A stretch of 64,000 nt of DNA. Source: Methanoculleus methanifontis (GTDB lineage: Archaea > Halobacteriota > Methanomicrobia > Methanomicrobiales > Methanoculleaceae). Shown here piece after piece: positions 1 to 64,000 of this stretch. The DNA is taken from contig NZ_VCYI01000008.1 in the NCBI RefSeq assembly GCF_030464365.1, positions 62,001 through 126,000 of the forward strand. Reading direction: 5' to 3'. Below the pieces are notes generated by a model. It was not told the origin of the DNA. It saw nothing but the letters and a program-made list of their open reading frames with translations, and made no database searches. Position numbers and translations under genes: made by a program. Position 1 is the stretch's first letter, and each line of letters starts with the position of its first letter.

Positions 1-613
1 GCAACCAGACGGTATCGGTATTATTGTTGAACTCGCCCCGGTTGAAGACGTCCGAACGGGAGAAGACAAATGAGAGGTCGTAGACGAGCTGGTGTGCCTG
101 TGTGGAGAGGTGCCGGAATACCGTCTGCTGGGCGGCATGATCGTTGCCGATTGCAGCGAGGGCCCGGGAGAGAGCACGGGGATTGCAATCCGGCGTAATA
201 TCGAGGACATTGTCGAGCTTCTCCCAGGTGTCCTCGACCCTCACAAGCGGGGTGAACCCGGTGGTCCGGGTAAAGGTGAGTGCGATGATCTCCTGCCAGC
301 AGATGGGGAACGCTTCCCGGAGGACAGGGATCAGTTCGCTGAGTTCCTCTGCCATCAGGACGGCGTTTCCGTGTTCGTAAACGCCGCGGGACTGGATAGG
401 AGCGCCCTTGCCTCTTGTTCCTTTGGCAATGAGGCCGTGCTCTTTCGTGAGCCGCCCGAGGTAGGTGCTCACCTTCTTTGGAGATTTGGTCGTCCGGTCA
501 TAGGTGGTCGTTGAGCGATAGACGTAGGGTTTGCCCTGGATCTTTTTTATCTCGATGCATTTCTCGCCTTTTTCCCGCTGCACCTTCAACCATGTACGGA
601 TCCATTCCTCCAT
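1..613 (-). mobile_element. IS1634-type (IS4 superfamily) transposase, 5' part
   Basis: An open frame starts at the ATG at 613 and runs leftward off the window, giving about 204 residues. It contains a stretch reading VYRSTTTYDRTTKSPKK followed by VSTYLGRL, the usual N-terminal region of IS1634-family DDE transposases that are frequent in methanogens. No stop or frameshift is seen, so this is the intact 5' part; the DDE catalytic triad would lie beyond position 1. The ATG is preceded by an AT-rich stretch (614-670) as expected for the outer end of an insertion sequence, but I could not define the terminal inverted repeat. Family assignment is by remembered similarity. Confidence 0.75.
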
Positions 614-991
614 TCGATATGTTATTAGGGATTATATCTCATAAAGATATTTCTATTTTTAGCCTTCAAATGCTCGAATGGGGTGCGTATTGGTGGGTAT
701 ATGCCCTAATTGCATGTAATTTTGACATATGCCTCAACAGCGCCCCCTTCCTGGATTCTGGATTAATTACCGGTAATCGGGGAAAACTGCCTGAAATGAG
801 GTTACGTTCGTGGAGTGATTAAGATCAGAAATTATATATGATCTCATCATCTATTAGGAATCATGTCGGTTGATCATCCGGTCGCGTCTGCACGGATCGG
901 AAAGTTATCGATCGGCACAGGCCTATGGGCATTGCTCATGCGGCCCGCGTGAACCTCTGGTTCGCGGACGAAATAAACGGATGGATATACC
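614..991. other. Intergenic region between transposase and alcohol dehydrogenase
   Basis: No credible gene. The left part is AT-rich and probably holds the end of the insertion sequence. The right part carries the adh promoter described separately and a leader of about 130 nt. Confidence 0.6.
832..839 (+). promoter_or_regulatory. TATA box, probable adh promoter
   Basis: TTATATAT lies in otherwise GC-rich surroundings upstream of the alcohol dehydrogenase. An archaeal start site about 25 nt downstream would give a leader of roughly 130 nt before the ATG at 992, which is long for an archaeal mRNA. Confidence 0.5.
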
Positions 992-2065
992 ATGGCGAAA
1001 AAAATCAAAGGACTTGCGATGCGCAAGATCGGCGAAATCGGATGGATCGAGAAGGAAGCACCAAAGTATGGTCCGCTTGATGCAATCGTAAAGCCGCTTG
1101 CAGCTGCACCGTGCAGCTCTGATATCCACACGGTGTGGGAGGGAGCGCTGGGAGACCGCCACGACATGATCCTCGGGCACGAAGCTGTCGGAGAGGTCGT
1201 TGAAGTCGGTTCAATGGTGAAGGACTTCAAGCCCGGCGACCGTGTTATCGTCCCGGCGATCACTCCTGACTGGCTGTCCCTCGAAGCGCAGGGAGGATTT
1301 TCGACGCACTCCGGCGGAATGCTCGCAGGCTGGAAGTTCTCGAACTTCAAGGACGGTGTCTTTGGCGAGCTCTTCCACGTCAACGAAGCGGATGGAAACC
1401 TCGCGAAACTCCCGGACTCCATCCCGGTAGCAGAAGCGACCATGATCACCGACATGGTCCCGACCGGGTTCCACGCAGCGGAACTCGCCGATGTCAGGCT
1501 TGGCGACACCGTCTGCTGTATCGGTATCGGCCCCGTCGGACTGATGAGCGTTGCCGGTTCAAACCTGATGGGTGCATCCCACCTCCTTGCGGTCGGCAGC
1601 AGGCCGAACTGTATAGAGGCAGCAAAGGGCTACGGCGCGACCGACATCATCAACTACAAGAACGGCGACATCGTCGATCAGGTTCTTGAGAAGACCGACG
1701 GCAAGGGTGTCGACAAGGTCTGTATCGCCGGCGGCGACGTACACACCATGGAGCAGGCAATCAAGATGGTCAAGCCCGGTGGAATCATCGGGAACGTCAA
1801 TTACCTCGGCTCCGGCGAGCATGTCTATATTCCACGTGTCGAGTGGGGCTGCGGTATGAGCCACAAGTTCATCCACTGCGGCCTGATGCCCGGCGGCAGG
1901 CTGCGGATGGAGAAACTCGCAAGCCTCGTTGAGACCGGCAAACTTGACCTTTCCCCGATGCTCACCCACCGGTTCAAGGGCTTCGACAAGCTGGAAGAGG
2001 CTCTGCTCCTGATGAAGGAGAAGCCGCGCGACCTCATCAAACCGGTCGTCGTGATCGAAGAGTAA
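992..2065 (+). CDS. adh: NADP-dependent zinc secondary alcohol dehydrogenase
   Basis: A 357-aa medium-chain zinc alcohol dehydrogenase closely resembling the tetrameric Thermoanaerobacter brockii enzyme along its whole length. In methanogens such enzymes oxidise 2-propanol or other secondary alcohols so that the electrons can reduce CO2. By alignment with the T. brockii enzyme (offset +4), the catalytic zinc ligands are C41, H63 (in GHEAVGEVVEVG) and D154. The dinucleotide fold has GIGPVG near 178-183, and the GSRP motif at 202-205 matches the NADP(H)-selecting Gly-Ser-Arg. F420-dependent methanogen alcohol dehydrogenases belong to a different fold, so NADP is the expected cofactor. It has its own promoter and terminator and appears monocistronic. 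Confidence 0.92.
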   Translation: MAKKIKGLAMRKIGEIGWIEKEAPKYGPLDAIVKPLAAAPCSSDIHTVWEGALGDRHDMILGHEAVGEVVEVGSMVKDFKPGDRVIVPAITPDWLSLEAQGGFSTHSGGMLAGWKFSNFKDGVFGELFHVNEADGNLAKLPDSIPVAEATMITDMVPTGFHAAELADVRLGDTVCCIGIGPVGLMSVAGSNLMGASHLLAVGSRPNCIEAAKGYGATDIINYKNGDIVDQVLEKTDGKGVDKVCIAGGDVHTMEQAIKMVKPGGIIGNVNYLGSGEHVYIPRVEWGCGMSHKFIHCGLMPGGRLRMEKLASLVETGKLDLSPMLTHRFKGFDKLEEALLLMKEKPRDLIKPVVVIEE

Positions 2066-2086
2066 ATACTCTTCAGCCATTTTTTT
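2057..2086 (+). terminator. Hairpin plus T-run terminator of adh
   Basis: GAAGAG and CTCTTC pair around the adh stop codon (2057-2074). A run of seven T follows at 2080-2086, the signal that ends archaeal transcription. Confidence 0.6.
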
Positions 2087-2212
2087 AAATCTGCCCCGGA
2101 ACAGGCTTTTATGCACCTTATGGGATGTTTTGGACTTTCCTGTTCACGGGTTACGGGTTCCAGGTGAAAGCCCGCGGGGGTGTGTCGTACCCCCGGTTCT
2201 GACGGCGTAGTC

Positions 2213-2929
2213 TTATGCAAACCGCCGGATGCCCGCGAGCGGTGGGAGGACCACCGCCTCGCCGTCGACCTCCACCACCGGCTGGAGGCTGCCCGCATCC
2301 ACGCGATGGAGGATGGGCGAGAGGAAGTCCCGGCCCCGCGCGTAGTTCACCACGACGCCGGGGGAGAGCGGATTGAAGGCCGGCATCACGATGAGGTCTT
2401 TTCCCCGAACCACCCTCTCGCCATAGAGGAAGCAGGGGAACCGGGCCATATCGATCTCGATCGCCGGGTGGTCGTGACCGATGATCAGCGTCCCGTGGTC
2501 GTCGACCTCCCGGTCGCCGTGGACCACCGTGTAGCCGCCGCGGTCGTAGCGGTCGACCGTCCCCCCCGCGACCGAGGGAAGCATGGTATCGTGCGATCCC
2601 GTGACGAGGACGACCTCGCATTCGGCCCGGAGGGTCGCGAGGATCCTCGAGAACGCCTCCTTCGTCTCCCGGCTCACCCGGTCGAAGGCATGGAAGATGT
2701 CCCCGTCGAGGACGAAGACCGCCGGTTCGAACCGGTCGAGGATCGTCTCGAACCGCTCGATGAGCGTCTCCTCCTCGTGGAGCGGGAAGTGGAGCCCCTG
2801 CCGGTAGAGCGCCTCCGCAAGCCCGATATGGACGTCGGAGACGACGCAGAGAGACTGCTCCCTGACATAAAACGCTCCCTTATAAAAACCGAACCGGGAG
2901 AGGAGGTCGGCCTCCGTGACCGGGTTCAT
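2213..2929 (-). CDS. Calcineurin-like metallophosphoesterase (TIGR00024, PdeM/SbcD-related)
   Basis: A 238-aa metallophosphoesterase. Visible two-metal motifs: SDVH (D32, H34), DGD (D77), GSHD at 111-114 in place of the usual GNHD, HGD near 137-139 and GHDH at 151-154. The length fits the archaeal family related to bacterial PdeM, which is often coupled to Lhr-type helicases. The substrate is not established. The ATG at 2929 overlaps the stop of the upstream helicase in an ATGA arrangement, so the two are probably co-translated and may act together on DNA. The Asn to Ser change in the GNHD motif deserves note, because that Asn normally ligates metal. Confidence 0.85.
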   Translation of the reverse strand: MNPVTEADLLSRFGFYKGAFYVREQSLCVVSDVHIGLAEALYRQGLHFPLHEEETLIERFETILDRFEPAVFVLDGDIFHAFDRVSRETKEAFSRILATLRAECEVVLVTGSHDTMLPSVAGGTVDRYDRGGYTVVHGDREVDDHGTLIIGHDHPAIEIDMARFPCFLYGERVVRGKDLIVMPAFNPLSPGVVVNYARGRDFLSPILHRVDAGSLQPVVEVDGEAVVLPPLAGIRRFA

Positions 2930-5544
2930 GCCGCCGCCTCCCCCCCGATGCTGCTCATCACCCGGCGCTGGAACTCGCGGAGCATCGAGAGTTTGTCCTG
3001 TGTGTAGACCGCGTCGGAGACGCCGAGCGTCGCGATCCCGAACGCGAGCGGGCTCGGGGACGGCGCGCGGGTCAGGACGACCTCGATCTCGCCGGCACCG
3101 ATCCCGTCGACGATCCGCCGGATGTTCTCCGCCTCGAACCGGTCATCGATCACCTCCCGGTAGGTCTCCCGCATCACGGCGAAGTTGTCGAGCCGTTTTG
3201 CAAACGATATCAGCATATCAGCGCTCACCTGCTGGCGCCGGGCGCTCCTTCGCCGCCCCATGTAGTTACGGAGGATCATGAACGACCGGGCCGCGTTGAT
3301 CCGGAAGACCCTCTTCAAGAGCTGGGTCTCCCCGATGGCCTCCTCGAGGATCGCGTTGCACTCGTCGGCCCGGATGCCCCGGAGGATGCGTGCGGGGTCG
3401 GCCCGCTTCTCGAGCGGGATCGAGACCAGGAACCCCGTATCACTGATCCCGACCGAGACGTTCGTCGTGATGTCCCGCGCGATCGTGAAGGCGACGATCC
3501 GGGAGAACCCGTCGTTGAACCGCAGCCCGTAGTTGGTCATGAAGTAGTAGAGCCGGCGGTGGTTCTCTTGATCGACCTGCTCTTCGACGACGATCCGCTG
3601 CAGTGTCGGGACGGCTTCGTCGCCCATATAGAGCACCTGCTGCTCGAAGATCGCGCAGATGCTCCGGGCGCTGTTCTCGTCGATGGGGTAGTCGGCGAGG
3701 AGGTCCTCGACGATCTCTTCTGTTCCGGTCGTCTCCATTGCGCGAAGCATCATCTCCTTGAACCTGAGGACGTGCAGGCCGAGGTCGAACGAGAGCGGGA
3801 GTTTCTCCGAGAACCAGCTCGGGATCGTCGGCCGGTCGGTCGTCGGGTCGACGTAGAGTTTCCCGCCCCGGCGGTAGGCGAACCGGTAGCGCCGCCCGCC
3901 GAGGACGAAGACGTCGCCCTTGTTCATCCGTTCCAGATACTTCTCGTCCAGGTTTCCGGCAAAGACCCCGTCCCGGGTGAGGACGTCGCAGGAGAACTCG
4001 TCCGGGATCGTCCCGGAGTTGAGGAAGTAGATCATCCGGGCGTTCCGCCCCCGTTTTCGCACCGTCCCGGTCTCCTCGTCGTGCCAGATCTTGGCGTAGA
4101 TCCGCCGCTCTTCGAGCCCCGCGTACTCCCCGGCGAGATAGCGGACGACGCTCATCAGGTCTTCCTCCTCGAGGTCGCGGTAGCAGTACGACCGGCGGAT
4201 CACCTCAAGCATTCCATCGATCCGCGTCTCTCCATCGAGCGCCATCCCGAAGACGTGCTGCGCGAGAACGTCCAGGCAGTTCTCCGGGATATGAATCCTG
4301 TCCACAAACCCGTTCTGCCCCTCCCGGAGCATCACCGCGCATTCCACGAGTTCGTCGCGGTCGAGGACGACGATCCGCCCCTTCACCACCTCGCCGAGGC
4401 GGTGGCCGGCACGCCCGACCCGCTGGAGGAGCGCCGCGACGGATTTCGGGGAGCCCACCTGGAGGACGAGGTCGACATGCGGCATGTCGACCCCGAGTTC
4501 GAGCGACGTCGAGGTCGTCACCACCTTCACCCTCCCGGACTTGAGCCGCTCCTCGACGGAGAGCCGCCCGTCCGTCCCCATCGAGCCGTGGTGGCAGCCC
4601 GTGTTCTCCTCCGTATACCATTCGGGGTAGCGGACGCGGAGGTTGTGGAGGATCCGTTCGGCGCCGTTTCGGGTGTTCGTGAAGACGAGCGTGTTGCTGT
4701 GCTCCTGGACGAGACGGTGGATCGTCGCGTACAGGTGCCGCGCGAGATCTTCGGGGGTGGTGTCGATCAGGTCGGGAACCGGGCAGAGGAGCTGTAAGTC
4801 GAACTCCCGCGCGAACCGGGTATCGACGATCTCCACCTCGCGCCCGGCGCCGACCAGGAACCGGCCGACCTCGGCGAGGGGCTCGATCGTCGCCGAGCAC
4901 CCGATCCGGGTAAAGCCGCCGCCCGCTTCCTTCACCAGTTCCTCGAGCCGCTCGAGGCTCACCGAGAGGTGGACGCCGCGTTTTGAGCCCGCGAGGGAGT
5001 GGATCTCGTCGACGACGACCCACCGGACCGTCCGGAGGCTTTCGCGGAACTTCGGGGAGTTTAAGAGAATCCCGAGAGTCTCGGGGGTGATGTTGAGGAT
5101 GTGCGGGGGTTTTCGCGCCATCTTCGCCTTATCTGCCCGCGAGACGTCCCCGTGTCGGATGGCGTGGCGGAGCGGCGTGTGGTCGATCCCGCGCTCGCGG
5201 GCGACTTCCGCGACTCCCTCGATCGGTTGGCTGAGGTTCTTGTGGATGTCGTTTGCAAGCGACTTGAGCGGCGAGATGTAGAGGCAGTAGACGCTGTCTT
5301 CGAGTTCTCCCGCCTGTGCCCGGACGAAGAGGTCGTCGATGATCGCAAGAAACGCCGAGAGGGTCTTTCCCGACCCGGTCGGCGAACAGATGAGGACGTT
5401 CTTTCTCTCGTGGATGAGCGGAACCGCCATCCGTTGCGGCGGGGTGAACCGCCCGTCCAGTCTTCGTATGCACCATTCCCGTACGTTCTCATCGAGGAGA
5501 TCAAGGATCTCCTCATCCAAATGCCCTTCCGGACGCTTTTCCAT
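2926..5544 (-). CDS. lhr: Lhr-family ATP-dependent helicase
   Basis: An 872-aa superfamily 2 helicase. Motifs in order: Walker A SPTGSGKT (54-61), motif Ib TPETLG near 153-158, DEIH (179-182), SAT (217-219), and QRVGRAGHR (374-382); after these comes the long winged-helix and Lhr-specific C-terminal region. The length matches archaeal Lhr-core type proteins, which translocate 3' to 5' on single-stranded DNA and unwind RNA:DNA hybrids or branched DNA. It is the first gene of a two-gene operon with the phosphoesterase (4-nt overlap). The gene is GC-rich like its neighbours and shows no sign of transfer. Confidence 0.92.
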   Translation of the reverse strand: MEKRPEGHLDEEILDLLDENVREWCIRRLDGRFTPPQRMAVPLIHERKNVLICSPTGSGKTLSAFLAIIDDLFVRAQAGELEDSVYCLYISPLKSLANDIHKNLSQPIEGVAEVARERGIDHTPLRHAIRHGDVSRADKAKMARKPPHILNITPETLGILLNSPKFRESLRTVRWVVVDEIHSLAGSKRGVHLSVSLERLEELVKEAGGGFTRIGCSATIEPLAEVGRFLVGAGREVEIVDTRFAREFDLQLLCPVPDLIDTTPEDLARHLYATIHRLVQEHSNTLVFTNTRNGAERILHNLRVRYPEWYTEENTGCHHGSMGTDGRLSVEERLKSGRVKVVTTSTSLELGVDMPHVDLVLQVGSPKSVAALLQRVGRAGHRLGEVVKGRIVVLDRDELVECAVMLREGQNGFVDRIHIPENCLDVLAQHVFGMALDGETRIDGMLEVIRRSYCYRDLEEEDLMSVVRYLAGEYAGLEERRIYAKIWHDEETGTVRKRGRNARMIYFLNSGTIPDEFSCDVLTRDGVFAGNLDEKYLERMNKGDVFVLGGRRYRFAYRRGGKLYVDPTTDRPTIPSWFSEKLPLSFDLGLHVLRFKEMMLRAMETTGTEEIVEDLLADYPIDENSARSICAIFEQQVLYMGDEAVPTLQRIVVEEQVDQENHRRLYYFMTNYGLRFNDGFSRIVAFTIARDITTNVSVGISDTGFLVSIPLEKRADPARILRGIRADECNAILEEAIGETQLLKRVFRINAARSFMILRNYMGRRRSARRQQVSADMLISFAKRLDNFAVMRETYREVIDDRFEAENIRRIVDGIGAGEIEVVLTRAPSPSPLAFGIATLGVSDAVYTQDKLSMLREFQRRVMSSIGGEAAA

Positions 5545-6049
5545 CCTGTTACCTCTTGTCGTCCCTTGGGTCCCGCTGTGCGCCCTCCCGCATATGGATG
5601 CGGGGAACGGCAGGCCCGCGTAATCCTTGATCCGCTCCTTGTCCGGGAGAATTTACCGACATCGTCGCCCTATGGCGCCGAAGTGGGGGAATTGTGCTGC
5701 AGAACTGAGTTCTGATAGCCGTAATGCCCCTGTTGCGGCCGGAGCATTGTGCCGAATTTTGTATGTATTTTGCCATCATCCGAAATAGCCTTTTGCGTCT
5801 TTGAGGGCGATCGGTCGGGACGGATGGATGACATTTGGTGGGTTTGTTGCGCTCGTATTGTGATTGGGGCTTAATTTTTGCAGTACGGGATCTCCGTCGG
5901 CCGGCCGGTCGCGAACCGCGACCCCTTTGCCCTGGGATGATGCATTTTGCCGCCATTTTCGGCAATGATCGCCCCCCTTCTCTCCCGGTTTCCGACAGAC
6001 CCCGGGGGAAGAGAGTGGTCACTCCGTCAGGAGCGGCTGGGATATTCTA
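5545..6049. other. Divergent intergenic region, 505 bp
   Basis: Lies between the leftward helicase and the rightward hxlB operon. I see no coding frame with plausible codon use. It is less GC-rich around 5755-5880 and must hold both promoters, but no clear TATA box stands out. Confidence 0.5.
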
Positions 6050-6685
6050 ATGTATGATCTGGTAAAACCTAACAGCGGAACTACGATGACAAATCACCCG
6101 GTTAAAAACATGATGCGGTTGATGGCGACCAAGATCAGGACGATCGCGGACGTGATGTCCGACGACGAGATCGATGCATTCCTCGCCGAGATCCTGAACG
6201 CAAACCGCATCTACACCATGGGCGCCGGGCGCTCCGGGCTTGTAGCGAAATCATTTGCCATGCGCCTGATGCACCTCGGGCTCTCCGCGTTCGTCGTCGG
6301 AGAGACCGTGACCCCGGCCATGAAGCCGGGAGACGTCATTATTGTCTTCTCCGGATCCGGCGCGACCAAGACGGTTGCGGATATCTCCGAGACCGCAAAG
6401 GAGATCGGCGGGAGGATCTGCCTCATCACGTCGAAGAGGGACTCGAGGATCGGCCGTATCGCCGACTGCATCGTCATCATCGAGAGCCAGCGGGATAAGG
6501 TGGCCGACGAGTCTGCGGAGTTCGAGATCCGGCAGATGATGGGCGAACACAAATCGTTTGCACCGCTCGGCACCATCTTCGAAACGACCGCGATGGTCTT
6601 TGCGGACGCGATCATCTCCCGGCTGATGGAGATCACCCAGTGCCGGCCCGAGGACCTCCAGTGCCGCCACGCGAACATTGAGTGA
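6050..6685 (+). CDS. hxlB: 6-phospho-3-hexuloisomerase (PHI)
   Basis: A 211-aa SIS-domain protein strongly resembling Methanocaldococcus jannaschii MJ1247. It interconverts 6-phospho-3-hexulose and fructose 6-phosphate; in archaea the reverse ribulose monophosphate route makes ribulose 5-phosphate. Visible motifs: MGAGRSGLVAKSFAMRLMHLG with VGE after it, the SIS signature FSGSGAT, and the C-terminal PLGTIFETTA with the conserved catalytic Glu. MJ1247 has about 180 residues, so the true start may be the ATG at 6086; neither ATG has a strong ribosome binding site. It is the first gene of a run with the aminotransferase and M42 peptidase. Confidence 0.88.
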   Translation: MYDLVKPNSGTTMTNHPVKNMMRLMATKIRTIADVMSDDEIDAFLAEILNANRIYTMGAGRSGLVAKSFAMRLMHLGLSAFVVGETVTPAMKPGDVIIVFSGSGATKTVADISETAKEIGGRICLITSKRDSRIGRIADCIVIIESQRDKVADESAEFEIRQMMGEHKSFAPLGTIFETTAMVFADAIISRLMEITQCRPEDLQCRHANIE

Positions 6686-7797
6686 GTATTATGAACAAAC
6701 ATAAGTACGCCGACCGGGTCAGTGGGGTGGAGATGTCGGGCATCCGCAAGCTCTTCGAAGCCGGAGGGCCGGATGCAATCAACCTCGGCATCGGGCAGCC
6801 GGACTTCGATACGCCCGACCACATCAAGATGGCCGGGATCGGCGCTATCAGGGAGGGGAGAACCGGCTACACCCCGAATTCCGGGATACCGGAACTCCGG
6901 GAGGCTATCTGCGCAAAACTCGCGCGCGAAAACAGCCTCACCTGCCGGCCGGAGCAGGTTCTGGTCACGGCGGGGGGGAGCGAGGCGCTCCACCTCGTGA
7001 TGGAGGCGCTCGTCGACCCGGGCGACCGCGTCCTCTTCACCGATCCGGGGTTCGTCTCCTACGCCGCCCTTGCGACCATTGCCGGCGGAAAGCCCGAGGG
7101 CGTCGGGCTCGACGCGACCTTGCACATCGACGTCGAGCAGGCAAAGGAGCAAATGGACGGTGCACGTGTCTTCGTCCTGAACTCTCCCGCGAACCCGACC
7201 GGTGCGGTCGAGAGCGAGGAGTCGATCCGCGCTCTTGTGGAGTATGCGAACGATCGTAACGTCACCGTCGTCTCCGACGAGGTCTACGAGCACTTCATCT
7301 ACGAGAAAAAGCACGTCAGCGCGGCCCGGTTCGGCGAGGACGTCATCACCGTCAACGCCGCGAGCAAGACCTACGCCATGACCGGCTGGCGGGTCGGCTA
7401 CCTTGCGGCACCCGAGGACTACATCCCGGAGTTCCTCAAGGTGCACCAGTACGCCCAGGCGTGCGCGACCTCGATATCGCAGTATGCCGCGCTCGCCGCA
7501 TACACCGGCGACCAGGAGCCGGTCGTGCGGATGCGTAACGAGTACCGCGCCAGGCGCGACCTCCTCTACGACGGGCTGACCGGTCTTGGGTTCGACTTTC
7601 CCCGGCCGGAAGGCGCGTTCTATATGTTCGTCCCGATGGGGCGAAACCTTATCGAGAAGGCCATCGATGCGGGCGTCATCATCGTGCCGGGTTCGGCATT
7701 CGGCACGAGGGCGCCCGAATATGCACGCTTCAGCTACGCGACCTCCCGGGAGAACCTCTCCCGTGCGGTCGGGCGGCTCGGGGAACTGATGGGGTGA
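6682..7797 (+). CDS. Class I/II PLP aminotransferase (aspartate aminotransferase-like)
   Basis: A 371-aa fold-type I aminotransferase. Catalytic features: NPTG near N171, SDEVYEH with D199 and Y202, the PLP-binding lysine K229 in ASKTYAMTGWRVGY, and R237. It resembles the archaeal aspartate aminotransferase group (MJ1391-like); exact amino-acid specificity cannot be read from sequence. The GTG at 6682 overlaps the stop of hxlB; an ATG nine bases later (6691) is an equally good start. The coupling to hxlB suggests one mRNA but not a shared pathway. Confidence 0.88.
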   Translation: MSIMNKHKYADRVSGVEMSGIRKLFEAGGPDAINLGIGQPDFDTPDHIKMAGIGAIREGRTGYTPNSGIPELREAICAKLARENSLTCRPEQVLVTAGGSEALHLVMEALVDPGDRVLFTDPGFVSYAALATIAGGKPEGVGLDATLHIDVEQAKEQMDGARVFVLNSPANPTGAVESEESIRALVEYANDRNVTVVSDEVYEHFIYEKKHVSAARFGEDVITVNAASKTYAMTGWRVGYLAAPEDYIPEFLKVHQYAQACATSISQYAALAAYTGDQEPVVRMRNEYRARRDLLYDGLTGLGFDFPRPEGAFYMFVPMGRNLIEKAIDAGVIIVPGSAFGTRAPEYARFSYATSRENLSRAVGRLGELMG

Positions 7798-7804
7798 GAG
7801 AAGA

Positions 7805-8842
7805 ATGGTGAAAGAGTTACTCAGGAAGTTATCCGACGCCCACGGCGTCTCGAGCAGTGAAGGAAGCATCAGGGATATCGTCAGGGCGGAGCTTGCAGGA
7901 GTGGTCGACGAGTTCCGTGAGGACACGATGGGGAACCTGGTTGCCGTGAAACGCGGCGGCGACTTCTCCATTATGATTGCCGCCCACATGGACGAGATCG
8001 GCCTGATGGTGCAGTACATCGACGAGAAGGGGTTCATCCGGGTCGTCCCCATCGGGGGCTGGTACGGGCCGGTGCTCTACTGCCAGCGGGTGATCCTGCA
8101 CGGGAAGAACGGCCCGGTCATGGGCGTCCTCGGCGCAAAGCCTCCCCATGTCATGAAGGAGGATGAGCGCAAAAAAGAGATCAAGATCGAGAATATGTTC
8201 GTCGACGTGGGCGCGACGAGCGAGGAGGAGGTGAAGAACCTCGGGATCGAGATCGGCACCCCGATCACCATCGACCGCGAGTTCACGGAACTTGCCGGCA
8301 CCCGCATCACAGGGAAAGCGCTCGATAACCGGGTCGGTGTCGCGATGCTCATCCGGGCGCTGCAGCAGGCGGACTCCCCGCACACGATCTACGGCGTCTT
8401 CACCGTCCAGGAGGAGCTGGGGCTCAAAGGCGCGAAGGTGAGCGCCTACTCCTTAAACCCCGACTGCGCGATCGCGACCGACGTCACCATCCCCGGCGAC
8501 CACCCGGGGATCGAGAAGAAGGACGCGAGCGTCGAGATGGGCAAGGGCCCGGTCCTGGTTCTCGTCAGCGCGAGCGGGCGCGGGCTGATGGCCGATCCGC
8601 GGATGACCGCATGGCTCCGCGAGACCGCGGAGAAGAACGATATCCCCTGCCAGATCGAGGTCGGCACCGGCGGCAATACCGACGCGACGATCATCCACCT
8701 GGAGCGGGGCGGTATCCCGAGCATCCCGCTCTCGATCGCCGCCCGCTACATCCACTCCCCGGTCGAGGTGGTCGATGCCGCCGACGTCGAGGCGGGGATC
8801 CGGCTCCTCGTCGAGGCGCTGAAGGGCAAACCCGCGTTCTGA
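7805..8842 (+). CDS. M42-family aminopeptidase (TET/FrvX type)
   Basis: A 345-aa dinuclear metallopeptidase of family M42. Such enzymes form dodecameric tetrahedral particles that trim peptides released by the proteasome. Metal and catalytic residues: H61 and D63 (AAHMDEIG), D174 (ALDNRVG), the E203-E204 pair (QEELG), D226 (ATDVT) and H317 (YIHSPVE). Length is typical. It starts 7 nt after the aminotransferase stop with a GAGAGAA purine stretch just upstream. It ends with a T-run, so it is probably the last gene of the operon. Confidence 0.93.
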   Translation: MVKELLRKLSDAHGVSSSEGSIRDIVRAELAGVVDEFREDTMGNLVAVKRGGDFSIMIAAHMDEIGLMVQYIDEKGFIRVVPIGGWYGPVLYCQRVILHGKNGPVMGVLGAKPPHVMKEDERKKEIKIENMFVDVGATSEEEVKNLGIEIGTPITIDREFTELAGTRITGKALDNRVGVAMLIRALQQADSPHTIYGVFTVQEELGLKGAKVSAYSLNPDCAIATDVTIPGDHPGIEKKDASVEMGKGPVLVLVSASGRGLMADPRMTAWLRETAEKNDIPCQIEVGTGGNTDATIIHLERGGIPSIPLSIAARYIHSPVEVVDAADVEAGIRLLVEALKGKPAF

Positions 8843-8851
8843 ATAACCCTC

Positions 8852-8858
8852 TTTTTTT
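8852..8858 (+). terminator. T-run terminator after the M42 peptidase
   Basis: Seven consecutive T ten bases after the stop codon, an archaeal-type terminator. No strong stem precedes it. Confidence 0.45.
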
Positions 8859-8983
8859 GCTCTGGAGAATTCCTCCCGTTAGAGATCATACTGCTGTCTC
8901 CCTCGTCAGCAACAACGCAATCGAAATAAGGAAGTATCATGTTACAGTGGATCGTGGGACCATCGCCGTGGGGGGTGGGGACA

Positions 8984-9008
8984 GGGGAGGGGGGCATGCC
9001 CCCTCCCC
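8984..9008. repeat. Perfect 10-bp G/C inverted repeat
   Basis: GGGGAGGGGG (8984-8993), loop GCATG, then CCCCCTCCCC (8999-9008). Strand-asymmetric G-runs also precede it from 8968, so a hairpin or a G-quadruplex is possible. Confidence 0.6.
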
Positions 9009-9289
9009 GTCAGCCTCTCCCCCAAATGGCGATATCCCTTGAAATCCGTGTCAGCGTGACTGCAGAAAATTACCAGATACAAAGAGTGTGAGCACCGTTT
9101 GGTGCGACTCGCGCAAACGTTCTGGAAAATCGGTCTATGCGTCCACTGCAATCGTGACAAGGCTCGATCTGCAGAGCAGAGTCTGTTCCAGGGACGATTC
9201 CCCCAGAAAAAGGAGTTTCAACAAACCCTCTTTTGATATTTCCCTACACGGAAAGGGTTAATGTATCCTCCGTGCAGAGCGGCTCCAGT

Positions 9290-9838
9290 ATGACCGACGG
9301 TGTGTCCGGATTCCTGCAGGAGATCTTCTTCGGTGACCCTGCCTTTCTGGTGCGGGTCCTGATCGTCGGGGTATGCGCGTATGTGGCCCTTGTGATCATC
9401 GTCCGCCTCTCGGGGAAGCGGACGCTCTCGTCGATGAACGCCTTCGACTTCATCGTGAACGTGGCCGTCGGCTCGATCCTTGCCTCGACGATCGTCTCAA
9501 GGGATGTCTCGCTTGCAGAGGGTGTCCTCGCCCTCGGCATCCTGGTCGTGCTGCAATACGCCGTCTCCTGGTCGTCCGTCCGGTCGGAGAGGGTGCAGAA
9601 GGCAGTGAAGTCGGAGCCCCGCCTCCTCTTTTATGACGCGGAGTTCCTGCACGACGCGATGCGGCGGGATCGGATCGTCGAGAGCGAGATCCGGCAGGCG
9701 TTGCGGTCGGAGGGTGTCGCATCCCTCGAGAGCGTGCACTCGATCGTCCTCGAGACGAACGGGAACTTCTCGATTCTGACGAAGAGCCAGAGCGACGGCA
9801 CGGGAGCGCTCGTCGATGTGGCAGGACTACCCCGGTGA
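9290..9838 (+). CDS. DUF421 (YetF/YcaP-like) membrane protein
   Basis: Two to three hydrophobic helices at the N-terminus, with VRLSGKRTLSSMNAFDFIVNVAVGS between helices, then a soluble domain with EPRLLFYDAEFLHDAMRR. This is the characteristic order of DUF421 proteins, whose function is unknown. I chose the ATG at 9290 because the frame upstream of it (open to 9233) has no hydrophobic or conserved content. That gives 182 residues, slightly shorter than the 210-230 usual in bacteria. The gene stands alone. Confidence 0.85.
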   Translation: MTDGVSGFLQEIFFGDPAFLVRVLIVGVCAYVALVIIVRLSGKRTLSSMNAFDFIVNVAVGSILASTIVSRDVSLAEGVLALGILVVLQYAVSWSSVRSERVQKAVKSEPRLLFYDAEFLHDAMRRDRIVESEIRQALRSEGVASLESVHSIVLETNGNFSILTKSQSDGTGALVDVAGLPR

Positions 9839-10088
9839 GTCTGAAGAATTGGTGTGCCCGGGAGGCGGGATCGTGTCCGGGGTGCTCTTCGGTCCATGGG
9901 TGCAGCGTTTTGGTGTTCTCAGGCCTTAACCGCCTGGGCCTGTGAACGGCTGCATCATGGTGAGGCACCTTCTGGTTGATTCCTCTCCCAGGCAAACCGC
10001 CTCATAGCTCTCGAAGATTATAGTTCTTGTCCAGCCATGAGAATAACAATTGTTCGGCGCCGATACCCGTGTCGCCGCCCGGAACGCC

Positions 10089-10316
10089 TCATTCTTCGAC
10101 GATGATGACCGCGACCGGGCACGCGTCGGCGGCTTCCACAGCGCAGTCGACGAGGTCGTCGGGCACCTCGCCCTCCGCGGGGTTGCCGCTGACCCGGTAC
10201 TTCTCCGTGATCGAGCTCAGGCCGTCGTTTGGATCCTCTTCAAAGACGTCCGGGCAGAGTGTCCAGCACGATTCGCAGCTGGTGCATCCCTCCCTGTCGA
10301 TGGTAACTTTCACCAC
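10089..10316 (-). CDS. Single-cluster ferredoxin
   Basis: A 75-aa acidic ferredoxin. Cysteines C11, C14, C17 and C66 (before Pro67) form one [4Fe-4S] site. The spacing matches Pyrococcus furiosus ferredoxin, in which the second ligand is Asp14; here it is Cys. C21 and C58 sit where that protein has its redox-active disulfide pair, so the disulfide may be conserved. Acidic composition fits a low-potential electron carrier in the cytoplasm. It stands alone, divergent from the SMR gene, so its partner is not indicated by context. Confidence 0.88.
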
Positions 10317-10380
10317 TCTCTATACCTCCTTTGGATTTCCGGGAGGGCATTCTTCCATGTTAAACGTGACGGATGCGGGT

Positions 10381-10427
10381 GGTCCGTATGGTTTTCCGGT
10401 CGGACAAAGTATAACGTTTTCCGGACC
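10381..10427 (+). promoter_or_regulatory. Leader with two mutually exclusive stems before the SMR exporter
   Basis: GTCCG in 10382-10386 can pair either with CGGAC at 10401-10405 or, as GGTCCG, with CGGACC at 10422-10427. The second pairing ends 16 nt before the start codon. It does not match a known guanidine riboswitch class as far as I can tell. Confidence 0.3.
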
Positions 10428-10443
10428 AAATAAAAGAGGAATC

Positions 10444-10773
10444 ATGCAAAATACAGCCTGGATAACCCTGTTCTTTGCCGGGCTCCTGGAGACCGGCTGG
10501 GCGCTCGGCCTCAAGTATACCGAAGGGTTCACAAAGGTCTGGCCGTCGGTGGCGACCCTCGCTGTCATGGCCGGGAGCATCTACCTCCTCTCGCGCTCGC
10601 TCTCCGGCCTTCCGCTCGGGACAGCGTATGCCGTCTGGACGGGCATCGGGGCGGTCGGAACGGTCATCGCCGGGATCGTGCTCTTCGGCGAATCAAGGAG
10701 CGTCCTCCGCCTCCTCTGTATCCTCCTGATCGTATCGGGGATCGTGGGGCTGCGGTTCTGTTCCGATGCGTGA
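10444..10773 (+). CDS. sugE: SMR-family exporter, guanidinium (Gdx/SugE) type
   Basis: A 109-aa protein with four transmembrane helices. The motif [17 protein letters not shown] around the essential E16 is the signature of the SugE/Gdx branch, which exports guanidinium, rather than of the multidrug QacE/EmrE branch. The ATG at 10444 was chosen because it gives the exact family length and is preceded by AGAGGAATC; the frame upstream of it has no conserved content. SMR proteins work as antiparallel or parallel dimers in the cytoplasmic membrane; no second SMR gene is adjacent, so a homodimer is expected. Confidence 0.88.
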
Positions 10774-10796
10774 GGGTGCCGGGGGTATTCCCTCTA

Positions 10797-11393
10797 TTAC
10801 ACATCCTGGAGGATTCGGCCACCCATCTCGCCGTCCAGTGCATCGAGAAACGCCACGAGATGTGCGTGTCTCTCTTCGGCGATCCTCCGGCCGGTCCTTG
10901 TGTACATGCGGTCTCTGAGGTTCAGCAGTTTGTCATGGAAGTGAGCGGTCGCATCCGCAATGCCCCGTCCCTGCTCCCCGGCCTGCATGAACGTCCTCGC
11001 GATCCCGACCGCGCCCATCGCGTCGAGGTTGTCCGCGTCGGAGAGCACCCGGGCCTCCAGGGTTCCGGGGGCGATGCCCGAGGAGTACCGGTGCGCACGG
11101 ATGGCGTGGACGATGCCCGGGATGCAATCCTCGGGGTAGCGGGCGGAGCGGAGGTAGGACTCCGCCATCCGCGCTCCTTCTTCCTCGTGGGGAACGCCTG
11201 TCTCCTCTTCAAGGGGGCGGGCGATGTCGTGGAAGAGGGCGGCCGGGATGAGGATCGCTATATCCGCTCCCTCCCGGGCGCCGATCGTCTCGCAGAGGCG
11301 CACGACCCTCCCGGTGTGGTCGAACCCGTGCGCCCCCGATTCCGGGAGCGCTGCTCTGGCGTGGTCGAGCATCGCGGCCGTCTCTTCATGCAT
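10797..11393 (-). CDS. HD-domain phosphohydrolase
   Basis: A 198-aa HD-superfamily hydrolase. Metal-binding motifs: H26 in HGFDHTGRV, H55-D56 in ALFHDIARP, H101 in HAIRAHRY and D119/D121 in LSDADNLDA. The fold usually hydrolyses phosphomonoesters or cyclic nucleotides; no substrate-specific domain is fused. It ends near the convergent SMR gene and has no operon partner, so its substrate is unknown. Confidence 0.82.
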   Translation of the reverse strand: MHEETAAMLDHARAALPESGAHGFDHTGRVVRLCETIGAREGADIAILIPAALFHDIARPLEEETGVPHEEEGARMAESYLRSARYPEDCIPGIVHAIRAHRYSSGIAPGTLEARVLSDADNLDAMGAVGIARTFMQAGEQGRGIADATAHFHDKLLNLRDRMYTRTGRRIAEERHAHLVAFLDALDGEMGGRILQDV

Positions 11394-11548
11394 GGTAAAT
11401 CTCTATCTTCCGGGATCGAAAAGATTCGCTTTCGGTCTTCCCGTTGCCACGCTCATGCCGCCATCCCCGCGCCGCAGACCCCGGTTCCGGCGGCCGGCCG
11501 TTGTGCGTCGCCGGTGTCCCACAAATTCCGTTGTGGATCGTGACTGCT

Positions 11549-11568
11549 CCCCCGACTGAAGTCGGGGG
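11549..11568. repeat. Right-end hairpin of the tnpB element
   Basis: CCCCCGAC and GTCGGGGG with loop TGAA, 12 bp beyond the end of tnpB (relative to its direction). Confidence 0.7.
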
Positions 11569-11580
11569 CATCTTGGGATA

Positions 11581-12690
11581 TCACCCCTGAGATTGCAGTC
11601 CCAATCTCATAATATTGATCGCCGCGTTCTGGTCGCGATCCATCACCAACCCGCAATGCGGGCAGGAATGGACGCGATCGGAAAGTGTCTTGGCGACGAT
11701 CATCCCACATCTGGAGCATATCTGCGAGGTGTTTCTGGGGTTGACCAGGATCACGCGTGAGCCAGCATCCTCCGCTTTGCTCTCCGTGATCGTGATGAAC
11801 ATATTCCAGGCAACATCTGCAATGCTTTTTGCCAGATGGTGGTTCTTCTGCATATTTGTGATATTCAGATCCTCGAACACAATCGTACCGAACCGATCCA
11901 CCAGCTAACGGGAGGTCTGGTGAGCAAAATTGAGCCGTCTGTTGGCAATCCGTTCGTGAACGTGCGCGACGATCTTCCGGGCCTTCTTCCGTTCAGGAGT
12001 GCCCTTCTCTGCCTTCGAGAGTTTCCTCTGCGCCCTGGCGAGATCTTTCTCGTCGGTACGGAAGAACCGGGGATTCTCGATCTTCTCTCCGTTCGAGAGA
12101 GTGGCGAAGGATTCCAGACCCACATCGATCCCGACGACCGACTCTTTCTGTGGGAGGGGAGGGGGATCGTACTCAACCGAGAAACAGGCATACCACTTTC
12201 CAGTCGAAGACCGCCGGATCGTGAGGGTCTTGATCGTCCCTTCAACCGGACGGTGGAGGACGACCCTCACGTCTCCGATCTTCGAGAGGTGGAGGCGATC
12301 CCCGTCAAGTTTGAACCCGGACTGTTTGTACGTGATACTATCGTATCGTCCCTTCCCCTTGAACCGAGGATATCCGGGGGTCTCCCCTGCTTTTACGCGC
12401 CTGAAAAACGATTTGAAGGCAAGATCCACTCGAACCTGAACGTTCTGGAGGACCTGAGAATGAACCCGATTCAGATCGGATCGTTGCTTCTTCCACTGTG
12501 TCAGGATCTTGTTGGTTTCGTAGAGAGAGAGAGAATGCTGCTCCTGCTCCCAGGCGTTCTTTCGCAATGCGAGCGTATCGTTATAGACCCACCGACAGAT
12601 CTCAAGCGTCTGCTCAAGCAGAGTCGTCTGAGACTTTGAGGGATAGAGTCGATACCGACATGCCTTACGCATTATAGTCTTATACGCCAC
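11581..12690 (-). pseudogene. tnpB: TnpB (RNA-guided nuclease) with an in-frame TAG
   Basis: Reading from the ATG at 12690, the frame codes for a TnpB/OrfB protein of about 369 residues, interrupted by a single TAG at 11905-11907 (codon 262) with no frame change. All hallmarks are otherwise present: N-terminal RLYPSKSQ and WVYND, RuvC-I Asp in GIDVGLESFATLSNG, RuvC-II Glu in VFEDLNI, a CSRCG/CPHCG zinc finger and the RuvC-III Asp in DRDQNAAINI. The stop falls between TSR and LVDRFG, where related proteins have a charged or polar residue, so one base change explains it. The truncated product would lack two of three catalytic acids. Confidence 0.85.
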
Positions 12691-12725
12691 GGTGCGTAAT
12701 ATGATTATCGATGGACGGCATTCAT

Positions 12726-12745
12726 CCCCCCACTAAAGTGGGGGG
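12726..12745. repeat. Left-end hairpin of the tnpB element
   Basis: CCCCCCAC and GTGGGGGG with loop TAAA, 36 bp upstream of the tnpB start. Similar in form to the right-end hairpin but not identical. Confidence 0.7.
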
Positions 12746-12885
12746 CCTTCTGCCTGTTTTCTTCGTAAATGACCCACAACCGCCTCCGTGACGTGTTTGT
12801 GTATATCCCGGTACTCGCAAGATATTTTGTGTGTATCAGATCGGGGTTTTAATACACGCAAATGTGTTTGCAGATACCAGAGCAC

Positions 12886-13998
12886 TCACAACCGGTCTCC
12901 CTCGGTGATGGCGACCAGGTGCGGGAAGATGTAGATGCTCGCTTTTCTTCCCCTTCCCTTCTGCACCAGCTGGATGATGTCGCTCTCCTCCAGATCCCTG
13001 AGGATCTTTGCCCCGCTCTCTTTCGGAATCGCCGACAGGTCGTAAAACTCGGACGAACTGAAGATCGGTGTCTTGAAGATGGCATCGATCGCGGTGATCG
13101 TGTACTGCGAGCGGGTCACCTCCGGCACCGTCCGTTTCATCTCGTCGTAGAGATCGAGGATTGCCTTTGCTTTCCGGCCGTTTGCGCCCGCCTGCTCCTC
13201 GATAGCGTGGAGGAAGAACTTGATCCAGCCGTTCCAGTCCCCGTCCCCCGAGATCGCGAGCAGCCGCTCGTAGTAGACCGGCCGGTTCCGCTCGAGGTAG
13301 GCGCTGATATAGAACATGGGGCTTGCAATCAGCCCTTTCTCGTACATGATCAGCGGGACGAGCATCCTCCCGATACGCCCGTTGCCGTCGCAGAACGGGT
13401 GGATGAGTTCGAACTGCGCCTTCAGGACGGAGAGCTGGACGAGGATATCTTTCTCCTCCTCATTGCGCAGGTAGGCCTCCCAGTCCGCGAGCGCCCCGGG
13501 AAGATCCGCCGGCGCCGGCGGGACGAAGATCGCGTGCTCGATATGCGCATCCCGCCCGATGAAGTTCTGGATCGTGCGGATGCACCCCGGCTCCCGGTCC
13601 ATGCCCCGGCTGCCGGCCAGGAGAACCCGGTGCAGGTCGCAGACGAGGCCGGTATCCAGTCGCCGAGCCTTGAGGGCGTCGACCGCAACGGTGAGTGCCT
13701 CCCGGTAGTTGATGATCTCCTGGATGTCGGCAAGGGCCCTGTCGTTGATCCGCTCCCGCGGGTTCGCCTCAAACCGCAGGACGTCCTCGAGCGACGCCTG
13801 CGTCCCCTCGATCCTCGAGGAGAGCACCGCCTCCTGTGTCAGGAGCGGCGAGAGCAGGAGTTCGGGGTTGGGGATCGCCTGGAGGATGCCGTCGTAGCGG
13901 GCGAGAGCGCGGTTCGCCGACGCTATCTGCGGGATATGAGCCTCCCAGTCGATGCCGGCCGGGGGCAGCGGCTCCGGCACGTAGGGTGCAGCCATCAT
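12886..13998 (-). CDS. Fic-domain protein (probable AMP transferase)
   Basis: A 370-aa Fic protein of class II type. The catalytic motif HPFCDGNGRIGR is at 200-211 with H200 intact. An inhibitory-helix motif SSRIEGT with E64 lies N-terminal to the Fic core and should block ATP in the resting state. The N-terminal domain and a C-terminal winged-helix-like region (SEFYDLSAIPKESGAKILRDL) complete the usual architecture of stand-alone chromosomal Fic proteins. Such enzymes AMPylate themselves or other proteins; the target here is unknown. Start at 13998 or at the adjacent ATG at 13995. Confidence 0.9.
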   Translation of the reverse strand: MMAAPYVPEPLPPAGIDWEAHIPQIASANRALARYDGILQAIPNPELLLSPLLTQEAVLSSRIEGTQASLEDVLRFEANPRERINDRALADIQEIINYREALTVAVDALKARRLDTGLVCDLHRVLLAGSRGMDREPGCIRTIQNFIGRDAHIEHAIFVPPAPADLPGALADWEAYLRNEEEKDILVQLSVLKAQFELIHPFCDGNGRIGRMLVPLIMYEKGLIASPMFYISAYLERNRPVYYERLLAISGDGDWNGWIKFFLHAIEEQAGANGRKAKAILDLYDEMKRTVPEVTRSQYTITAIDAIFKTPIFSSSEFYDLSAIPKESGAKILRDLEESDIIQLVQKGRGRKASIYIFPHLVAITEGDRL

Positions 13999-14679
13999 GC
14001 CGCTTCTCCCTCCTTACGGACAGTCTTGAACCCCTTGAGAACAGGGAAACCGGCGATGTGCCGGGGATCCTTCATATAACTATCCGATGGTGCGGAGGAG
14101 TATTAACGTTGATTGTTTTCGACTGCGGCGGTTGCTCCGGCGGCCGGCCCGTACGAGGGGTGCAGAGAGCCCGATGCGGCCGCGCTCCCCGGGCGTTGTC
14201 AAGGGAAGTGCAGCCATTCCTGCACGGTTATTACCATTTCACAACCGATACACAAATAGTAATATTTTTATTTATTAAAGTAATACTTATGTCAGAGGGT
14301 TGATGCACCCTCTGAATATTTCGGACAGCATGTATCTATCGCCTCAACTCATGTCCGTCCCGGCGTTCCACTGCACGTCCAATCCAAATCTCCTTTTTCT
14401 TTCCCGGAGGCAGTCACGGGACGGCACCCTATTGTCTGGGGTCCAGTGCACGACTGCTTCCGGTTGCACGGCCGGAAAAGATGGGAGTCGTATCCGGGCA
14501 GACGGTTGAATGATTGGACAGCGGTGCTTTCCCGCTTTCTTGTATCACGGACAAATCCGGGGCCACGGCAGGAGGCATGCACCTGTCAGGCCCGGGATTG
14601 TACGGCGGCCTCTGCCTGTGGCATGCAAGTGTCCGCGGGCACGGGCGGGAAATGCAGAAGGATGGGAGGTTATCTCCCA
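13999..14679. other. Intergenic region, 680 bp
   Basis: No frame here has a recognisable product or good codon use. An AT-rich segment at 14239-14290 is the only promoter-like stretch. A hairpin (14293-14314) is listed separately. Confidence 0.5.
14293..14314. repeat. 8-bp inverted repeat
   Basis: CAGAGGGT and ACCCTCTG separated by TGATGC, just downstream of the AT-rich tract. Could be a small RNA stem or a terminator; no T-run follows. Confidence 0.4.
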
Positions 14680-15369
14680 TCAAACCCCCTCAGGTTCTCC
14701 TGCAAACCCCACCACCAGGCCTACGAAGCCTGAGGTGAACGGCACAATCGCATGGCCGAACCCCGACTCCACCAGCATCTCCCGGAACTCTGATACCGTG
14801 GTGAACGTAGACATGTGCTTCTCCCGCTGTGCCACCATTCCCCGGATGACGTCGCCGGGAACTCCCTGCTGTTCCATGCCCCGGCACCAGATCTCCCTCT
14901 GCATCTGCTCCTCCCGGTCGTCTCCGGCCCGGAAGATGTCCCCGCAGATGAACCGGCCTCCCGGCGAAAGCGCCTGCAAGGCCCGGCGGGCGACCATAAC
15001 CCGGTCCTCCTTTGAGACGTGGTGGAGGCAGAGGGAGGTGACGATCACATCGTAGCGATCGGTCGGCCATGCATCCCGCAGATCCTGTGCAAGAAACTCG
15101 ACCCCGGCAAGATCGGGTTTTGCCGCTGCCGTCTTCAGCATCTCCGGGGAGAGGTCGATCCCGGTTATCTCCGCGTCGGGATACTCTTCCTGAACCATCG
15201 TGGTGAGGATCCCGGTCCCGCAGCCAAGTTCAAGAATCCGCCGTGGGTGGGGAGGCAGGTAATCGATGATGGTGGCAAGGAGGAGAGGCTGGCCGGGAAC
15301 AATGGCCCTGACGAGATGGTCGTAATCCTCCGCATCCATGACTCCATGGATCTGGTGCGTTTCGGTCAT
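14680..15369 (-). CDS. Class I SAM-dependent methyltransferase
   Basis: A 229-aa methyltransferase with motif I ILELGCGTGILTT (46-57), an acidic post-I residue in ITGIDLSPEM, and motif IV DVIVTSLCLHHV. The substrate is not evident. It lies divergent from the FmdE-metal transporter operon, with a short AT-rich divergent promoter between them, so co-regulation is possible. It resembles generic bacterial and archaeal Methyltransf_11/25 proteins and lacks the long C-terminal domain of the two 281-aa methyltransferases further on. Confidence 0.82.
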   Translation of the reverse strand: MTETHQIHGVMDAEDYDHLVRAIVPGQPLLLATIIDYLPPHPRRILELGCGTGILTTMVQEEYPDAEITGIDLSPEMLKTAAAKPDLAGVEFLAQDLRDAWPTDRYDVIVTSLCLHHVSKEDRVMVARRALQALSPGGRFICGDIFRAGDDREEQMQREIWCRGMEQQGVPGDVIRGMVAQREKHMSTFTTVSEFREMLVESGFGHAIVPFTSGFVGLVVGFAGEPEGV

Positions 15370-15507
15370 CCTTCACCAGCCGTCCTGTATGATCGTTCCG
15401 GGTTGTACATTGGAAAAACACCTGACCTTGATGAGAAATAGCGACGCTTATTTCATACGTAGTCTGAATAAACAATTATTAAATATTATCTTTACAGACG
15501 ATACTCC

Positions 15508-15951
15508 ATGGATGCAGAGACCCACCGCCATTGCAAATACTATAATATCAAAAATGACTTCTCCGTAGCCGACCTTGCCGCGTTCCACGGTCACCTGGGG
15601 CCTTATATCGTCCTTGGGTACCGGATCGGAAAGTATGTACGAGGTACCTTCTGTGACGATCCGTTCCGGATGAAAGCCGAGATCCGCTGTGCCGGGGTGC
15701 CCCCGCAGTCCTGCCTGGCAGACGGCGTCCAGCTCGGGAGCGGGTGTACGCTTGGGAAGCGAAACATCGAGATCATCTCTTCGGAGACCGTCAGCTGCAC
15801 CTTTGAAGCCGACGGGAGACGGATCGCCGTCACTCCGCGCCCGTTCCCCCTCCCCGGGCGGGATATGGACTACGAGGCCGCGATCGAAGCCGTGGCCGAG
15901 GAGATGTACTATATGCGCGACGATGAACTCTTCGAACTCTCCTCGTCCTGA
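15508..15951 (+). CDS. FmdE-domain protein
   Basis: A 147-aa protein of the FmdE family, named after a gene linked to molybdenum formylmethanofuran dehydrogenase but not a proven subunit of it. Conserved core LAAFHGHLGPYIVLGYRIGK is followed by a cysteine-bearing segment PPQSCLADGVQLGSGCTLGK, which in the family contributes to a metal-binding pocket. It is not near an fmd or fwd operon here; it begins a run with a metal-type ABC transporter 6 bp downstream. I infer a role in handling the transported metal. TATA-like DNA (AATTATTAAATATTA) ends about 20 bp upstream, so the mRNA may be almost leaderless. Confidence 0.8.
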   Translation: MDAETHRHCKYYNIKNDFSVADLAAFHGHLGPYIVLGYRIGKYVRGTFCDDPFRMKAEIRCAGVPPQSCLADGVQLGSGCTLGKRNIEIISSETVSCTFEADGRRIAVTPRPFPLPGRDMDYEAAIEAVAEEMYYMRDDELFELSSS

Positions 15952-15957
15952 AGGGCC

Positions 15958-16707
15958 ATGACTTCACCGGAGCCTGTCATCAGGCTTGAAAACGTGTATA
16001 CCGCTTACGAAGGGGCGGACCGCCCCACCCTGCAGGACATCTCCCTCTCGGTAGGGAAGGGCGAGTTCGTGGTGATAGGCGGCCCGAACGGGGCCGGGAA
16101 GACCACGCTGCTCGAAACCATCAACGGGATGCTCCCCATCACCCACGGGAAGGCCGTCGTGTGCGGGCAGAACGTACGGGGAGACGGGGTGCGGGTGCGG
16201 TGCCGGGTCGGCTACCTCCTCCAGAACTTCGCCTTCGACCCGCTCACGCCGTTCACGGTCGAGGAGGTCGTCCTGATGGGACGCTACGGCACGATAGGAC
16301 TCTTCCGGAAACCAGGCAAGGAGGACTACGCAGCGGTGCAACAAGCCCTGCACCTGCTTGGCATCGAGGACCTCGCCTCCCGCCCCATCGGACAGCTCTC
16401 CGGCGGACAGCAGCAGAAGGTGCTCATGGCCCAGAACCTGGCCCGCAACCCTGAAATTCTCCTCCTGGACGAGCCCTTCTCCAACCTGGACATGTTCGCC
16501 CGGGAGGAGATCAACCGCCTCCTCGCCCGCCTGGTCGGGAGCGGGATAACGGTGCTGATCGTATCGCATGCCTTCGATGACCTGCCCGAGAGGCAGGTGC
16601 GGGTCGTGGTGATGCAGGAGGGGAAGATCGTGGTCAGCCGGGAGTGTTCGCCGGGAGAGGTAGAGCAGGTCGTCCGGAATGCCGGAAAGGGGCCCTCGCA
16701 TGCTTGA
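15958..16707 (+). CDS. Metal ABC transporter ATP-binding protein
   Basis: A 249-aa ABC ATPase of the ZnuC/MntB/TroB type. Walker A GPNGAGKTT, signature LSGGQQQKV, Walker B ILLLDEPFSNLD and the H-loop His in VSHAFDD are all present. It sits between the FmdE-domain gene and the permease; the permease start overlaps its 3' end, typical of a co-translated transporter. Metal specificity (Zn, Mn or Fe) cannot be told from the ATPase. Confidence 0.9.
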   Translation: MTSPEPVIRLENVYTAYEGADRPTLQDISLSVGKGEFVVIGGPNGAGKTTLLETINGMLPITHGKAVVCGQNVRGDGVRVRCRVGYLLQNFAFDPLTPFTVEEVVLMGRYGTIGLFRKPGKEDYAAVQQALHLLGIEDLASRPIGQLSGGQQQKVLMAQNLARNPEILLLDEPFSNLDMFAREEINRLLARLVGSGITVLIVSHAFDDLPERQVRVVVMQEGKIVVSRECSPGEVEQVVRNAGKGPSHA

Positions 16708-17530
16708 GTTCATCATTTCAAACAACATCGTCTGCCATGCTGTGGAGGCCATGCTCTTTGCCTCCGTCGCCTGCGCCATCCTCAGCGTGATCATTACCCA
16801 GGTGCAGATCTCCTCCATCGGGTTTACGATGGCTCATGCCGCCTTTGCCGGTGCGGCGGTGGGAATGTTCCTCTCCCTCAATCCGACCGTCTGCTCCATC
16901 GTGGCCGGCGTCAGCGTCGCCTTCCTTATCGGCCCGCTCTCGGATAAGGCCCGGCTCTCTCCCGATACGTCGCTCGGGCTGCTGTTCGGGATCTGCATGG
17001 CCGTGGCCATCTTCTTCATCGCCTACATGCAGACCCTCGGGCAGGGGTTCTCCGCCATGGGCCTCCTCTTCGGGGACGTCATCTCCCTCTACCGCGAAGA
17101 GGTATACCTCCTCGCAGTCATCTGCATCGTTGCGATCGCCTTTATCGTCGTCCTCTACAAGGAGATCACCGCGATCATCTTTGACCGGAGGATCGCGGAG
17201 TCGGTCGGGATCCGGGTGAAACCGGTTTATTACGCGATGCTCTTTGTCATTGCGCTCACCGTCGCCCTCTGCCTCCCCATCATCGGGGGCCTCCTCCTCT
17301 ACGTCTGGCTGGTCACCCCGGCAGCAATCGCCCTTCAGTTCTGCAGCCGACTGTCCGCGATGTTCGTGGCCGCCCCGACGGTAGCCGCGGTGATCAGCGT
17401 ATCCGGCGCCCTTGCCGGGCTTGAATATTCCCTTCCGGTCGCTCCCCTGACCGCCGTTCTCTTCTCCGTCGTCTTCATCGCCGCGGTGCTCCTCTCACCC
17501 CGGCGGCGCATTACGTTTCGAAAAACTTAA
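16700..17530 (+). CDS. Metal ABC transporter permease (ZnuB/TroC family)
   Basis: An integral membrane protein of 276 residues with about eight hydrophobic segments and the family stretch around LPIIGGLLLYVWLVTPAAIA. It forms the membrane channel with the preceding ATPase. The frame is open from 16679, but the ATG at 16700 gives a start immediately before the first membrane segment and overlaps the ATPase stop by 8 nt, so I prefer it. Confidence 0.88.
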   Translation: MLEFIISNNIVCHAVEAMLFASVACAILSVIITQVQISSIGFTMAHAAFAGAAVGMFLSLNPTVCSIVAGVSVAFLIGPLSDKARLSPDTSLGLLFGICMAVAIFFIAYMQTLGQGFSAMGLLFGDVISLYREEVYLLAVICIVAIAFIVVLYKEITAIIFDRRIAESVGIRVKPVYYAMLFVIALTVALCLPIIGGLLLYVWLVTPAAIALQFCSRLSAMFVAAPTVAAVISVSGALAGLEYSLPVAPLTAVLFSVVFIAAVLLSPRRRITFRKT

Positions 17531-17555
17531 GACTTTTGTAACAACTATTCTCATC

Positions 17556-18539
17556 ATGAAACCTATTCGTATCATCTTTTTCCTGATTGCTCTGGCACTT
17601 GTAGCATCCGGAGCGAATGCCCTCAGCGTGGTCTCCACCACCACCGTTCTCTGGGACCCCATCCAGCACATCGGCGGGGAGAAGATCGAAGCCATCTACA
17701 TCGCCGATCCTACCATCTGCCCGCACATGCAGGCGGACATCATCCCGAACCGTATCCAGCTGCAGAGGGAGTTCATCCGTGATGCCGACCTCTTCGTTGC
17801 CCACAACGGGTCGGTCGATCAGTCCTATGTGATGCCGTATGTTGCCGACTTCATGACTGCCAACAACTACGGCACGGTTGAGTGGGTGACCCTCGCGGAT
17901 CCCGCCATGATCTGGAACACCCCGTCGGGGGCAACAGACCTCTCCCGCGAGGTGGCGGGATGGCTGATCGCTGCAGACCCGGCTAACCGGACGTACTACG
18001 AGGCGCGGCTGGACGAGTACCTTGCGGAGATCGACGCCGCGAATCTCACCTCGGAGGAGCGGGAGGCGATCCCCGGGCAGGATGTCGTGGTGATGGTATG
18101 GCAGCAGGACGCAGCGGTCGGCTGGCTCGGGCTGAACCAGGTCTCGATCTTTGCACCGGAGTTCTACCAGGGTGGAAAATTCACTCCGCGAGCCGTTGTC
18201 GACGATATCCAGAAGAATCCCGAAAAATACCGGGACGTGAAGTACGTCATCGAGAACATGCAGTCGGGAGAGCTGGCAAAGGGTCTTGAGGAAGCTCTCA
18301 TCGACGCGGGGATACCCGTAGAGCGGGTCATCTTCACCAACTTCCCCAAGTCGCTCCCGGGCGTCGACTCGCTCCCCGACGTCATCCGCTACAACAAGGG
18401 CCTGGTCACCCCGGCGCAGGGTGCATCGGCAGCGAAAGCGACCAAACCGGCCGCGACTGCCGCCCCGCTCCCCGGAATTCTTGTCGTTGCGGCAGTCCTC
18501 GGGGGCGGCGCCCTTGTACTGCTCGCCCGCAGGCGGTAG
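17556..18539 (+). CDS. Membrane-anchored metal-binding protein (ZnuA/TroA family)
   Basis: A 327-aa substrate-binding protein with an N-terminal signal peptide (about residues 1-22, no lipobox cysteine), a cluster A-I metal-binding fold (DPTICPHMQADIIP, AHNGSVD) and, after an Ala/Thr/Lys-rich linker, a C-terminal transmembrane helix beginning PLPGILVV and ending in RRR. The C-terminal helix plus Arg cluster is an archaeal way to tether binding proteins, with some likeness to sorting tails. It is the binding component for the adjacent ATPase and permease. Zn or Mn are the usual ligands of the family, but the FmdE neighbour leaves others possible. Confidence 0.87.
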   Translation: MKPIRIIFFLIALALVASGANALSVVSTTTVLWDPIQHIGGEKIEAIYIADPTICPHMQADIIPNRIQLQREFIRDADLFVAHNGSVDQSYVMPYVADFMTANNYGTVEWVTLADPAMIWNTPSGATDLSREVAGWLIAADPANRTYYEARLDEYLAEIDAANLTSEEREAIPGQDVVVMVWQQDAAVGWLGLNQVSIFAPEFYQGGKFTPRAVVDDIQKNPEKYRDVKYVIENMQSGELAKGLEEALIDAGIPVERVIFTNFPKSLPGVDSLPDVIRYNKGLVTPAQGASAAKATKPAATAAPLPGILVVAAVLGGGALVLLARRR

Positions 18540-18580
18540 GAATCACCTTCACCACCACTTTTTGATCCTGGAGAAAAAAC

Positions 18581-18685
18581 ATGGAACAACTGACTGAGAT
18601 CACGAAGATCGATGTACTGCTGTCGGATTTCCAGTGTCGCGGGTGTACCCGCCCGGGCATCACTGCCGGGCGGGGGAGCCCATGA
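18581..18685 (+). CDS. Micro-ORF (34 aa) coupled to trmO
   Basis: A 34-residue frame with a good ribosome binding site (GGAG, 7 nt before the ATG) and a CRGC cysteine pair. Its TGA overlaps the trmO ATG (ATGA). I do not recognise the peptide. Its 3' half spans a 9-bp stem that covers the trmO ribosome binding site, so its translation could control trmO. It may alternatively be an unimportant leader peptide. Confidence 0.45.
   Translation: MEQLTEITKIDVLLSDFQCRGCTRPGITAGRGSP
18648..18682 (+). promoter_or_regulatory. Stem that may sequester the trmO ribosome binding site
   Basis: CCCGCCCGG (18648-18656) pairs perfectly with CCGGGCGGG (18666-18674), loop of 9 nt. The 3' arm overlaps the GGGGGAG ribosome binding site (18672-18678) of the ATG at 18682. 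Confidence 0.5.
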
Positions 18686-19086
18686 ACGTCGACCTGGCCC
18701 CAATCGGATACGTCTCTTCGCCGTATAAAAAGAAGGAGGACGCCCCGCGGCAGGGCAGGCTGACCGATACCGAGGCTGAGATCGTCATCGACGAACGGTA
18801 CCTTCCCGGCCTTTTCAGGATAGATGAGAAGAAGCACCTCTTCGTGCTCTGCTGGTTTGATCGGTCCGACCGGACCGTCCTCCGGGTGACGCCCCCGCAC
18901 AACCCGGTGGAGCATGGCGTCTTTGCGACCCGCTCTCCCAACCGGCCGAACCCGATCAGCCTCTCGCTCGTCGATGTCCTCGAGATCCAGGGCGGGAGGA
19001 TCCGGGTCAGGGGGTTGGAAGCTCTCGACGGGACGCCGGTCCTCGATATCAAACCCTACTCGGAAGAGATCGACTGCCCGAAGTGA
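18682..19086 (+). CDS. trmO: tRNA (N6-threonylcarbamoyladenosine37-N6) methyltransferase TrmO
   Basis: A 134-aa member of the TsaA/TrmO (UPF0066) family, which uses SAM to methylate t6A37 of some threonine tRNAs. The all-beta family signature is present: IGYVSSPYK near the N-terminus, then HGVFATRSPNRPNPISLSLV and LDGTPVLDIKPYS. I chose the ATG at 18682 rather than the longer frame from 18634 because the family begins just before the IGYV motif and a GGGGGAG lies 4 nt upstream. The bacterial C-terminal extension is absent, as in other archaeal members. Confidence 0.85.
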   Translation: MNVDLAPIGYVSSPYKKKEDAPRQGRLTDTEAEIVIDERYLPGLFRIDEKKHLFVLCWFDRSDRTVLRVTPPHNPVEHGVFATRSPNRPNPISLSLVDVLEIQGGRIRVRGLEALDGTPVLDIKPYSEEIDCPK

Positions 19087-19188
19087 TGGGATAGGGCCGT
19101 TTCGTCCCAGCATTTTTGCCGGGGGATTCCCCCGGCACGTTTTAAGACTTCCCGATCCCGCGAAGCAACCTGAAAAATGAACCGGTTG

Positions 19189-21114
19189 TCACTTCAGCCC
19201 GATCAACCGTGCCGAGTTGGCAATCACCGGAATTGAAGAGAGTTCGTGCAGGAGCGCCCCGGTCACTGGCGTGAGTATGTTGAAGACAGTAAGGCACACG
19301 GCAAGGAGAAGGACTCCAACGGCAAAGATGAGGTTCTGCCGGATGGTCCGGAGGGTTTTTTGTGATGTGCCGATGAGATGCGGGAGTTTGAGGAGCTCGT
19401 CTGATAACAGTACCACATCCGCGGTCTCGATGGCGACGTCCGTGCCGGCATTCCCCATCGCCACACCCACGTCGGCGGTCGCGAGCGCCGGCCCGTCGTT
19501 CACCCCGTCGCCGACAAATGCCACCCGGTGCCCTGCTTCCTGAAATCGCTTCACAACTCCGACCTTCTCCTCCGGCATCATCTCGGTGTGTGTCTCGGAG
19601 ATCCCGGTTACTTCTGCAATCTTGTCGGCTGCTCCCCGGTTGTCGCCCGTTACGATGACCGTTCTGATGCCTGCCTGGTTGAGGGCGGCAACGGCCTCCT
19701 GTGCATGCTCCCGGAGCGTGTCCTCAAAGACCAGGAGGCCGCTTACCTCATGGTCAATCATCACGACGATGGCACTCTTCCCCTCGCGGGTTCTTGCACT
19801 GGTTTCCCGGAGAGTGATCTCGGGAAGGGCGATCCCCATATCCGAAAAGAGTTTCGGGCGCCCGAGCATGACCGTCCGCCCCTCGATTCCGGCCTTCACG
19901 CCGAGCCCCGTCAATAACTCGCAGGATTCGGGGTCCGGGACGGCGATCTCCCGCTCGGCGGCAGCCCGCACGATCGCCCTGCCTATCGGATGCTCGCTGA
20001 ACTTCTCGGCGGACGCGGCATATCCTATCAGGCTGGTCTCGAGTACGTCATCGAAGGGAACTGCATCGACGAGCCGCAGTTCCCCGAGCGTGAGTGTTCC
20101 GGTCTTGTCGAAGATCACCGTATCGACCTGCGCCAGCGTCTCCACGGTTGCCCCCTTCTTCACGAGGCTACCCCTGAGCGCAGCATTCCCTATGGAGGCG
20201 ACGAGTGCCGTCGGTGTCGCGAGGACGATCACGCACGGGCAGAAGACGATAAGCATGGTGATCGCCTGCAGGACGTTCCCGCTCCACCACCACAGCAGCA
20301 GTCCCAGGATAATAGCGGCCGGCGTGTACAGCTTTGCGTAGCGATCGAGCACCCGCTCGACGGGCGCTTTCTCTTCCTGGGCGTCCACAACGAGCCTGCG
20401 GATCTGGCCGAGCGTGGTCTCGGTCCCGACCCGGGTCGCACGGACTTCGATCGCTCCGTTTTCGTTGAGGGTGCCGGCGAAGACGGTATCTCCTTTCTGC
20501 TTCTCCACCGGCACGCTCTCCCCGGTGATCGCCGACTGGTTGATGGCAGCCGCCCCAAACAGGATCTCCCCGTCGACAGCGATCCGTTCTCCTGAACGCA
20601 CGATAAGAAGATCACCGATAACCAGCTCGTCAGTGGGAAGGGAAAGGTCTTTGCCGTTGCGCCGGACGGTCACCCGGTCGGGCAGCAGCCGGGCAAGTGC
20701 GTCCAGGGCCCGGTCGGCGCGGGCAGCGACGAGTTCTTCAAGCATCCCGCCAAGAAGGAGGAGCACGGCGACAACGGCAGCAGCGGAGTACTCCCCGATC
20801 GCAATTGCTGCGGCTGTTGCAAGGGAGACCGGGATGTCGGCGGTGAAATCGCCTTCGCGGATCCCCTGGACGGCGCTGTACCAGATGAACGAAGATCCCA
20901 CCAGAGCGGCTGCAAGGTATATCCAATCGAGGTAGGCTTCCGAGGCAGCATCGGTAAAGAGACCGGAGACCTGGTATAGGACAGCAATCAACAGGAGGAT
21001 GCCGCTAGCAAGCGTGAAGATCGTGCCGGGAGCGAGCAGGAATTCTCTATAGTCCCGGAGAAGAGACCGGGAGGCGGCGATCAATGGTCCAAAAGAATCG
21101 TGAGTCACGTCCAT
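19189..21114 (-). CDS. P1B-type heavy-metal transporting ATPase
   Basis: A 641-aa P-type ATPase. TGES (198-201), the membrane CPC motif (292-294), phosphorylation site DKTGT (336-340), SEHP (373-376) and GDGVND near 547 are all present. There is no N-terminal CxxC heavy-metal domain. The last membrane helix reads HELSSIPVIANSARLIG, closer to mycobacterial CtpC-type (Mn/Zn) pumps than to CopA or ZntA, so copper export is less likely than Zn, Mn or Co; this is inference. It exports or distributes metal across the cytoplasmic membrane. Monocistronic, with a long AT-rich upstream region. Confidence 0.9.
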   Translation of the reverse strand: MDVTHDSFGPLIAASRSLLRDYREFLLAPGTIFTLASGILLLIAVLYQVSGLFTDAASEAYLDWIYLAAALVGSSFIWYSAVQGIREGDFTADIPVSLATAAAIAIGEYSAAAVVAVLLLLGGMLEELVAARADRALDALARLLPDRVTVRRNGKDLSLPTDELVIGDLLIVRSGERIAVDGEILFGAAAINQSAITGESVPVEKQKGDTVFAGTLNENGAIEVRATRVGTETTLGQIRRLVVDAQEEKAPVERVLDRYAKLYTPAAIILGLLLWWWSGNVLQAITMLIVFCPCVIVLATPTALVASIGNAALRGSLVKKGATVETLAQVDTVIFDKTGTLTLGELRLVDAVPFDDVLETSLIGYAASAEKFSEHPIGRAIVRAAAEREIAVPDPESCELLTGLGVKAGIEGRTVMLGRPKLFSDMGIALPEITLRETSARTREGKSAIVVMIDHEVSGLLVFEDTLREHAQEAVAALNQAGIRTVIVTGDNRGAADKIAEVTGISETHTEMMPEEKVGVVKRFQEAGHRVAFVGDGVNDGPALATADVGVAMGNAGTDVAIETADVVLLSDELLKLPHLIGTSQKTLRTIRQNLIFAVGVLLLAVCLTVFNILTPVTGALLHELSSIPVIANSARLIGLK

Positions 21115-21415
21115 TCTCGAATCACCTTACATAAGATACCGGAGAAAGGGCCTGTTGGGCGGAAAGGACAGAGGCGTCCGCCCGCAATTCCCCTTTCAAG
21201 TATTAAATTTTTTAATTGAACTCATACTTAATCTTATTTATTTACTTTATTTCTCATACTTTCGAAGGCGGACCAATCCAGCTGCATCGCCGGAGCCCCG
21301 GCTTTCTGCTGCACGGTAATCGCTCTTCAACCTCGGGCGTGACCCCGGGTATCGAGTCGCGCGAAAAACATCCGCTCCCGGCAGCATCCAGACCCGCGTG
21401 AATGCGGGCATGTCA
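21115..21415. other. AT-rich upstream region of the P-type ATPase
   Basis: No gene seen. 21197-21262 is very AT-rich and should contain the leftward ATPase promoter. AAGTAT and ATACTT occur as separated inverted 6-mers there, a possible but weak operator. Confidence 0.45.
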
Positions 21416-21613
21416 TCAAGCCTCCGGCGCACCAGGGTCTTCGAACCTTGCGAAGACATCACCTCCGTGGCCGAAACGCCCCGGAAGGGCACCTCCCGGC
21501 ATCCCGGTCGGCGGAACGGGACCGTTGACGGTGCATTCCTCGTCGATCGCAATTTTCTTCGGATAGAGAGCGCAATCGTTGCAGGCCGGCATAAAAATCT
21601 CTTTCCCGCTCAT
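21416..21613 (-). CDS. Small cysteine-containing protein
   Basis: A 65-aa frame (or 58 aa from the second Met at 21592, which has GGGAAAGAG upstream). It begins with CNDCALYPKK and has a third Cys in EECTVNG, then a Gly/Pro-rich tail. Codon use is like that of real genes here, and it follows the methyltransferase by 25 bp on the same strand. I do not recognise a family. The CxxC plus third Cys suggest a metal or redox site. Confidence 0.5.
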   Translation of the reverse strand: MSGKEIFMPACNDCALYPKKIAIDEECTVNGPVPPTGMPGGALPGRFGHGGDVFARFEDPGAPEA

Positions 21614-21638
21614 GAGATCGCAGGTTCTTCCGGCCGGG

Positions 21639-22484
21639 CTACGAATTCGCCTTCTCCCACCAGATCTTCACCCTGGTCGAATCCCCGGGCACGACGACGG
21701 TATCCCCTTCGGGTCTGACATACCATTCCAGACACTGCCTGAGCACCTCTTTTTGCTCTCCGGTCACGGCGAAGCACCTCGGCGCGAAGTAGTCGACCGC
21801 CTCATCGAGGTCGGCAAACCGGTTGATGTGCCGGAGGGGGGACGTCTCGATGTTCGGATAGATGTCCATCGAGTACAGCACGTTGTAGAGGATGTCGCAC
21901 TTGGGGGAGGAGACATACGGCGAGCCGTGGAGATGCGGCCAGAGTTCCCGCGACATCGCATCCCACGATGTCTCACCGACAAACCAGTAGATGTAGACGT
22001 ACCGGGAGGACGCCTCTTCCAGCTTCCTGACGGCCTCTTCGATATCGGGGACGTCGAGAGAATACGACGCGAAGACGACATCGTACGGCGGGCTGAGATC
22101 GTCTGCCACGCTGACGTCTTCCCACCGTTTCGGCACTACATCGATGTTGCCGATCCGTTTCGCTGCTAGCTCCTCATCGAACACCGATCGCATCCCCTCC
22201 GAGGGTTCGACCGCCGTAACGTGATTTACCTGCCTGGCTATGGGGATGGCAAGGGTTCCCGGCCCCGCCCCGACGTCGAGCACCCGTGACGAAGGGATTA
22301 AGGGCATGTCTCTGAGGGTCTTTTCGACCCGCTCCCCGTTGTTCTCCTGGGCCATCCTGTAAAACCTGCGGGCCGCGTCTTTTGCGTCCCAGAAACTTGC
22401 GTCTGTTGAATTTCGGTTCGCCTCGTGGTGCTGCTTCCGCTGTTCTCTCCATATGGTATTCCAGTCTATCGAGTGTGTTTTCAT
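21639..22484 (-). CDS. Class I SAM methyltransferase of the transporter island (copy 1)
   Basis: A 281-aa methyltransferase with motif I RVLDVGAGPGTLAIP, acidic residue in VTAVEPSEGM and motif IV YDVVFASYSLDVPD. It is clearly paralogous to the protein at 25405-26250 over its full length, including the N-terminal IDWN(T/A)(I/V)W and the C-terminal KIWWE or KLWWE. The start at 22484 has GGAG at 7 nt; the ATG at 22490 is too close to it. Both copies are associated with a FecCD-type uptake system, so I infer they modify the imported complex or a molecule that binds it; the substrate is unknown. Confidence 0.82.
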   Translation of the reverse strand: MKTHSIDWNTIWREQRKQHHEANRNSTDASFWDAKDAARRFYRMAQENNGERVEKTLRDMPLIPSSRVLDVGAGPGTLAIPIARQVNHVTAVEPSEGMRSVFDEELAAKRIGNIDVVPKRWEDVSVADDLSPPYDVVFASYSLDVPDIEEAVRKLEEASSRYVYIYWFVGETSWDAMSRELWPHLHGSPYVSSPKCDILYNVLYSMDIYPNIETSPLRHINRFADLDEAVDYFAPRCFAVTGEQKEVLRQCLEWYVRPEGDTVVVPGDSTRVKIWWEKANS

Positions 22485-22557
22485 GTGCATTCTCCTTGTA
22501 AACCGGATGTTTGCGGGCTATCGTCGCTCTTCGTTCTTATCCGCCAGCGAGGGGCCG

Positions 22558-23139
22558 TCAGGATCTCCGGATGAACATCTCGGAATACGGCGCAAACCGT
22601 CCCGCATCGACGGGGTAGGTGAACCTGATTTCGTCGTTGCCGCAGACCATGCAGAGGGGCCGGGCGGCATCGAGGTCCATGTTGCCCTCGGCGGTGGCAT
22701 ACCGGTCGTTCACCTCGAGATGAATGACTCTTCCGATGACGAGTGCATACTTCTCCCTCGTGATCTCCTCGACGAGCCGGCACTCCATCCAGGCGATCGA
22801 TCCCTCGATGCCGGGCGGCGCGACGGCGGTCGAAGGCCGGGGAGTGAGTTTTGCCTCCTCAAATTCGTCGACTTCGGGCGGGAAGTTCCGGGCGCAGATC
22901 ATCACTTCCTCGACCATCGTGGCCGGCGGCACGTTGACGACGAACTCCCCGGTCTCCCTGATGTTGTCGAGGGTATCGCGCCGCAGCCATGAGGCAAGGA
23001 CAATCTCGTCGAGAGGCCGGAGGATCGGTGTGATATTCCCCCACGGTGCGGCATTGCGGATCCCGGCTTTCGAGACCGTCGAGATGAGCACCACGGGAAG
23101 CGGCAGGACGTTTTCGCGTTTGTGCGGTGATAGTTGCAT
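22558..23139 (-). CDS. Flavin reductase-like (flavoredoxin) protein
   Basis: A 193-aa FMN-binding split-barrel protein. The N-terminal VVLISTVSKAGIRNAAPWG and later ETGEFVVNVP are typical of the flavin reductase/flavoredoxin family, which moves electrons from reduced cofactors to an acceptor such as a ferric complex. It lies between CooC-type ATPase and methyltransferase 1 on the same strand, so it may supply reducing power to process the imported metal complex. Its acceptor is unknown. Confidence 0.82.
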   Translation of the reverse strand: MQLSPHKRENVLPLPVVLISTVSKAGIRNAAPWGNITPILRPLDEIVLASWLRRDTLDNIRETGEFVVNVPPATMVEEVMICARNFPPEVDEFEEAKLTPRPSTAVAPPGIEGSIAWMECRLVEEITREKYALVIGRVIHLEVNDRYATAEGNMDLDAARPLCMVCGNDEIRFTYPVDAGRFAPYSEMFIRRS

Positions 23140-23186
23140 GATTCTTACATCCGTTGAATTTGAATCTCAGCATTATGCTGTAGCGT

Positions 23187-23945
23187 TTACCGCCTTTCCA
23201 GCACTTCGACCAGTGTGCCGATGGCCTGATGCCTATCCGTCAACGCCTGTCCGCCGAGACCTGCTTCGAGAATACCGGGTTCCTGCGGGATTTCACAGAC
23301 GATCCGGGACGGGTCCGCAACTCCTTCACGCATCCGGGCCACCATGGTCGGATCCGTCTTGTTCAGCACATAGTAGAGCGGGACGCCGATCCCTTCCGCC
23401 ATTCCCGTAATCTTCTCCGCGAGCCGCAGCGACTCGAACGAGGGGTCGAGCACCATGAGGATCACGTCGGCCTCCTGATCGATTCCGCGGCCGAAGTGCT
23501 CGATCCCCGCCTCGGTGTCTGCGATAACAACATCGTTGTCACCGAGGCGAAGGTTTTTAAGAAACTGCCTGGCGAGCATCCCCATCGGGCATGCACATCC
23601 CTCTCCCGCATCGTGGATCTTGCCGACGGAGACGAGCCGAACACCGTGGCCTTCGGCGACATAGTCCTTCGGAAGGTCGTCGAGCGTCCATGCCCCCTCG
23701 ATCAGGTTGACAGATGCTTTGTCCCGCATCGCCGCCATGATCTTCGCTCCCACGGTCATCTTGCCCCCGAAGTAGTTCATCAGGTCGGACGGTGCGTCCG
23801 TCCCGAGCAGGCGGTGCAGTCCGAGGTTCGACTCATCGGTATCGACGACCAGCACAGGGCGGTTCCGCCGTGCGTACTCACGTGCGAGCAGGGCAGCGAG
23901 CGTGCTCTTCCCGCTGCCTCCTTTTCCACAAATAGCGATCTTCAT
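23187..23945 (-). CDS. cooC: CooC-type metallocentre maturation ATPase
   Basis: A 252-aa MinD/NifH-like P-loop ATPase. Deviant Walker A CGKGGSGKST (6-15), VDTDESN switch region, the CxC metal motif C117-A-C119 followed by PMGMLAR, and ADTEAGIEHFGRG, the signature of CooC/AcsF proteins that load nickel into carbon monoxide dehydrogenase. The ATG at 23945 was chosen since it precedes the P-loop by the usual few residues and has GGAAG upstream; the frame is open further 5'. No CODH genes are near; instead it is embedded in a metal-complex transporter cluster. Confidence 0.88.
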   Translation of the reverse strand: MKIAICGKGGSGKSTLAALLAREYARRNRPVLVVDTDESNLGLHRLLGTDAPSDLMNYFGGKMTVGAKIMAAMRDKASVNLIEGAWTLDDLPKDYVAEGHGVRLVSVGKIHDAGEGCACPMGMLARQFLKNLRLGDNDVVIADTEAGIEHFGRGIDQEADVILMVLDPSFESLRLAEKITGMAEGIGVPLYYVLNKTDPTMVARMREGVADPSRIVCEIPQEPGILEAGLGGQALTDRHQAIGTLVEVLERR

Positions 23946-23961
23946 TTTCTTTACTTCCGTT

Positions 23962-24159
23962 TCATTGTCTGAATTTCGATTTTTGCTGCGTTTTTTGAGG
24001 TTGTAGGTCGATATCCGCAAATCGGTTGGGATTGACCGTCTTTGCCATGATCAAACCGTTCGGATTTACGGAGATGGCCACCGTACAGAGGGCGGCCGCC
24101 AGCAAGTGTGATACAGATGACGCCGCAACACCGGTGATCAAAGCAGAATGCGTTGCCAT
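23962..24159 (-). pseudogene. Remnant of a third binding-protein C-terminus
   Basis: A short frame containing GLIMAKTVNPNRFADIDL. This matches the C-terminal region of the two binding proteins of this island (VMVIAKAAYPERFADIEL), and nothing else of the gene is left. It lies between the intact binding protein and cooC. Similarity is short, so confidence is limited. Confidence 0.4.
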
Positions 24160-24160
24160 C

Positions 24161-25414
24161 TCACCCGCATGACGGACACGTTTCCACGCACCAGTCCATC
24201 CACTGTGCCGATCTGAGGGCTTTCGCGGTCTCGTCGTCCACGGCGTAGACGTTCTTGTAGAAGTTCAGCAGCCACTCTGACAGTTCGATGTCGGCGAACC
24301 GCTCCGGATACGCCGCCTTTGCGATCACCATCACATCGATCGGGTATTCAAGGCGCTTAGCACAGTTGCAGGGTGTCCATGGCCAGGCAACGACCTTCCT
24401 GTTCTTCACCGCCTTGAGTTCCTGCAGGTTCTGGTAATAGGGCGCCGAGTAGAGTTCCTCCGGCGGATGGTACCCGTTTGCCGTACAGAGGACGATGACA
24501 TCCGGATCGATGCTCAGGATCTGCTCTGCCGAGACCGTCTTGAAGTATCCGGGTTCTGCAAAGGCGTTCTGTGCATGGGCAATCTCTTCGATGAAGTACG
24601 ACTCGATGGTGTCAAGGCCAAAGACCTGTCCGGCGCCTCCTGCGTTTCTTGCGGTGGGTGAAAGCCCTAAGATAAGTACGCGCGGCTGCTCATCCAGCGG
24701 GATGTCTCTCGTCCGCTCATCGATGAGACTGACCTGCTCCTCAAGATACCCTGCGAGTTTCGAAGCATTCGCCTCCTTTCCAAAGACCTGCCCGATAATC
24801 ATGATCTCATCGGATATCTTCGTGAGATCAGGATCTTTGAATGCAGGGGGGCCATAGACGACGACGAGAGGAATGCCTAGCGACTCAATGGTCGAAATTG
24901 TTTTTGTGACGGATTCGTCATCGATGTGCCGGGCGGTGCATGAACCGACCCGCAGGATAACTACATCCGGATCGAGCGATACAAGGGATTCGTAGTTGAT
25001 TGCTGCTCCGGATTCGGCAATACGCGGGAGTTCCATGATCCGGCGGTTCAGGTACGTCACCGGATTCATTCCATCACGATACCAGTATGACTCTCCATGG
25101 ATCGTTGGGAATTCATAGTCGAAGTTCCTCTGAAGGCAGGATGAACCCACTCCAACGATAGTGTCCTGTGTCCCGAGATACGTCATCGTTCCCTCTATCA
25201 TGCCGTCGGATACGGTGACGACGCGCTCGATCTTCTCCGGCACCTGCACTGCGACCCCGCGGGAGTCGACGACCGTCCGGTATCCGGCGTCATCGGGTCC
25301 CTGGCCCGTTCCTTCCCCGGACTGCTCCGCTCCGGTGCATCCCGTGGAGATGACCAGCAGGACCGCTAGGAGGAGGGCGGCACCGGCCAAGAGGCGCCCT
25401 TCTCTCACCGGCAC
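24161..25414 (-). CDS. Cysteine-rich substrate-binding lipoprotein (FepB/BtuF type)
   Basis: A lipoprotein with a hydrophobic signal and lipobox ending ISTGC, then a Peripla_BP_2 (helical backbone) fold. It carries eight further cysteines, counted in the frame from 25429 as C98, C164, C315, C354, C356, C414, C418 and C421, the last three in WCVETCPSCG at the very C-terminus. The paralogue at 28363 has none of these. It binds the ligand of the FecCD permease. The start is probably the GTG at 25414 (GGAGGT 6 nt upstream), though an in-frame ATG lies at 25429 and a GTG overlapping the methyltransferase stop at 25408. Ligand unknown. Confidence 0.87.
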   Translation of the reverse strand: MPVREGRLLAGAALLLAVLLVISTGCTGAEQSGEGTGQGPDDAGYRTVVDSRGVAVQVPEKIERVVTVSDGMIEGTMTYLGTQDTIVGVGSSCLQRNFDYEFPTIHGESYWYRDGMNPVTYLNRRIMELPRIAESGAAINYESLVSLDPDVVILRVGSCTARHIDDESVTKTISTIESLGIPLVVVYGPPAFKDPDLTKISDEIMIIGQVFGKEANASKLAGYLEEQVSLIDERTRDIPLDEQPRVLILGLSPTARNAGGAGQVFGLDTIESYFIEEIAHAQNAFAEPGYFKTVSAEQILSIDPDVIVLCTANGYHPPEELYSAPYYQNLQELKAVKNRKVVAWPWTPCNCAKRLEYPIDVMVIAKAAYPERFADIELSEWLLNFYKNVYAVDDETAKALRSAQWMDWCVETCPSCG

Positions 25415-26250
25415 CCGTCGACCTCCCACCAGAGTTTCATCCGGGTCATCATCCCGGAGTGCACGAGGCCGTCCCCGTTCGTCGAGAGGACCCCGGAGAA
25501 GTACTCCCGGAGAACCTCCTCCTGTGCCGGGGAGGTTATCCGGTACTGCTCCCGGAACTCGTCGACTGCGACATCGAGATCCACGAACCTGCGGACGTGT
25601 TCCCCCCGAATCGTCTCCACGTTCGGGTAGATCCCCTTCGAGTAGAGGACGTTAAAGAGGACGTCGGCCTTCGGCCCGAACCGGAATCCCCTGCCGTGGA
25701 GTTTCGGCCAGAGGTCGACCATCGCCTGTTCCCATGCGGTCGCTCCGGCAAACCAAAAGACGTAGACCCACCGCGAGGAGGCCTCGCACATCTTCTCGAT
25801 CGCGGCCTGGATATCCGGCATCCCGAGGGAGTAGGACGCGATGACGACGTCGTAGCGCCCTTCGAGATCTACGGCTGGGTCGACATCTTCCCAGCGCTTC
25901 CGGACGATCGTGAGGTTCGATACACCCGACTCAGCGGCATACTCGGCCATCACCTCCGCCATTCCCGTTGCCGGTTCGACGGCGGTGACGTGTGCGGCGA
26001 CGCCTGCAAGCGGCACCGCCAGGGTTCCCGGCCCCGCCCCGATGTCGAGCACCCGCGATCCGCGCTCGATTGGCAGAGCCTCAATTACGTGGCGGATTCG
26101 ATGGGGGTTCTCCCTGGACTGCTTCAGAAATGAGCGCGCTTTCCCCTGCGATTCCCAGATTGAGGCACATTCGCCGCTGCCGCGGCAGCACATATTCTCG
26201 TCGTACAGTTCCTTCCAGACAGCGTTCCAGTCAATCTCGTTATATGCCAT
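25405..26250 (-). CDS. Class I SAM methyltransferase of the transporter island (copy 2)
   Basis: A 281-aa paralogue of the protein at 21639-22484. Motif I VLDIGAGPGTLAVPLAG, acidic residue in VTAVEPATGM, motif IV YDVVIASYSLGMPD. The N-terminal segment carries CCRGSGEC, three cysteines absent from copy 1. The ATG at 26250 has GGAG at 8 nt and aligns with copy 1; the frame is open further upstream. It overlaps the start of the binding protein gene, so the two are co-translated. The pairing with the Cys-rich binding protein is suggestive. Confidence 0.82.
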   Translation of the reverse strand: MAYNEIDWNAVWKELYDENMCCRGSGECASIWESQGKARSFLKQSRENPHRIRHVIEALPIERGSRVLDIGAGPGTLAVPLAGVAAHVTAVEPATGMAEVMAEYAAESGVSNLTIVRKRWEDVDPAVDLEGRYDVVIASYSLGMPDIQAAIEKMCEASSRWVYVFWFAGATAWEQAMVDLWPKLHGRGFRFGPKADVLFNVLYSKGIYPNVETIRGEHVRRFVDLDVAVDEFREQYRITSPAQEEVLREYFSGVLSTNGDGLVHSGMMTRMKLWWEVDGCR

Positions 26251-26276
26251 TGGTGTTCTCCGTAATCGCGACAATG

Positions 26277-27137
26277 TTATGATTCTGCATCCGCACTGAC
26301 TCTCATCACTGCGGTAGGATTCTCGTATTGCGGCACGGCCGACCTCCCGGTAGCACATCGCTCCGCAACGCAGCGGGGCATCACCATCCGCATGCCCTCG
26401 AACGACCGGACGGCACATGCGTCCCGGTAGATCTTCTCGAGAACGCTCTCGGAGATCACGTCCGCCGGTTCCCCCTCGGCCACGACGGCCCCCTCTCCAA
26501 CCACCACGACCCGGTCGCAGAACCAGGCAACATGGTTCGGATCGTGGCTGCAGGCGAGGAGGGTCTTGCCATCCTCGGCGACATCGCGCATGATCTTCCA
26601 GATCCTCATCTGGTTCTGAAAATCGAGGGCGCTCGTCGGCTCATCCAGGAAGAGTATCGGCGTGTCCTGTGCGATGGCGCGGGCCATCAGGACCATCTGC
26701 CGCTGGCCGCCCGAGAGCTGGTTGTACGGCCGGTCGGCGAATTCGGTGATGTCGAGCGCGGCGAGCGCGTTCATTGCGATCTCCTTGTCGCGCCTCTTCA
26801 CCCCGAAGAACCCCCCAAGGTGCGGCGTCCTGCCCATGAGGACGACCTCCCGTACAAGGTAGGGGAAGGGCGGTTTGTGCTCCTGCGGCACGTAGGCGAT
26901 GACCTTTGCGAGCTGTTCGACCGAGTGTGCCGAAGTATCCTCGCCGCATATCCGCACAGTGCCTTTTTCGGCGCGCAAAAAGCGCAGGCAACACTTGAAA
27001 AGCGTTGTTTTTCCCGACCCGTTCGGGCCGAAAAGACCGCAGAGTTCACCCTCTCCGACGGAGAAAGAGACTCCCGAAAGGACGGGGAAATCCCCGTATT
27101 TGAAATGGATATCCTGAACCTGCAGCATGGTAATCAC
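26277..27137 (-). CDS. FecCD-type ABC transporter ATP-binding protein
   Basis: A 286-aa ATPase of the FepC/BtuD type. Walker A GPNGSGKTT, Q-loop VPQEHKPPFP, signature LSGGQRQMV, Walker B ILFLDEPTSALD and H-loop CSHDPNH. A C-terminal extension of about 30 residues with two cysteines (RCVAERCATG) is unusual. The GTG at 27137 overlaps the permease stop (GTGA); the ATG at 27128 is an alternative. Energises import through the preceding permease. Confidence 0.9.
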   Translation of the reverse strand: MITMLQVQDIHFKYGDFPVLSGVSFSVGEGELCGLFGPNGSGKTTLFKCCLRFLRAEKGTVRICGEDTSAHSVEQLAKVIAYVPQEHKPPFPYLVREVVLMGRTPHLGGFFGVKRRDKEIAMNALAALDITEFADRPYNQLSGGQRQMVLMARAIAQDTPILFLDEPTSALDFQNQMRIWKIMRDVAEDGKTLLACSHDPNHVAWFCDRVVVVGEGAVVAEGEPADVISESVLEKIYRDACAVRSFEGMRMVMPRCVAERCATGRSAVPQYENPTAVMRVSADAES

Positions 27138-28213
27138 CCGAAGACAGCCCTGCCCTTATTGCGGAGCAGGTAGCAGAGGTAGGGGGCTCCAAGAATGGAA
27201 GTCAGAATCCCGACCGGGATCTCGGCCGTCGTCAGCGTCCGGGCGAGCGTGTCGCAGAGGATCAGGTAGCACCCGCCCATCATCAGCGATGCCGGGATGA
27301 CGAACCGGTTATCGGGCCCGAGGATCATCCTGGAGGCGTGGGGCATCATGAGCCCGACCCACGCGATGATCCCGACGAGTGAAACAGCGAATGCGGTGAT
27401 GGCAGTGGCGAACGCGATGACCACGAACTTGTACTTTTCGGGATTCACTCCGAGTGTCCGGGCTTCCTCGTCGCCCATTGAGAGGATGTTGAGTTTCCAC
27501 CCGAGCGCCCAGAGGACGACGAAGCTCACGATGACCGCGGGGGTGAGGAGGAGGACGTCGTTCCAGGTCGCGTAGTAGAACCCTCCCATCAGCCAGAAGA
27601 CGATCTCTCTGAGTGCCGTGTCGTTTGCGGTGTACTTGAGGAGCGAAACGAGGGCGGCAAATATCGACCCGATGATCACGCCGGCGAGGATGAGGGTGAT
27701 GGTGGGAGTCTCACCGCGGACGCGAGCGAGGATGTAGGCAAGGGTGACTGCGAGAGCGCCGAAAACGAACGCGAAGAACTGGATCGAGAAGAAGATAGCC
27801 GGAAAGACGATCCCGAGAGCCGCACCGAAGGCTGCTCCCGACGAGACACCGAGGATGTACGGTTCGACAAGCGGATTTCTGAAGACGCCCTGAAAGACGG
27901 CGCCTGCGATGGCAAGCGCACCACCGACCGAGATGGCAAGGATGATCCGCGGTACGCGGATATCCCAGATGATCGTATTGTGGAGTTTCGGCAGAGCGGT
28001 TATGTCGCCGAACGTGAGATGGACGAGGATTGTCCGGTAGACATCGGTGATCGTGATGTTGTACGCTCCCATGACGACGGCGATGCAGGCCGTTATAAAA
28101 AGGAGAAGGGCAAGAGCTGCGAGAACAGCGATCTTTCTCCCATCTCCGAATCCGTCGACGGGATCGTAACCCAGGTTGATGAGGAGTTGTCTGAAGCCTG
28201 TTGACTCTGTCAT
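27134..28213 (-). CDS. FecCD-family ABC permease
   Basis: A 359-aa membrane protein with about ten hydrophobic helices. Family motifs: RVPRIILAISVGGALAIAGA, FRNPLVEPYILGVSSGA, and the coupling segment ARTLGVNPEKYK near the last third. These transporters import iron-siderophore, haem or cobalamin-type complexes. It is the promoter-proximal gene of the leftward island operon; a TATA box at 28263-28275 lies 50 bp upstream. Confidence 0.92.
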   Translation of the reverse strand: MTESTGFRQLLINLGYDPVDGFGDGRKIAVLAALALLLFITACIAVVMGAYNITITDVYRTILVHLTFGDITALPKLHNTIIWDIRVPRIILAISVGGALAIAGAVFQGVFRNPLVEPYILGVSSGAAFGAALGIVFPAIFFSIQFFAFVFGALAVTLAYILARVRGETPTITLILAGVIIGSIFAALVSLLKYTANDTALREIVFWLMGGFYYATWNDVLLLTPAVIVSFVVLWALGWKLNILSMGDEEARTLGVNPEKYKFVVIAFATAITAFAVSLVGIIAWVGLMMPHASRMILGPDNRFVIPASLMMGGCYLILCDTLARTLTTAEIPVGILTSILGAPYLCYLLRNKGRAVFG

Positions 28214-28262
28214 GCGGTATCCTCCCGCCCGGCCGGCGTGGACACCGTCATCTTAGTAGCAA

Positions 28263-28275
28263 TAATATATAAAAT
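28263..28275 (-). promoter_or_regulatory. TATA box for the leftward transporter operon
   Basis: On the minus strand this reads ATTTTATATATTA, identical to the element at 28332-28344 on the plus strand. Confidence 0.6.
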
Positions 28276-28331
28276 AGTAATATTTGATGTTATTAATTCT
28301 CATTATAATTTTCTTTGATACAAATAATCCA

Positions 28332-28344
28332 ATTTTATATATTA
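28332..28344 (+). promoter_or_regulatory. TATA box for the rightward binding-protein gene
   Basis: ATTTTATATATTA ends 18 bp before the ATG at 28363, so transcription should begin at or within a few bases of the start codon (leaderless mRNA). Confidence 0.6.
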
Positions 28345-28362
28345 CTTATTCAATTCCTAGTT

Positions 28363-29592
28363 ATGAAACGTAGTTGCTGTGGCGGAGGGGCCGCCCTGCT
28401 TTTTGTCTGCCTGTTCTGTGCGATCCTCTTCTGCGGGTGCACGGGAACGACCGCCGGCGAACCGGCGGGTGACCCGTCCGGGCTAAGGACGATCACCGAT
28501 ATGCGCGGGCGGACAGTGGAGATTCCGGCGACGATCGATCGGGTCGTCTGCATCGACGATGGGTTCGTTGAAGGCATCATGTACCGGTTCGGGATGCAGG
28601 ATCGGGTTGTCGGGCTCGGCGGCGAATGGATTAAGGACTACAATTACACCTTCGAGGCGACAGATGGCGGGACGTATGAGTACCAAAACGGCATGAATCC
28701 GGTCAGGTATCTCGCACCCGATCTTGCCGACCTCCCGGTGCTGGTTACGAGCGGGACGGCGATCAACTACGAGACGCTTGCTTCCCTCGAGCCGGATGTC
28801 GTCTTCCTCCGTGCCGGGGCATGGGCGTTCAGCGCGGGATCCGACGAGAACCTTGAAAAAACGATCCAGACGATTGACTCGCTGGGCATCCCGCTTGTCG
28901 TTCTTGTCGGCCCGCCGTATCAGGAACGCCCGACCGTGGACAATGTCGGCGAAGAGATCCGGCTCGTCGGCGAGGTCTTTGCACGGCAGGAGGATGCTGA
29001 TGCGCTTGCGTCCTATCTCGAGGGGGAGATCGCCGTGATTCGGGAGCACACGAAAGACATTCCTGAGAGTGAAAAACCGCGGATGATGCAGTTCGGCCTC
29101 TCGCCGCGGGCCCGGCAGGGCGGCGGTGCCGGGATGGCTTGGGGCGGCGATACAATCGAGTCTTATTTCATCGAGGAGATAGCGAACGCGAAGAACGCGT
29201 ATGAGGGCACCGGAGCGTTCGTTGTCATCTCGACCGAGCAGGTTCTTGCGCTCGATCCAGATGTGATAGTTCTCCCGACCGCACAGGGCTACCACCCGGC
29301 GGAGGAGCTGTATACCGCCCCGTATTACCAGAACCTGCAGGAGCTTTCTGCGGTCAGGAACCACCGGGTCTACGCTCTGCCGTGGACGCCCTACAACTGG
29401 GCAAAGCGGCTGGAATACCCGATCGAGGCGATGGTGATTGCAAAGGCCGCATACCCTGAGAGGTTCGCGGACATTAACGTCGGTGAATGGACGATCAGCT
29501 TCTATCAGCAAGTTTACGGCGTCGATGAAGCGACGGCGAAGGAGCTCCGGTCGGTCCAGTGGATGGACTGGATGGTCGAGGAGAACTTCTGA
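28363..29592 (+). CDS. Substrate-binding lipoprotein (FepB/BtuF type), cysteine-poor paralogue
   Basis: A 409-aa lipoprotein with a Cys-rich signal peptide (KRSCC, then lipobox CGC) and a Peripla_BP_2 fold, similar along its length to the protein at 24161-25414 (shared NYE(S/T)L, IESYFIEEIA, GYHP.EELY.APYYQNLQEL, AKRLEYPI). It has tryptophans where the paralogue has C98, C164 and C356, and tyrosine at C354. It ends MDWMVEENF instead of the CPSCG tail. The ATG at 28363 rather than 28315 was chosen because of the adjacent TATA box and signal peptide. Probably a second ligand receptor for the same permease. Confidence 0.88.
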   Translation: MKRSCCGGGAALLFVCLFCAILFCGCTGTTAGEPAGDPSGLRTITDMRGRTVEIPATIDRVVCIDDGFVEGIMYRFGMQDRVVGLGGEWIKDYNYTFEATDGGTYEYQNGMNPVRYLAPDLADLPVLVTSGTAINYETLASLEPDVVFLRAGAWAFSAGSDENLEKTIQTIDSLGIPLVVLVGPPYQERPTVDNVGEEIRLVGEVFARQEDADALASYLEGEIAVIREHTKDIPESEKPRMMQFGLSPRARQGGGAGMAWGGDTIESYFIEEIANAKNAYEGTGAFVVISTEQVLALDPDVIVLPTAQGYHPAEELYTAPYYQNLQELSAVRNHRVYALPWTPYNWAKRLEYPIEAMVIAKAAYPERFADINVGEWTISFYQQVYGVDEATAKELRSVQWMDWMVEENF

Positions 29593-29817
29593 GCTCCGGA
29601 GATCGGCGGCAGTGCGTGGAGTTCATCTCCACGCAATCGCGGTCGCGAGTCCCGGCCAGGGGCATGGTGTCCCTAGCGGCACCCCTGCACCCGGGTGCTA
29701 CAAATATTGTTCTAGATCATATTTGGTGGAATTTTAAGACAAGAATCCAATTATTTATTAGACCGCAAACACAGGTTTTTCATATTATCGGGGCATAGCG
29801 GCCCCCCGGAGGAAGCC

Positions 29818-30774
29818 ATGTACGACGGTATCATTCAGACGGTGACACTCGCTGCCGGCCTGCTCGGCGAGGTCGTCCCGATGATGGTCGCCGGGGTCTT
29901 CCTCGCCGAGGTGCTCGTCGCCCTGAAGATTGCCGGGCGGATTGCGGCCCTCTCGCGGCCGCTCACCTCGTTCGCCCGCCTGCGGGAGGAGTGCGGCACG
30001 AGTTTCCTCATGGCCTTCGTCTCTCCCCCTGCCGCGAATGCCATGCTGATGGATTACCATACAAAGGAACTCATCTCCCGCAGGGAACTCGTCATCGCTG
30101 CCGTCATGAACTCGTTTCCGACGGTCGTCATGCACTGGCGCTATCTCCTCCCGTTTTACGTCCCGCTCCTCGGCATCCCCGGCCTCATCTACTTCGGCCT
30201 GCTGATGCTCGTCGGCCTCGCAAAGACTGCGGCCATCATGCTTTTCGGCCGGGCCATCCTCACTCCCACCCCGTGCATACCGGTCATCCCGGCGGAGGAG
30301 CCGCCCATCACGCTCCGGGAGGCGTTCCGGACGGCGTGGCCGTCCTCAAAAAAGACGCTCACGCGCCTGCTCTCGATCACCATCCCTACCATAGTCGTCG
30401 TCGCGTTCCTCATCAACGCCGGGGTCTTCGACCGGCTTGCCGTGATGATGCAGGGCGCGGGAGGGCTATTCCCCGTGCCCCCGGAGGGGTTTGCCATCAT
30501 CGCCACCCAGTTCGGCAGTTTTGTCGCGGGTGCGAGCGTCGCGGGCGCCCTGCTCGCTGCGGGGGATATGACCTGGCAGCAGATCGTCCTCACCCTCCTC
30601 GTCGGGAACGTCCTCACCAGCGTGACGCGGAGCATCCGCTGGCTCGGTTCTTCTTACGTCGCGATATTCGGGATGCGGACGGGAACGGAGATCATGCTCG
30701 TCTCGACGGTGCTCCGAAACGGCATCATGGTCGTTCTGGTCGGCGTGCTGGCGTACGGGTTCGGATGGGGGTGA
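29818..30774 (+). CDS. Nucleoside-recognition (Gate) domain membrane protein
   Basis: A 318-aa protein with about eight hydrophobic segments, including two related halves with a central break near PTPCIPVIPAEEPP. It resembles archaeal proteins with the nucleoside-recognition or Gate domain also found in FeoB and nucleoside transporters; the transported substrate is unknown. GGAGG lies 5 nt before the ATG. Its place just beyond the metal-complex island may be chance, as a 225-bp gap with its own AT-rich promoter separates it from the binding-protein gene. Confidence 0.75.
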   Translation: MYDGIIQTVTLAAGLLGEVVPMMVAGVFLAEVLVALKIAGRIAALSRPLTSFARLREECGTSFLMAFVSPPAANAMLMDYHTKELISRRELVIAAVMNSFPTVVMHWRYLLPFYVPLLGIPGLIYFGLLMLVGLAKTAAIMLFGRAILTPTPCIPVIPAEEPPITLREAFRTAWPSSKKTLTRLLSITIPTIVVVAFLINAGVFDRLAVMMQGAGGLFPVPPEGFAIIATQFGSFVAGASVAGALLAAGDMTWQQIVLTLLVGNVLTSVTRSIRWLGSSYVAIFGMRTGTEIMLVSTVLRNGIMVVLVGVLAYGFGWG

Positions 30775-30783
30775 GGGTGCGGC

Positions 30784-31206
30784 TCACCCACGCCTCTGCA
30801 CCTCCCGCACCGCCCGGATCTCCGGGATATCCATACCGCCGAGCAGTTCGACGATCGCCTGCACGTAGGGCTCCTGCCGGGTGCAGCTCGGGGATGCATG
30901 GGGGTCGCTTCGCTGCCCTCGCCGCCCCATCCCCGCGTGGCCGGTGGCGATGTAGTGCAGGAAGTCCTCTTTCGGGAGACCCCACCGGCAGTTGACCTGC
31001 AGCCGGACGAAGTCCGGGTTCTTCGGGTTCGGGAAGAGCACTGCCCGTGTCGGTGGGAGCGGGACCGGGTCCCCGCCGTTTGACTCCGCAAGGTCGAGGA
31101 CCCGTCGCCACAGCCGGTCGCAGACGACCTTCGGGCAGACCCGGCAGGAGCGGTTCGACGGTGGTGTGCCGTCGCCGGTGTAGTGGCGGCAGAAGTTCGT
31201 GTCCAT
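30784..31206 (-). CDS. Conserved hypothetical Cys-rich protein
   Basis: A 140-aa protein with an N-terminal cluster C6, C21, C24, C29 (CRVCPKVVC), possibly a zinc or iron-sulfur site, and a conserved-looking NPDFVRLQVNCRWG and C-terminal helix. No family recognised. It begins 7 bp after the ADP-ribosylglycohydrolase stop on the same strand and is probably co-transcribed, so a link with ADP-ribose metabolism is possible. Codon use fits a real gene. Confidence 0.65.
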   Translation of the reverse strand: MDTNFCRHYTGDGTPPSNRSCRVCPKVVCDRLWRRVLDLAESNGGDPVPLPPTRAVLFPNPKNPDFVRLQVNCRWGLPKEDFLHYIATGHAGMGRRGQRSDPHASPSCTRQEPYVQAIVELLGGMDIPEIRAVREVQRRG

Positions 31207-31212
31207 GGGCGT

Positions 31213-32184
31213 TCAGTGGTTCCGTCGTGGGTCATCGGTGCCGCACAACTGCTCGACGCAGGCGTCACTGCACCGCATCAATCTATCAGCATACGACTCG
31301 ATGAAGTCCCGCTTAGCGAGGCACTCCAGCCACGCCTGCGGGATCGCGGACGCCCCGTAGTATGCCCCGGCAAGTTGCCCGTAGATCGCCGCGGTGGTAT
31401 CGGCGTCTTCCCCGAGGTTCACCGCGAGAAGACAGCCTTCTCCAAACGTGCTGCTCCGGCTAAAAGCCCAGAGCGCCGCCTCAAGCGACCCCACGACATA
31501 CCCGCGCCCCCGGATCTCTGGCGGCTCCTTGCGGAGGTATGACCCCGCCGCGACGGCATTGATCTCGTCGGCGAGCGGGTGCTCCTCCCAGTATCGCGTG
31601 ACCGGAGAGTACCTCGGCGAGAGGAGAGCTTCCTTAGGCGCACCGGTGAGGGCACCGACGATCAGCCCCCCGAAGAACCGGCAGGCGTCGACGACCACCG
31701 GCAGCGCGTGGGTGGTTCGCGAACTCTCGCCGGAGAGTTCGATCGCCCGGGCCGGGTCTGCAGCGTAGAACATCGGCACCGGACAGAGCCGCATCAGGGA
31801 TCCGTTGCCTGCCGACCGCTCGTCAGTCAGCCCCGGGAAGGGCTCCCGGGAGAGCATAAAGCGTTCAAGCGCCACTCGCGTCGTCGTCCCGATATCAAAG
31901 CATCTTCCCGTGCTGGAGAGGTGCCCCTCCCGGTACCAGCGCACGTAGCGCTCCAGCTGGTCGATAGGGTCAAACCCCCGCTTCTCGATCAGGCTTTCGG
32001 CGAGGCAGAGGGCGAGGGAGGTGTCGTCAGTCCACTCTCCCGGCCTGAGATCATGGTACCCGCCGCCGGCCATACCAGTGACGGGCTCAAACGTCCCGGG
32101 CGGCCGGAACTCGGCAGATACCCCGAGGGCGTCGCCTGTAGCGAGGCCGAGCAGGCAGCCACGGTAACGGTCGGTTCTATTCAT
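31213..32184 (-). CDS. ADP-ribosylglycohydrolase family protein
   Basis: A 323-aa all-alpha DraG/ARH-type enzyme that removes ADP-ribose from proteins or related adducts using two magnesium ions. Metal-site motifs: GLATGDALG near 13-21, WTDDTSLAL (T, D, D) near 51-59, and the C-terminal [19 protein letters not shown] with the paired Asp. The target is unknown; DraG partners such as nitrogenase genes are not in the window. First of a two-gene leftward operon. Confidence 0.9.
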
Positions 32185-32293
32185 GATGTTGTTTCAGGTC
32201 ACTTTCACCAAAGACAGTTCCGGTTTGTGCCAACCCAAATAACAACACTCATCCCTCCTCCACCCCAAACCTCTTCTCAGGAGAGAACACCGG

Positions 32294-35200
32294 ATGTCCC
32301 CCGCCGTTCTGTACCGCCAGTTACCCGGAGAGGGCCTCGAAGCGTTCATCGCGGAGTTCCGGAAAGTCGCCGCCCGCGACCCGTTCGGCACCGTCTTCAT
32401 TGTCCCGACCTCTCATCTTGCGCGGGAGATCGTCCGCCGCCTCGGGGAAGAGGGTGCCCCGGTCGTCGCCGACACGGTCACGACCCTCTCGGGGTTCGCC
32501 CGGAAGATCTTCCTCGACCGTGCAACGTCGGAGACGCTGATCTCCGGGACCGAGTCCCGGCTCATCCTCACCCGCCTCCTCGCCTCCGGCAGATACCCAC
32601 TCCTCTCCGGCACCGGGGCGATCAACGAACTCGCAACCCTTTTTGAAGTCATCCTCATGCGGAAGGTCAACTACCCGGCCGCCCTCGGCGATCTCGCGAC
32701 CGCCAAATGTGTCGAGATCGCTCGCCTCTTCGACGCCTACCGCCGGTTCCTCGACGAACACGACCTTGTCGACGAGAGCACGCTCTTTGCTCGTGTGGTC
32801 CGGATGCTCTCCGATACGGGGTGGTTCCGGACGGTCTATATCTACGGTCTCTTCGAACCGATGCCGCGGGCAGGCGGCAGTCATCATCTCTGCCCCCTCC
32901 GGACGGTCTTCGTCTACGGCCTCTTCGAGCCGATGCCGCTTGAACGCGACCTGCTTTTTGCCCTACGGGAGTCTGCAGAGGAATTTCATTACTCGATCCC
33001 ATACGATGGAAACCCGGCGGTTTTTGCCGACGACGGTGAGTGGCTGCTCCCGGATACGGTCATCTCCGGGGATGCCCCGGACACTCGCCGCTCCCGCCTC
33101 GCCGCCCAATTCTCCCGGTCCGAGCCTGTCGACTGCGGCGGCTGCGTCCGCCTCGCAGAACGGCGTGACCGGCTCGACGAGGTCCGGGCTATCGCACAGG
33201 AGATCCGTGATCTGGTCGCCGCCGACGTGCGGCCGGACGAGATCGCAGTCGCGTTCCCCGACTTTGCATCGGTGTTGCCTTACGTGGAGGAGGTCTTCCC
33301 CGACTTCGGGATCCCGTACGCCGCGTCCGACGGCCTGCCGCTCTCTGCATCACCGCTCGTCCGGGCACTGCTTGACATCGCCGCGGTTCCTGCCCACGGT
33401 TACCGGCGAGCGGATGTCGTCGCTCTCGTGACCTCTCCCTACCTGCCGGTCACCTGCGGCTGCGAACTCGATCTCCTCTCCCGTGAAGCCCGGATAACCG
33501 CCGGGCATTGGGACGAGCGGCTCACCGTCCTCGCTCGCGCCGTCGAAGAGGAGCGGGAACGGCCGGATATCCCGGAACTCGTGAAATCCCGGCTCGCAGC
33601 AAAGGCGGCCTCGATTGAGTCGGCACGGGACACCATCAGGATGCTCTTCGCCGATCTCTCGGCACTCGAAGGAACGAAGACGATTGCCGACCATACCGCA
33701 GCTTACCGCTCACTCCTTGAGCGGTGGCAGGCTCCGGTTATGCCAGAGAACGGCGATCCCGATCTCCTCGATGACGAGGCACGGGTTCTCGGGGAGTTCA
33801 TCGATATCATCGCGGCGTTCGAGCGCTTCGCCCGGCTGCTGCCGGATGCGGAGATATCCCTTGCGGAGTTCTCCTCCCTGCTCGAACAGGTTGCCGGCGA
33901 AACCCGGACAGCCGGTCGCCGGAACAACGGCGGCGTTTGGGTTGTCGGCGTCCGGGAGGTTGCGCACCTCGCCATCCCCTATCTCTTCATCGGCAACCTC
34001 GTCGAGGGCGTGATGCCGCGCCTGACCACCCGGCTCCCGTTCACCACCGATGCCGAGACCCGCCGCCTTGGAACGCGGTCGCGAGAGGATATCCTCCGGG
34101 AGGAGCGCTACTACTTCACTGCCGCCCTGCTCTCCGGCCGTTCCGGGGTCTACCTGAGCTACCCTGCGACTGACGGGGCAACACCGGTGATCGGCTCCGG
34201 GTTCGTGGACGCCGTTCGTGAAGTATTTTCCCCGGAGACGTGGGGGAGCGGCGACTTCCCGGACTCCGGGCTCGCGGCAGCCCGACGGGCCGGTGCCCTC
34301 CTCGCCCGGCGGGAAACGCCGGACCGGATGCCACCGGGGCTCTCTGTCCGCGAGGCCGTTCGCCGTCTCAACATCGAGAACTACCACCGAAGAGCCGGTT
34401 ACGACTCCCCCTACGACGGCATGCTCGGGGACGACCCGACAATCGTCGCGGCGCTCGCCGAACGGTTCGGCGACGGTGCGGTCTTCTCCCCGACGGCGCT
34501 CGAAACCTACGGTGACTGCCCGTTCCGGTTCTACCTGGAGCGGGTTCTCGGTCTTGCGCCGCTGCCCGAGGCAGATCCCGACCTGACGGCGCAGGAACGG
34601 GGGGCCCTCGTCCACCGAATCGCCTACCGGTTCTACTCCGGCTGGACGTGCGACGGCAACGGCCCGGTCACCGGGGCCTGCTACGCGGACGCCCTCCGGC
34701 GGCTTCTTGAAGCCGGCCGGGAGGAGACCGACCGGTTCGCGTTCGAAACCCCAGCCTGGGTCGCGGATAAAGAGCACCTCCTCGGGTCGCCTGCGGCGGG
34801 CAAGGGTCTCCTCGAGCGGTTCCTCCAGCACGAGACCGAGGTCGCGGCCTCCCGTTTCGTCCCGCACGCCTTCGAGGTCTCGTTCGGCCTCCCGCTGGTG
34901 CCGGGGGAGGTCGATGCGATCTCGACGCCCGATGCGGTCGCGATCCCGCTCGGCACCGAGACCATCCGCCTGCGGGGCAGGGTCGACCGGGTCGACGTGC
35001 TGCCCGAGGGCCGGTTCATCATCACCGACTACAAGACTGGGTCGTCGCACATCCGGCTCAAGGATATCGAAGCGGGCAGGGCGCTCCAGCTCCCCCTCTA
35101 CCTCCTGGCGGTCGAGAGGCTGACCGGGATGGAGGGAGTCGCGGGCACCTACTACACCCTCCGGCGCGGAGAAGTCACGAACAAACCGGTCTTCTGGGAC

Positions 35201-35446
35201 GCGGGGCTAAAGGACTGTTTCGCCTGCTTCCCCGCCTCGCAACGGAGTAGCGTCGAGGATGTCCGCGAGGTGGTGAAGACCGCTCTCGCCTGGACGCAGC
35301 GGTATCTTTCCAGGATACGCGCCGGATGCTTCCCGCCCCGGTCGGACACGCGTTCCTGCCCGCCCTACTGCGGGTTCAAGACCGTCTGCCGGTTTGACGC
35401 CCTGCGGCTGCTTAACGCGGAGGTGATTCCCGATGGGACTGACTGA
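32294..35446 (+). CDS. AddB/RexB-like helicase-nuclease subunit with iron-sulfur nuclease domain
   Basis: A 1050-aa protein. The N-terminal helicase-like part begins VFIVPTSHLAREI, without a canonical Walker A, as in the alphaproteobacterial AddB branch. The C-terminal RecB-type PD-(D/E)XK nuclease shows LVHRIAY, then DYKTGSS near 913-919. Cys in GDCPFRFYLERVL and three C-terminal cysteines in SCPPYCGFKTVC fit the iron-staple cluster of AddB nucleases. A 13-residue segment RTV(YI/FV)YGLFEPMP occurs twice, 24 residues apart (near 179-215). It overlaps the AddA-like gene by 14 nt; together they should process double-strand DNA ends. Confidence 0.85.
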   Translation: MSPAVLYRQLPGEGLEAFIAEFRKVAARDPFGTVFIVPTSHLAREIVRRLGEEGAPVVADTVTTLSGFARKIFLDRATSETLISGTESRLILTRLLASGRYPLLSGTGAINELATLFEVILMRKVNYPAALGDLATAKCVEIARLFDAYRRFLDEHDLVDESTLFARVVRMLSDTGWFRTVYIYGLFEPMPRAGGSHHLCPLRTVFVYGLFEPMPLERDLLFALRESAEEFHYSIPYDGNPAVFADDGEWLLPDTVISGDAPDTRRSRLAAQFSRSEPVDCGGCVRLAERRDRLDEVRAIAQEIRDLVAADVRPDEIAVAFPDFASVLPYVEEVFPDFGIPYAASDGLPLSASPLVRALLDIAAVPAHGYRRADVVALVTSPYLPVTCGCELDLLSREARITAGHWDERLTVLARAVEEERERPDIPELVKSRLAAKAASIESARDTIRMLFADLSALEGTKTIADHTAAYRSLLERWQAPVMPENGDPDLLDDEARVLGEFIDIIAAFERFARLLPDAEISLAEFSSLLEQVAGETRTAGRRNNGGVWVVGVREVAHLAIPYLFIGNLVEGVMPRLTTRLPFTTDAETRRLGTRSREDILREERYYFTAALLSGRSGVYLSYPATDGATPVIGSGFVDAVREVFSPETWGSGDFPDSGLAAARRAGALLARRETPDRMPPGLSVREAVRRLNIENYHRRAGYDSPYDGMLGDDPTIVAALAERFGDGAVFSPTALETYGDCPFRFYLERVLGLAPLPEADPDLTAQERGALVHRIAYRFYSGWTCDGNGPVTGACYADALRRLLEAGREETDRFAFETPAWVADKEHLLGSPAAGKGLLERFLQHETEVAASRFVPHAFEVSFGLPLVPGEVDAISTPDAVAIPLGTETIRLRGRVDRVDVLPEGRFIITDYKTGSSHIRLKDIEAGRALQLPLYLLAVERLTGMEGVAGTYYTLRRGEVTNKPVFWDAGLKDCFACFPASQRSSVEDVREVVKTALAWTQRYLSRIRAGCFPPRSDTRSCPPYCGFKTVCRFDALRLLNAEVIPDGTD

Positions 35447-38400
35447 ACGCCAGGCGCGGGTCGCGCTCGACCACTCGAGGAGTACGTGCGTCACCGCCGG
35501 TGCGGGGACGGGGAAGACGCACGTCCTGGTGCAGAAGTACCTCAGCCTGCTTGAGTCCGGTGTCGGCGTCGACAACATCCTCGCGCTGACCTTCACCGAG
35601 AAGGCGGCCGGCGAGATGAAAGTCCGGGTCCGCCAGGCGATCGCGGAGAAGGAGGGCGAGCGGTGGGACGCGATCCGCGACGAGTTTCTGTGGGCGAAGA
35701 TCTCGACTTTCCACTCCTTCTGCGCCTCGGTTCTCCGGGAGTTCCCCATTGAGGCCGCCGTGGGGCCGTCCTTCGCCGTCCTTGACGAGCGGGAGGCGTT
35801 CCGGCTCCGTGAGGAGGCGATCGACGATCTCATCCACGGCGATCCGCCCGCGGCGTGCCGGGACGCGGTGATCGGCGCTCTCCGGGCTGTCGGAGCCTAC
35901 GAACTGAAGAACTACCTCGAGGCGCTGTACTCCCGCCGCGGGGCTGCGGAAGCGTTCTTTGCCGCGCTCGCGGAGAGCGAGGAGAGGGTGCTTGACGCCT
36001 GGCGGGCGGCCGTGGAGCGGCACCGGGAGGCGGCGTCCGGGGAGTTCTTCGCCCGGGCAGGCGACGCAATCGCAACCCTCCGGGACCTTGGTGCCCGCTA
36101 CCCGGACGAGCGGGACACCGCCGGAGCCTACCTCCGGGCGATCGAGCCCTGTCTCGTCGGTGAGATCGCGGTCGCCGAACTTGCCGGGGTTCACGACGAG
36201 TCACGTTTCCGCAGGAACATGGGACAGAAGAAGAACTGGACAGGGGACGACCTCAAAAACCTCCGAGAGGCCTACGGCGTTCTCGACCAGTGCCTCAAAG
36301 ACCACGGAGACGCCTGCTCCCTCACCCTTGATGCGTCCGACCCCTTCACCCGGGCGACGCTCGACTTCCTCCACGACCTCGCTACAGTCTTCTCGGTCTT
36401 TCTTGGCGCGGTCGATGCCGAGAAACGGCGACACAACGCCCTCGACTTCGACGATCTGGTGAACCGCACCCACCGGCTCTTTTGCGACCGGGAGGATATC
36501 GTTGCGGCGCACTTTCGGAGCCGGTTCCGGTATATCCTGGTCGACGAGTTCCAGGACACCGATCCCGTCCAGATCGCCATCATCCGCGCCATCCTCGGCA
36601 ATTCCGCGAACCTCTTTGTCGTCGGCGACCCGAAACAGTCCATCTACCTCTTCCGGGAGGCCGACGTGACGCAGTTTGGGCATACCCGTGACCTGATCGA
36701 GCGTGATCTCGGCGGGGAGACGATCGCGCTCGACGTCAACTTCCGGAGCACTCCTGAGGTCGTCGAGTTCACGAATGCCGTCTTTTCCGCCCTGATGGCG
36801 GAGGCCGGCCGTCCCTGGGAGTTCCTCTACGAACCGCTGCATGCGTTCCGCCGAGACGATGCCGGCTCGGTCGAACTCCTTCTCTCCCCAAAGATCAGAG
36901 ACCGGGCGGCCGGCCGCCGGACCGAGGCGGAGATGGTTGCACGTAAGATCCGCTCCCTTGTCGAGCGGGGGGAGAAACCGGTCTGCCGCGACGGGGAAGC
37001 CCGGCCGGCAGGCTACGGCGACGTTGCTGTTCTCCTCGAGCGGCGGACGAACCTCGCCTACTACGAATGGGCGCTCGCCCGCTACGGCGTTCCCTACAAC
37101 GTCCACGCGGGGCTCGGATTCTACGAGCGCCAGGAGGTCTACGACCTCTACAATATCCTCCGGTTCCTTGTAAACGACCTGGACGACGCGGCCCTCTACG
37201 GCGTGCTCCGGTCGCCCTATTTCGGGTTCTCCGACGCCCGGCTCTTTCATATTGCCCGGGCTGCGGGGAGTTCTCTCTGGGAGCGGCTGCAGGCGGCGGA
37301 GGAGCCGGCGGCGGCAACCCTCCGCGACTGGCTCTCGCTTTCCCGCAGGCTCCCGCCTGCCCGCCTCCTCCGCCGGATTGTCGAGACCTCAGGGATCTAT
37401 CTCGTCTTCGGCGGGATAGCCGGGGGCGAGCAGGCCGCGGCGAACGTTGAGAAACTGATCGCCCTCGCAAGGGATGCCGACTGCGCCACGCTTCCAGGGT
37501 TTGTCGCGGAACTCGGCCGCTCCATCGACGACGCAGAGCGGGAAGGCGATGCCCCCCTCGACCTCGCATCCGCGGACGCTGTCTCGATCATGACGGTGCA
37601 TGCCGCGAAGGGGCTCGAGTTCCCGGTCGTCGTCGTTCCCGACCTCGCGGAGACACCGCGGTCCGGCGGGGGCACGATCATGGTAGAGGAGGGGCTGCTG
37701 CTCGGGGTTTCGATACCGAACCCGGCAGACGATCACGAGCGCGAGGAGACGCCCGTCCTCCGGCTCCTCAAGGACGAATACCGGCAGAAGGGGGAGGCGG
37801 AGCGTAAACGCCTCTTCTACGTCGCGGTCACCCGGGCAGAGGATCACCTGATCCTCTGCGGGGAGATGCCGAACGCGGTCCCGGAGAGCCTCGCGGACGG
37901 CAAGACCCGGATGGCCTGGCTCGCGCACTGCCTGGGGCTCTGCGATGAGGTCTACGCCCGGGGCGAAGCCGTCCTCGGGACGCTCCGCATCCCGCTCACC
38001 CTCGACCCCGCGGCGATCCCGGTCGACGTGCAGGAGACCGCCCCGGTCTGCCTGCCGGTGCCCGACGACGTCCCCGCGGCGCCCGTCCCGGTGGGCATTC
38101 CTTCCAATGGGAAGAAGGAGCGGGTCTACTCGGCAAGCGAGCTTGAGGCGTACCTCCGTGGCCCGGCGGAGTCCCGATCGACCGCGGATGACGCGCTGAC
38201 CCGCGGTCTGGTCGTCCACGAGGTCTTCCGCGGCCGCGATCCCGCCGCGGTGCTGCGGCGGTACGGGCTGGACCCTGCCGGGGCTGCGGAGTACCAGGAA
38301 CTCTACGTCCGGTTCCTTGCATCGCCCCTGATGCGGGGGATCGTCCGCGACCACCGCGAGGTGCCGTTTTCGGCCCGGGTGAACGGGTTTGCGTTCAGGG

Positions 38401-38663
38401 GGGTCATCGACCGGCTGGTGCAGCGGCAAAACGGCACCTGGATGCTCATCGATTACAAGACCGGGACGCCGGGGGACGCCGGGGAGTATGCGATCCAGAT
38501 GACCATCTACCGCCGCGCCGCTGGCCAGATTCTCGGGGGTCCGGTCACGCCCTACCTCTATTTCGTCGATGCCGACCGCTGGGCGGAGATCGAGGTGGAC
38601 GAGGATCTGGTCTTTGCCGAGATCTCCCGTGCGATCAGCGGGATCGAGGAAGAAGGTCTTTGA
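35433..38663 (+). CDS. AddA-like UvrD-family helicase-nuclease subunit
   Basis: A 1076-aa superfamily 1A helicase. Motif I TAGAGTGKT near the N-terminus, motif Ia ALTFTEKAAGEM, motif II LVDEFQDTDPVQ, motif III VVGDPKQSIYLFR, motif V MTVHAAKGLEFPVVV, motif VI YVAVTRAEDHLIL. A C-terminal PD-(D/E)XK nuclease has FRGVIDRL and LIDYKTGTPGD. It overlaps the preceding AddB-like frame, giving the AddAB arrangement in which both subunits carry a nuclease and AddA is the motor. Most archaea resect ends with HerA-NurA/Mre11-Rad50, so this pair is a notable bacterial-type system. Confidence 0.9.
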   Translation: MGLTERQARVALDHSRSTCVTAGAGTGKTHVLVQKYLSLLESGVGVDNILALTFTEKAAGEMKVRVRQAIAEKEGERWDAIRDEFLWAKISTFHSFCASVLREFPIEAAVGPSFAVLDEREAFRLREEAIDDLIHGDPPAACRDAVIGALRAVGAYELKNYLEALYSRRGAAEAFFAALAESEERVLDAWRAAVERHREAASGEFFARAGDAIATLRDLGARYPDERDTAGAYLRAIEPCLVGEIAVAELAGVHDESRFRRNMGQKKNWTGDDLKNLREAYGVLDQCLKDHGDACSLTLDASDPFTRATLDFLHDLATVFSVFLGAVDAEKRRHNALDFDDLVNRTHRLFCDREDIVAAHFRSRFRYILVDEFQDTDPVQIAIIRAILGNSANLFVVGDPKQSIYLFREADVTQFGHTRDLIERDLGGETIALDVNFRSTPEVVEFTNAVFSALMAEAGRPWEFLYEPLHAFRRDDAGSVELLLSPKIRDRAAGRRTEAEMVARKIRSLVERGEKPVCRDGEARPAGYGDVAVLLERRTNLAYYEWALARYGVPYNVHAGLGFYERQEVYDLYNILRFLVNDLDDAALYGVLRSPYFGFSDARLFHIARAAGSSLWERLQAAEEPAAATLRDWLSLSRRLPPARLLRRIVETSGIYLVFGGIAGGEQAAANVEKLIALARDADCATLPGFVAELGRSIDDAEREGDAPLDLASADAVSIMTVHAAKGLEFPVVVVPDLAETPRSGGGTIMVEEGLLLGVSIPNPADDHEREETPVLRLLKDEYRQKGEAERKRLFYVAVTRAEDHLILCGEMPNAVPESLADGKTRMAWLAHCLGLCDEVYARGEAVLGTLRIPLTLDPAAIPVDVQETAPVCLPVPDDVPAAPVPVGIPSNGKKERVYSASELEAYLRGPAESRSTADDALTRGLVVHEVFRGRDPAAVLRRYGLDPAGAAEYQELYVRFLASPLMRGIVRDHREVPFSARVNGFAFRGVIDRLVQRQNGTWMLIDYKTGTPGDAGEYAIQMTIYRRAAGQILGGPVTPYLYFVDADRWAEIEVDEDLVFAEISRAISGIEEEGL

Positions 38664-38977
38664 CGGCGGGAGCCGGTTCTTCGGATCTCCGATGCGTCCC
38701 GGTTCCTCGCGTTCAGGAATCGTCTGGTTCACGGGTATGCAACTGTGCCCGATGAGGTTGTCCGGACGTCATCGAAGGATACCTGTCCGTCCTCTCCGGC
38801 GAAGCGCGGTCTCTCCCGGGAGAGCATGAGTAAGGCCGGACGGAGAGACCTTTTCCGGGTTCTGCAGCAAGGATGTGCCGTAACCGTTACCCTGTCGCGC
38901 TTCGTCCGCGATACGCGACCGGTCGGTTCTCGCCGGTTATGTGAGGAGCGGCGCTTGCCGCACCGCGGCCTCGCCGC
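38664..38977. other. Intergenic region, 314 bp
   Basis: Between the AddA-like gene and the convergent small acidic gene. I see no gene or clear signal. Confidence 0.5.
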
Positions 38978-39139
38978 TCAGTCGTACAGCCCGATCGCCA
39001 GGTAGTCGTCGTCGGAGAGTTCGTCCCAGAGTTCGAGGACGACCGAGCCGTCGTCCAGGACGTCGCCGGGGATGATCCATTCGGAGTCGACTTCCCTGAC
39101 TTCTTCAACCCCGTCCGCGGTTCTCACGAGCACGTTCAT
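38978..39139 (-). CDS. Small acidic protein
   Basis: A 53-aa acidic frame with AGGAG 5 nt before the ATG at 39139 (the frame is open to 39175). It reads like a small beta-rich folded protein (EWIIPGDVLDDGSVVLELWDEL). Family not recognised. The good ribosome binding site and codon use argue that it is real. Confidence 0.6.
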   Translation of the reverse strand: MNVLVRTADGVEEVREVDSEWIIPGDVLDDGSVVLELWDELSDDDYLAIGLYD

Positions 39140-39203
39140 GGTATCTCCTGTTGCGTCCGGTTCCACCCGGATCATGCTCTCCTGGAGCGTTTTCCCTGGC
39201 GAT

Positions 39204-39860
39204 CTATCTTCCGGCGGGGCAGGCGAGTTCGCAGGCCCGGCAGTGGTCGATCCGTTTCCTCCCGGAGTTCTTGTCGGCGTTCATCCGCGCCAGGCACCGC
39301 TCCCGGCTGAACCTGCAGGTGGGGAAGGCGTCCATCGGGCAGGCGCGGGTGCAGTACCCCTCGCAGCCGGCGCAGGGAGCTTCTCCCTCTGGTGATGGTT
39401 CTTCGGGGTGGTTCAGGTCGGCCCAGACCGCCCGGAACCGGACTTTCGGCCCGTAGCCCGGGACGATGACGAGGTTGTTTCTCCCCATCCTCCCGATCCC
39501 CGCCATGCAGGCTGCGTCTTTGAGGTAGATCCCGCCGTCATGGAGCTGGTAGGGGATGAGGCGGGCGCTGACTCCGTACTCGTCCTGCAGCCAGCGGGCG
39601 AGGTTTTTGCCGGTATTCCCGAGGATCCGGTCGCCGGGCGTCCCCCGGCCCGGCTCCCAGAGGTCGAGCTCGGGGTGCTCCGGGTCGTGAGAGAGGCCGA
39701 GGACGATGTAGGTGCCGCGGTCCTGCGAGCCCGGGCGTTTCTCCGCGACGGCCGAGGGGCAGTCGACGAGCCTCTTTGCCGCCACGGTGCCCGCTACGTC
39801 TGCGCCGAGTTCATGCGCCTTTCGGATGGCCGCCCTGATGATCTCGGGGTCGTTGGGCAT
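39204..39860 (-). CDS. QueG-like double [4Fe-4S] protein
   Basis: A 218-aa protein related to the C-terminal half of epoxyqueuosine reductase. Two ferredoxin-type motifs near the end: CAGCEGYCTRACP with a later C, and CRACELACPAGR. Upstream, GIYLKDAACMAGIGRMGRNNLVI matches the QueG-family segment that contacts the corrinoid. It is shorter than QueG (about 350 aa), and archaea normally make archaeosine, so the true reaction is uncertain; a reductase using iron-sulfur clusters and perhaps a corrinoid is the best reading. The frame is open to 39902; I prefer the Met at 39860. Confidence 0.72.
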   Translation of the reverse strand: MPNDPEIIRAAIRKAHELGADVAGTVAAKRLVDCPSAVAEKRPGSQDRGTYIVLGLSHDPEHPELDLWEPGRGTPGDRILGNTGKNLARWLQDEYGVSARLIPYQLHDGGIYLKDAACMAGIGRMGRNNLVIVPGYGPKVRFRAVWADLNHPEEPSPEGEAPCAGCEGYCTRACPMDAFPTCRFSRERCLARMNADKNSGRKRIDHCRACELACPAGR

Positions 39861-40002
39861 AGTGGAGGGTGGGGGACGGGAGGTGAAGAAGGGAGCGGTC
39901 ATCCGGGCTACAGGGGGCGCGCCACCCGTTCTACCCTGTCCGGGGGATATGGTTGTGGATCACCTCTTTATGCGATTGTTTCCAACGGGGGGCTTGATCG
40001 CA

Positions 40003-40458
40003 ATGACCCCAAGAATCCTCATAGCGTTTGACGGGTCCAGCACAGCCGGGCTGGCAGTAGCGCGAGCGGTTGAATGGTTCGCTGCCGATAGCGAGTTTCA
40101 TGCGGTCTATGTCCACGGTACGGGCGAGACGATCCGGATCCCGGTGGCGATCCCCCCGCATGCCGCTACCAGAGGGCTTGACCCCGAGCCCGAGCTGGAG
40201 CGACGGATCGAGAAGCAGGAACGTGAGTTCATCGAGAAAAAGATCCGGGACCTGACGGATGAGCACGGGGTGCAGATCCGGCTGCACTGGCGCCGGGGTG
40301 ACCCGCGGCACGAGGTTGTCCAGGCCGCAACGGATGTGAGTGCCGATGTCGTCGTGATCGGTTCCCGCGGCCATGGAAAGATATCCCGGCTCCTCCTTGG
40401 GAGCGTCAGCTCCTTTGTGGTGGAGCATGCGCCGGTCTCGACGCTCGTTGTCCGGTGA
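40003..40458 (+). CDS. Universal stress protein (UspA family)
   Basis: A 151-aa UspA-fold protein. It starts MTPRILIAFDGSSTAG and has the ATP-binding loop GSRGHGKISRLLLGSVSSFV, matching the G-2x-G-9x-G-S/T pattern. The ATG at 40003 is preceded by GGGGGCTTGATC, resembling the anti-SD. Function in stress is generic; no operon partner. Confidence 0.9.
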   Translation: MTPRILIAFDGSSTAGLAVARAVEWFAADSEFHAVYVHGTGETIRIPVAIPPHAATRGLDPEPELERRIEKQEREFIEKKIRDLTDEHGVQIRLHWRRGDPRHEVVQAATDVSADVVVIGSRGHGKISRLLLGSVSSFVVEHAPVSTLVVR

Positions 40459-40713
40459 TCCGCCCGGACCCGGGAGTGGTGCCGGCACCTCTCCGGCCCC
40501 TGTCAATTGACCGCCAGCGGCACAGGCAGGGTCCCGGTCGAGGTCTTCATCGCCTTGATGCCGGAGAGTCCTACCCGGTTCGGGCGAGGATGGGTTCAAG
40601 ATGCTCTTCTACACCGTCCCCTCCCCCGACGACGGCCCGGCAGGATACGAAGTGCCCCCGGAGTGAAGGGGCGGGGCACATAATTTGCAGCGCCTCTGCC
40701 CCCGGGCGAAGCC

Positions 40714-40741
40714 ATTATTACTAATCCAGATTAGTAATAAT
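40714..40741. promoter_or_regulatory. Perfect 12-bp inverted repeat at the start of the DUF234 ATPase
   Basis: ATTATTACTAAT and ATTAGTAATAAT separated by CCAG. It ends two bases before the ATG at 40743 and is the only AT-rich DNA there, so it probably overlaps the promoter or transcription start. Confidence 0.65.
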
Positions 40742-40742
40742 C

Positions 40743-42113
40743 ATGATTAGGGAGTTCATCGACCGCGAGACCGAGCGTGCCCTCCTCGAGGAAGAGTGGC
40801 GAAAGGACGGCGGCAGGCTGATCATCCTCTATGGGCGGCGCCGGATCGGCAAGACGCGGCTGGTCACCGAGTTCATCCGCGGGAAAGAAGGTATCCTCCA
40901 CTTTGCCGAGGACACCGCACCGCAGATCCAGATCCGGCGGCTGCAGGAGGAGGTAGCCCGGTTCTTCTCTGACCCGCTCCTTGCAACACTCGAGATCACG
41001 ACCTGGGACCAGCTTTTCACCTACCTCGCCCGGATACCGCTCGCCGAGCGCCGCTACCTCGTCATCGACGAGTTCACCTACCTGATCAAGAATGACCCGG
41101 CCGTCCTCTCCGCGCTCCAGAAAGCCTGGGACACCGCCCTTGCCGGATCGAACTGGTGTATTCTCCTCTCCGGGTCGATGCTTGGCCTGATGGCGGATAG
41201 TGCGCTCTCCTACACCTCACCTCTCTACGGGCGGCGGACCCGGGACATGCTTCTTGGTCCGCTCCAGTTCTGCGACGCACGAACGTTCCTCCCCTCGTTC
41301 TCCTTTCGGGATGCTCTCAAGGCCCACCTGACCCTCGGGGGCATCCCCGAGTACCTCCTCAAGGCCGGGGATCACCCCGACTATGCCACGTTCGTCGAGC
41401 GGGAGTTCTTCAATAAGTATGGCTACTTTTATCGGGAGCCTTACTTCCTCCTCTCGCAGGAGTTTCGGGAACTCAAGACCTACCAGGCAATCCTCAATGC
41501 CATCGCCGTCGGCAATACGGCACCGGGCACCATCGCCCAGTTCTGCGGCATGGACGCCCGCCATCTCTACCCCTACCTCGAGGCGATGACGCGGCTCGGG
41601 ATCATCGAGAAGGAGTTGCCCCTCTTTGGCAGCCGGCGGCAGGGGCTGTACCGGATCAAGGACTGCATCTTCGACTTCTGGTACAACTTCGTCTTTTCGC
41701 ACCGGCAGGCGATCGAGACGGAGAACCATTCGGTCGATGCCGTCGATATGAACCCCTACTTCGGCAAACAGTTCGAGGTCTTCGTGCGGAGCGAGTTCGC
41801 CAGAAAAGTCCTCCCGGGGTATACTACCGGGCGATGGTGGTACCGCGGCGAGGAGATCGATCTCGTCGCTGTCCGGGAGAGCGACGCGAGCATTGTCTTT
41901 GGGGAGTGCAAGTGGGGGAGCCTTACGGAGAGGGAGGCCCGTGGCGTGCTCACGCGCCTCTCTCAGAAAGCGGAGCATGTCCGGCACGATACCTACACCA
42001 GCGAGCGCTTCTGCCTTGTCGCCGGAGATATCAAGGGGAAAGACCGGCTCCGCGAGGAGGGGTTCCTCGTCTACGGCCTCGCGGATATCGAGGCGGCATG
42101 CACCGTCGGGTAG
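40743..42113 (+). CDS. Archaeal STAND-like ATPase with DUF234 C-terminus
   Basis: A 456-aa protein: N-terminal ATPase domain with Walker A GRRRIGKTRLV near 33-43, Walker B YLVIDEFTYL and an LSGS sensor, a helical and winged-helix middle, and a C-terminal DUF234 domain with a PD-(D/E)XK-like arrangement (EIDLVAV, then FGECKWG). Such ATPases are abundant orphan genes in archaea; a role in mobile-element control or DNA transactions has been suggested but not shown. No ribosome binding site is seen because an inverted repeat abuts the ATG. No operon partner. Confidence 0.87.
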   Translation: MIREFIDRETERALLEEEWRKDGGRLIILYGRRRIGKTRLVTEFIRGKEGILHFAEDTAPQIQIRRLQEEVARFFSDPLLATLEITTWDQLFTYLARIPLAERRYLVIDEFTYLIKNDPAVLSALQKAWDTALAGSNWCILLSGSMLGLMADSALSYTSPLYGRRTRDMLLGPLQFCDARTFLPSFSFRDALKAHLTLGGIPEYLLKAGDHPDYATFVEREFFNKYGYFYREPYFLLSQEFRELKTYQAILNAIAVGNTAPGTIAQFCGMDARHLYPYLEAMTRLGIIEKELPLFGSRRQGLYRIKDCIFDFWYNFVFSHRQAIETENHSVDAVDMNPYFGKQFEVFVRSEFARKVLPGYTTGRWWYRGEEIDLVAVRESDASIVFGECKWGSLTEREARGVLTRLSQKAEHVRHDTYTSERFCLVAGDIKGKDRLREEGFLVYGLADIEAACTVG

Positions 42114-42183
42114 TTCCATCCAGGACCGGGCGCTCATTCTCTCTTCTCCTCCGCCTCCCGCCGGACGTTCCCTGTACCCGGCT

Positions 42184-42216
42184 GGACAAATTGTAAATTC
42201 CACTTACAATTTGTCC
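42184..42216. promoter_or_regulatory. Perfect 13-bp inverted repeat next to a TATA box
   Basis: GGACAAATTGTAA and TTACAATTTGTCC separated by ATTCCAC, followed directly by ATATAAGT (42217-42224). It lies between the ATPase and the small gene at 42393 and looks like an operator. Confidence 0.55.
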
Positions 42217-42392
42217 ATATAAGTATGGCTCTGTGAGGGCGATGCGAACTACCTGCTTGAGCATGCCGGGCGGTGCCGAACGCGAACAACACCCTCCGGG
42301 ACTTGAGACTGCATCCGCCGGGCCTAACATTAATACCGGTGGAGCGCCAAATTCACAACGCTGGAAAGCGATCGATATGGGAGGAGTGGAAG

Positions 42393-42596
42393 ATGGAGCC
42401 TGGGAGCCGGAGAACCGGGAAGGAGAACGTTGCGGAACCCGGGTCTTCCTACAGCCTCCCGCGGGATTCGACCGCTCCTTCTTCCGTCGGCCCGTCCGAT
42501 ATGCCGAACCCTGAAGAGCCCCGCCCCTCAGTGCAGGAAGACTTCAGGATGCTCATCGAGCGGCACAAAAAGACGCTCGACCTCCTTGCTGAATAA
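42393..42596 (+). CDS. Small hypothetical protein, 67 aa
   Basis: A 67-aa frame with an excellent ribosome binding site, GGGAGGAG, 6 nt before the ATG. The N-terminal half is Ser/Pro/Arg-rich and probably disordered; the C-terminal part (QEDFRMLIERHKKTLDLLAE) should be a helix. Not recognised. A TATA box and inverted repeat lie 170 bp upstream. It converges on the broken doc gene with a 1-bp gap. Confidence 0.6.
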   Translation: MEPGSRRTGKENVAEPGSSYSLPRDSTAPSSVGPSDMPNPEEPRPSVQEDFRMLIERHKKTLDLLAE

Positions 42597-42597
42597 T

Positions 42598-42979
42598 TCA
42601 TCGACCTCTTTTTACAACCGCGTGCAGCCAGTCGAGAACGTCCTTTCGGGTCTTTTTGCCCCCGGAAACGTCCCGTACAACGGCATTGTTCTCCGCATCG
42701 GAGCTTGCGATGATGTACCGTTCCGGGGTCCTCTTCAGTATGAGAGCTGCGAGCAGAAACGCGATCCGCTTATTTCCCTGAACGAATGCCCTGCTGCAAT
42801 ACCATGGAGCATAAACGCGGCCCTCTCGAACGGGTCGGGAATATGGTTGCCGACGGCGATGACGAAGTCGAGGTTTCCGGGGTTGAGCAGCCGCCCTTCG
42901 AGACCCCGGTCTTGACGCTGCTGGCCCGGATGATCTCGACCTGGAAGCCGACGACTTCCTCGACGGTGAACTCCTCCAT
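42598..42979 (-). pseudogene. doc: Doc/Fic-type toxin gene with two frameshifts
   Basis: Three frames read in succession give a death-on-curing type protein: MEEFTVEEVVGFQVEIIRA in the first; then GRLLNPGNLDFVIAVG and FERAAFMLHGIAAG in the second; then AFVQGNKRIAFLLAALIL and a normal C-terminus in the third. The first shift is at the C-run 42904-42907; the second at about 42786-42793, in the segment that should supply the catalytic His before xFxxGNKR. As written, no active toxin can be made. No Phd-type antitoxin frame is seen upstream. Confidence 0.75.
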
Positions 42980-43182
42980 ACGCTCTCGCAACTCCCCGCC
43001 TGCTCTCCGGGCAGAATGCTGAAATGTTGGGAGTGATTGGGAAAAGGTTGTTCATGCGGCGCCCGTGAATACGTGTCAGGGAATCTGAGATGAGACCCCT
43101 TCTCGATGGTTCCAGGAGGAGACCCCAGAACTTATATGAGCGGGAGCGTGTAGGCTGCACGACACCTGGAGGAGTTGAGAGT

Positions 43183-43629
43183 ATGGAACAGAAAGAATTC
43201 TCGTGCCCGATTCGGAGGGCGTTCGGCCCGGAGATGTGCGGGATGCACCGGCGGCTCCACGAGATGATTGCGGCGCCCGGGCAGCGGATGATCTCCGTGG
43301 TCCGGGGTGCGGGGATCCCGGTCGATATCCGGGACCTCGAGGATGAGGTCGCGGTCGTCGCCGACCTCCCGGGGGTGGCGAGCGGCGACGTCACGATACG
43401 GCTCACCGGCCCAATGGCGTTGCGGATCACCGTCCGACAGAGGGAGGAAGAACGGGAAGGCTACGCCGTCAGGGAGCGGCTGTCCGGCGAGATGACCCGG
43501 GTCGTGAACCTTCCCGCGGAGGTCACGGACGAGGGTGCGGCGGCCGCCCTCCGAAACGGCGTGCTGGCGGTGCGGTTGAGGAAGGTTTTAGAAGAGCAGG
43601 GGGTCGAGATCCCGGTTCGTGAAGGATAG
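43183..43629 (+). CDS. Hsp20 (alpha-crystallin) small heat shock protein
   Basis: A 148-aa small heat shock protein. The alpha-crystallin domain starts at VDIRDLEDEVAVVADLPGV, includes ADLPG and ends near GVLAVRLRKV, the usual GVLxVxxxK motif. It has an N-terminal region with two cysteines and a short C-terminal tail (EIPV) resembling the IxI/V assembly motif. ATG at 43183 has GGAGGAG at about 9 nt; TTATAT at 43132-43137 is a likely TATA box. ATP-independent chaperone in the cytoplasm. Confidence 0.85.
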   Translation: MEQKEFSCPIRRAFGPEMCGMHRRLHEMIAAPGQRMISVVRGAGIPVDIRDLEDEVAVVADLPGVASGDVTIRLTGPMALRITVRQREEEREGYAVRERLSGEMTRVVNLPAEVTDEGAAAALRNGVLAVRLRKVLEEQGVEIPVREG

Positions 43630-43865
43630 GGTGGTGAGTTCTGGGGGAGGACCGGAGAGCAAACCGGGCGAATTGCGCAGGCACTGTCTGCGCGATTGAT
43701 TGCCCGACGGGAACGGTTGCATTGGATTGACCGGAGAGTGTTCGGATTCGTCCAGCGAGGAAGATGCCACCCGTGACGTGGTCGAGGACCGGGCGGCCGT
43801 CTCCCCGCACTTGCGCTGAACCGGGGGCCAGCCCCTTGTTCTATTGTTCGGGTGCCGGAGGGCGG

Positions 43866-44086
43866 TCACCCTCGATTGACCGCTACGTAGATGGCTGATG
43901 ACCGCGACCGGGGAACCGGGAACCCGTCCTCCTGGAGCCCCTCGATGTGGAGTTCGATCGCCTCGTGCATCCGCTCTTCCGCTTCTTCACGGGTCGTTTC
44001 GGTGGCCACGCACCGACGGCGAGGTCCGGGGAGTATGCCGAGTAGTTGCCGTCGGTCTGTTCGACGATGACAAGAAATCGATACAT
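43866..44086 (-). pseudogene. hicB: HicB-type antitoxin with a one-base frameshift
   Basis: The first frame from the ATG at 44086 reads MYRFLVIVEQTDGNYSAYSPDLAV, the HicB start; the rest, CVATETTREEAEERMHEAIE through GFPVPRSRSSA, is in another frame joined at about 44011-44015. A single missing base explains it. The hicA stop and the hicB start overlap as TAATG, the normal operon order. The apparent 67-aa product would lack the partner-binding helix. Confidence 0.78.
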
Positions 44087-44322
44087 TATTCATCCCTCAT
44101 GTTAAGTCCTGCCTGTTTGAGCACGCTGTTCAGCGTTCCCGGAGCAAGAACATCTGCCGGATGCCCGGCGATGGTGATACGGCCCACCTTGGACGGATGC
44201 TTATACTGCCGGTGACTGCCCCGGGTCGCCACCAGGTACCACCCGTCCGCTTCGATCATCTTTATGCAGTCTCTTTCATTCTTTCCCCGCCCATACCCGT
44301 TGATCCGGAACCCCGGACGCAT
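44086..44322 (-). CDS. hicA: HicA-type mRNA interferase toxin
   Basis: A 78-aa frame containing the HicA dsRBD-like core: NERDCIKMIEADGWYLVATR, then GSHRQYKHP with the catalytic His, and GTLNSVLKQAGL at the end. Usual HicA proteins begin just before NERD; here that position is AAG, so translation must start further upstream at 44322, adding about 14 odd residues, or downstream at an internal Met. The adjacent antitoxin is frameshifted, which would be lethal if this toxin were active, so the toxin may be poorly expressed or inactive. Confidence 0.75.
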   Translation of the reverse strand: MRPGFRINGYGRGKNERDCIKMIEADGWYLVATRGSHRQYKHPSKVGRITIAGHPADVLAPGTLNSVLKQAGLNMRDE

Positions 44323-44711
44323 CGTGCTGTTACCCTGTACGCATCACGGTCGGGGATTGTGATATCCCTTGTGCTCCTGGTTTCCTGATCAGTTCCCTCA
44401 GTACACCTCTTCGCCGGGATCGCACCCCGGCCCGGGGGTCCGCCACGCCCCCGGTGTAAATGTCGGGTGAGACCCGACCGGCATCGAGCTCCCGCACCGG
44501 CACGGGTAGCCAGCGGTAGGTCTTCTGGATCGTCCTTGCAACCGTCCTACGGACCGTATCAAGGTTATTCTCCGGGAGATCGCTTCCGTTGATGGTTGCC
44601 CCTCTTCTCGCGTGCACTTTCGGGCCGCAGGCCGCAGGTATATAATGAGCCGTCCCGATATTGCTGTAAAGGGGATGGATCGTCACCCCGGAACGTTCAG
44701 GAGGATGAAAT
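44323..44711. other. Intergenic region upstream of hicA and comF
   Basis: A leftward open frame (44330-44686) exists but I cannot recognise it, and its composition is irregular; it may be a decayed gene. The rightward comF promoter must lie within the last 100 bp. Confidence 0.4.
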
Positions 44712-45407
44712 ATGAAAAGAACGTTTTTCCGATCCGATGGAATGGAACTTGAGATCCTCTATCCCCCATATTGTCAGGTATGCGGTAATCCCATCCCTGA
44801 CTGTTTTGCAGATACTTTCCCCTACTGTGCGGCATGCAGAAACAGGCCGGATAGAGACGACCCTCCTGTCCGTGTCCGGGCGTTCGGAAAATACCTTTTT
44901 GAGGAAGAATTTCCTGATGACGTTCTCAGCAGCGAGATCCGGAGGCTGAAGACGGACGAAACCCTTGTCCCGCAGCTCCTGGAATGTCTCTTCTATGCGA
45001 TCGATCACCAGTACCCGGACTTCCGGGAGTTTGATATTGTCGTTCCGGTTATGCGGGGTACAGGCTCCGGAGGCTACAGTCCCCCGGCGCTCCTGGCAGA
45101 AGGCGTCGCATCCCGCTATGGGATGCGATATCTGGACGCCCTGTATAAGAGTAAAGTATATCGCCCAATGCATAGTATCTCTGATCACCTCGAAAAGGAG
45201 AAGGAGATCGCAGGGAATGTTGGATGTCGGTACCGGTTCAATGGCGAGTCGGTTCTCCTGATCGACGATACCTGCATCACCGGGGCGACAAAGCGGGAGT
45301 GCGCCGCGGTGTTGCGGGCGCATGGTGCAGGTGAGGTCTGGTCGCTTGTCCTCGGGAGAATGGTCAACCGAAAGCACCTGGAAATTCTCGGGAGTTACAA
45401 TGGATAA
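44712..45407 (+). CDS. ComF-like phosphoribosyltransferase
   Basis: A 231-aa protein with an N-terminal zinc-finger-like cluster (CQVCG, then CAAC) and a C-terminal phosphoribosyltransferase domain with the PRPP loop LLIDDTCITGATK. The N-terminal zinc motif plus PRTase is the architecture of ComF, which helps DNA uptake in bacteria by an unclear mechanism. GGAGG lies about 10 nt before the ATG. It overlaps the DprA gene by 8 nt, so the two act together; in an archaeon without known competence this may be a conflict or signalling pair. Confidence 0.82.
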   Translation: MKRTFFRSDGMELEILYPPYCQVCGNPIPDCFADTFPYCAACRNRPDRDDPPVRVRAFGKYLFEEEFPDDVLSSEIRRLKTDETLVPQLLECLFYAIDHQYPDFREFDIVVPVMRGTGSGGYSPPALLAEGVASRYGMRYLDALYKSKVYRPMHSISDHLEKEKEIAGNVGCRYRFNGESVLLIDDTCITGATKRECAAVLRAHGAGEVWSLVLGRMVNRKHLEILGSYNG

Positions 45408-46344
45408 CCTTTCTATCAGGGAGATTGCTTTTCTTGCCGCCCTCAACGACAATCAGGCCCTGAAGCGGCAGGGGTACGCCGAATACTTCCGTGACCCGGC
45501 GGTTCTCCGCGACCTCTACGCTGATACCTTCGAGCCGGGTGCGAAGCCCCGTCGGGCCTATCCCGGCCCGCTCATCGCACGGGCGGAGGAGATCCGGGAG
45601 AAAGGTCTTCTTGCGTTCTATATCGATACGCTTACGGGCTACAGGCAGAAAGGCGTCCGGATTCTGCCGGTCTTTGATGCCGGATACCCGGGGAGGCTTC
45701 TGGGGATTCGGGATCCCCCTTTTCTCCTCTACCAGGTGGGCCGCGAGGAGACCCTCGCAAAGCCGGCGGTTGCCGTCGTCGGCACGAGAACGATCTCCCG
45801 GGCGGGTATCGAGAGAGCCCGGGAGACGGTGGATCTTCTGGTTCGCCTCGGTTACGTGGTCGTGAGCGGGCTTGCTCTCGGGACGGATGCCTGCGCTCAT
45901 ACGGCCGCGATCGACTGCGGAGGCGAGACGGTGGCGGTCCTGCCGGGCGACGTCACGGTTGTTGTTCCGGGGGAAAACCGGACTCTTGCCGCGAGCATCG
46001 CCGGTTCGGGTTCGCTGCTCGGTGAAATCACACACCTTGCGGGGATGCACAAAGGCAGGTTCCTTGAGAGGAACCGCATCACGAGCGGCCTCTCCGACGG
46101 TGTGGTCGTCATCGAGACCGGCAAATCCGGGGGTTCCGTCCGGCAGGCGGAGACGGCGTTCCGGCAGGGACGACCGGTCTACGTCCTGGAGCCTGACTGT
46201 TCGGACGCAAAGGCCGTAGCCGGGTATCAGCACCTTGTCTCGTGCGGGGCGATCCCGGTCGAATCCCCCGGCGGCCTCTCCCCGCACTTTGCGAGGATGC
46301 AGCACCCGCCCTCACGAGTGACGACGCTCGCGGATTTTTGGTGA
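45400..46344 (+). CDS. dprA: DprA/Smf-like protein
   Basis: A 314-aa protein with an N-terminal helical extension and the Rossmann-like DprA (SLOG) domain: VGTRTISRAGIERA, VVSGLALGTDACAHTAAI, VPGENRTLAASI, FLERNRITSGLSDGVVVIE and GRPVYVLEPD. The C-terminal winged helix of bacterial DprA is absent. Bacterial DprA loads RecA on incoming DNA; SLOG proteins in general bind nucleotides or their derivatives. The ATG at 45400 has GGGAG at 6 nt and lies within the end of the ComF frame. Confidence 0.85.
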   Translation: MDNLSIREIAFLAALNDNQALKRQGYAEYFRDPAVLRDLYADTFEPGAKPRRAYPGPLIARAEEIREKGLLAFYIDTLTGYRQKGVRILPVFDAGYPGRLLGIRDPPFLLYQVGREETLAKPAVAVVGTRTISRAGIERARETVDLLVRLGYVVVSGLALGTDACAHTAAIDCGGETVAVLPGDVTVVVPGENRTLAASIAGSGSLLGEITHLAGMHKGRFLERNRITSGLSDGVVVIETGKSGGSVRQAETAFRQGRPVYVLEPDCSDAKAVAGYQHLVSCGAIPVESPGGLSPHFARMQHPPSRVTTLADFW

Positions 46345-46369
46345 TGGGTTCTACAATCTTTTTCTTCTT

Positions 46370-46756
46370 TCAATACACCCTCTTCTCCGGGACTGCCCCC
46401 CTGACCCCGCCCCGGGGGTCTTCGACGTCGCCGGCATACCGCGGGATGACGTGGACGTGCAGGTGCATCACCGTCTGGCCGGCGGCTTTTCTCACGTTCA
46501 CGCCGATGTTGTAGCCGTCGGGGTGGAACCGGTCGTCGAGGAGGGTTTTCGCCTCCCGGACGAGGGCGAGGAGGGCGGCGTGTTCCGCATCGGTCGCGTC
46601 GAAGAAGTCCGCGACGTGGCGGAAGGGGATGAGGAGGAGGTGGCCGGGGCGATTTGGTCGAAGCCGAGCTCCGAACATTAGGTGGGGAGATCCGAACATT
46701 AGGTGGGGAGCTCCGAACATTAGGTGGGGAGCTCCGAACATCAGGGTACATTGCAC
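46370..46756 (-). pseudogene. Truncated duplicate of the HIT-family gene
   Basis: Positions 46370-46652 are nearly identical to the 3' part of the HIT gene at 48505-48882, down to the shared DNA beyond its stop codon, and keep the HIT motif HLHVHVIPRY. The 5' part, including the CPFC zinc pair, is replaced by a 21-bp tandem repeat that reads LMFGAPH in frame. The frame is open, but the missing N-terminus makes it a probable pseudogene. Confidence 0.75.
46666..46746. repeat. 21-bp tandem repeat, about 3.6 copies
   Basis: Unit CCGAACATTAGGTGGGGAGC plus one base, at 46671, 46692 and 46713, then a 13-bp partial copy with one change at 46734. Units are head-to-tail without spacers, so it is not a CRISPR array. 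Confidence 0.9.
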
Positions 46757-47434
46757 GAGATTGCGGAACTGATTAGATCGCTGCAGAGAGTGCTCAGAGA
46801 ACCTGTTGGGGTGATGCTCCTCTGCGGGGAGAGGTTCCTGACTCTCGACGACGGCGATGGTTCAGATCGGCATTCTCGCAAAGAGGGAACGACCGGGCTG
46901 GCCGTGGGCCACTCGCAGACGTACGTAACGAGAGAGCGATAGCAAGAACTCAGAGCCGGATCGCGATGGGATCAATGGGATCATGTTAAGATCATAGTGG
47001 GATCATAATACCGGTCCAGAATAATTTTAAACGGATTTAGTGCGTGGAATGCACAAAACCTCCCCTCTCTGCCGTTATGTGATGGGATCATGACATAGGA
47101 AAGATTCGACGTCCGGATCTGCGTAACGTCTGGAGAGACGAGGCCTACGACTTCACCATCCGGCTTGAGGAGAAGAACGATGCCCTTGTTCTATCGTCGA
47201 CAACGTTTATCGGAAACCGAATGCAGGTGATCCCATGGGTCGGGATCAAGTACCCATCAAGTACGGATAAGCCGGCAGATATCCGGATATACAGATCTTC
47301 GGCAGTATTTCCGACATTGATATCAGGAAGCGGACACTCCGAATACAGCCCGTCAAACTTCACGATCACCCTCGATTTGAACTGTTAGATATTTTCTAAT
47401 AGTTGCATCACGGGTCAACTCGCCGCTTTCGTAG
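46757..47434. other. Decayed region with a nuclease-like fragment
   Basis: No intact gene. 47100-47175 on the plus strand reads KIRRPDLRNVWRDEAYDFT, like the N-terminus of DUF4268/DUF91-type nuclease-fold proteins, and then loses similarity. Around 46965-47025 the octamer GGGATCAT or close variants recur. It appears to be the eroded left part of a former insertion. Confidence 0.4.
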
Positions 47435-48139
47435 ATGTTTTTCAGGTGTACGTTTATTGTCGGAACAGTCATGAGCGTGATTGAACGGGATATGCCGTCG
47501 GATCAGTATCGAAACCCCTTCCTTGCCGGCGCCATGGTCGAGTTGAACATGATCGATACCATCGGCAGCGGGATCAAGCGGATGTTTAGAATACAGCGGG
47601 ACCGCAACTTCCCGATGCCGGACTATGATCTCGACGAGGAAAGTGTGGTGCGGGTCACGATTCCCGGCCGGCTGATCGACGAGCGGTATACCCGGATGCT
47701 GATCGAGCGCAAGGATCTTACATTGATGGATGTAATCGCTCTCGATAAGGTACAGAAGGGTTATCCTATCCCGAAAGAGGAACGGGAGTTCCTGCGGAAG
47801 AAGAACTTTATCGAGGGACGGCACCCGAACCTGTATGTTTCTGAGAGCGTGGCAGCCAAGACCGATACGCAGGCTGAATATATACGAAACAGGTCGTTTG
47901 ACAGGGCATATTTCAAGGATATGGTGGTGGCGTACCTCCGGACGTATCATGAGGCAAGGAAAGTTGAGATTGAAAAACTGTTGCTGGACAAGGTTTCCGA
48001 TGCTTTGAGCGAGGAGCAAAAGCGCCAGTTCATCAAGGATCTACTTCAGGAGATGCGTAAGGAGAAGACAATCAGGGCTATCGGGATGACACGGAGTGCG
48101 AAATGGGTGCTCACTCATGATCCTGAAGACCGTTTCTGA
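47435..48139 (+). pseudogene. C-terminal fragment of an AlbA_2/HATPase-type putative transcriptional regulator
   Basis: A frame of 234 codons whose body begins SVIERDMPSDQYRNPFLAGAM and continues through MIDTIGSGIKRMF and FPMPDYDL to a winged-helix C-terminus (KVEIEKLLLDKVSDALSEEQK). This is the C-terminal part of large proteins with an N-terminal Schlafen AlbA_2 DNA-binding domain and a HATPase_c_4 domain. The N-terminal 300 or so residues are missing, with unrelated DNA upstream, so it is a truncated gene. An internal Met at 47471 is the likeliest start if it is translated. Confidence 0.7.
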
Positions 48140-48504
48140 TGGAGGACCCTGGGAGACGATTGGGTGGACACTGCGTTGGATGTTATACCCGGCTACTGTT
48201 GATTGGAGAAATGATTGGTGTCTATTGGAGAATTGATTCCAAATATACTACCTGGAATGGCACATCGGGCGCCTGTGAATTAATATTTTAGAGTCACTAT
48301 TGGAGAATGATTGGAGATAGTGATGCTATCCATGATACTGGAGGGCCGGACGACCACGATGACTGAAGGCGCTTCTCCTCAACATCTTTGCTGCTCTCGC
48401 TTCCCCTTGAATCCAGGTTGGGCAGCCTCTCGATCGGATCCTGCTGAACACTCTATCTGCCTTTTGATGTGGTGAAATTCCTCCCGGTATCTCCGCTCAG
48501 CTCC
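48140..48504. other. Intergenic region with short direct repeats
   Basis: No gene seen. ATTGGAGAA followed by (A)TGATT occurs three times between 48200 and 48316. It separates the regulator fragment from the 3' end of the HIT gene. Confidence 0.45.
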
Positions 48505-48882
48505 TCAATACACCCTCTTCTCCGGGACTGCCCCCCGCACCCCGCCCCGGGGGTCTTCCACGTCCCCGGCGTACCGGGGGATGAGGTGGACGTGCAGGTG
48601 CATCACCGTCTGGCCGGCGGCCTCCCCGACGTTCACGCCGACGTTGTAGCCGTCGGGACGGAACCGGCCGTCGAGGAGGGTTTTCGCCTCCCGGACGAGG
48701 GCGAGGAGGGCGATCTCTTCCGCGTCGGTCGCGTCGAAGAAGTCCGCGACATGGCGGAAGGGGATGAGGAGGAGGTGGCCGGGGTTCGCCGGGTACTTAT
48801 CGTAGCGGGCGTAGCAGAGGTTGTTCTCCAGGATGATGTCTTCGGGAGATGGGTTGCAGAAGGGACAGCCTATATCACCCAT
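48505..48882 (-). CDS. HIT-family nucleotide hydrolase/transferase
   Basis: A 125-aa histidine-triad protein. An N-terminal CPFC zinc pair, then PGHLLLIPFRHVADF and the triad HLHVHLIPRY. HIT enzymes hydrolyse dinucleoside polyphosphates or nucleoside phosphoramidates. The ATG at 48882 lies inside the end of the HNH gene (13-nt overlap); the frame is open to 48918 but the family begins at the zinc pair. The 3' two-thirds is duplicated at 46370 and a remnant lies at 55911. Confidence 0.88.
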   Translation of the reverse strand: MGDIGCPFCNPSPEDIILENNLCYARYDKYPANPGHLLLIPFRHVADFFDATDAEEIALLALVREAKTLLDGRFRPDGYNVGVNVGEAAGQTVMHLHVHLIPRYAGDVEDPRGGVRGAVPEKRVY

Positions 48883-50021
48883 GCTTCGTACCCCCGGACG
48901 TGGATGAGGTAGGCGCATTTCTCGGTGAGGTGCTCAAACGCCCGGTCCTGCCAGTCGCTCTTCGGTGCCTCCAGGCCGAGGAGCGAGACCGCGATCTCCC
49001 GCTCGAACGGGCGAGGGGCGTGGTCATGGAGGAGGTCCCAGTAGCCGATGATGCACTCCCGCCGGGACTTGAGGAGCGCGGGGTCGGGGATGCGGTCGCG
49101 TTTTTTGGCGTTGACGGAGTCGAGGGCGGGAAGGAGGTTCCAGAGGTCGTTGTTCTTCCAGACCGAGAACGGGAGGACGTGGTCGATATGCATCGCCTCC
49201 GGCGAGCGAATGGGCTTCCCCGACCAGACGCAGGCGAGCGTCCCTTCCTCCGCAAAGACTGACCGGTAGATGTTCCTTGCATCCGCGATCGCCCGTTCGG
49301 TCGTCGGGGTCTTCGTGAGCAACGAGAGCATGCACTCCTCGGTGACGGTGCCTGTCCTGTCGGCGGCCGCGGTGAACTCGGCCCACTTCTTCAGGAGGCA
49401 CTCCTCCCCGGAGATGAAGCCTCCGAAGTGCTCGAAGACCGTGCAGAGGTCGCGGGAGAGGGAGAACCGGCCGGAGTTCTCGATCAGGGAGGCCCGGTCG
49501 AGGGGGCTGTCGCCGGAGAGCCGGTAGAGCGGCCGGTCGTAGTCGAAGACCGAGTAGTGCTCCTTCGACTGCGAGTAGCCGAGGTGCTTCATCGGCATCT
49601 CCGTTATGGTCTTGCGGATTGCTTTGGCGAGCGTCCGGAACGCGGGCCGGACCTCGGCCGGCATGGTGCCGCGGGCATAGTCGTTGTAGAAGACCGAGAT
49701 CCCGCCCCGGTCCCGGTAGTAGTCGATGACCGGCATGAAGTGCTTCCGGAACGAGACGGCCCTGCCGGTCTCCTGGTCAGGCGTCTCCCCGTTCTTCTGC
49801 GGGATGAACGCCGGGGCTGCAAAGATCGGGTAGTAGTAGAGCAGCCACTTCTCGACGAGCAGCCCGAGGGGAAACGAGACCTGATCGCCGTCGTCCTCCC
49901 GCAGGTGCGAGGACTGCTGGCAGACCTCGATGACGCCCCGGAGGAGGGCGTACTTGTAGGTCGCGTCGGCGCTGTCGCGTTCGATGATGTTGTTGATCCG
50001 GCGGTACTGGGCGAGATCCAT
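48870..50021 (-). CDS. HNH endonuclease-domain protein
   Basis: A 383-aa protein with a C-terminal HNH nuclease: CVWSGKPI, MHIDHVLPFSVW, then NDLWNLLPALDSVNAKKRD. The long N-terminal part (RRINNIIERDSADATYKYALLRG) is shared with HNH proteins common in prokaryotic defence loci, but a specific system is not identified. The ATG at 50021 was chosen because conserved sequence starts there; the frame is open to 50141. It overlaps the HIT gene and lies just downstream of the two-gene helicase system with a 164-bp gap. Confidence 0.82.
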   Translation of the reverse strand: MDLAQYRRINNIIERDSADATYKYALLRGVIEVCQQSSHLREDDGDQVSFPLGLLVEKWLLYYYPIFAAPAFIPQKNGETPDQETGRAVSFRKHFMPVIDYYRDRGGISVFYNDYARGTMPAEVRPAFRTLAKAIRKTITEMPMKHLGYSQSKEHYSVFDYDRPLYRLSGDSPLDRASLIENSGRFSLSRDLCTVFEHFGGFISGEECLLKKWAEFTAAADRTGTVTEECMLSLLTKTPTTERAIADARNIYRSVFAEEGTLACVWSGKPIRSPEAMHIDHVLPFSVWKNNDLWNLLPALDSVNAKKRDRIPDPALLKSRRECIIGYWDLLHDHAPRPFEREIAVSLLGLEAPKSDWQDRAFEHLTEKCAYLIHVRGYEAWVI

Positions 50022-50185
50022 TGTTATTGCAGGAGAGATCGGGGGGCGGGGGGATATGGGTGTCGGTTTTTGTTGGGGGTGTTGATGGACCGGTCCCTTG
50101 TAGCCGTTTTCATAATCGCGCACGAGCGGGTCGTACCCCACCCCGGTTGCAGCCTCCCGATGAAGAGTTGAGTGCCTGTTGGTCT

Positions 50186-52276
50186 TTATTTTTCAAACTT
50201 CGCATATTCACGGATGTACTTAAATGGGAACGGTAGAACTGTACTTTGCCCTGTTCGCACAAAGTCAACGTCCATTGTGGGGAGAACCCCTTTGAATACC
50301 AATTTTGAGCCATTGACCGCTACTATCTTGCGGAGATGGCAGGCATTGTTAATGGAAAACTGGATTGCCCCCTGACGATCTCCTACAAAGTAGTGGGCTT
50401 CAGATTCGTTCGCTCCGAAGTATTTGATATTAAGTGAAGCACTGAAAAGATCGTCCATATTTTCTTTCTTTTTAGAGAAATGGAGCCTCACTCTATACTT
50501 CTCGTACAGGGTGTCTCTGAGATGTTCCGCTGCCTTTGAACCCTTACCAAGGCAGAGGTTCAGGATGCCCTTAAGAGCCTTCTTTGAGATCTCTTGATGC
50601 CCTAACGCATTCAGGTTTTCTACCAATGTGGACACCTTTTCGCTCCCTGCTTGAGGTATCCTGGCGAAGCACTCCTTGACAACAAAAGCCAGATCGCTTC
50701 CCGTTCTCATCCCTTCGGGAAGCTCGTCATCCATTTCCCGGATAACGTTCCTGATCTCCTTCAGGTTAGGAATAGTTATTTGATCAGTGCGGTAGATCAA
50801 ATTCTTGTCGCCTGCTTCTGATACGACAAGGCCCTCAGGTGAGAGGTGCGTCTGCCATTTACTATCTTTTGCTCCTTTGAGGAGATCGACATACTCCTGG
50901 CATCCTACATACCAATCAAGAGAGGTTGGATCTACTTCCCGGAATTCGAAGCGACCGTCAGGGAAGATATCCATGAAAATGATATTCTCTTCAGCACTAT
51001 CGTACGCGGCAAATGTCCACACCCCCGTTGCATTCAACCTGCTCCAGTCAAAAAGGCTTAATTTTTGCTCTTGTAGATCTCGCTTGATTAGCTGCTCTTT
51101 AATCAATGTCTTCGCTATCGCATCTGAAATTTCTTTTACGCCCTCTATGGTTATATTCTGCCTGATAACGCCGGAATCCGAAGCGAGATATTCATCCTTT
51201 AGGTTATTTTCCTCATAATAAGCAGCATCATGTATGATTCGATAATTGACCGCCTCCTTTTTCTCACGTTTTCCGATGGTAAGCAGTTTCGGATTTCCCA
51301 TGTAGAACAGAAGCCCCTTCTTCAGCGATCGAATCATCTCCGGAGATTCATCTGATCCAACTCGATCCACTATGCGGACGGGTTGCCCATCGAGTCTGGA
51401 TCGAAGATGTTCTGGCTTCTTCAAAATCGTCTCTCTCAACTCAATGGTATGCGGCCTATCTAAAACGCGCAGTTTAACGGACATATACTCGGATAGATGT
51501 TCTTGAATACTATCCAGAACATGATGCAAAACGCCTGCTCGACTCCTATCATATGCCGTGCAGGAACTGAAGTCAATGAAATGAACATGTGCCCTTTTGC
51601 TATTAAGACCCATGCGGATATAGGTCCTCTTAGGATCGGGCTTGGGGTCACGCGGCAACAGCCTGCGGAGGGTGCCTGTTCCTTCATGCAGAACGTACTT
51701 GGGTTTCCTGTTAAGAGCAGATCTATTTACTTTTGGATCATTTTGAATAGAATAGAGTGTCCGGTGGCGCTTGACTTCCACATTGAGCAGATAATCCCTA
51801 TCGAGGGCAACCTCAAAAGCATCAATATAATCTTTGTTTTTGCCGCCCGGACTGGGGACAATAAGCAAAGTTCCTGTCAGGTTACAGTAATGGAATTCTT
51901 TATAGCGCGAACGCGATGATGCAAGCGAGTTTATCAGGATTCGTGCGAGCCAGGCCTCACATATGCAACCATCTGATTCCGTCCTGAGCGCTCTGGGCTT
52001 GGCTTCGATAACTGCATCCTCTGAAAAATCTTCATCTTTTCTGATTCGTGAGATCAATTCATAAGTGTCCACCGGTCGCCTGAACATGGCATATGCATAT
52101 GAGCTATATGCGTACAGGACGGCATCTGCTTTATAATCGTCACCGATCAGGCGGTCTAACTGATATGCGCCCTTCCATCCCCCTTTAGCATCCCTTTTAA
52201 GTCGGATAAATGCGAAATCACGTTCAATAGCATCGATGTTAAACTCGATCTCCAGTGTATTCGTTTTAATCTTCAT
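50186..52276 (-). CDS. 696-aa protein of unknown function, partner of the helicase
   Basis: A 696-aa protein I cannot assign. The N-terminal third contains KADAVLYAYSSYAYAMFRRP, a conserved-looking LNVEVKRHRTLYSI and HVHFIDFSSCTAYD; the middle is charged and helical; the C-terminal 100 residues (SASLNIKYFGANESEAHYF, VLPFPFKYIREYAKFEK) look like a separate domain. No catalytic motif is certain. The ATG overlaps the helicase stop (ATGA), with AAGGAG 7 nt upstream, so the proteins are made in a fixed ratio. DNA is markedly AT-richer than the flanks, indicating recent transfer. Size and helicase partner recall pPIWI-RE modules, but no PIWI motif was found. Confidence 0.6.
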   Translation of the reverse strand: MKIKTNTLEIEFNIDAIERDFAFIRLKRDAKGGWKGAYQLDRLIGDDYKADAVLYAYSSYAYAMFRRPVDTYELISRIRKDEDFSEDAVIEAKPRALRTESDGCICEAWLARILINSLASSRSRYKEFHYCNLTGTLLIVPSPGGKNKDYIDAFEVALDRDYLLNVEVKRHRTLYSIQNDPKVNRSALNRKPKYVLHEGTGTLRRLLPRDPKPDPKRTYIRMGLNSKRAHVHFIDFSSCTAYDRSRAGVLHHVLDSIQEHLSEYMSVKLRVLDRPHTIELRETILKKPEHLRSRLDGQPVRIVDRVGSDESPEMIRSLKKGLLFYMGNPKLLTIGKREKKEAVNYRIIHDAAYYEENNLKDEYLASDSGVIRQNITIEGVKEISDAIAKTLIKEQLIKRDLQEQKLSLFDWSRLNATGVWTFAAYDSAEENIIFMDIFPDGRFEFREVDPTSLDWYVGCQEYVDLLKGAKDSKWQTHLSPEGLVVSEAGDKNLIYRTDQITIPNLKEIRNVIREMDDELPEGMRTGSDLAFVVKECFARIPQAGSEKVSTLVENLNALGHQEISKKALKGILNLCLGKGSKAAEHLRDTLYEKYRVRLHFSKKKENMDDLFSASLNIKYFGANESEAHYFVGDRQGAIQFSINNACHLRKIVAVNGSKLVFKGVLPTMDVDFVRTGQSTVLPFPFKYIREYAKFEK

Positions 52277-55200
52277 TTTAGCAACTCCTTCTGGATAAAT
52301 ACTAAAGCCTCGTCACTCAGAGAGCCATCCTGGCAAACAAATGGAATCTCAACAATTCTCCGTTCTGAGGATATTATTGGGCGGAACTCTTTCCTGGATT
52401 CTCCTAGGATATTGATTACAAAAACACGATCTGCGTTGCAGCCTTTCATTTTATCCTTGATATTAAGGATTATATTTTCTGCAGGAACAGCAATATGGTC
52501 ATTCCAGAGTTTAAAATCAAAGTAGACGTTGTTTTCCGTCTTGAAATCAAACATTTCATACTCGGAGATATCCAGTTCGCTGAGCTGGAGTCCTAACTGC
52601 TCCTGCAAGATATAGCGACCACATACCTCACCCAGCGCTCCCTTGTAGATATTGTTAAATATGGGAGGGGTAAGCATCAGCTCACCTTCAGCGAACCCAG
52701 TTGCCCACCCTCTGTCATTAAAGAGGTCATACAGGGGCTTTATCGCCATTAGTTCCTGCAGTCTTGCGGCTCTCTCACTAACCTCCTGTGTTTGCTTATC
52801 CGGCGAAAAAAAGACCTCTATATTCTGATAATCATTTTCCTGAATATACTTGTATGAGCGGGCAGGGGATGGGAGTTCAACATAAATTGGATGCCACTTA
52901 GGATCACAGTTCTCTTTTGAAGGGATAGAAGGTTGCTTAAGGGTTTGCTCTCGCAGATTTTGCCATAACTCTACCTTACTCCTGTTCCAGGGGTTTTTCA
53001 AGAAACCATGTATAAATGTAGCAGACCAGTTACTCCTGTTTGATGCCCGGTTCTGAAATCCAACATATTCATCTGATATGGCACTTTTTCCTCTGGCAGA
53101 CTCCAGTAATGCAGTATATTCTCTGACGGGAATCACATCATCAGGCAAAATGAATTGCACCAAGTGCCTTCTGATAAATGAGTCAGCAAGGACATGAATA
53201 GTCGGTGATTTCATATTTGTTCGACAAATTCTTCCGATAGCCTGGATCACTATCTTGTTAAGGTAACGAGTGTACGCCTCTGTCTGATAGAGGCTGATAT
53301 AGTCTTCCACATGCTTCTTCTTCTTGTATCTGCCGACCAATCGAGAAAAAGCCTCGTCCAACTTACGTTCGAAAGTTTTCGGAGAGATAGAACCATCCTC
53401 GACGAGAAATTCGAGTTGGAACAGGTATTTTATGAAATCATCATTTTTGAGATCGTCTGAGTTGATGTTTACAAGAAGATGCGTCGGGCGGTCTACGTAT
53501 ATAGCATCGATATCCATCAATCCACGATCGGGGAACCCGTTAATCTTTATCGGGTGTGTAGATTCGGGGATTGCGTATTGCAGGTTTTGTCCTGCTCCGA
53601 TTGTTTGATATGTGGAGATTATAAAACGTCTTTCGCCAGATTTCAGGGCCTCTAGTAACTCTGGTTTCTTCTTATCAAAATTCTCGCCGGTCAAAACAAC
53701 AATCGTATCTGAATGAAGTTTTCCCTCCATGTCTGGATATCTACTTTGTATCCTTCCTGCGTATTGATAAAGAGTCTCCAGATCAAACCGGGGATTTGAC
53801 CGTTTTGGAAACGCGTTAAAAAAGCAGAGAAATGCACGAATTTCTGTGTTCTCCAAAAAATAGTTCCATGCTGTGAGAGCACGCACATAGCGGGAGAAAA
53901 TGTAACCAGGATCCTGCTCCTCCGGGTTGCTCCCCCTCACCACATTCCATAGTGCATTTGCAGCCTCTCGGTCCTCCATTAGCGACTCCAGCCTCGCCAA
54001 ACTCTCTTCAAAATCATCTGTGCCGATGAATTCCGTCTTGATTGATACCCGCTCATATCCCCGGTTTGTCTCAGAAATGGCTTCAGTTATTCTCTGCAAG
54101 GCGGCACCTGAAGGTCGAACAAATGAACTTCTGAGCCGTGAGCGTAGATATTCCAGATCATAATTCCCGATATTCGTATACAACCCCGCAGTAGCAGACA
54201 TTCCTACAACCATCGCTCGCGAGCAAACTTCAACCAGGAACGATTCTGGTGTCCTTGAAAAGGTACACCTATATATTTTTGAAAGTGTGTCATGCTCGTC
54301 GCTATCCACGATATCATAATAACTGAAACCAGCATCGTAGAACCCATGTTCTTGGATAGCATTGGTTTTGCCGCGTAATTCATAGGGGGTATTATGTTCC
54401 ATTATGCTGTCGGTAAGAAATTTTACAGTGCCTGAATCAAGGTGGAAATTGTTTAAAACCGTCTTTATGGCGATATCTAATGGGTAAACTTCCTGAACCG
54501 TGTCGTCTTCGTTTTTAAGCTGGCAGTAGTTCTCAGCCAGATATTCGACACCATTCTGGAAATATGTGAGAAACCCAGCAATTTCGCGAAGCAGGGACCG
54601 AATATTTACTCCAGACCGTCTCTCATTTCCCTCTAAAGCCATTATCCAGTTGGTACGGGTTTCAGTATCCTGCACCACTTCGATCCTTTTATGTTGGGCA
54701 TCCAGAACGTGGTGAAACTGATAGTCGTAAAAGAGGAAGTTCCGTTTATTCGAAGAGAAGTTAGATGATGATTTACAGGTATGTTGAAGGTTGTACTTCT
54801 TGAATATCAGGTCAGCTTTTCTCTGGAAATTTACGACAATCTCATGAAGTGATGGCCAGTCTTTTTCGGAAGCCAGGCGCTCTCGCTGTTTAGATTCCTG
54901 CAATAGAACTCCTGGGCATTCGTTTTCCATGAGATGGTTGTGGATATTAAGGAAGAGATCGAGGAGATCTGCCCGCGAATCAAGACCTGATTTTATAATG
55001 TTCTTGAGCACATTTTCTTTGGTCGCATCAAATTCATCAATAAAGATCAGCGATCCGTCGATCAACCGTTTCTGGAAATAATATGAACTCTCTATAATGG
55101 GGGTGTTCTTGCGGACAAATTTGTCTATGCTGAGAAAAATAATCGTCTTTTCATCTGTAAAGACAGCAGGGTACAGGTTCCCTATCCACTGATAATCTGG

Positions 55201-55737
55201 ATTAGTTTTGACCGCATCAAGTCTTTCCACTTTGGTCTTGAACTCTTGGTTTAGTTGGTTGGTGATGAATTTCCGAAAATCCGGTTCGAGTTCCTTACGT
55301 ATTTGTTCACTGAGGGCTATTTTTACCTTTTTGTCCATCCTTTCGCTATTTTCCAAAGTTTCAACGTAAGATTTTAGATCAAGGTAACTCTTGACTTTAA
55401 ATTGCTCCGGGATCTGGGAATCCACAGATAAAAGATTGTTAATGACGGATTCGGAGTTTGAGTTGATGAAGATTACATATTTATCGTAGTCATCTTCAGC
55501 ATTGTCAGCTTTGAATCGTTCCTTTAGTTCGAGAAAGGGGAGATTTTTCTTAAGGTTGGTTATGAAGAATATCTTTCGCTTCTGTTCTGCAAAATCCCTG
55601 TAATGTTTGTAAATGAAATCGAGTACATTATGTGTTTTTCCAAAACCAGTGGGCATGCTCAGGAGAAGGAGCCCCGTCGTATCCTTTTCTAAGCAATGCT
55701 GCTCGAGAATTTCTTGCACAGATGTCCTCCACACCAA
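52273..55737 (-). CDS. Large superfamily 2 helicase with probable PD-(D/E)XK nuclease tail
   Basis: A 1154-aa protein. Walker A SMPTGFGKT (27-35), motif Ia FFITNLKKNLPF, motif II IDEFD (233-237), motif III MSATAG (513-518), a motif V-like YQTIGAGQNLQYA and motif VI QAIGRICRT. The C-terminal 122 residues have GALGE (E1037), FDF (D1064), then YFDFK (D1074, K1076), a plausible PD-(D/E)XK nuclease. The DEFD box and TGFGKT loop are closer to Cas3-like or DinG-like helicases than to Lhr or RecQ. It is AT-rich and first in a two-gene operon; the likely role is antiviral. Confidence 0.75.
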   Translation of the reverse strand: MVWRTSVQEILEQHCLEKDTTGLLLLSMPTGFGKTHNVLDFIYKHYRDFAEQKRKIFFITNLKKNLPFLELKERFKADNAEDDYDKYVIFINSNSESVINNLLSVDSQIPEQFKVKSYLDLKSYVETLENSERMDKKVKIALSEQIRKELEPDFRKFITNQLNQEFKTKVERLDAVKTNPDYQWIGNLYPAVFTDEKTIIFLSIDKFVRKNTPIIESSYYFQKRLIDGSLIFIDEFDATKENVLKNIIKSGLDSRADLLDLFLNIHNHLMENECPGVLLQESKQRERLASEKDWPSLHEIVVNFQRKADLIFKKYNLQHTCKSSSNFSSNKRNFLFYDYQFHHVLDAQHKRIEVVQDTETRTNWIMALEGNERRSGVNIRSLLREIAGFLTYFQNGVEYLAENYCQLKNEDDTVQEVYPLDIAIKTVLNNFHLDSGTVKFLTDSIMEHNTPYELRGKTNAIQEHGFYDAGFSYYDIVDSDEHDTLSKIYRCTFSRTPESFLVEVCSRAMVVGMSATAGLYTNIGNYDLEYLRSRLRSSFVRPSGAALQRITEAISETNRGYERVSIKTEFIGTDDFEESLARLESLMEDREAANALWNVVRGSNPEEQDPGYIFSRYVRALTAWNYFLENTEIRAFLCFFNAFPKRSNPRFDLETLYQYAGRIQSRYPDMEGKLHSDTIVVLTGENFDKKKPELLEALKSGERRFIISTYQTIGAGQNLQYAIPESTHPIKINGFPDRGLMDIDAIYVDRPTHLLVNINSDDLKNDDFIKYLFQLEFLVEDGSISPKTFERKLDEAFSRLVGRYKKKKHVEDYISLYQTEAYTRYLNKIVIQAIGRICRTNMKSPTIHVLADSFIRRHLVQFILPDDVIPVREYTALLESARGKSAISDEYVGFQNRASNRSNWSATFIHGFLKNPWNRSKVELWQNLREQTLKQPSIPSKENCDPKWHPIYVELPSPARSYKYIQENDYQNIEVFFSPDKQTQEVSERAARLQELMAIKPLYDLFNDRGWATGFAEGELMLTPPIFNNIYKGALGEVCGRYILQEQLGLQLSELDISEYEMFDFKTENNVYFDFKLWNDHIAVPAENIILNIKDKMKGCNADRVFVINILGESRKEFRPIISSERRIVEIPFVCQDGSLSDEALVFIQKELLK

Positions 55738-55910
55738 CGTAACCGTTTTTAATAGTTTTCCTATGGATTAGCCAATCTAATATGTCTTTTGATTAGGTCG
55801 AATTCTGTAGAAAGCGAATTCCCTAATTATACCGCGCTACAAGGTTTGGTTGGCCTGTCCACTGGTATCTGTCTGTTGTAATGATGGAGTAAAAAAGGAA
55901 GCCCTTTAAC

Positions 55911-55959
55911 TCCCGGACGAGGGCGATCTTTTCTGCGTCTGTCGCGTTGAAGATATTCG
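55911..55959 (-). pseudogene. Short remnant of the HIT gene
   Basis: CTCCCGGACGAGGGC then, after a 9-bp deletion, a GATCTCTTCCGCGTC-like stretch and GTCGCGTTGAAGA match the HIT gene at about 48687-48745 with several changes. Only about 50 bp is left. It lies immediately upstream of the AT-rich helicase system. Confidence 0.5.
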
Positions 55960-56003
55960 GGGAGAGATTCTGCCGGCAGCGTCCAGAATGGGACGAGCCC
56001 CGT

Positions 56004-56498
56004 TCACCGGATCACCAGCGCAGGCAGCTTCCCGCCGTGCATCTCCTGGTATCTCTCCTTCAAAGCCTCCTCAACAGCTCCCGGGTGCTCATCGACGACC
56101 ATCCACCCGTACTGCAGTTCCCACCCCGAGGAGAGGAGCGCCCATACCGGATATTTGGCGGTATGACGGGTCGCAAGTTCCCGGTATCGGCCGTGGAGGG
56201 TGTTCTTGCTCCCGGCGTATGTTCCTGCCGACCCGATGTAGATCGTCGGGCAGTCGCCGATCTTGAGGAGCCGGTCGAACCGGCTGCAAAGAAATCTGTC
56301 TGCCATGTCCCAGCCGATTGACCCGGCAAGACCGACGGCCTTCTCGCGGACCTCTTCTGCCGGAGTTCCGTGCTGGTGAACCCGGATGACGTAGACCCCT
56401 TTTCGCTTCGGCGGTTCCGCATCCTGAAACCGCGTAAACTCAAACGCATCGAAGAGGCCGTTGCAGCAGTCCCTGGCCGGTGAAGAATTCTCCCTCAT
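56004..56498 (-). CDS. GIY-YIG-like nuclease-fold protein
   Basis: A 164-aa protein. KGVYVIRVHQHG and, some 50 residues on, CPTIYIGSAG with GSKNTLHGRYREL form the GVY...YIG pattern and the conserved Arg of the GIY-YIG nuclease fold. A final LHGGKLPAL-like segment (HGGKLPALV) is common at the end of such small proteins. It starts 10 bp after the PLD protein stop on the same strand, so they form an operon, probably a restriction or repair pair. Confidence 0.7.
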   Translation of the reverse strand: MRENSSPARDCCNGLFDAFEFTRFQDAEPPKRKGVYVIRVHQHGTPAEEVREKAVGLAGSIGWDMADRFLCSRFDRLLKIGDCPTIYIGSAGTYAGSKNTLHGRYRELATRHTAKYPVWALLSSGWELQYGWMVVDEHPGAVEEALKERYQEMHGGKLPALVIR

Positions 56499-56507
56499 CG
56501 TCTACTC

Positions 56508-57278
56508 TCACCGATAGTAATTCTTGTAGCAGTCATTACAGACCGGCCGGGTCTTTGTCGTCGTATGTTTGGTCCCACACTTGTGGCATACCTTCTCTTT
56601 ATAGTCCGGGTTGTTGAAGCGGGCCCAGGAAGCAAAGCATTTCGGGCAGTACGGCTTCTCCGGGTTATAATCGATCGTCTCTCCGCACCGGATACAGTAA
56701 CCAACCTCTCCCAGAACCGAATCCAGCGCCTTCTCAAGGAATCCCTTCTTCGGAGGGGCTTTCAACTTCGGTGATATGGTTCTAGTGGGTTTTCTCGGCT
56801 CATATGTCCGTTGACTTGCGGTGGCTGCCGTAGCCGTCTGATTGTTGCTCTCCGGGCTGCTTGCCTGCAGGATCCTTTCAACCTCTTCGAGGGTCTGGGT
56901 GTAGAGATCGGGATCTGTCTCCCGAAAGAATCGGACACCCATCTCCCAGTTGTTGCTCTGCGAGTGCTCGTAGAGGTTCATCGAAGTGATGATGCCGAAC
57001 TGTTCGTTGATGTAGCATTTGGCGTGGAGATCGTTGCATTTGTAGAGTTGAGAGTTCTGCAATTGTTTGAGAAATGCCAGATCTTCCTGCTTAGGGTTTG
57101 TGTCGCTCCGGTAGACGATGTCGATGGGGACCTTTTTGTCGTCAATGCTCTGGAGGTATTTCTTGTTGTGCGGGGTCAGGCTGATGTAAGGGGAGACGAT
57201 GAAGATTTGCTCCTCAGCGATTTTGATGATCTCGATGAATGCTGCGCTTACCCCTGGTGCGTCGAGGAAATCTGCCAT
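56508..57278 (-). CDS. PLD-domain protein with C-terminal zinc ribbons
   Basis: A 256-aa protein. The N-terminal phospholipase D-like domain has one HKD-type motif, DLHAKCYINEQFGIITSMNL, so catalysis would need a dimer. After a Ser/Thr/Pro-rich linker come paired CxxC motifs (CIRCG, CPKC, CHKCG, CNDC), two zinc ribbons likely to bind nucleic acid. Architecture resembles PLD nucleases of restriction systems. Operon with the GIY-YIG gene. Confidence 0.85.
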   Translation of the reverse strand: MADFLDAPGVSAAFIEIIKIAEEQIFIVSPYISLTPHNKKYLQSIDDKKVPIDIVYRSDTNPKQEDLAFLKQLQNSQLYKCNDLHAKCYINEQFGIITSMNLYEHSQSNNWEMGVRFFRETDPDLYTQTLEEVERILQASSPESNNQTATAATASQRTYEPRKPTRTISPKLKAPPKKGFLEKALDSVLGEVGYCIRCGETIDYNPEKPYCPKCFASWARFNNPDYKEKVCHKCGTKHTTTKTRPVCNDCYKNYYR

Positions 57279-57505
57279 TAGGTTGCTCCTGATGGTATAC
57301 TATACAGCGAGGAGCCGAAAAAGATTCTTATACGTCCCCGTTGCTCTTGATCATTGATACTAAACTGTTTTGCTGAAGATCTGACTTAACGGGGAGTTGA
57401 GCGCCAGCAGAAAGTATTTGACGGTCGAGAAGAAATTTCCAATCCGGCATATAGGGGCTATAGTGAAATTGGGCAATATCACGAGGACAATGAAGTAGGG
57501 AGCTT

Positions 57506-58501
57506 ATGGTCATAATACACGGGGTATCCGGGAGTACGCAGTATCTATTGCACGGGCTGAAGCCCGTCGGTGGAAGAAATCTGGGGACTTTCGAAGATAT
57601 CTACCACTTTTACAGCAATTATGCCGGAATTCTGGCTGAGACCGAAGCCGTGGTGAACAACCAACTGGACGAGAAGATAACCTGCCTGAACGACACTGAG
57701 ATCCAGCTCGATGTCCGGATTCGGGAAGGCATTGCCCGGCGTACGGAAGAGGTTGATGTGGAGATCGCCGAACTCAGGACGAAGATCGACAACGCAACGA
57801 ATATCCTGACGCGATGGGGCTGTACGGTCAAATGCTGGATTGCGGTCTCTCTACGGTCCAGAAAAATATCCCGCCCCTTCAGCGGTCTGAAGTCGGAATT
57901 GCGCGGCGTCCAAAACGAGAGAGTGATGCTGACCCGGAAGAGGCCTGAGTTTGTCAACAAAGGGTGCAGCAACATCATCGCGAACCATGCATTTATAGCC
58001 GATAATATTTCGTTCTATATCGGTGCTGTCGGGGAGGAAACGGTCATCAACGCCCTCGCGCAGCTCTCCGATGAGTATCATCTCTTCAACGATGTGAACC
58101 TGCGTTTTCATCCTCCTATCCACTGGCGGGAGAAGAATGACTACATCAAGTCGAGCCAGATCGATCACATCGTCGTTGGCCCTACGGGTCTCTTTCTTGT
58201 GGAGACAAAGAACTGGAAGTTCTCAGACGTCGAGACGAAATCTAATAAACTGGTCTACCAGGTGAGACGTTCCAGCCTGGCACTCTGGTTCTACCTGCGG
58301 AAGAACTATGCGCGATACGATGTGCCGAAGACCCGTAACGTCGTCGTCTCGGTGCAGGGCTGCCGTCCCGGCCAGAAGTTGGATCCGTACATCGATATCA
58401 CCACCCCCAACAGGCTCTGCGAATACATAACGACAAGAACGAACACCCTGCCGGCAGACGCGGTAGATCGGTTGGTCGCCGTGATCGGCCGGACGGTCTG
58501 A
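57506..58501 (+). CDS. NERD-domain protein with N-terminal coiled coil
   Basis: A 331-aa protein. Residues around 45-150 are charged and helical, probably a coiled coil; after this comes a NERD domain: GAVGEETVINAL, QIDHIVVGPTGLFLVETKNWK with the PD-(D/E)XK-like D, E and K. NERD domains are predicted nucleases found alone or with helicases. Divergent from the PLD gene and convergent with the EVE/DUF365 operon, so no partner is fixed. GGGAG precedes the ATG closely. Confidence 0.82.
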   Translation: MVIIHGVSGSTQYLLHGLKPVGGRNLGTFEDIYHFYSNYAGILAETEAVVNNQLDEKITCLNDTEIQLDVRIREGIARRTEEVDVEIAELRTKIDNATNILTRWGCTVKCWIAVSLRSRKISRPFSGLKSELRGVQNERVMLTRKRPEFVNKGCSNIIANHAFIADNISFYIGAVGEETVINALAQLSDEYHLFNDVNLRFHPPIHWREKNDYIKSSQIDHIVVGPTGLFLVETKNWKFSDVETKSNKLVYQVRRSSLALWFYLRKNYARYDVPKTRNVVVSVQGCRPGQKLDPYIDITTPNRLCEYITTRTNTLPADAVDRLVAVIGRTV

Positions 58502-58517
58502 GGCCTCCTGGGCGGAA

Positions 58518-58619
58518 TCAGGGATTGTATTTGTAGGTTGTATCGGAGAGCTCCGGCAACCGCTCAAAAGGGACTGGCTGGCGGATGTCGCCGGAAGCGA
58601 CGAGGTTGATGATCTTCAT
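58518..58619 (-). pseudogene. Truncated TATA-binding-protein-like gene
   Basis: A 33-codon frame reads KIINLVASGDI followed by PFERLPEL and stops. KIxNxVASG is the opening of the TBP repeat. The rest of the gene is missing: the end of the convergent NERD gene follows the stop within 17 bp. It follows the DUF365 gene by 18 bp on the same strand, so it was probably the third gene of that operon. Confidence 0.5.
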
Positions 58620-58637
58620 TCCCGAAAATTGTGGTAA

Positions 58638-59066
58638 TTATTCCCGCAGATATCTTCCCCCGACCGGGACGAACCGCTCCGGTTTCTTCACCGTATCGTA
58701 CTTTTGGATATTCTCGAGTTCGAGAGCCATCCAGGATCGCTTCTTGCCTTCACCCTTCCTGACCCGGACCCCTTGCCACCGCTCCTGGTTCCTGACGTAG
58801 GCTTTCGCCTCCTCCCGGGTGAGGAAGACCGCGTCGCCGAAGGTCTCGAAGAACGCGAGAGGGTCGTCGTTGATAACGATCCGCTTGATCGTCGCCTCCC
58901 CGGCGTAGCCGGTATCCTCGTGGGACTGGTAGAAGATGAGTTTCATGCCGCTCCGGAGTTCTTTGAAGACGGTGGCGGGCTTGATGAAGACGGTCTTTCC
59001 TTCGTTGAAGAACCGTGGGGTGTACTTCTTCGGGACGGGGAAGGTGACGCCGATAATCTCAGACAT
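58638..59066 (-). CDS. DUF365-like PUA/ASCH-superfamily protein
   Basis: A 142-aa protein, IIGVTFPVPKKYTPRFF at the start and GMKLIFYQSHEDTGYAGEATIKRI in the centre, matching the archaeal DUF365 family as I remember it. The small beta-barrel is related to EVE, PUA and ASCH domains that bind nucleic acid with modified bases. Its start overlaps the EVE gene stop by 8 nt, so two base-reading proteins are co-produced. Function unknown. Confidence 0.68.
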   Translation of the reverse strand: MSEIIGVTFPVPKKYTPRFFNEGKTVFIKPATVFKELRSGMKLIFYQSHEDTGYAGEATIKRIVINDDPLAFFETFGDAVFLTREEAKAYVRNQERWQGVRVRKGEGKKRSWMALELENIQKYDTVKKPERFVPVGGRYLRE

Positions 59067-59517
59067 CGGCTGCCTCCACTCCGGCCCGCTTGAGGATGAT
59101 CCGGTAGTCCTCCTCGGGGATCTCGCGCATGGCTATCCTGAGGTGGCCGCTCCACATCGTCTTGTTCGTGATGAATTTGAGGTCGGGGATCAGCGGCTTG
59201 AACTCCAGCGGCTCGGCGAAGACTGCGATCGGCTTGACCTTCATGCGGTAGGGGAAGACCTCGTCGCCCATCTGCGGCGGGGTGACGAAGAGGCGGGAGT
59301 GGTCTTCGTAGGGCTCGGAGACGACTTCGTAGGCTCCGGTTATTGCTGAGGGAAGGATGGTGTCATCCTCTTTCTCCTGCCGGACGTAGACAAGTATGGT
59401 ATCGCCGGGCTTCACCCGCTGCATGAGGGTTTTGTTGCGCTTTGGGACGCCCCAGATGTGCTTCTTTTCAAGGATCTTGTTGTTGTCCCGGTTGGAGGAG
59501 GCGATCCAGTGGGTCAT
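59059..59517 (-). CDS. EVE-domain protein
   Basis: A 152-aa EVE-domain protein. HWIASSNRDNNKILEKK and IWGVPKRNK with VKPGDTILVYVRQEK match the family, which binds modified cytosines or other modified bases and is frequent in defence islands. I chose the Met at 59517, immediately before the conserved THWI; the frame is open to 59553. Followed by DUF365 and a TBP fragment in one operon. Confidence 0.85.
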   Translation of the reverse strand: MTHWIASSNRDNNKILEKKHIWGVPKRNKTLMQRVKPGDTILVYVRQEKEDDTILPSAITGAYEVVSEPYEDHSRLFVTPPQMGDEVFPYRMKVKPIAVFAEPLEFKPLIPDLKFITNKTMWSGHLRIAMREIPEEDYRIILKRAGVEAADV

Positions 59518-59724
59518 AGGTGGAATTTGATCGTTTATATTTAAAACATTCACTGAGTAGAAGCCGTTCGAATAATCCTATCTTCCTGGCAGGTTGGTTT
59601 CACTAATCTGGAGAGAACATCCTCCCATAAGCCCTTGCCGAGAGAACGCCCCCTCCCATGTGGCGAGAACCGTTTCATCAACTATATCATAGCGTAACTA
59701 TTACTTTTGTTACAGGTGCGTTCA

Positions 59725-62700
59725 GTGTCTTCGGATCTTACTTTTATTACTAATGAGGATGGCAATACGTTACTTGATCGTTTTAATGCCTTAGTTAAGG
59801 ACACCACGCTTTTCGATTGTCTCGTCGGATATTTTTATTCGAGCGGATTCTATGCTCTTGAGAGGGCCCTGGAGAATACCGAGAAGATCAGAATCCTCAT
59901 TGGCATCAGCACCAATAAAACGACATACGATCTTATCCAGACTGCCGCATTTGAGGGGCATTCAACACTCCTCCTTTCCAATAAGGACCTCAGGAATCAA
60001 TACTCCAGCATGGTCAAAGAAGAGCTGGATCAATCCGAAGACGCCTTCGACGTAGAAAAGGGTATTCTGACCTTCATTGAGTGGTTGAGGAGTGGAAAAC
60101 TTGAGATCCGTGTCTACCCCTCAGAGAAGATCCATGCAAAACTCTACATAATGACCTTCAAGGAGAGTGACAGGGACCAGGGGCGCGTTATCACTGGTTC
60201 AAGCAATTTCTCTCAAGCGGGGCTGCAGGATAACCTTGAGTTCAACGTTGAACTCAAGATGCGGGGAGATTACGAATATGCGCTTAACAAGTTCAATGAA
60301 CTCTGGGAAAACTCGGCCGATGTGTCGGAGAGTTATGTCGAGACGATACGGACGCAGACCTGGCTCAACGATTCTATCACCCCGTATGAACTCTACCTGA
60401 AATTCCTCTATGAATATCTGAAGGAGAAGATCAATCTCGATAAGCAGGAAACCGGGAATGAATACATCCCTGAGGGGTTCATGGACCTGCAGTACCAGAA
60501 GGACGCGGTGCAGGACGCAAAGTTAAAACTGGAGGAGTACGGCGGCGTTTTTATCTCCGATGTGGTCGGCCTCGGGAAGACGTACATAGCAACCCTCCTT
60601 GCCCAGCAGCTTGATGGGAGGACGCTCGTTCTTGCTCCTCCTGTCCTGATAGACCGGGAGAATCCGGGTTCATGGCCGAATGTTTTCCTCGATTTTGGCG
60701 TGCGCCAGGCAGATTTCGAATCGGTCGGGAAACTGGATCACGTTCTTAAGAGGGGAACCGAGCGGTACAAGAACGTGATCATCGACGAGGCTCATCGATT
60801 CCGGAACGAGATGACGCAGAGTTATGAGAGCCTGTATCGGATCTGCAGGGGAAAGCGGGTGATTCTGGTGACGGCAACCCCGCTCAACAACTCTCCCAAC
60901 GATATCCTGAGCCAGATAAAACTCTTCCAGAACGCCAGAAAATCCACTCTCCCAAACCCGAAGGTGCGCAACCTCCAGAGATATTTCAATACCCTCCAGA
61001 AACGGCTTGACGGGCTGGACCGGCAGCGGGATCGCGAAGAGTACATGAGAGTTGTCAGGGAAAATGCCGAGGATATCCGTGAGAATGTGCTCCAGTACCT
61101 GATGGTCCGGCGCACGCGGGCGAGCATCGCTGCGTACTACAGCGAGGATCTGAAGCGGCAGAACCTCAAGTTCCCCGAGGTTGAGGACCCTCAACCGGTG
61201 TATTACCACTTTGATGACCACACGGACTCGGTCTTTCTGGAGTCGATCGACCTGATCGCGAACCGGTTCAAGTATTCCCGCTACACCCCGCTCCTGTATC
61301 TGAAGGAAGGAACCTCACATCCCGAGGAACTGGCCCAGAAGAACATGATGAAGTTCATGAAGATAATGCTCTTGAAGAGGTTGGAAAGCAGTTTTTTCGC
61401 GTTTAATATGTCTATCAGCCGTTTCATCGGGTATTATGAAGTATTTATCCGGGAGGCCGAGAGAGGGAATGTCTACATCAGCACTACGCACACGAACGTG
61501 ATCTTCGACCTCCTCGAAGAGGATAATATGGATAAAGTCGCCTCTCTTATCGACGATAAGAAGGTCTATTGTCTGCCGTCATCCAGTTTCACTCCGGCGT
61601 ATCTGGAGGATCTCAGGTATGACCTCGAGATCCTCAAGAGACTGCGTACGCTATGGGATACTGTTGAAGACGACCCGAAGAGAGCCGCGTTTGTTGAAGC
61701 GCTCTCAATGGATCTCCGGCTCAAAGACCAGAAGTGTATCATCTTCACCGAGGCGAAAGAGACGGCGGATTATCTTACGGATGCCCTGAAGGAACGGTTT
61801 GGGGACTGCGTTCTTGAGTATCATGGATCGTCCTCGGAGAGTGAGAGAATCGCGATCATCGAGAACTTTGATGCGAAGGCCCGGCACCCGAAGGACGAGT
61901 ATCGGATTCTCGTGACGACAGAGGTTCTCTCGGAGGGGGTGAACCTTCATCGCTCCAACGTGGTGATCAACTACGACATCCCGTGGAACCCTACGCGGAT
62001 GATGCAGCGGGTCGGCCGTATCAACCGTGTGGATACGAAGTTTGAGAGGATACATATCTTCAATTTCTTCCCTGCAGGCCCTATCAACGAGGAGATCGGC
62101 CTGCAGGAGGCTGCTGAGGCGAAGATAGCAGCGTTTATCGAGATGCTTGGGAACGATGCCCCTCTCCTGACTGACGAAGAGATCAAGTCGCATGATCTCT
62201 TTACGAAATTGACGTCCCGAAAGACGATCACGGGAGAGGATGAAGAGGAAGACCTTGAACTCGGGTATCTGACGTTCCTGCGGGAGATACGGGACTCGGA
62301 TCCTGATCTCTTTAAAAAGATAAAGCACCTCCCGAAGAAGGCGAGAGCCGGCCGTGCATCTGGTGAGCCCGGGCATTCGGTGGTCACGTTCTTCAGGCGG
62401 GGGAAACTCCGGAAGATCTTTCAGACGACGACCCGCGGGCAGGAGGCTGTTACCGGGGAGGTGGATTTCCTGCGTGCGGCGGAACTCCTCCGGGCAGAGG
62501 CATCGACGAAGAAGCACGTTATCAGACCGGACTTTTACCCGCTGCTAGAGTCCAACAAAGCCGCTTTTGAGGATGTGTTTGCCATCGAGAGCACTATTGC
62601 GCCCTCACGCGGGAGTAGAGGAGGCGAGGTCAAATTTACCGGCATCCTGAGAGCGATCCAGCGCTCGCCGGCGTTTACGGATGAAGACGAAGAATATGTG

Positions 62701-62922
62701 GGAAAGGTTCTCGGGCTGATAGAAGACGGGGCGCTCCCGAAGGCGACCATCAAGAAGATTCTCACAAAGATTGCGTATACCCCGGAACCTCTCCCCATGC
62801 TCGCAAAGATCAAATCTGAGATCTCGGAAGAGTTCTTCCGCCCGGCATTCGGGCCGGTCGATATCTCCGGGCCTAAAGAGGTCATCCTCTCCGGGTACTT
62901 TGCAGGAGGTGAGTCTGCATGA
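59725..62922 (+). CDS. PLD-domain SNF2-like helicase of a restriction-modification system
   Basis: A protein of about 1065 residues. An N-terminal PLD nuclease domain with HAKLYIM and later TGSSNFSQ is followed by a superfamily 2 helicase: DVVGLGKTYIA, IIDEAHRFRN, VTATPLNNS, and QRVGRINRVD. This is the architecture of helicases paired with Eco57I-type methyltransferase-nucleases in ATP-dependent restriction systems. GTG at 59725 has AGGTG at 6 nt; the TTG at 59707 is an alternative start. Its stop overlaps the next gene (ATGA). Confidence 0.85.
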   Translation: MSSDLTFITNEDGNTLLDRFNALVKDTTLFDCLVGYFYSSGFYALERALENTEKIRILIGISTNKTTYDLIQTAAFEGHSTLLLSNKDLRNQYSSMVKEELDQSEDAFDVEKGILTFIEWLRSGKLEIRVYPSEKIHAKLYIMTFKESDRDQGRVITGSSNFSQAGLQDNLEFNVELKMRGDYEYALNKFNELWENSADVSESYVETIRTQTWLNDSITPYELYLKFLYEYLKEKINLDKQETGNEYIPEGFMDLQYQKDAVQDAKLKLEEYGGVFISDVVGLGKTYIATLLAQQLDGRTLVLAPPVLIDRENPGSWPNVFLDFGVRQADFESVGKLDHVLKRGTERYKNVIIDEAHRFRNEMTQSYESLYRICRGKRVILVTATPLNNSPNDILSQIKLFQNARKSTLPNPKVRNLQRYFNTLQKRLDGLDRQRDREEYMRVVRENAEDIRENVLQYLMVRRTRASIAAYYSEDLKRQNLKFPEVEDPQPVYYHFDDHTDSVFLESIDLIANRFKYSRYTPLLYLKEGTSHPEELAQKNMMKFMKIMLLKRLESSFFAFNMSISRFIGYYEVFIREAERGNVYISTTHTNVIFDLLEEDNMDKVASLIDDKKVYCLPSSSFTPAYLEDLRYDLEILKRLRTLWDTVEDDPKRAAFVEALSMDLRLKDQKCIIFTEAKETADYLTDALKERFGDCVLEYHGSSSESERIAIIENFDAKARHPKDEYRILVTTEVLSEGVNLHRSNVVINYDIPWNPTRMMQRVGRINRVDTKFERIHIFNFFPAGPINEEIGLQEAAEAKIAAFIEMLGNDAPLLTDEEIKSHDLFTKLTSRKTITGEDEEEDLELGYLTFLREIRDSDPDLFKKIKHLPKKARAGRASGEPGHSVVTFFRRGKLRKIFQTTTRGQEAVTGEVDFLRAAELLRAEASTKKHVIRPDFYPLLESNKAAFEDVFAIESTIAPSRGSRGGEVKFTGILRAIQRSPAFTDEDEEYVGKVLGLIEDGALPKATIKKILTKIAYTPEPLPMLAKIKSEISEEFFRPAFGPVDISGPKEVILSGYFAGGESA

Positions 62923-64000
62923 AAGAAGAGGAGACCATCAGGCTCATTGATGGGGTCTTCAAGGATGCCTTCAATCCGGGCCGGTATATGAGGTTCATCC
63001 AGGAACTCTTCGACGACTTCCGGATACTTCCCCAGCGGTTGCCGATCTGGCGCGAGTTCAAGAACTATATCGACGAGGCATACAGTATCGGAACCTACGT
63101 TGACGGGAGACAGACCGTCGGGGTGCTCTATGTCAGGCTGATGCGGTCGACCTCTCGTGACCGCGCCCGGACGATGCAGCGGAACTTCATCGCGAAGTTC
63201 CTCAACAACGAAGGGAGGGATGCGGCTCTGGTCGCGTTTTACGGCGACGACCACGAGGACTGGCGCTTCTCGTTTGTTAGGCTCGAGTACGAGCTCGGGA
63301 CCGGCGACGACGGAAGGGTCCGCACGAGCGTGAAACTGACGCCTGCACGCCGGTTTTCGTATCTTGTGGGGAAGAACGAGCCGAACCATACCTGCAGGGA
63401 ACGGTTCCTTCGTCTTATCCGGGAGAAGAATGGAACCCCGATTCTTGCAGATATCGAGGACTGTTTCAGCGTCGAGAATGTCACAGACGAGTTCTTCAAG
63501 AAGTATGAGGCCTGTTACCTCAACCTGAAGGAGTCGCTTGAGAGGGCGCTCGAAGACGATCCCATCTGTAAGGCGGAGTTCGAGGAGAAGGAGATCTCGA
63601 CGGTCGATTTCTCGAAGAAACTCCTCGGCCAGATTGTCTTCCTCTATTTCCTCCAGAAGAAGGGGTGGCTCGGGGTGAGGCAGGACCCCGCGACCGGGCG
63701 GTTCCAGGAGTGGGGGATGGGCCCGAAAGATTTCATGCGCCGCCTGTATGACGGCGAAATCGTCCCCTACAAGAATTTCTTCAACGACATCCTTGAACCG
63801 CTCTTCTATGAGGCGCTTGCAGAGGATCGCTCGGTAAACGAGGATTACTACAGCAGGTTCAGGTGCAAGATTCCGTTCCTGAATGGCGGTCTCTTCGAGC
63901 CGATCCAGAACTACAACTGGGTTAGCACCTACCTGCGGATAGAAAACGAGGTTTTTGGAGGCATTCTGAAGACATTTGACGAGTTCAACTTCACCATCAA
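62919..64000 (+). CDS. Eco57I-like restriction-modification protein, N-terminal part
   Basis: The first 360 or so codons of a large protein that continues beyond the window. The ATG has an ideal GGAGGTGA 8 nt upstream. Features such as FSKKLLGQIVFLYFLQKKGW and IPFLNGGLFEP are typical of the region before the methyltransferase domain in Eco57I/type IIG-like and LlaGI-related proteins. The SAM-binding and NPPY motifs should lie downstream, so the assignment depends on sequence not seen here. Confidence 0.72.
   Translation, partial: MKEEETIRLIDGVFKDAFNPGRYMRFIQELFDDFRILPQRLPIWREFKNYIDEAYSIGTYVDGRQTVGVLYVRLMRSTSRDRARTMQRNFIAKFLNNEGRDAALVAFYGDDHEDWRFSFVRLEYELGTGDDGRVRTSVKLTPARRFSYLVGKNEPNHTCRERFLRLIREKNGTPILADIEDCFSVENVTDEFFKKYEACYLNLKESLERALEDDPICKAEFEEKEISTVDFSKKLLGQIVFLYFLQKKGWLGVRQDPATGRFQEWGMGPKDFMRRLYDGEIVPYKNFFNDILEPLFYEALAEDRSVNEDYYSRFRCKIPFLNGGLFEPIQNYNWVSTYLRIENEVFGGILKTFDEFNFTI

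Follow-up and report, generated by a model that had tools for sequence, protein, structure and literature searches.

A DdmDE-family gene pair in the methanogen Methanoculleus methanifontis, very probably acquired by inter-domain gene transfer

Described DdmDE systems and the archaeal pair

DdmDE, an Argonaute plus helicase–nuclease system, has been described from bacteria. In Vibrio cholerae its main targets are small plasmids. DdmE, guided by DNA, locates plasmid DNA and recruits DdmD out of an autoinhibited dimer; DdmD then loads onto the non-target strand, moves along in the 5′→3′ direction, and cuts (PMC12409362). This pair, encoded on VPI-2 (PDB 8u3k, 9ezy, and 9bgk), works with DdmABC, sited on another island. 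Structures of DdmDE also represent Lactobacillus casei (PDB 9ixm, 9iw3, and 9ix4).

Here we describe two overlapping genes within a 64,000-nucleotide stretch of M. methanifontis DNA (contig NZ_VCYI01000008.1; hereafter the window). A preliminary description made from the sequence alone had left this helicase and its 696-aa partner as an unassigned, probably antiviral system. The pair clearly matches an already described defence system, DdmDE, and we hold with high confidence that it is a plasmid-defence system of this kind that a methanogen acquired by inter-domain gene transfer. The host genome carries two mcrA-type genes that exceed the curated cut-off, which identifies the organism as a methanogen.

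Identity to experimentally studied DdmDE is low, about 16–21% in structural alignments. The V. cholerae proteins share the folds, the helicase and nuclease motifs, and the inactive PIWI half with the archaeal pair at about 16–19% identity. The L. casei proteins likewise have both folds and are matched by the DdmE profile and the DdmD sequence, but identity is about 20% and the archaeal pair falls in a lineage of cyanobacteria and methanogens. Much closer counterparts occur in Methanosarcina sp. DH2 (DdmD 68%, DdmE 64%) and on plasmid pn2 of Nostoc sp. UHCC 0926 (DdmD 56%); both keep the same overlapping gene order, whereas their neighbouring genes are unrelated. The Nostoc genes are annotated only as hypothetical proteins.

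Family membership and sequence motifs of the two proteins

The longest ddmD reading frame (52273–55737, minus strand) opens at TTG 55737 and encodes 1154 aa; residue numbers follow this frame. A GGAGG Shine–Dalgarno sequence lies 6 nt upstream of GTG 55719, and homologues begin at the matching residue, so the gene probably starts at this GTG and encodes 1148 aa, the TTG codon probably lying too far upstream. Both reading frames, the second of 696 aa, and their ATGA overlap are as first described. The same 4-nt overlap is found in many cyanobacterial homologues, and translational coupling through it is likely (Table 1).

Table 1. Coordinates of the gene pair, its sequence features, and neighbouring genes (window positions unless a contig handle is given)
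Feature	Position	Strand	Description
ddmD	52273..55719	-	SF2 (XPD/DinG-like) helicase with C-terminal PD-(D/E)XK nuclease; probable GTG start
ddmE	50186..52276	-	Catalytically inactive long prokaryotic Argonaute, guide-binding sensor (predicted)
ddmD stop/ddmE start overlap	52273..52276	-	ATGA; direct sequence reading
Ribosome-binding site of ddmD GTG start	55726..55730	-	GGAGG; sequence
ddmD Walker A	55633..55650	-	TGFGKT, residues 30–35; T30, G31, G33, and K34 invariant (n = 32 homologues)
ddmD Walker B	55027..55041	-	IDEFD, residues 233–237; invariant (n = 32 homologues)
ddmD PD-(D/E)XK nuclease domain	52318..52704	-	Approximately residues 1012–1140; E1037, D1064, D1074-x-K1076
ddmE MID-like part	51065..51559	-	Approximately residues 240–404; Y354, Q373, K398
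ddmE PIWI-like half	50189..51064	-	Approximately residues 405–696; from column counts
Inserted cassette	50080..55958	.	Absent from congeners G010 and G029; 43.9% G+C
HNH gene	48870-50021		Pfam HNH_4; real start MDLAQYRRIN at about 50021
164-aa gene	56004-56498		Kept beside PLD gene in congeners
PLD gene	56508-57278		Pfam
SNF2 helicase with PLD domain, then overlapping type IIG restriction-methyltransferase gene	59707-62922 and L069:2919-6515		Second part just right of the window
IetA-IetS pair	L069:8845-12231

The helicase belongs to the DdmD family. PADLOC matched it to DdmD over residues 197–1122 (E = 4.3e-39), and phmmer against PDB chains recovered no family but DdmD, from L. casei (9ix4; E = 1.5e-58) and from V. 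cholerae (3.5e-37). An AlphaFold2 model (pLDDT 85, pTM 0.85) retrieved DdmD at all of Foldseek ranks 1–21 (E down to 1.6e-60; TM 0.77–0.83), ahead of DinG (ranks 22–24) and XPD.

The motifs are intact. E1037, D1064, D1074, and K1076 of the nuclease are each invariant in 32/32 homologues, and they remain so in a set of seven sequences that extends down to 20% identity; the SAT motif (S514 A515) and motif VI, QAIGRICR (Q832 A833 G835 R836 R839), are invariant or nearly so among the 32. Helicase and PD-(D/E)XK nuclease therefore both look functional. The preliminary description had read TGFGKT and DEFD correctly but thought them unusual; their near-invariance across the 32 homologues marks them as normal motifs of the DdmD family.

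Taken as a single sequence, the 696-aa protein matches DdmE weakly (PADLOC, E = 1.7e-5; L. casei DdmE 9iw3, E = 5.3e-11), which accounts for the earlier impression, formed by eye, that it matched no family. A profile built from 35 homologues aligns with L. casei DdmE at full length (E = 5.8e-65; positions 2–676 of 682) and with V. cholerae DdmE from the PDB (E = 1.5e-48). Structure prediction agrees: the AlphaFold2 model (pLDDT 86, pTM 0.85) retrieved DdmE at Foldseek ranks 1–6 (E = 3.1e-36, TM 0.71), beyond which came an entry titled "protein-DNA complex" (E = 2.7e-6) and Archaeoglobus Piwi (0.028). The protein is DdmE by profile and by fold.

Y354, Q373, and K398, each 97% conserved across the 35 homologues, fit the pattern of a MID pocket for the guide 5′-phosphate, a role that they may hold by analogy with the Argonaute family. 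The slicer residues of the PIWI half have been lost: column counts found no Asp conserved in ≥75% of sequences, so the DEDX tetrad appears to be absent. A VEVKRH-like stretch near residue 164 was considered as an N-terminal nuclease and rejected; the model shows it as part of the N-terminal strands in the Argonaute-like fold, and homologues do not conserve it.

A distant kinship with pPIWI-RE modules, which combine a PIWI-RE protein, a DinG helicase, and an REase, had been thought conceivable. One half of the partner does resemble PIWI, and the helicase resembles DinG/XPD, as the DinG entries at Foldseek ranks 22–24 attest. Full-length matches to DdmE and DdmD are, however, far better than any other by both profile and fold; two genes are conserved rather than three, and the nuclease is part of the helicase protein rather than a separate REase. 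We regard this reading as refuted and give it next to no credence. What stands of the earlier suggestion is the Argonaute link itself: the protein is a PIWI-containing inactive Argonaute, of the DdmE family. For the two proteins, PADLOC at E ≤ 1 gave no match besides DdmD, DdmE, and, weakly, a Cas3c helicase; neither protein matched the signature models of Hachiman, Zorya, DISARM, Druantia, or Mokosh, among which the preliminary description had been unable to place the pair.

A conserved two-gene operon carried as a discrete cassette

A DdmD scan of a genome collection covering 84,980 species recovered at least 56 loci. Both genes are present at 47 of them, from bacteria and archaea, and among the matches listed the great majority have ddmE immediately behind ddmD, usually with an overlap; the loci that depart from this arrangement are broken or fragmentary. 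Because this adjacency recurs so widely, the pairing is not due to chance. No other neighbour family recurs broadly at the ddmDE loci listed, which defines ddmDE as a two-gene module: the neighbourhood survey keeps the two genes together and adds no further partner family. No phage-borne relatives were found in 50,697 phage records. At several loci (L027/L058 from Methylobacter favarea, L059, L062, and L063), ddmD is broken by frameshifts, stops, or inserts; these split genes are decaying copies or assembly errors.

The M. methanifontis pair sits in a discrete cassette. Its G+C content of 43.9% compares with 61.5% for window positions 1–46000, in keeping with the AT-rich pair and GC-rich chromosome first noted. 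In congener G010 the sequences corresponding to window positions 48502–50079 and 55959–57366 are adjacent, their alignments overlapping by 5 bp, and in congener G029 the same flanks (50079 / 55981) lie 24 bp apart. Since the flanks abut in these genomes, the HNH gene and the 164-aa/PLD pair were separated by the arrival of ddmDE as a cassette. Apart from a 9-bp inverted match, perhaps due to chance, the insert ends show neither a target-site duplication nor terminal repeats.

Other congeners fill the same spot differently (congener loci L082–L089). G005 holds DarT–DarG (DarG E = 3.5e-89; DarT E = 7.8e-39) and G027 a UvrD-family helicase; in G033, DpdA-like and UvrD genes adjoin the HNH gene. 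An interval that is empty in some congeners and holds DarTG or a helicase in others is a defence hot spot of the genus. Beside the island, a HIT-family-like gene and gene fragments are repeated (window 46370–46756 and 48505–48918), and the genus has many copies of short segments from this region, at 70–92% identity.

To the right of ddmDE lie the SNF2–PLD helicase, the type IIG restriction-modification gene, and the IetA–IetS pair. The earlier mention of restriction genes is upheld by this type IIG gene, just beyond the window edge. Pfam likewise upholds the HNH, PLD, and NERD neighbours; the GIY-YIG label of the 164-aa protein is unconfirmed, with no match in Pfam, PADLOC, or NCBIfam. Family membership, the defence island, and the hot spot together sustain the defence role first proposed from gene context. 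Elsewhere in the window (32294–38663), an overlapping PD-(D/E)XK nuclease protein (1050 aa) and UvrD helicase-nuclease (1076 aa) resemble, in an archaeon, the bacterial AddAB/RecB-type pair.

Close spacing on the same strand could suggest that the HNH, 164-aa, and PLD genes act with ddmDE in a larger system, for example through HNH cleavage. Yet these genes are absent beside other ddmDE loci, save for weak HNH similarity at two loci in Clostridia (among the loci listed, the only other window neighbour seen is the SNF2–PLD helicase, at two), and congeners that lack ddmDE have the HNH and PLD flanks side by side. This proposal is thus largely refuted and very improbable. As candidate components the three genes were rejected: they are not conserved with ddmDE and occur without it in sister species.

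Inter-domain transfer and the likely target

No ddmD was found in the other listed members of the genus. The gene occurs in one other of 150 relatives, the distant G110 (29%), and in one other of 394 phylum genomes, Methanosarcina sp. DH2. Among the matches listed, the closest relatives of the pair are those of Methanosarcina sp. DH2 (68%), followed by Pelotomaculum and cyanobacteria (about 56%). In trees, the window copy clusters with that of Methanosarcina DH2, close to Pelotomaculum and within or next to a cyanobacterial clade, and lies far from G110, a member of the same order. These nearest relatives argue for inter-domain transfer. That ddmDE moved between domains is clear. As to direction, the archaeal copies fall within the cyanobacteria in the DdmD tree (AU p = 0.037 against monophyly of the cyanobacteria), a placement that the DdmE tree does not demand. 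A further proposal, which we think improbable, holds that methanogens, syntrophic Pelotomaculum, and cyanobacteria share a distinct DdmDE lineage adapted to archaeal cells, with a guide source or target (e.g., archaeal viruses or conjugative elements) unlike that of Vibrio or Lactobacillus.

By homology with DdmDE of V. cholerae and L. casei, the most likely function of the pair is DNA-guided plasmid elimination. The slicer-less DdmE would bind short single-stranded DNA guides and pair them with complementary plasmid DNA, opening the duplex and recruiting DdmD, whose resting state would be an inactive dimer. As a monomer, DdmD would then load on the displaced strand and translocate 5′→3′ with ATP, and its PD-(D/E)XK nuclease would degrade or nick the plasmid. 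For the archaeal pair, the kind of guide, the recruitment step, the preference for plasmids, and activity inside the cell are all presumed from the bacterial systems.

Earlier reasoning from gene context had pointed to defence against phages or plasmids; of the two, plasmids are the expected target. A DdmDE homologue that uses the same guide-and-recruit mechanism mainly to restrict methanogen viruses, or conjugative elements, instead of small plasmids would suit an island of anti-phage type genes, and triggers of DdmDE have been explored only in V. cholerae and L. casei. The V. cholerae system, however, works primarily against small plasmids (PMC12409362), and some bacterial relatives are plasmid-borne (L006, on Nostoc plasmid pn2, and L007, L008, and L009), which suggests inter-plasmid competition. 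We therefore consider a mainly antiviral role unlikely and retain plasmid elimination as the preferred reading.

The DdmDE system itself is already known; what is new is a divergent archaeal copy in a methanogen. A literature search, whose coverage lay outside the primary DdmDE papers, found no description of DdmDE in a methanogen. Sister species, with their precisely empty sites, record how such a cassette enters a defence hot spot. If the pair is active, Argonaute-based plasmid defence extends to methanogenic archaea, poor plasmid maintenance in some strains would have a reason, and the divergent set of at least 56 loci would show which DdmD and DdmE residues are essential.
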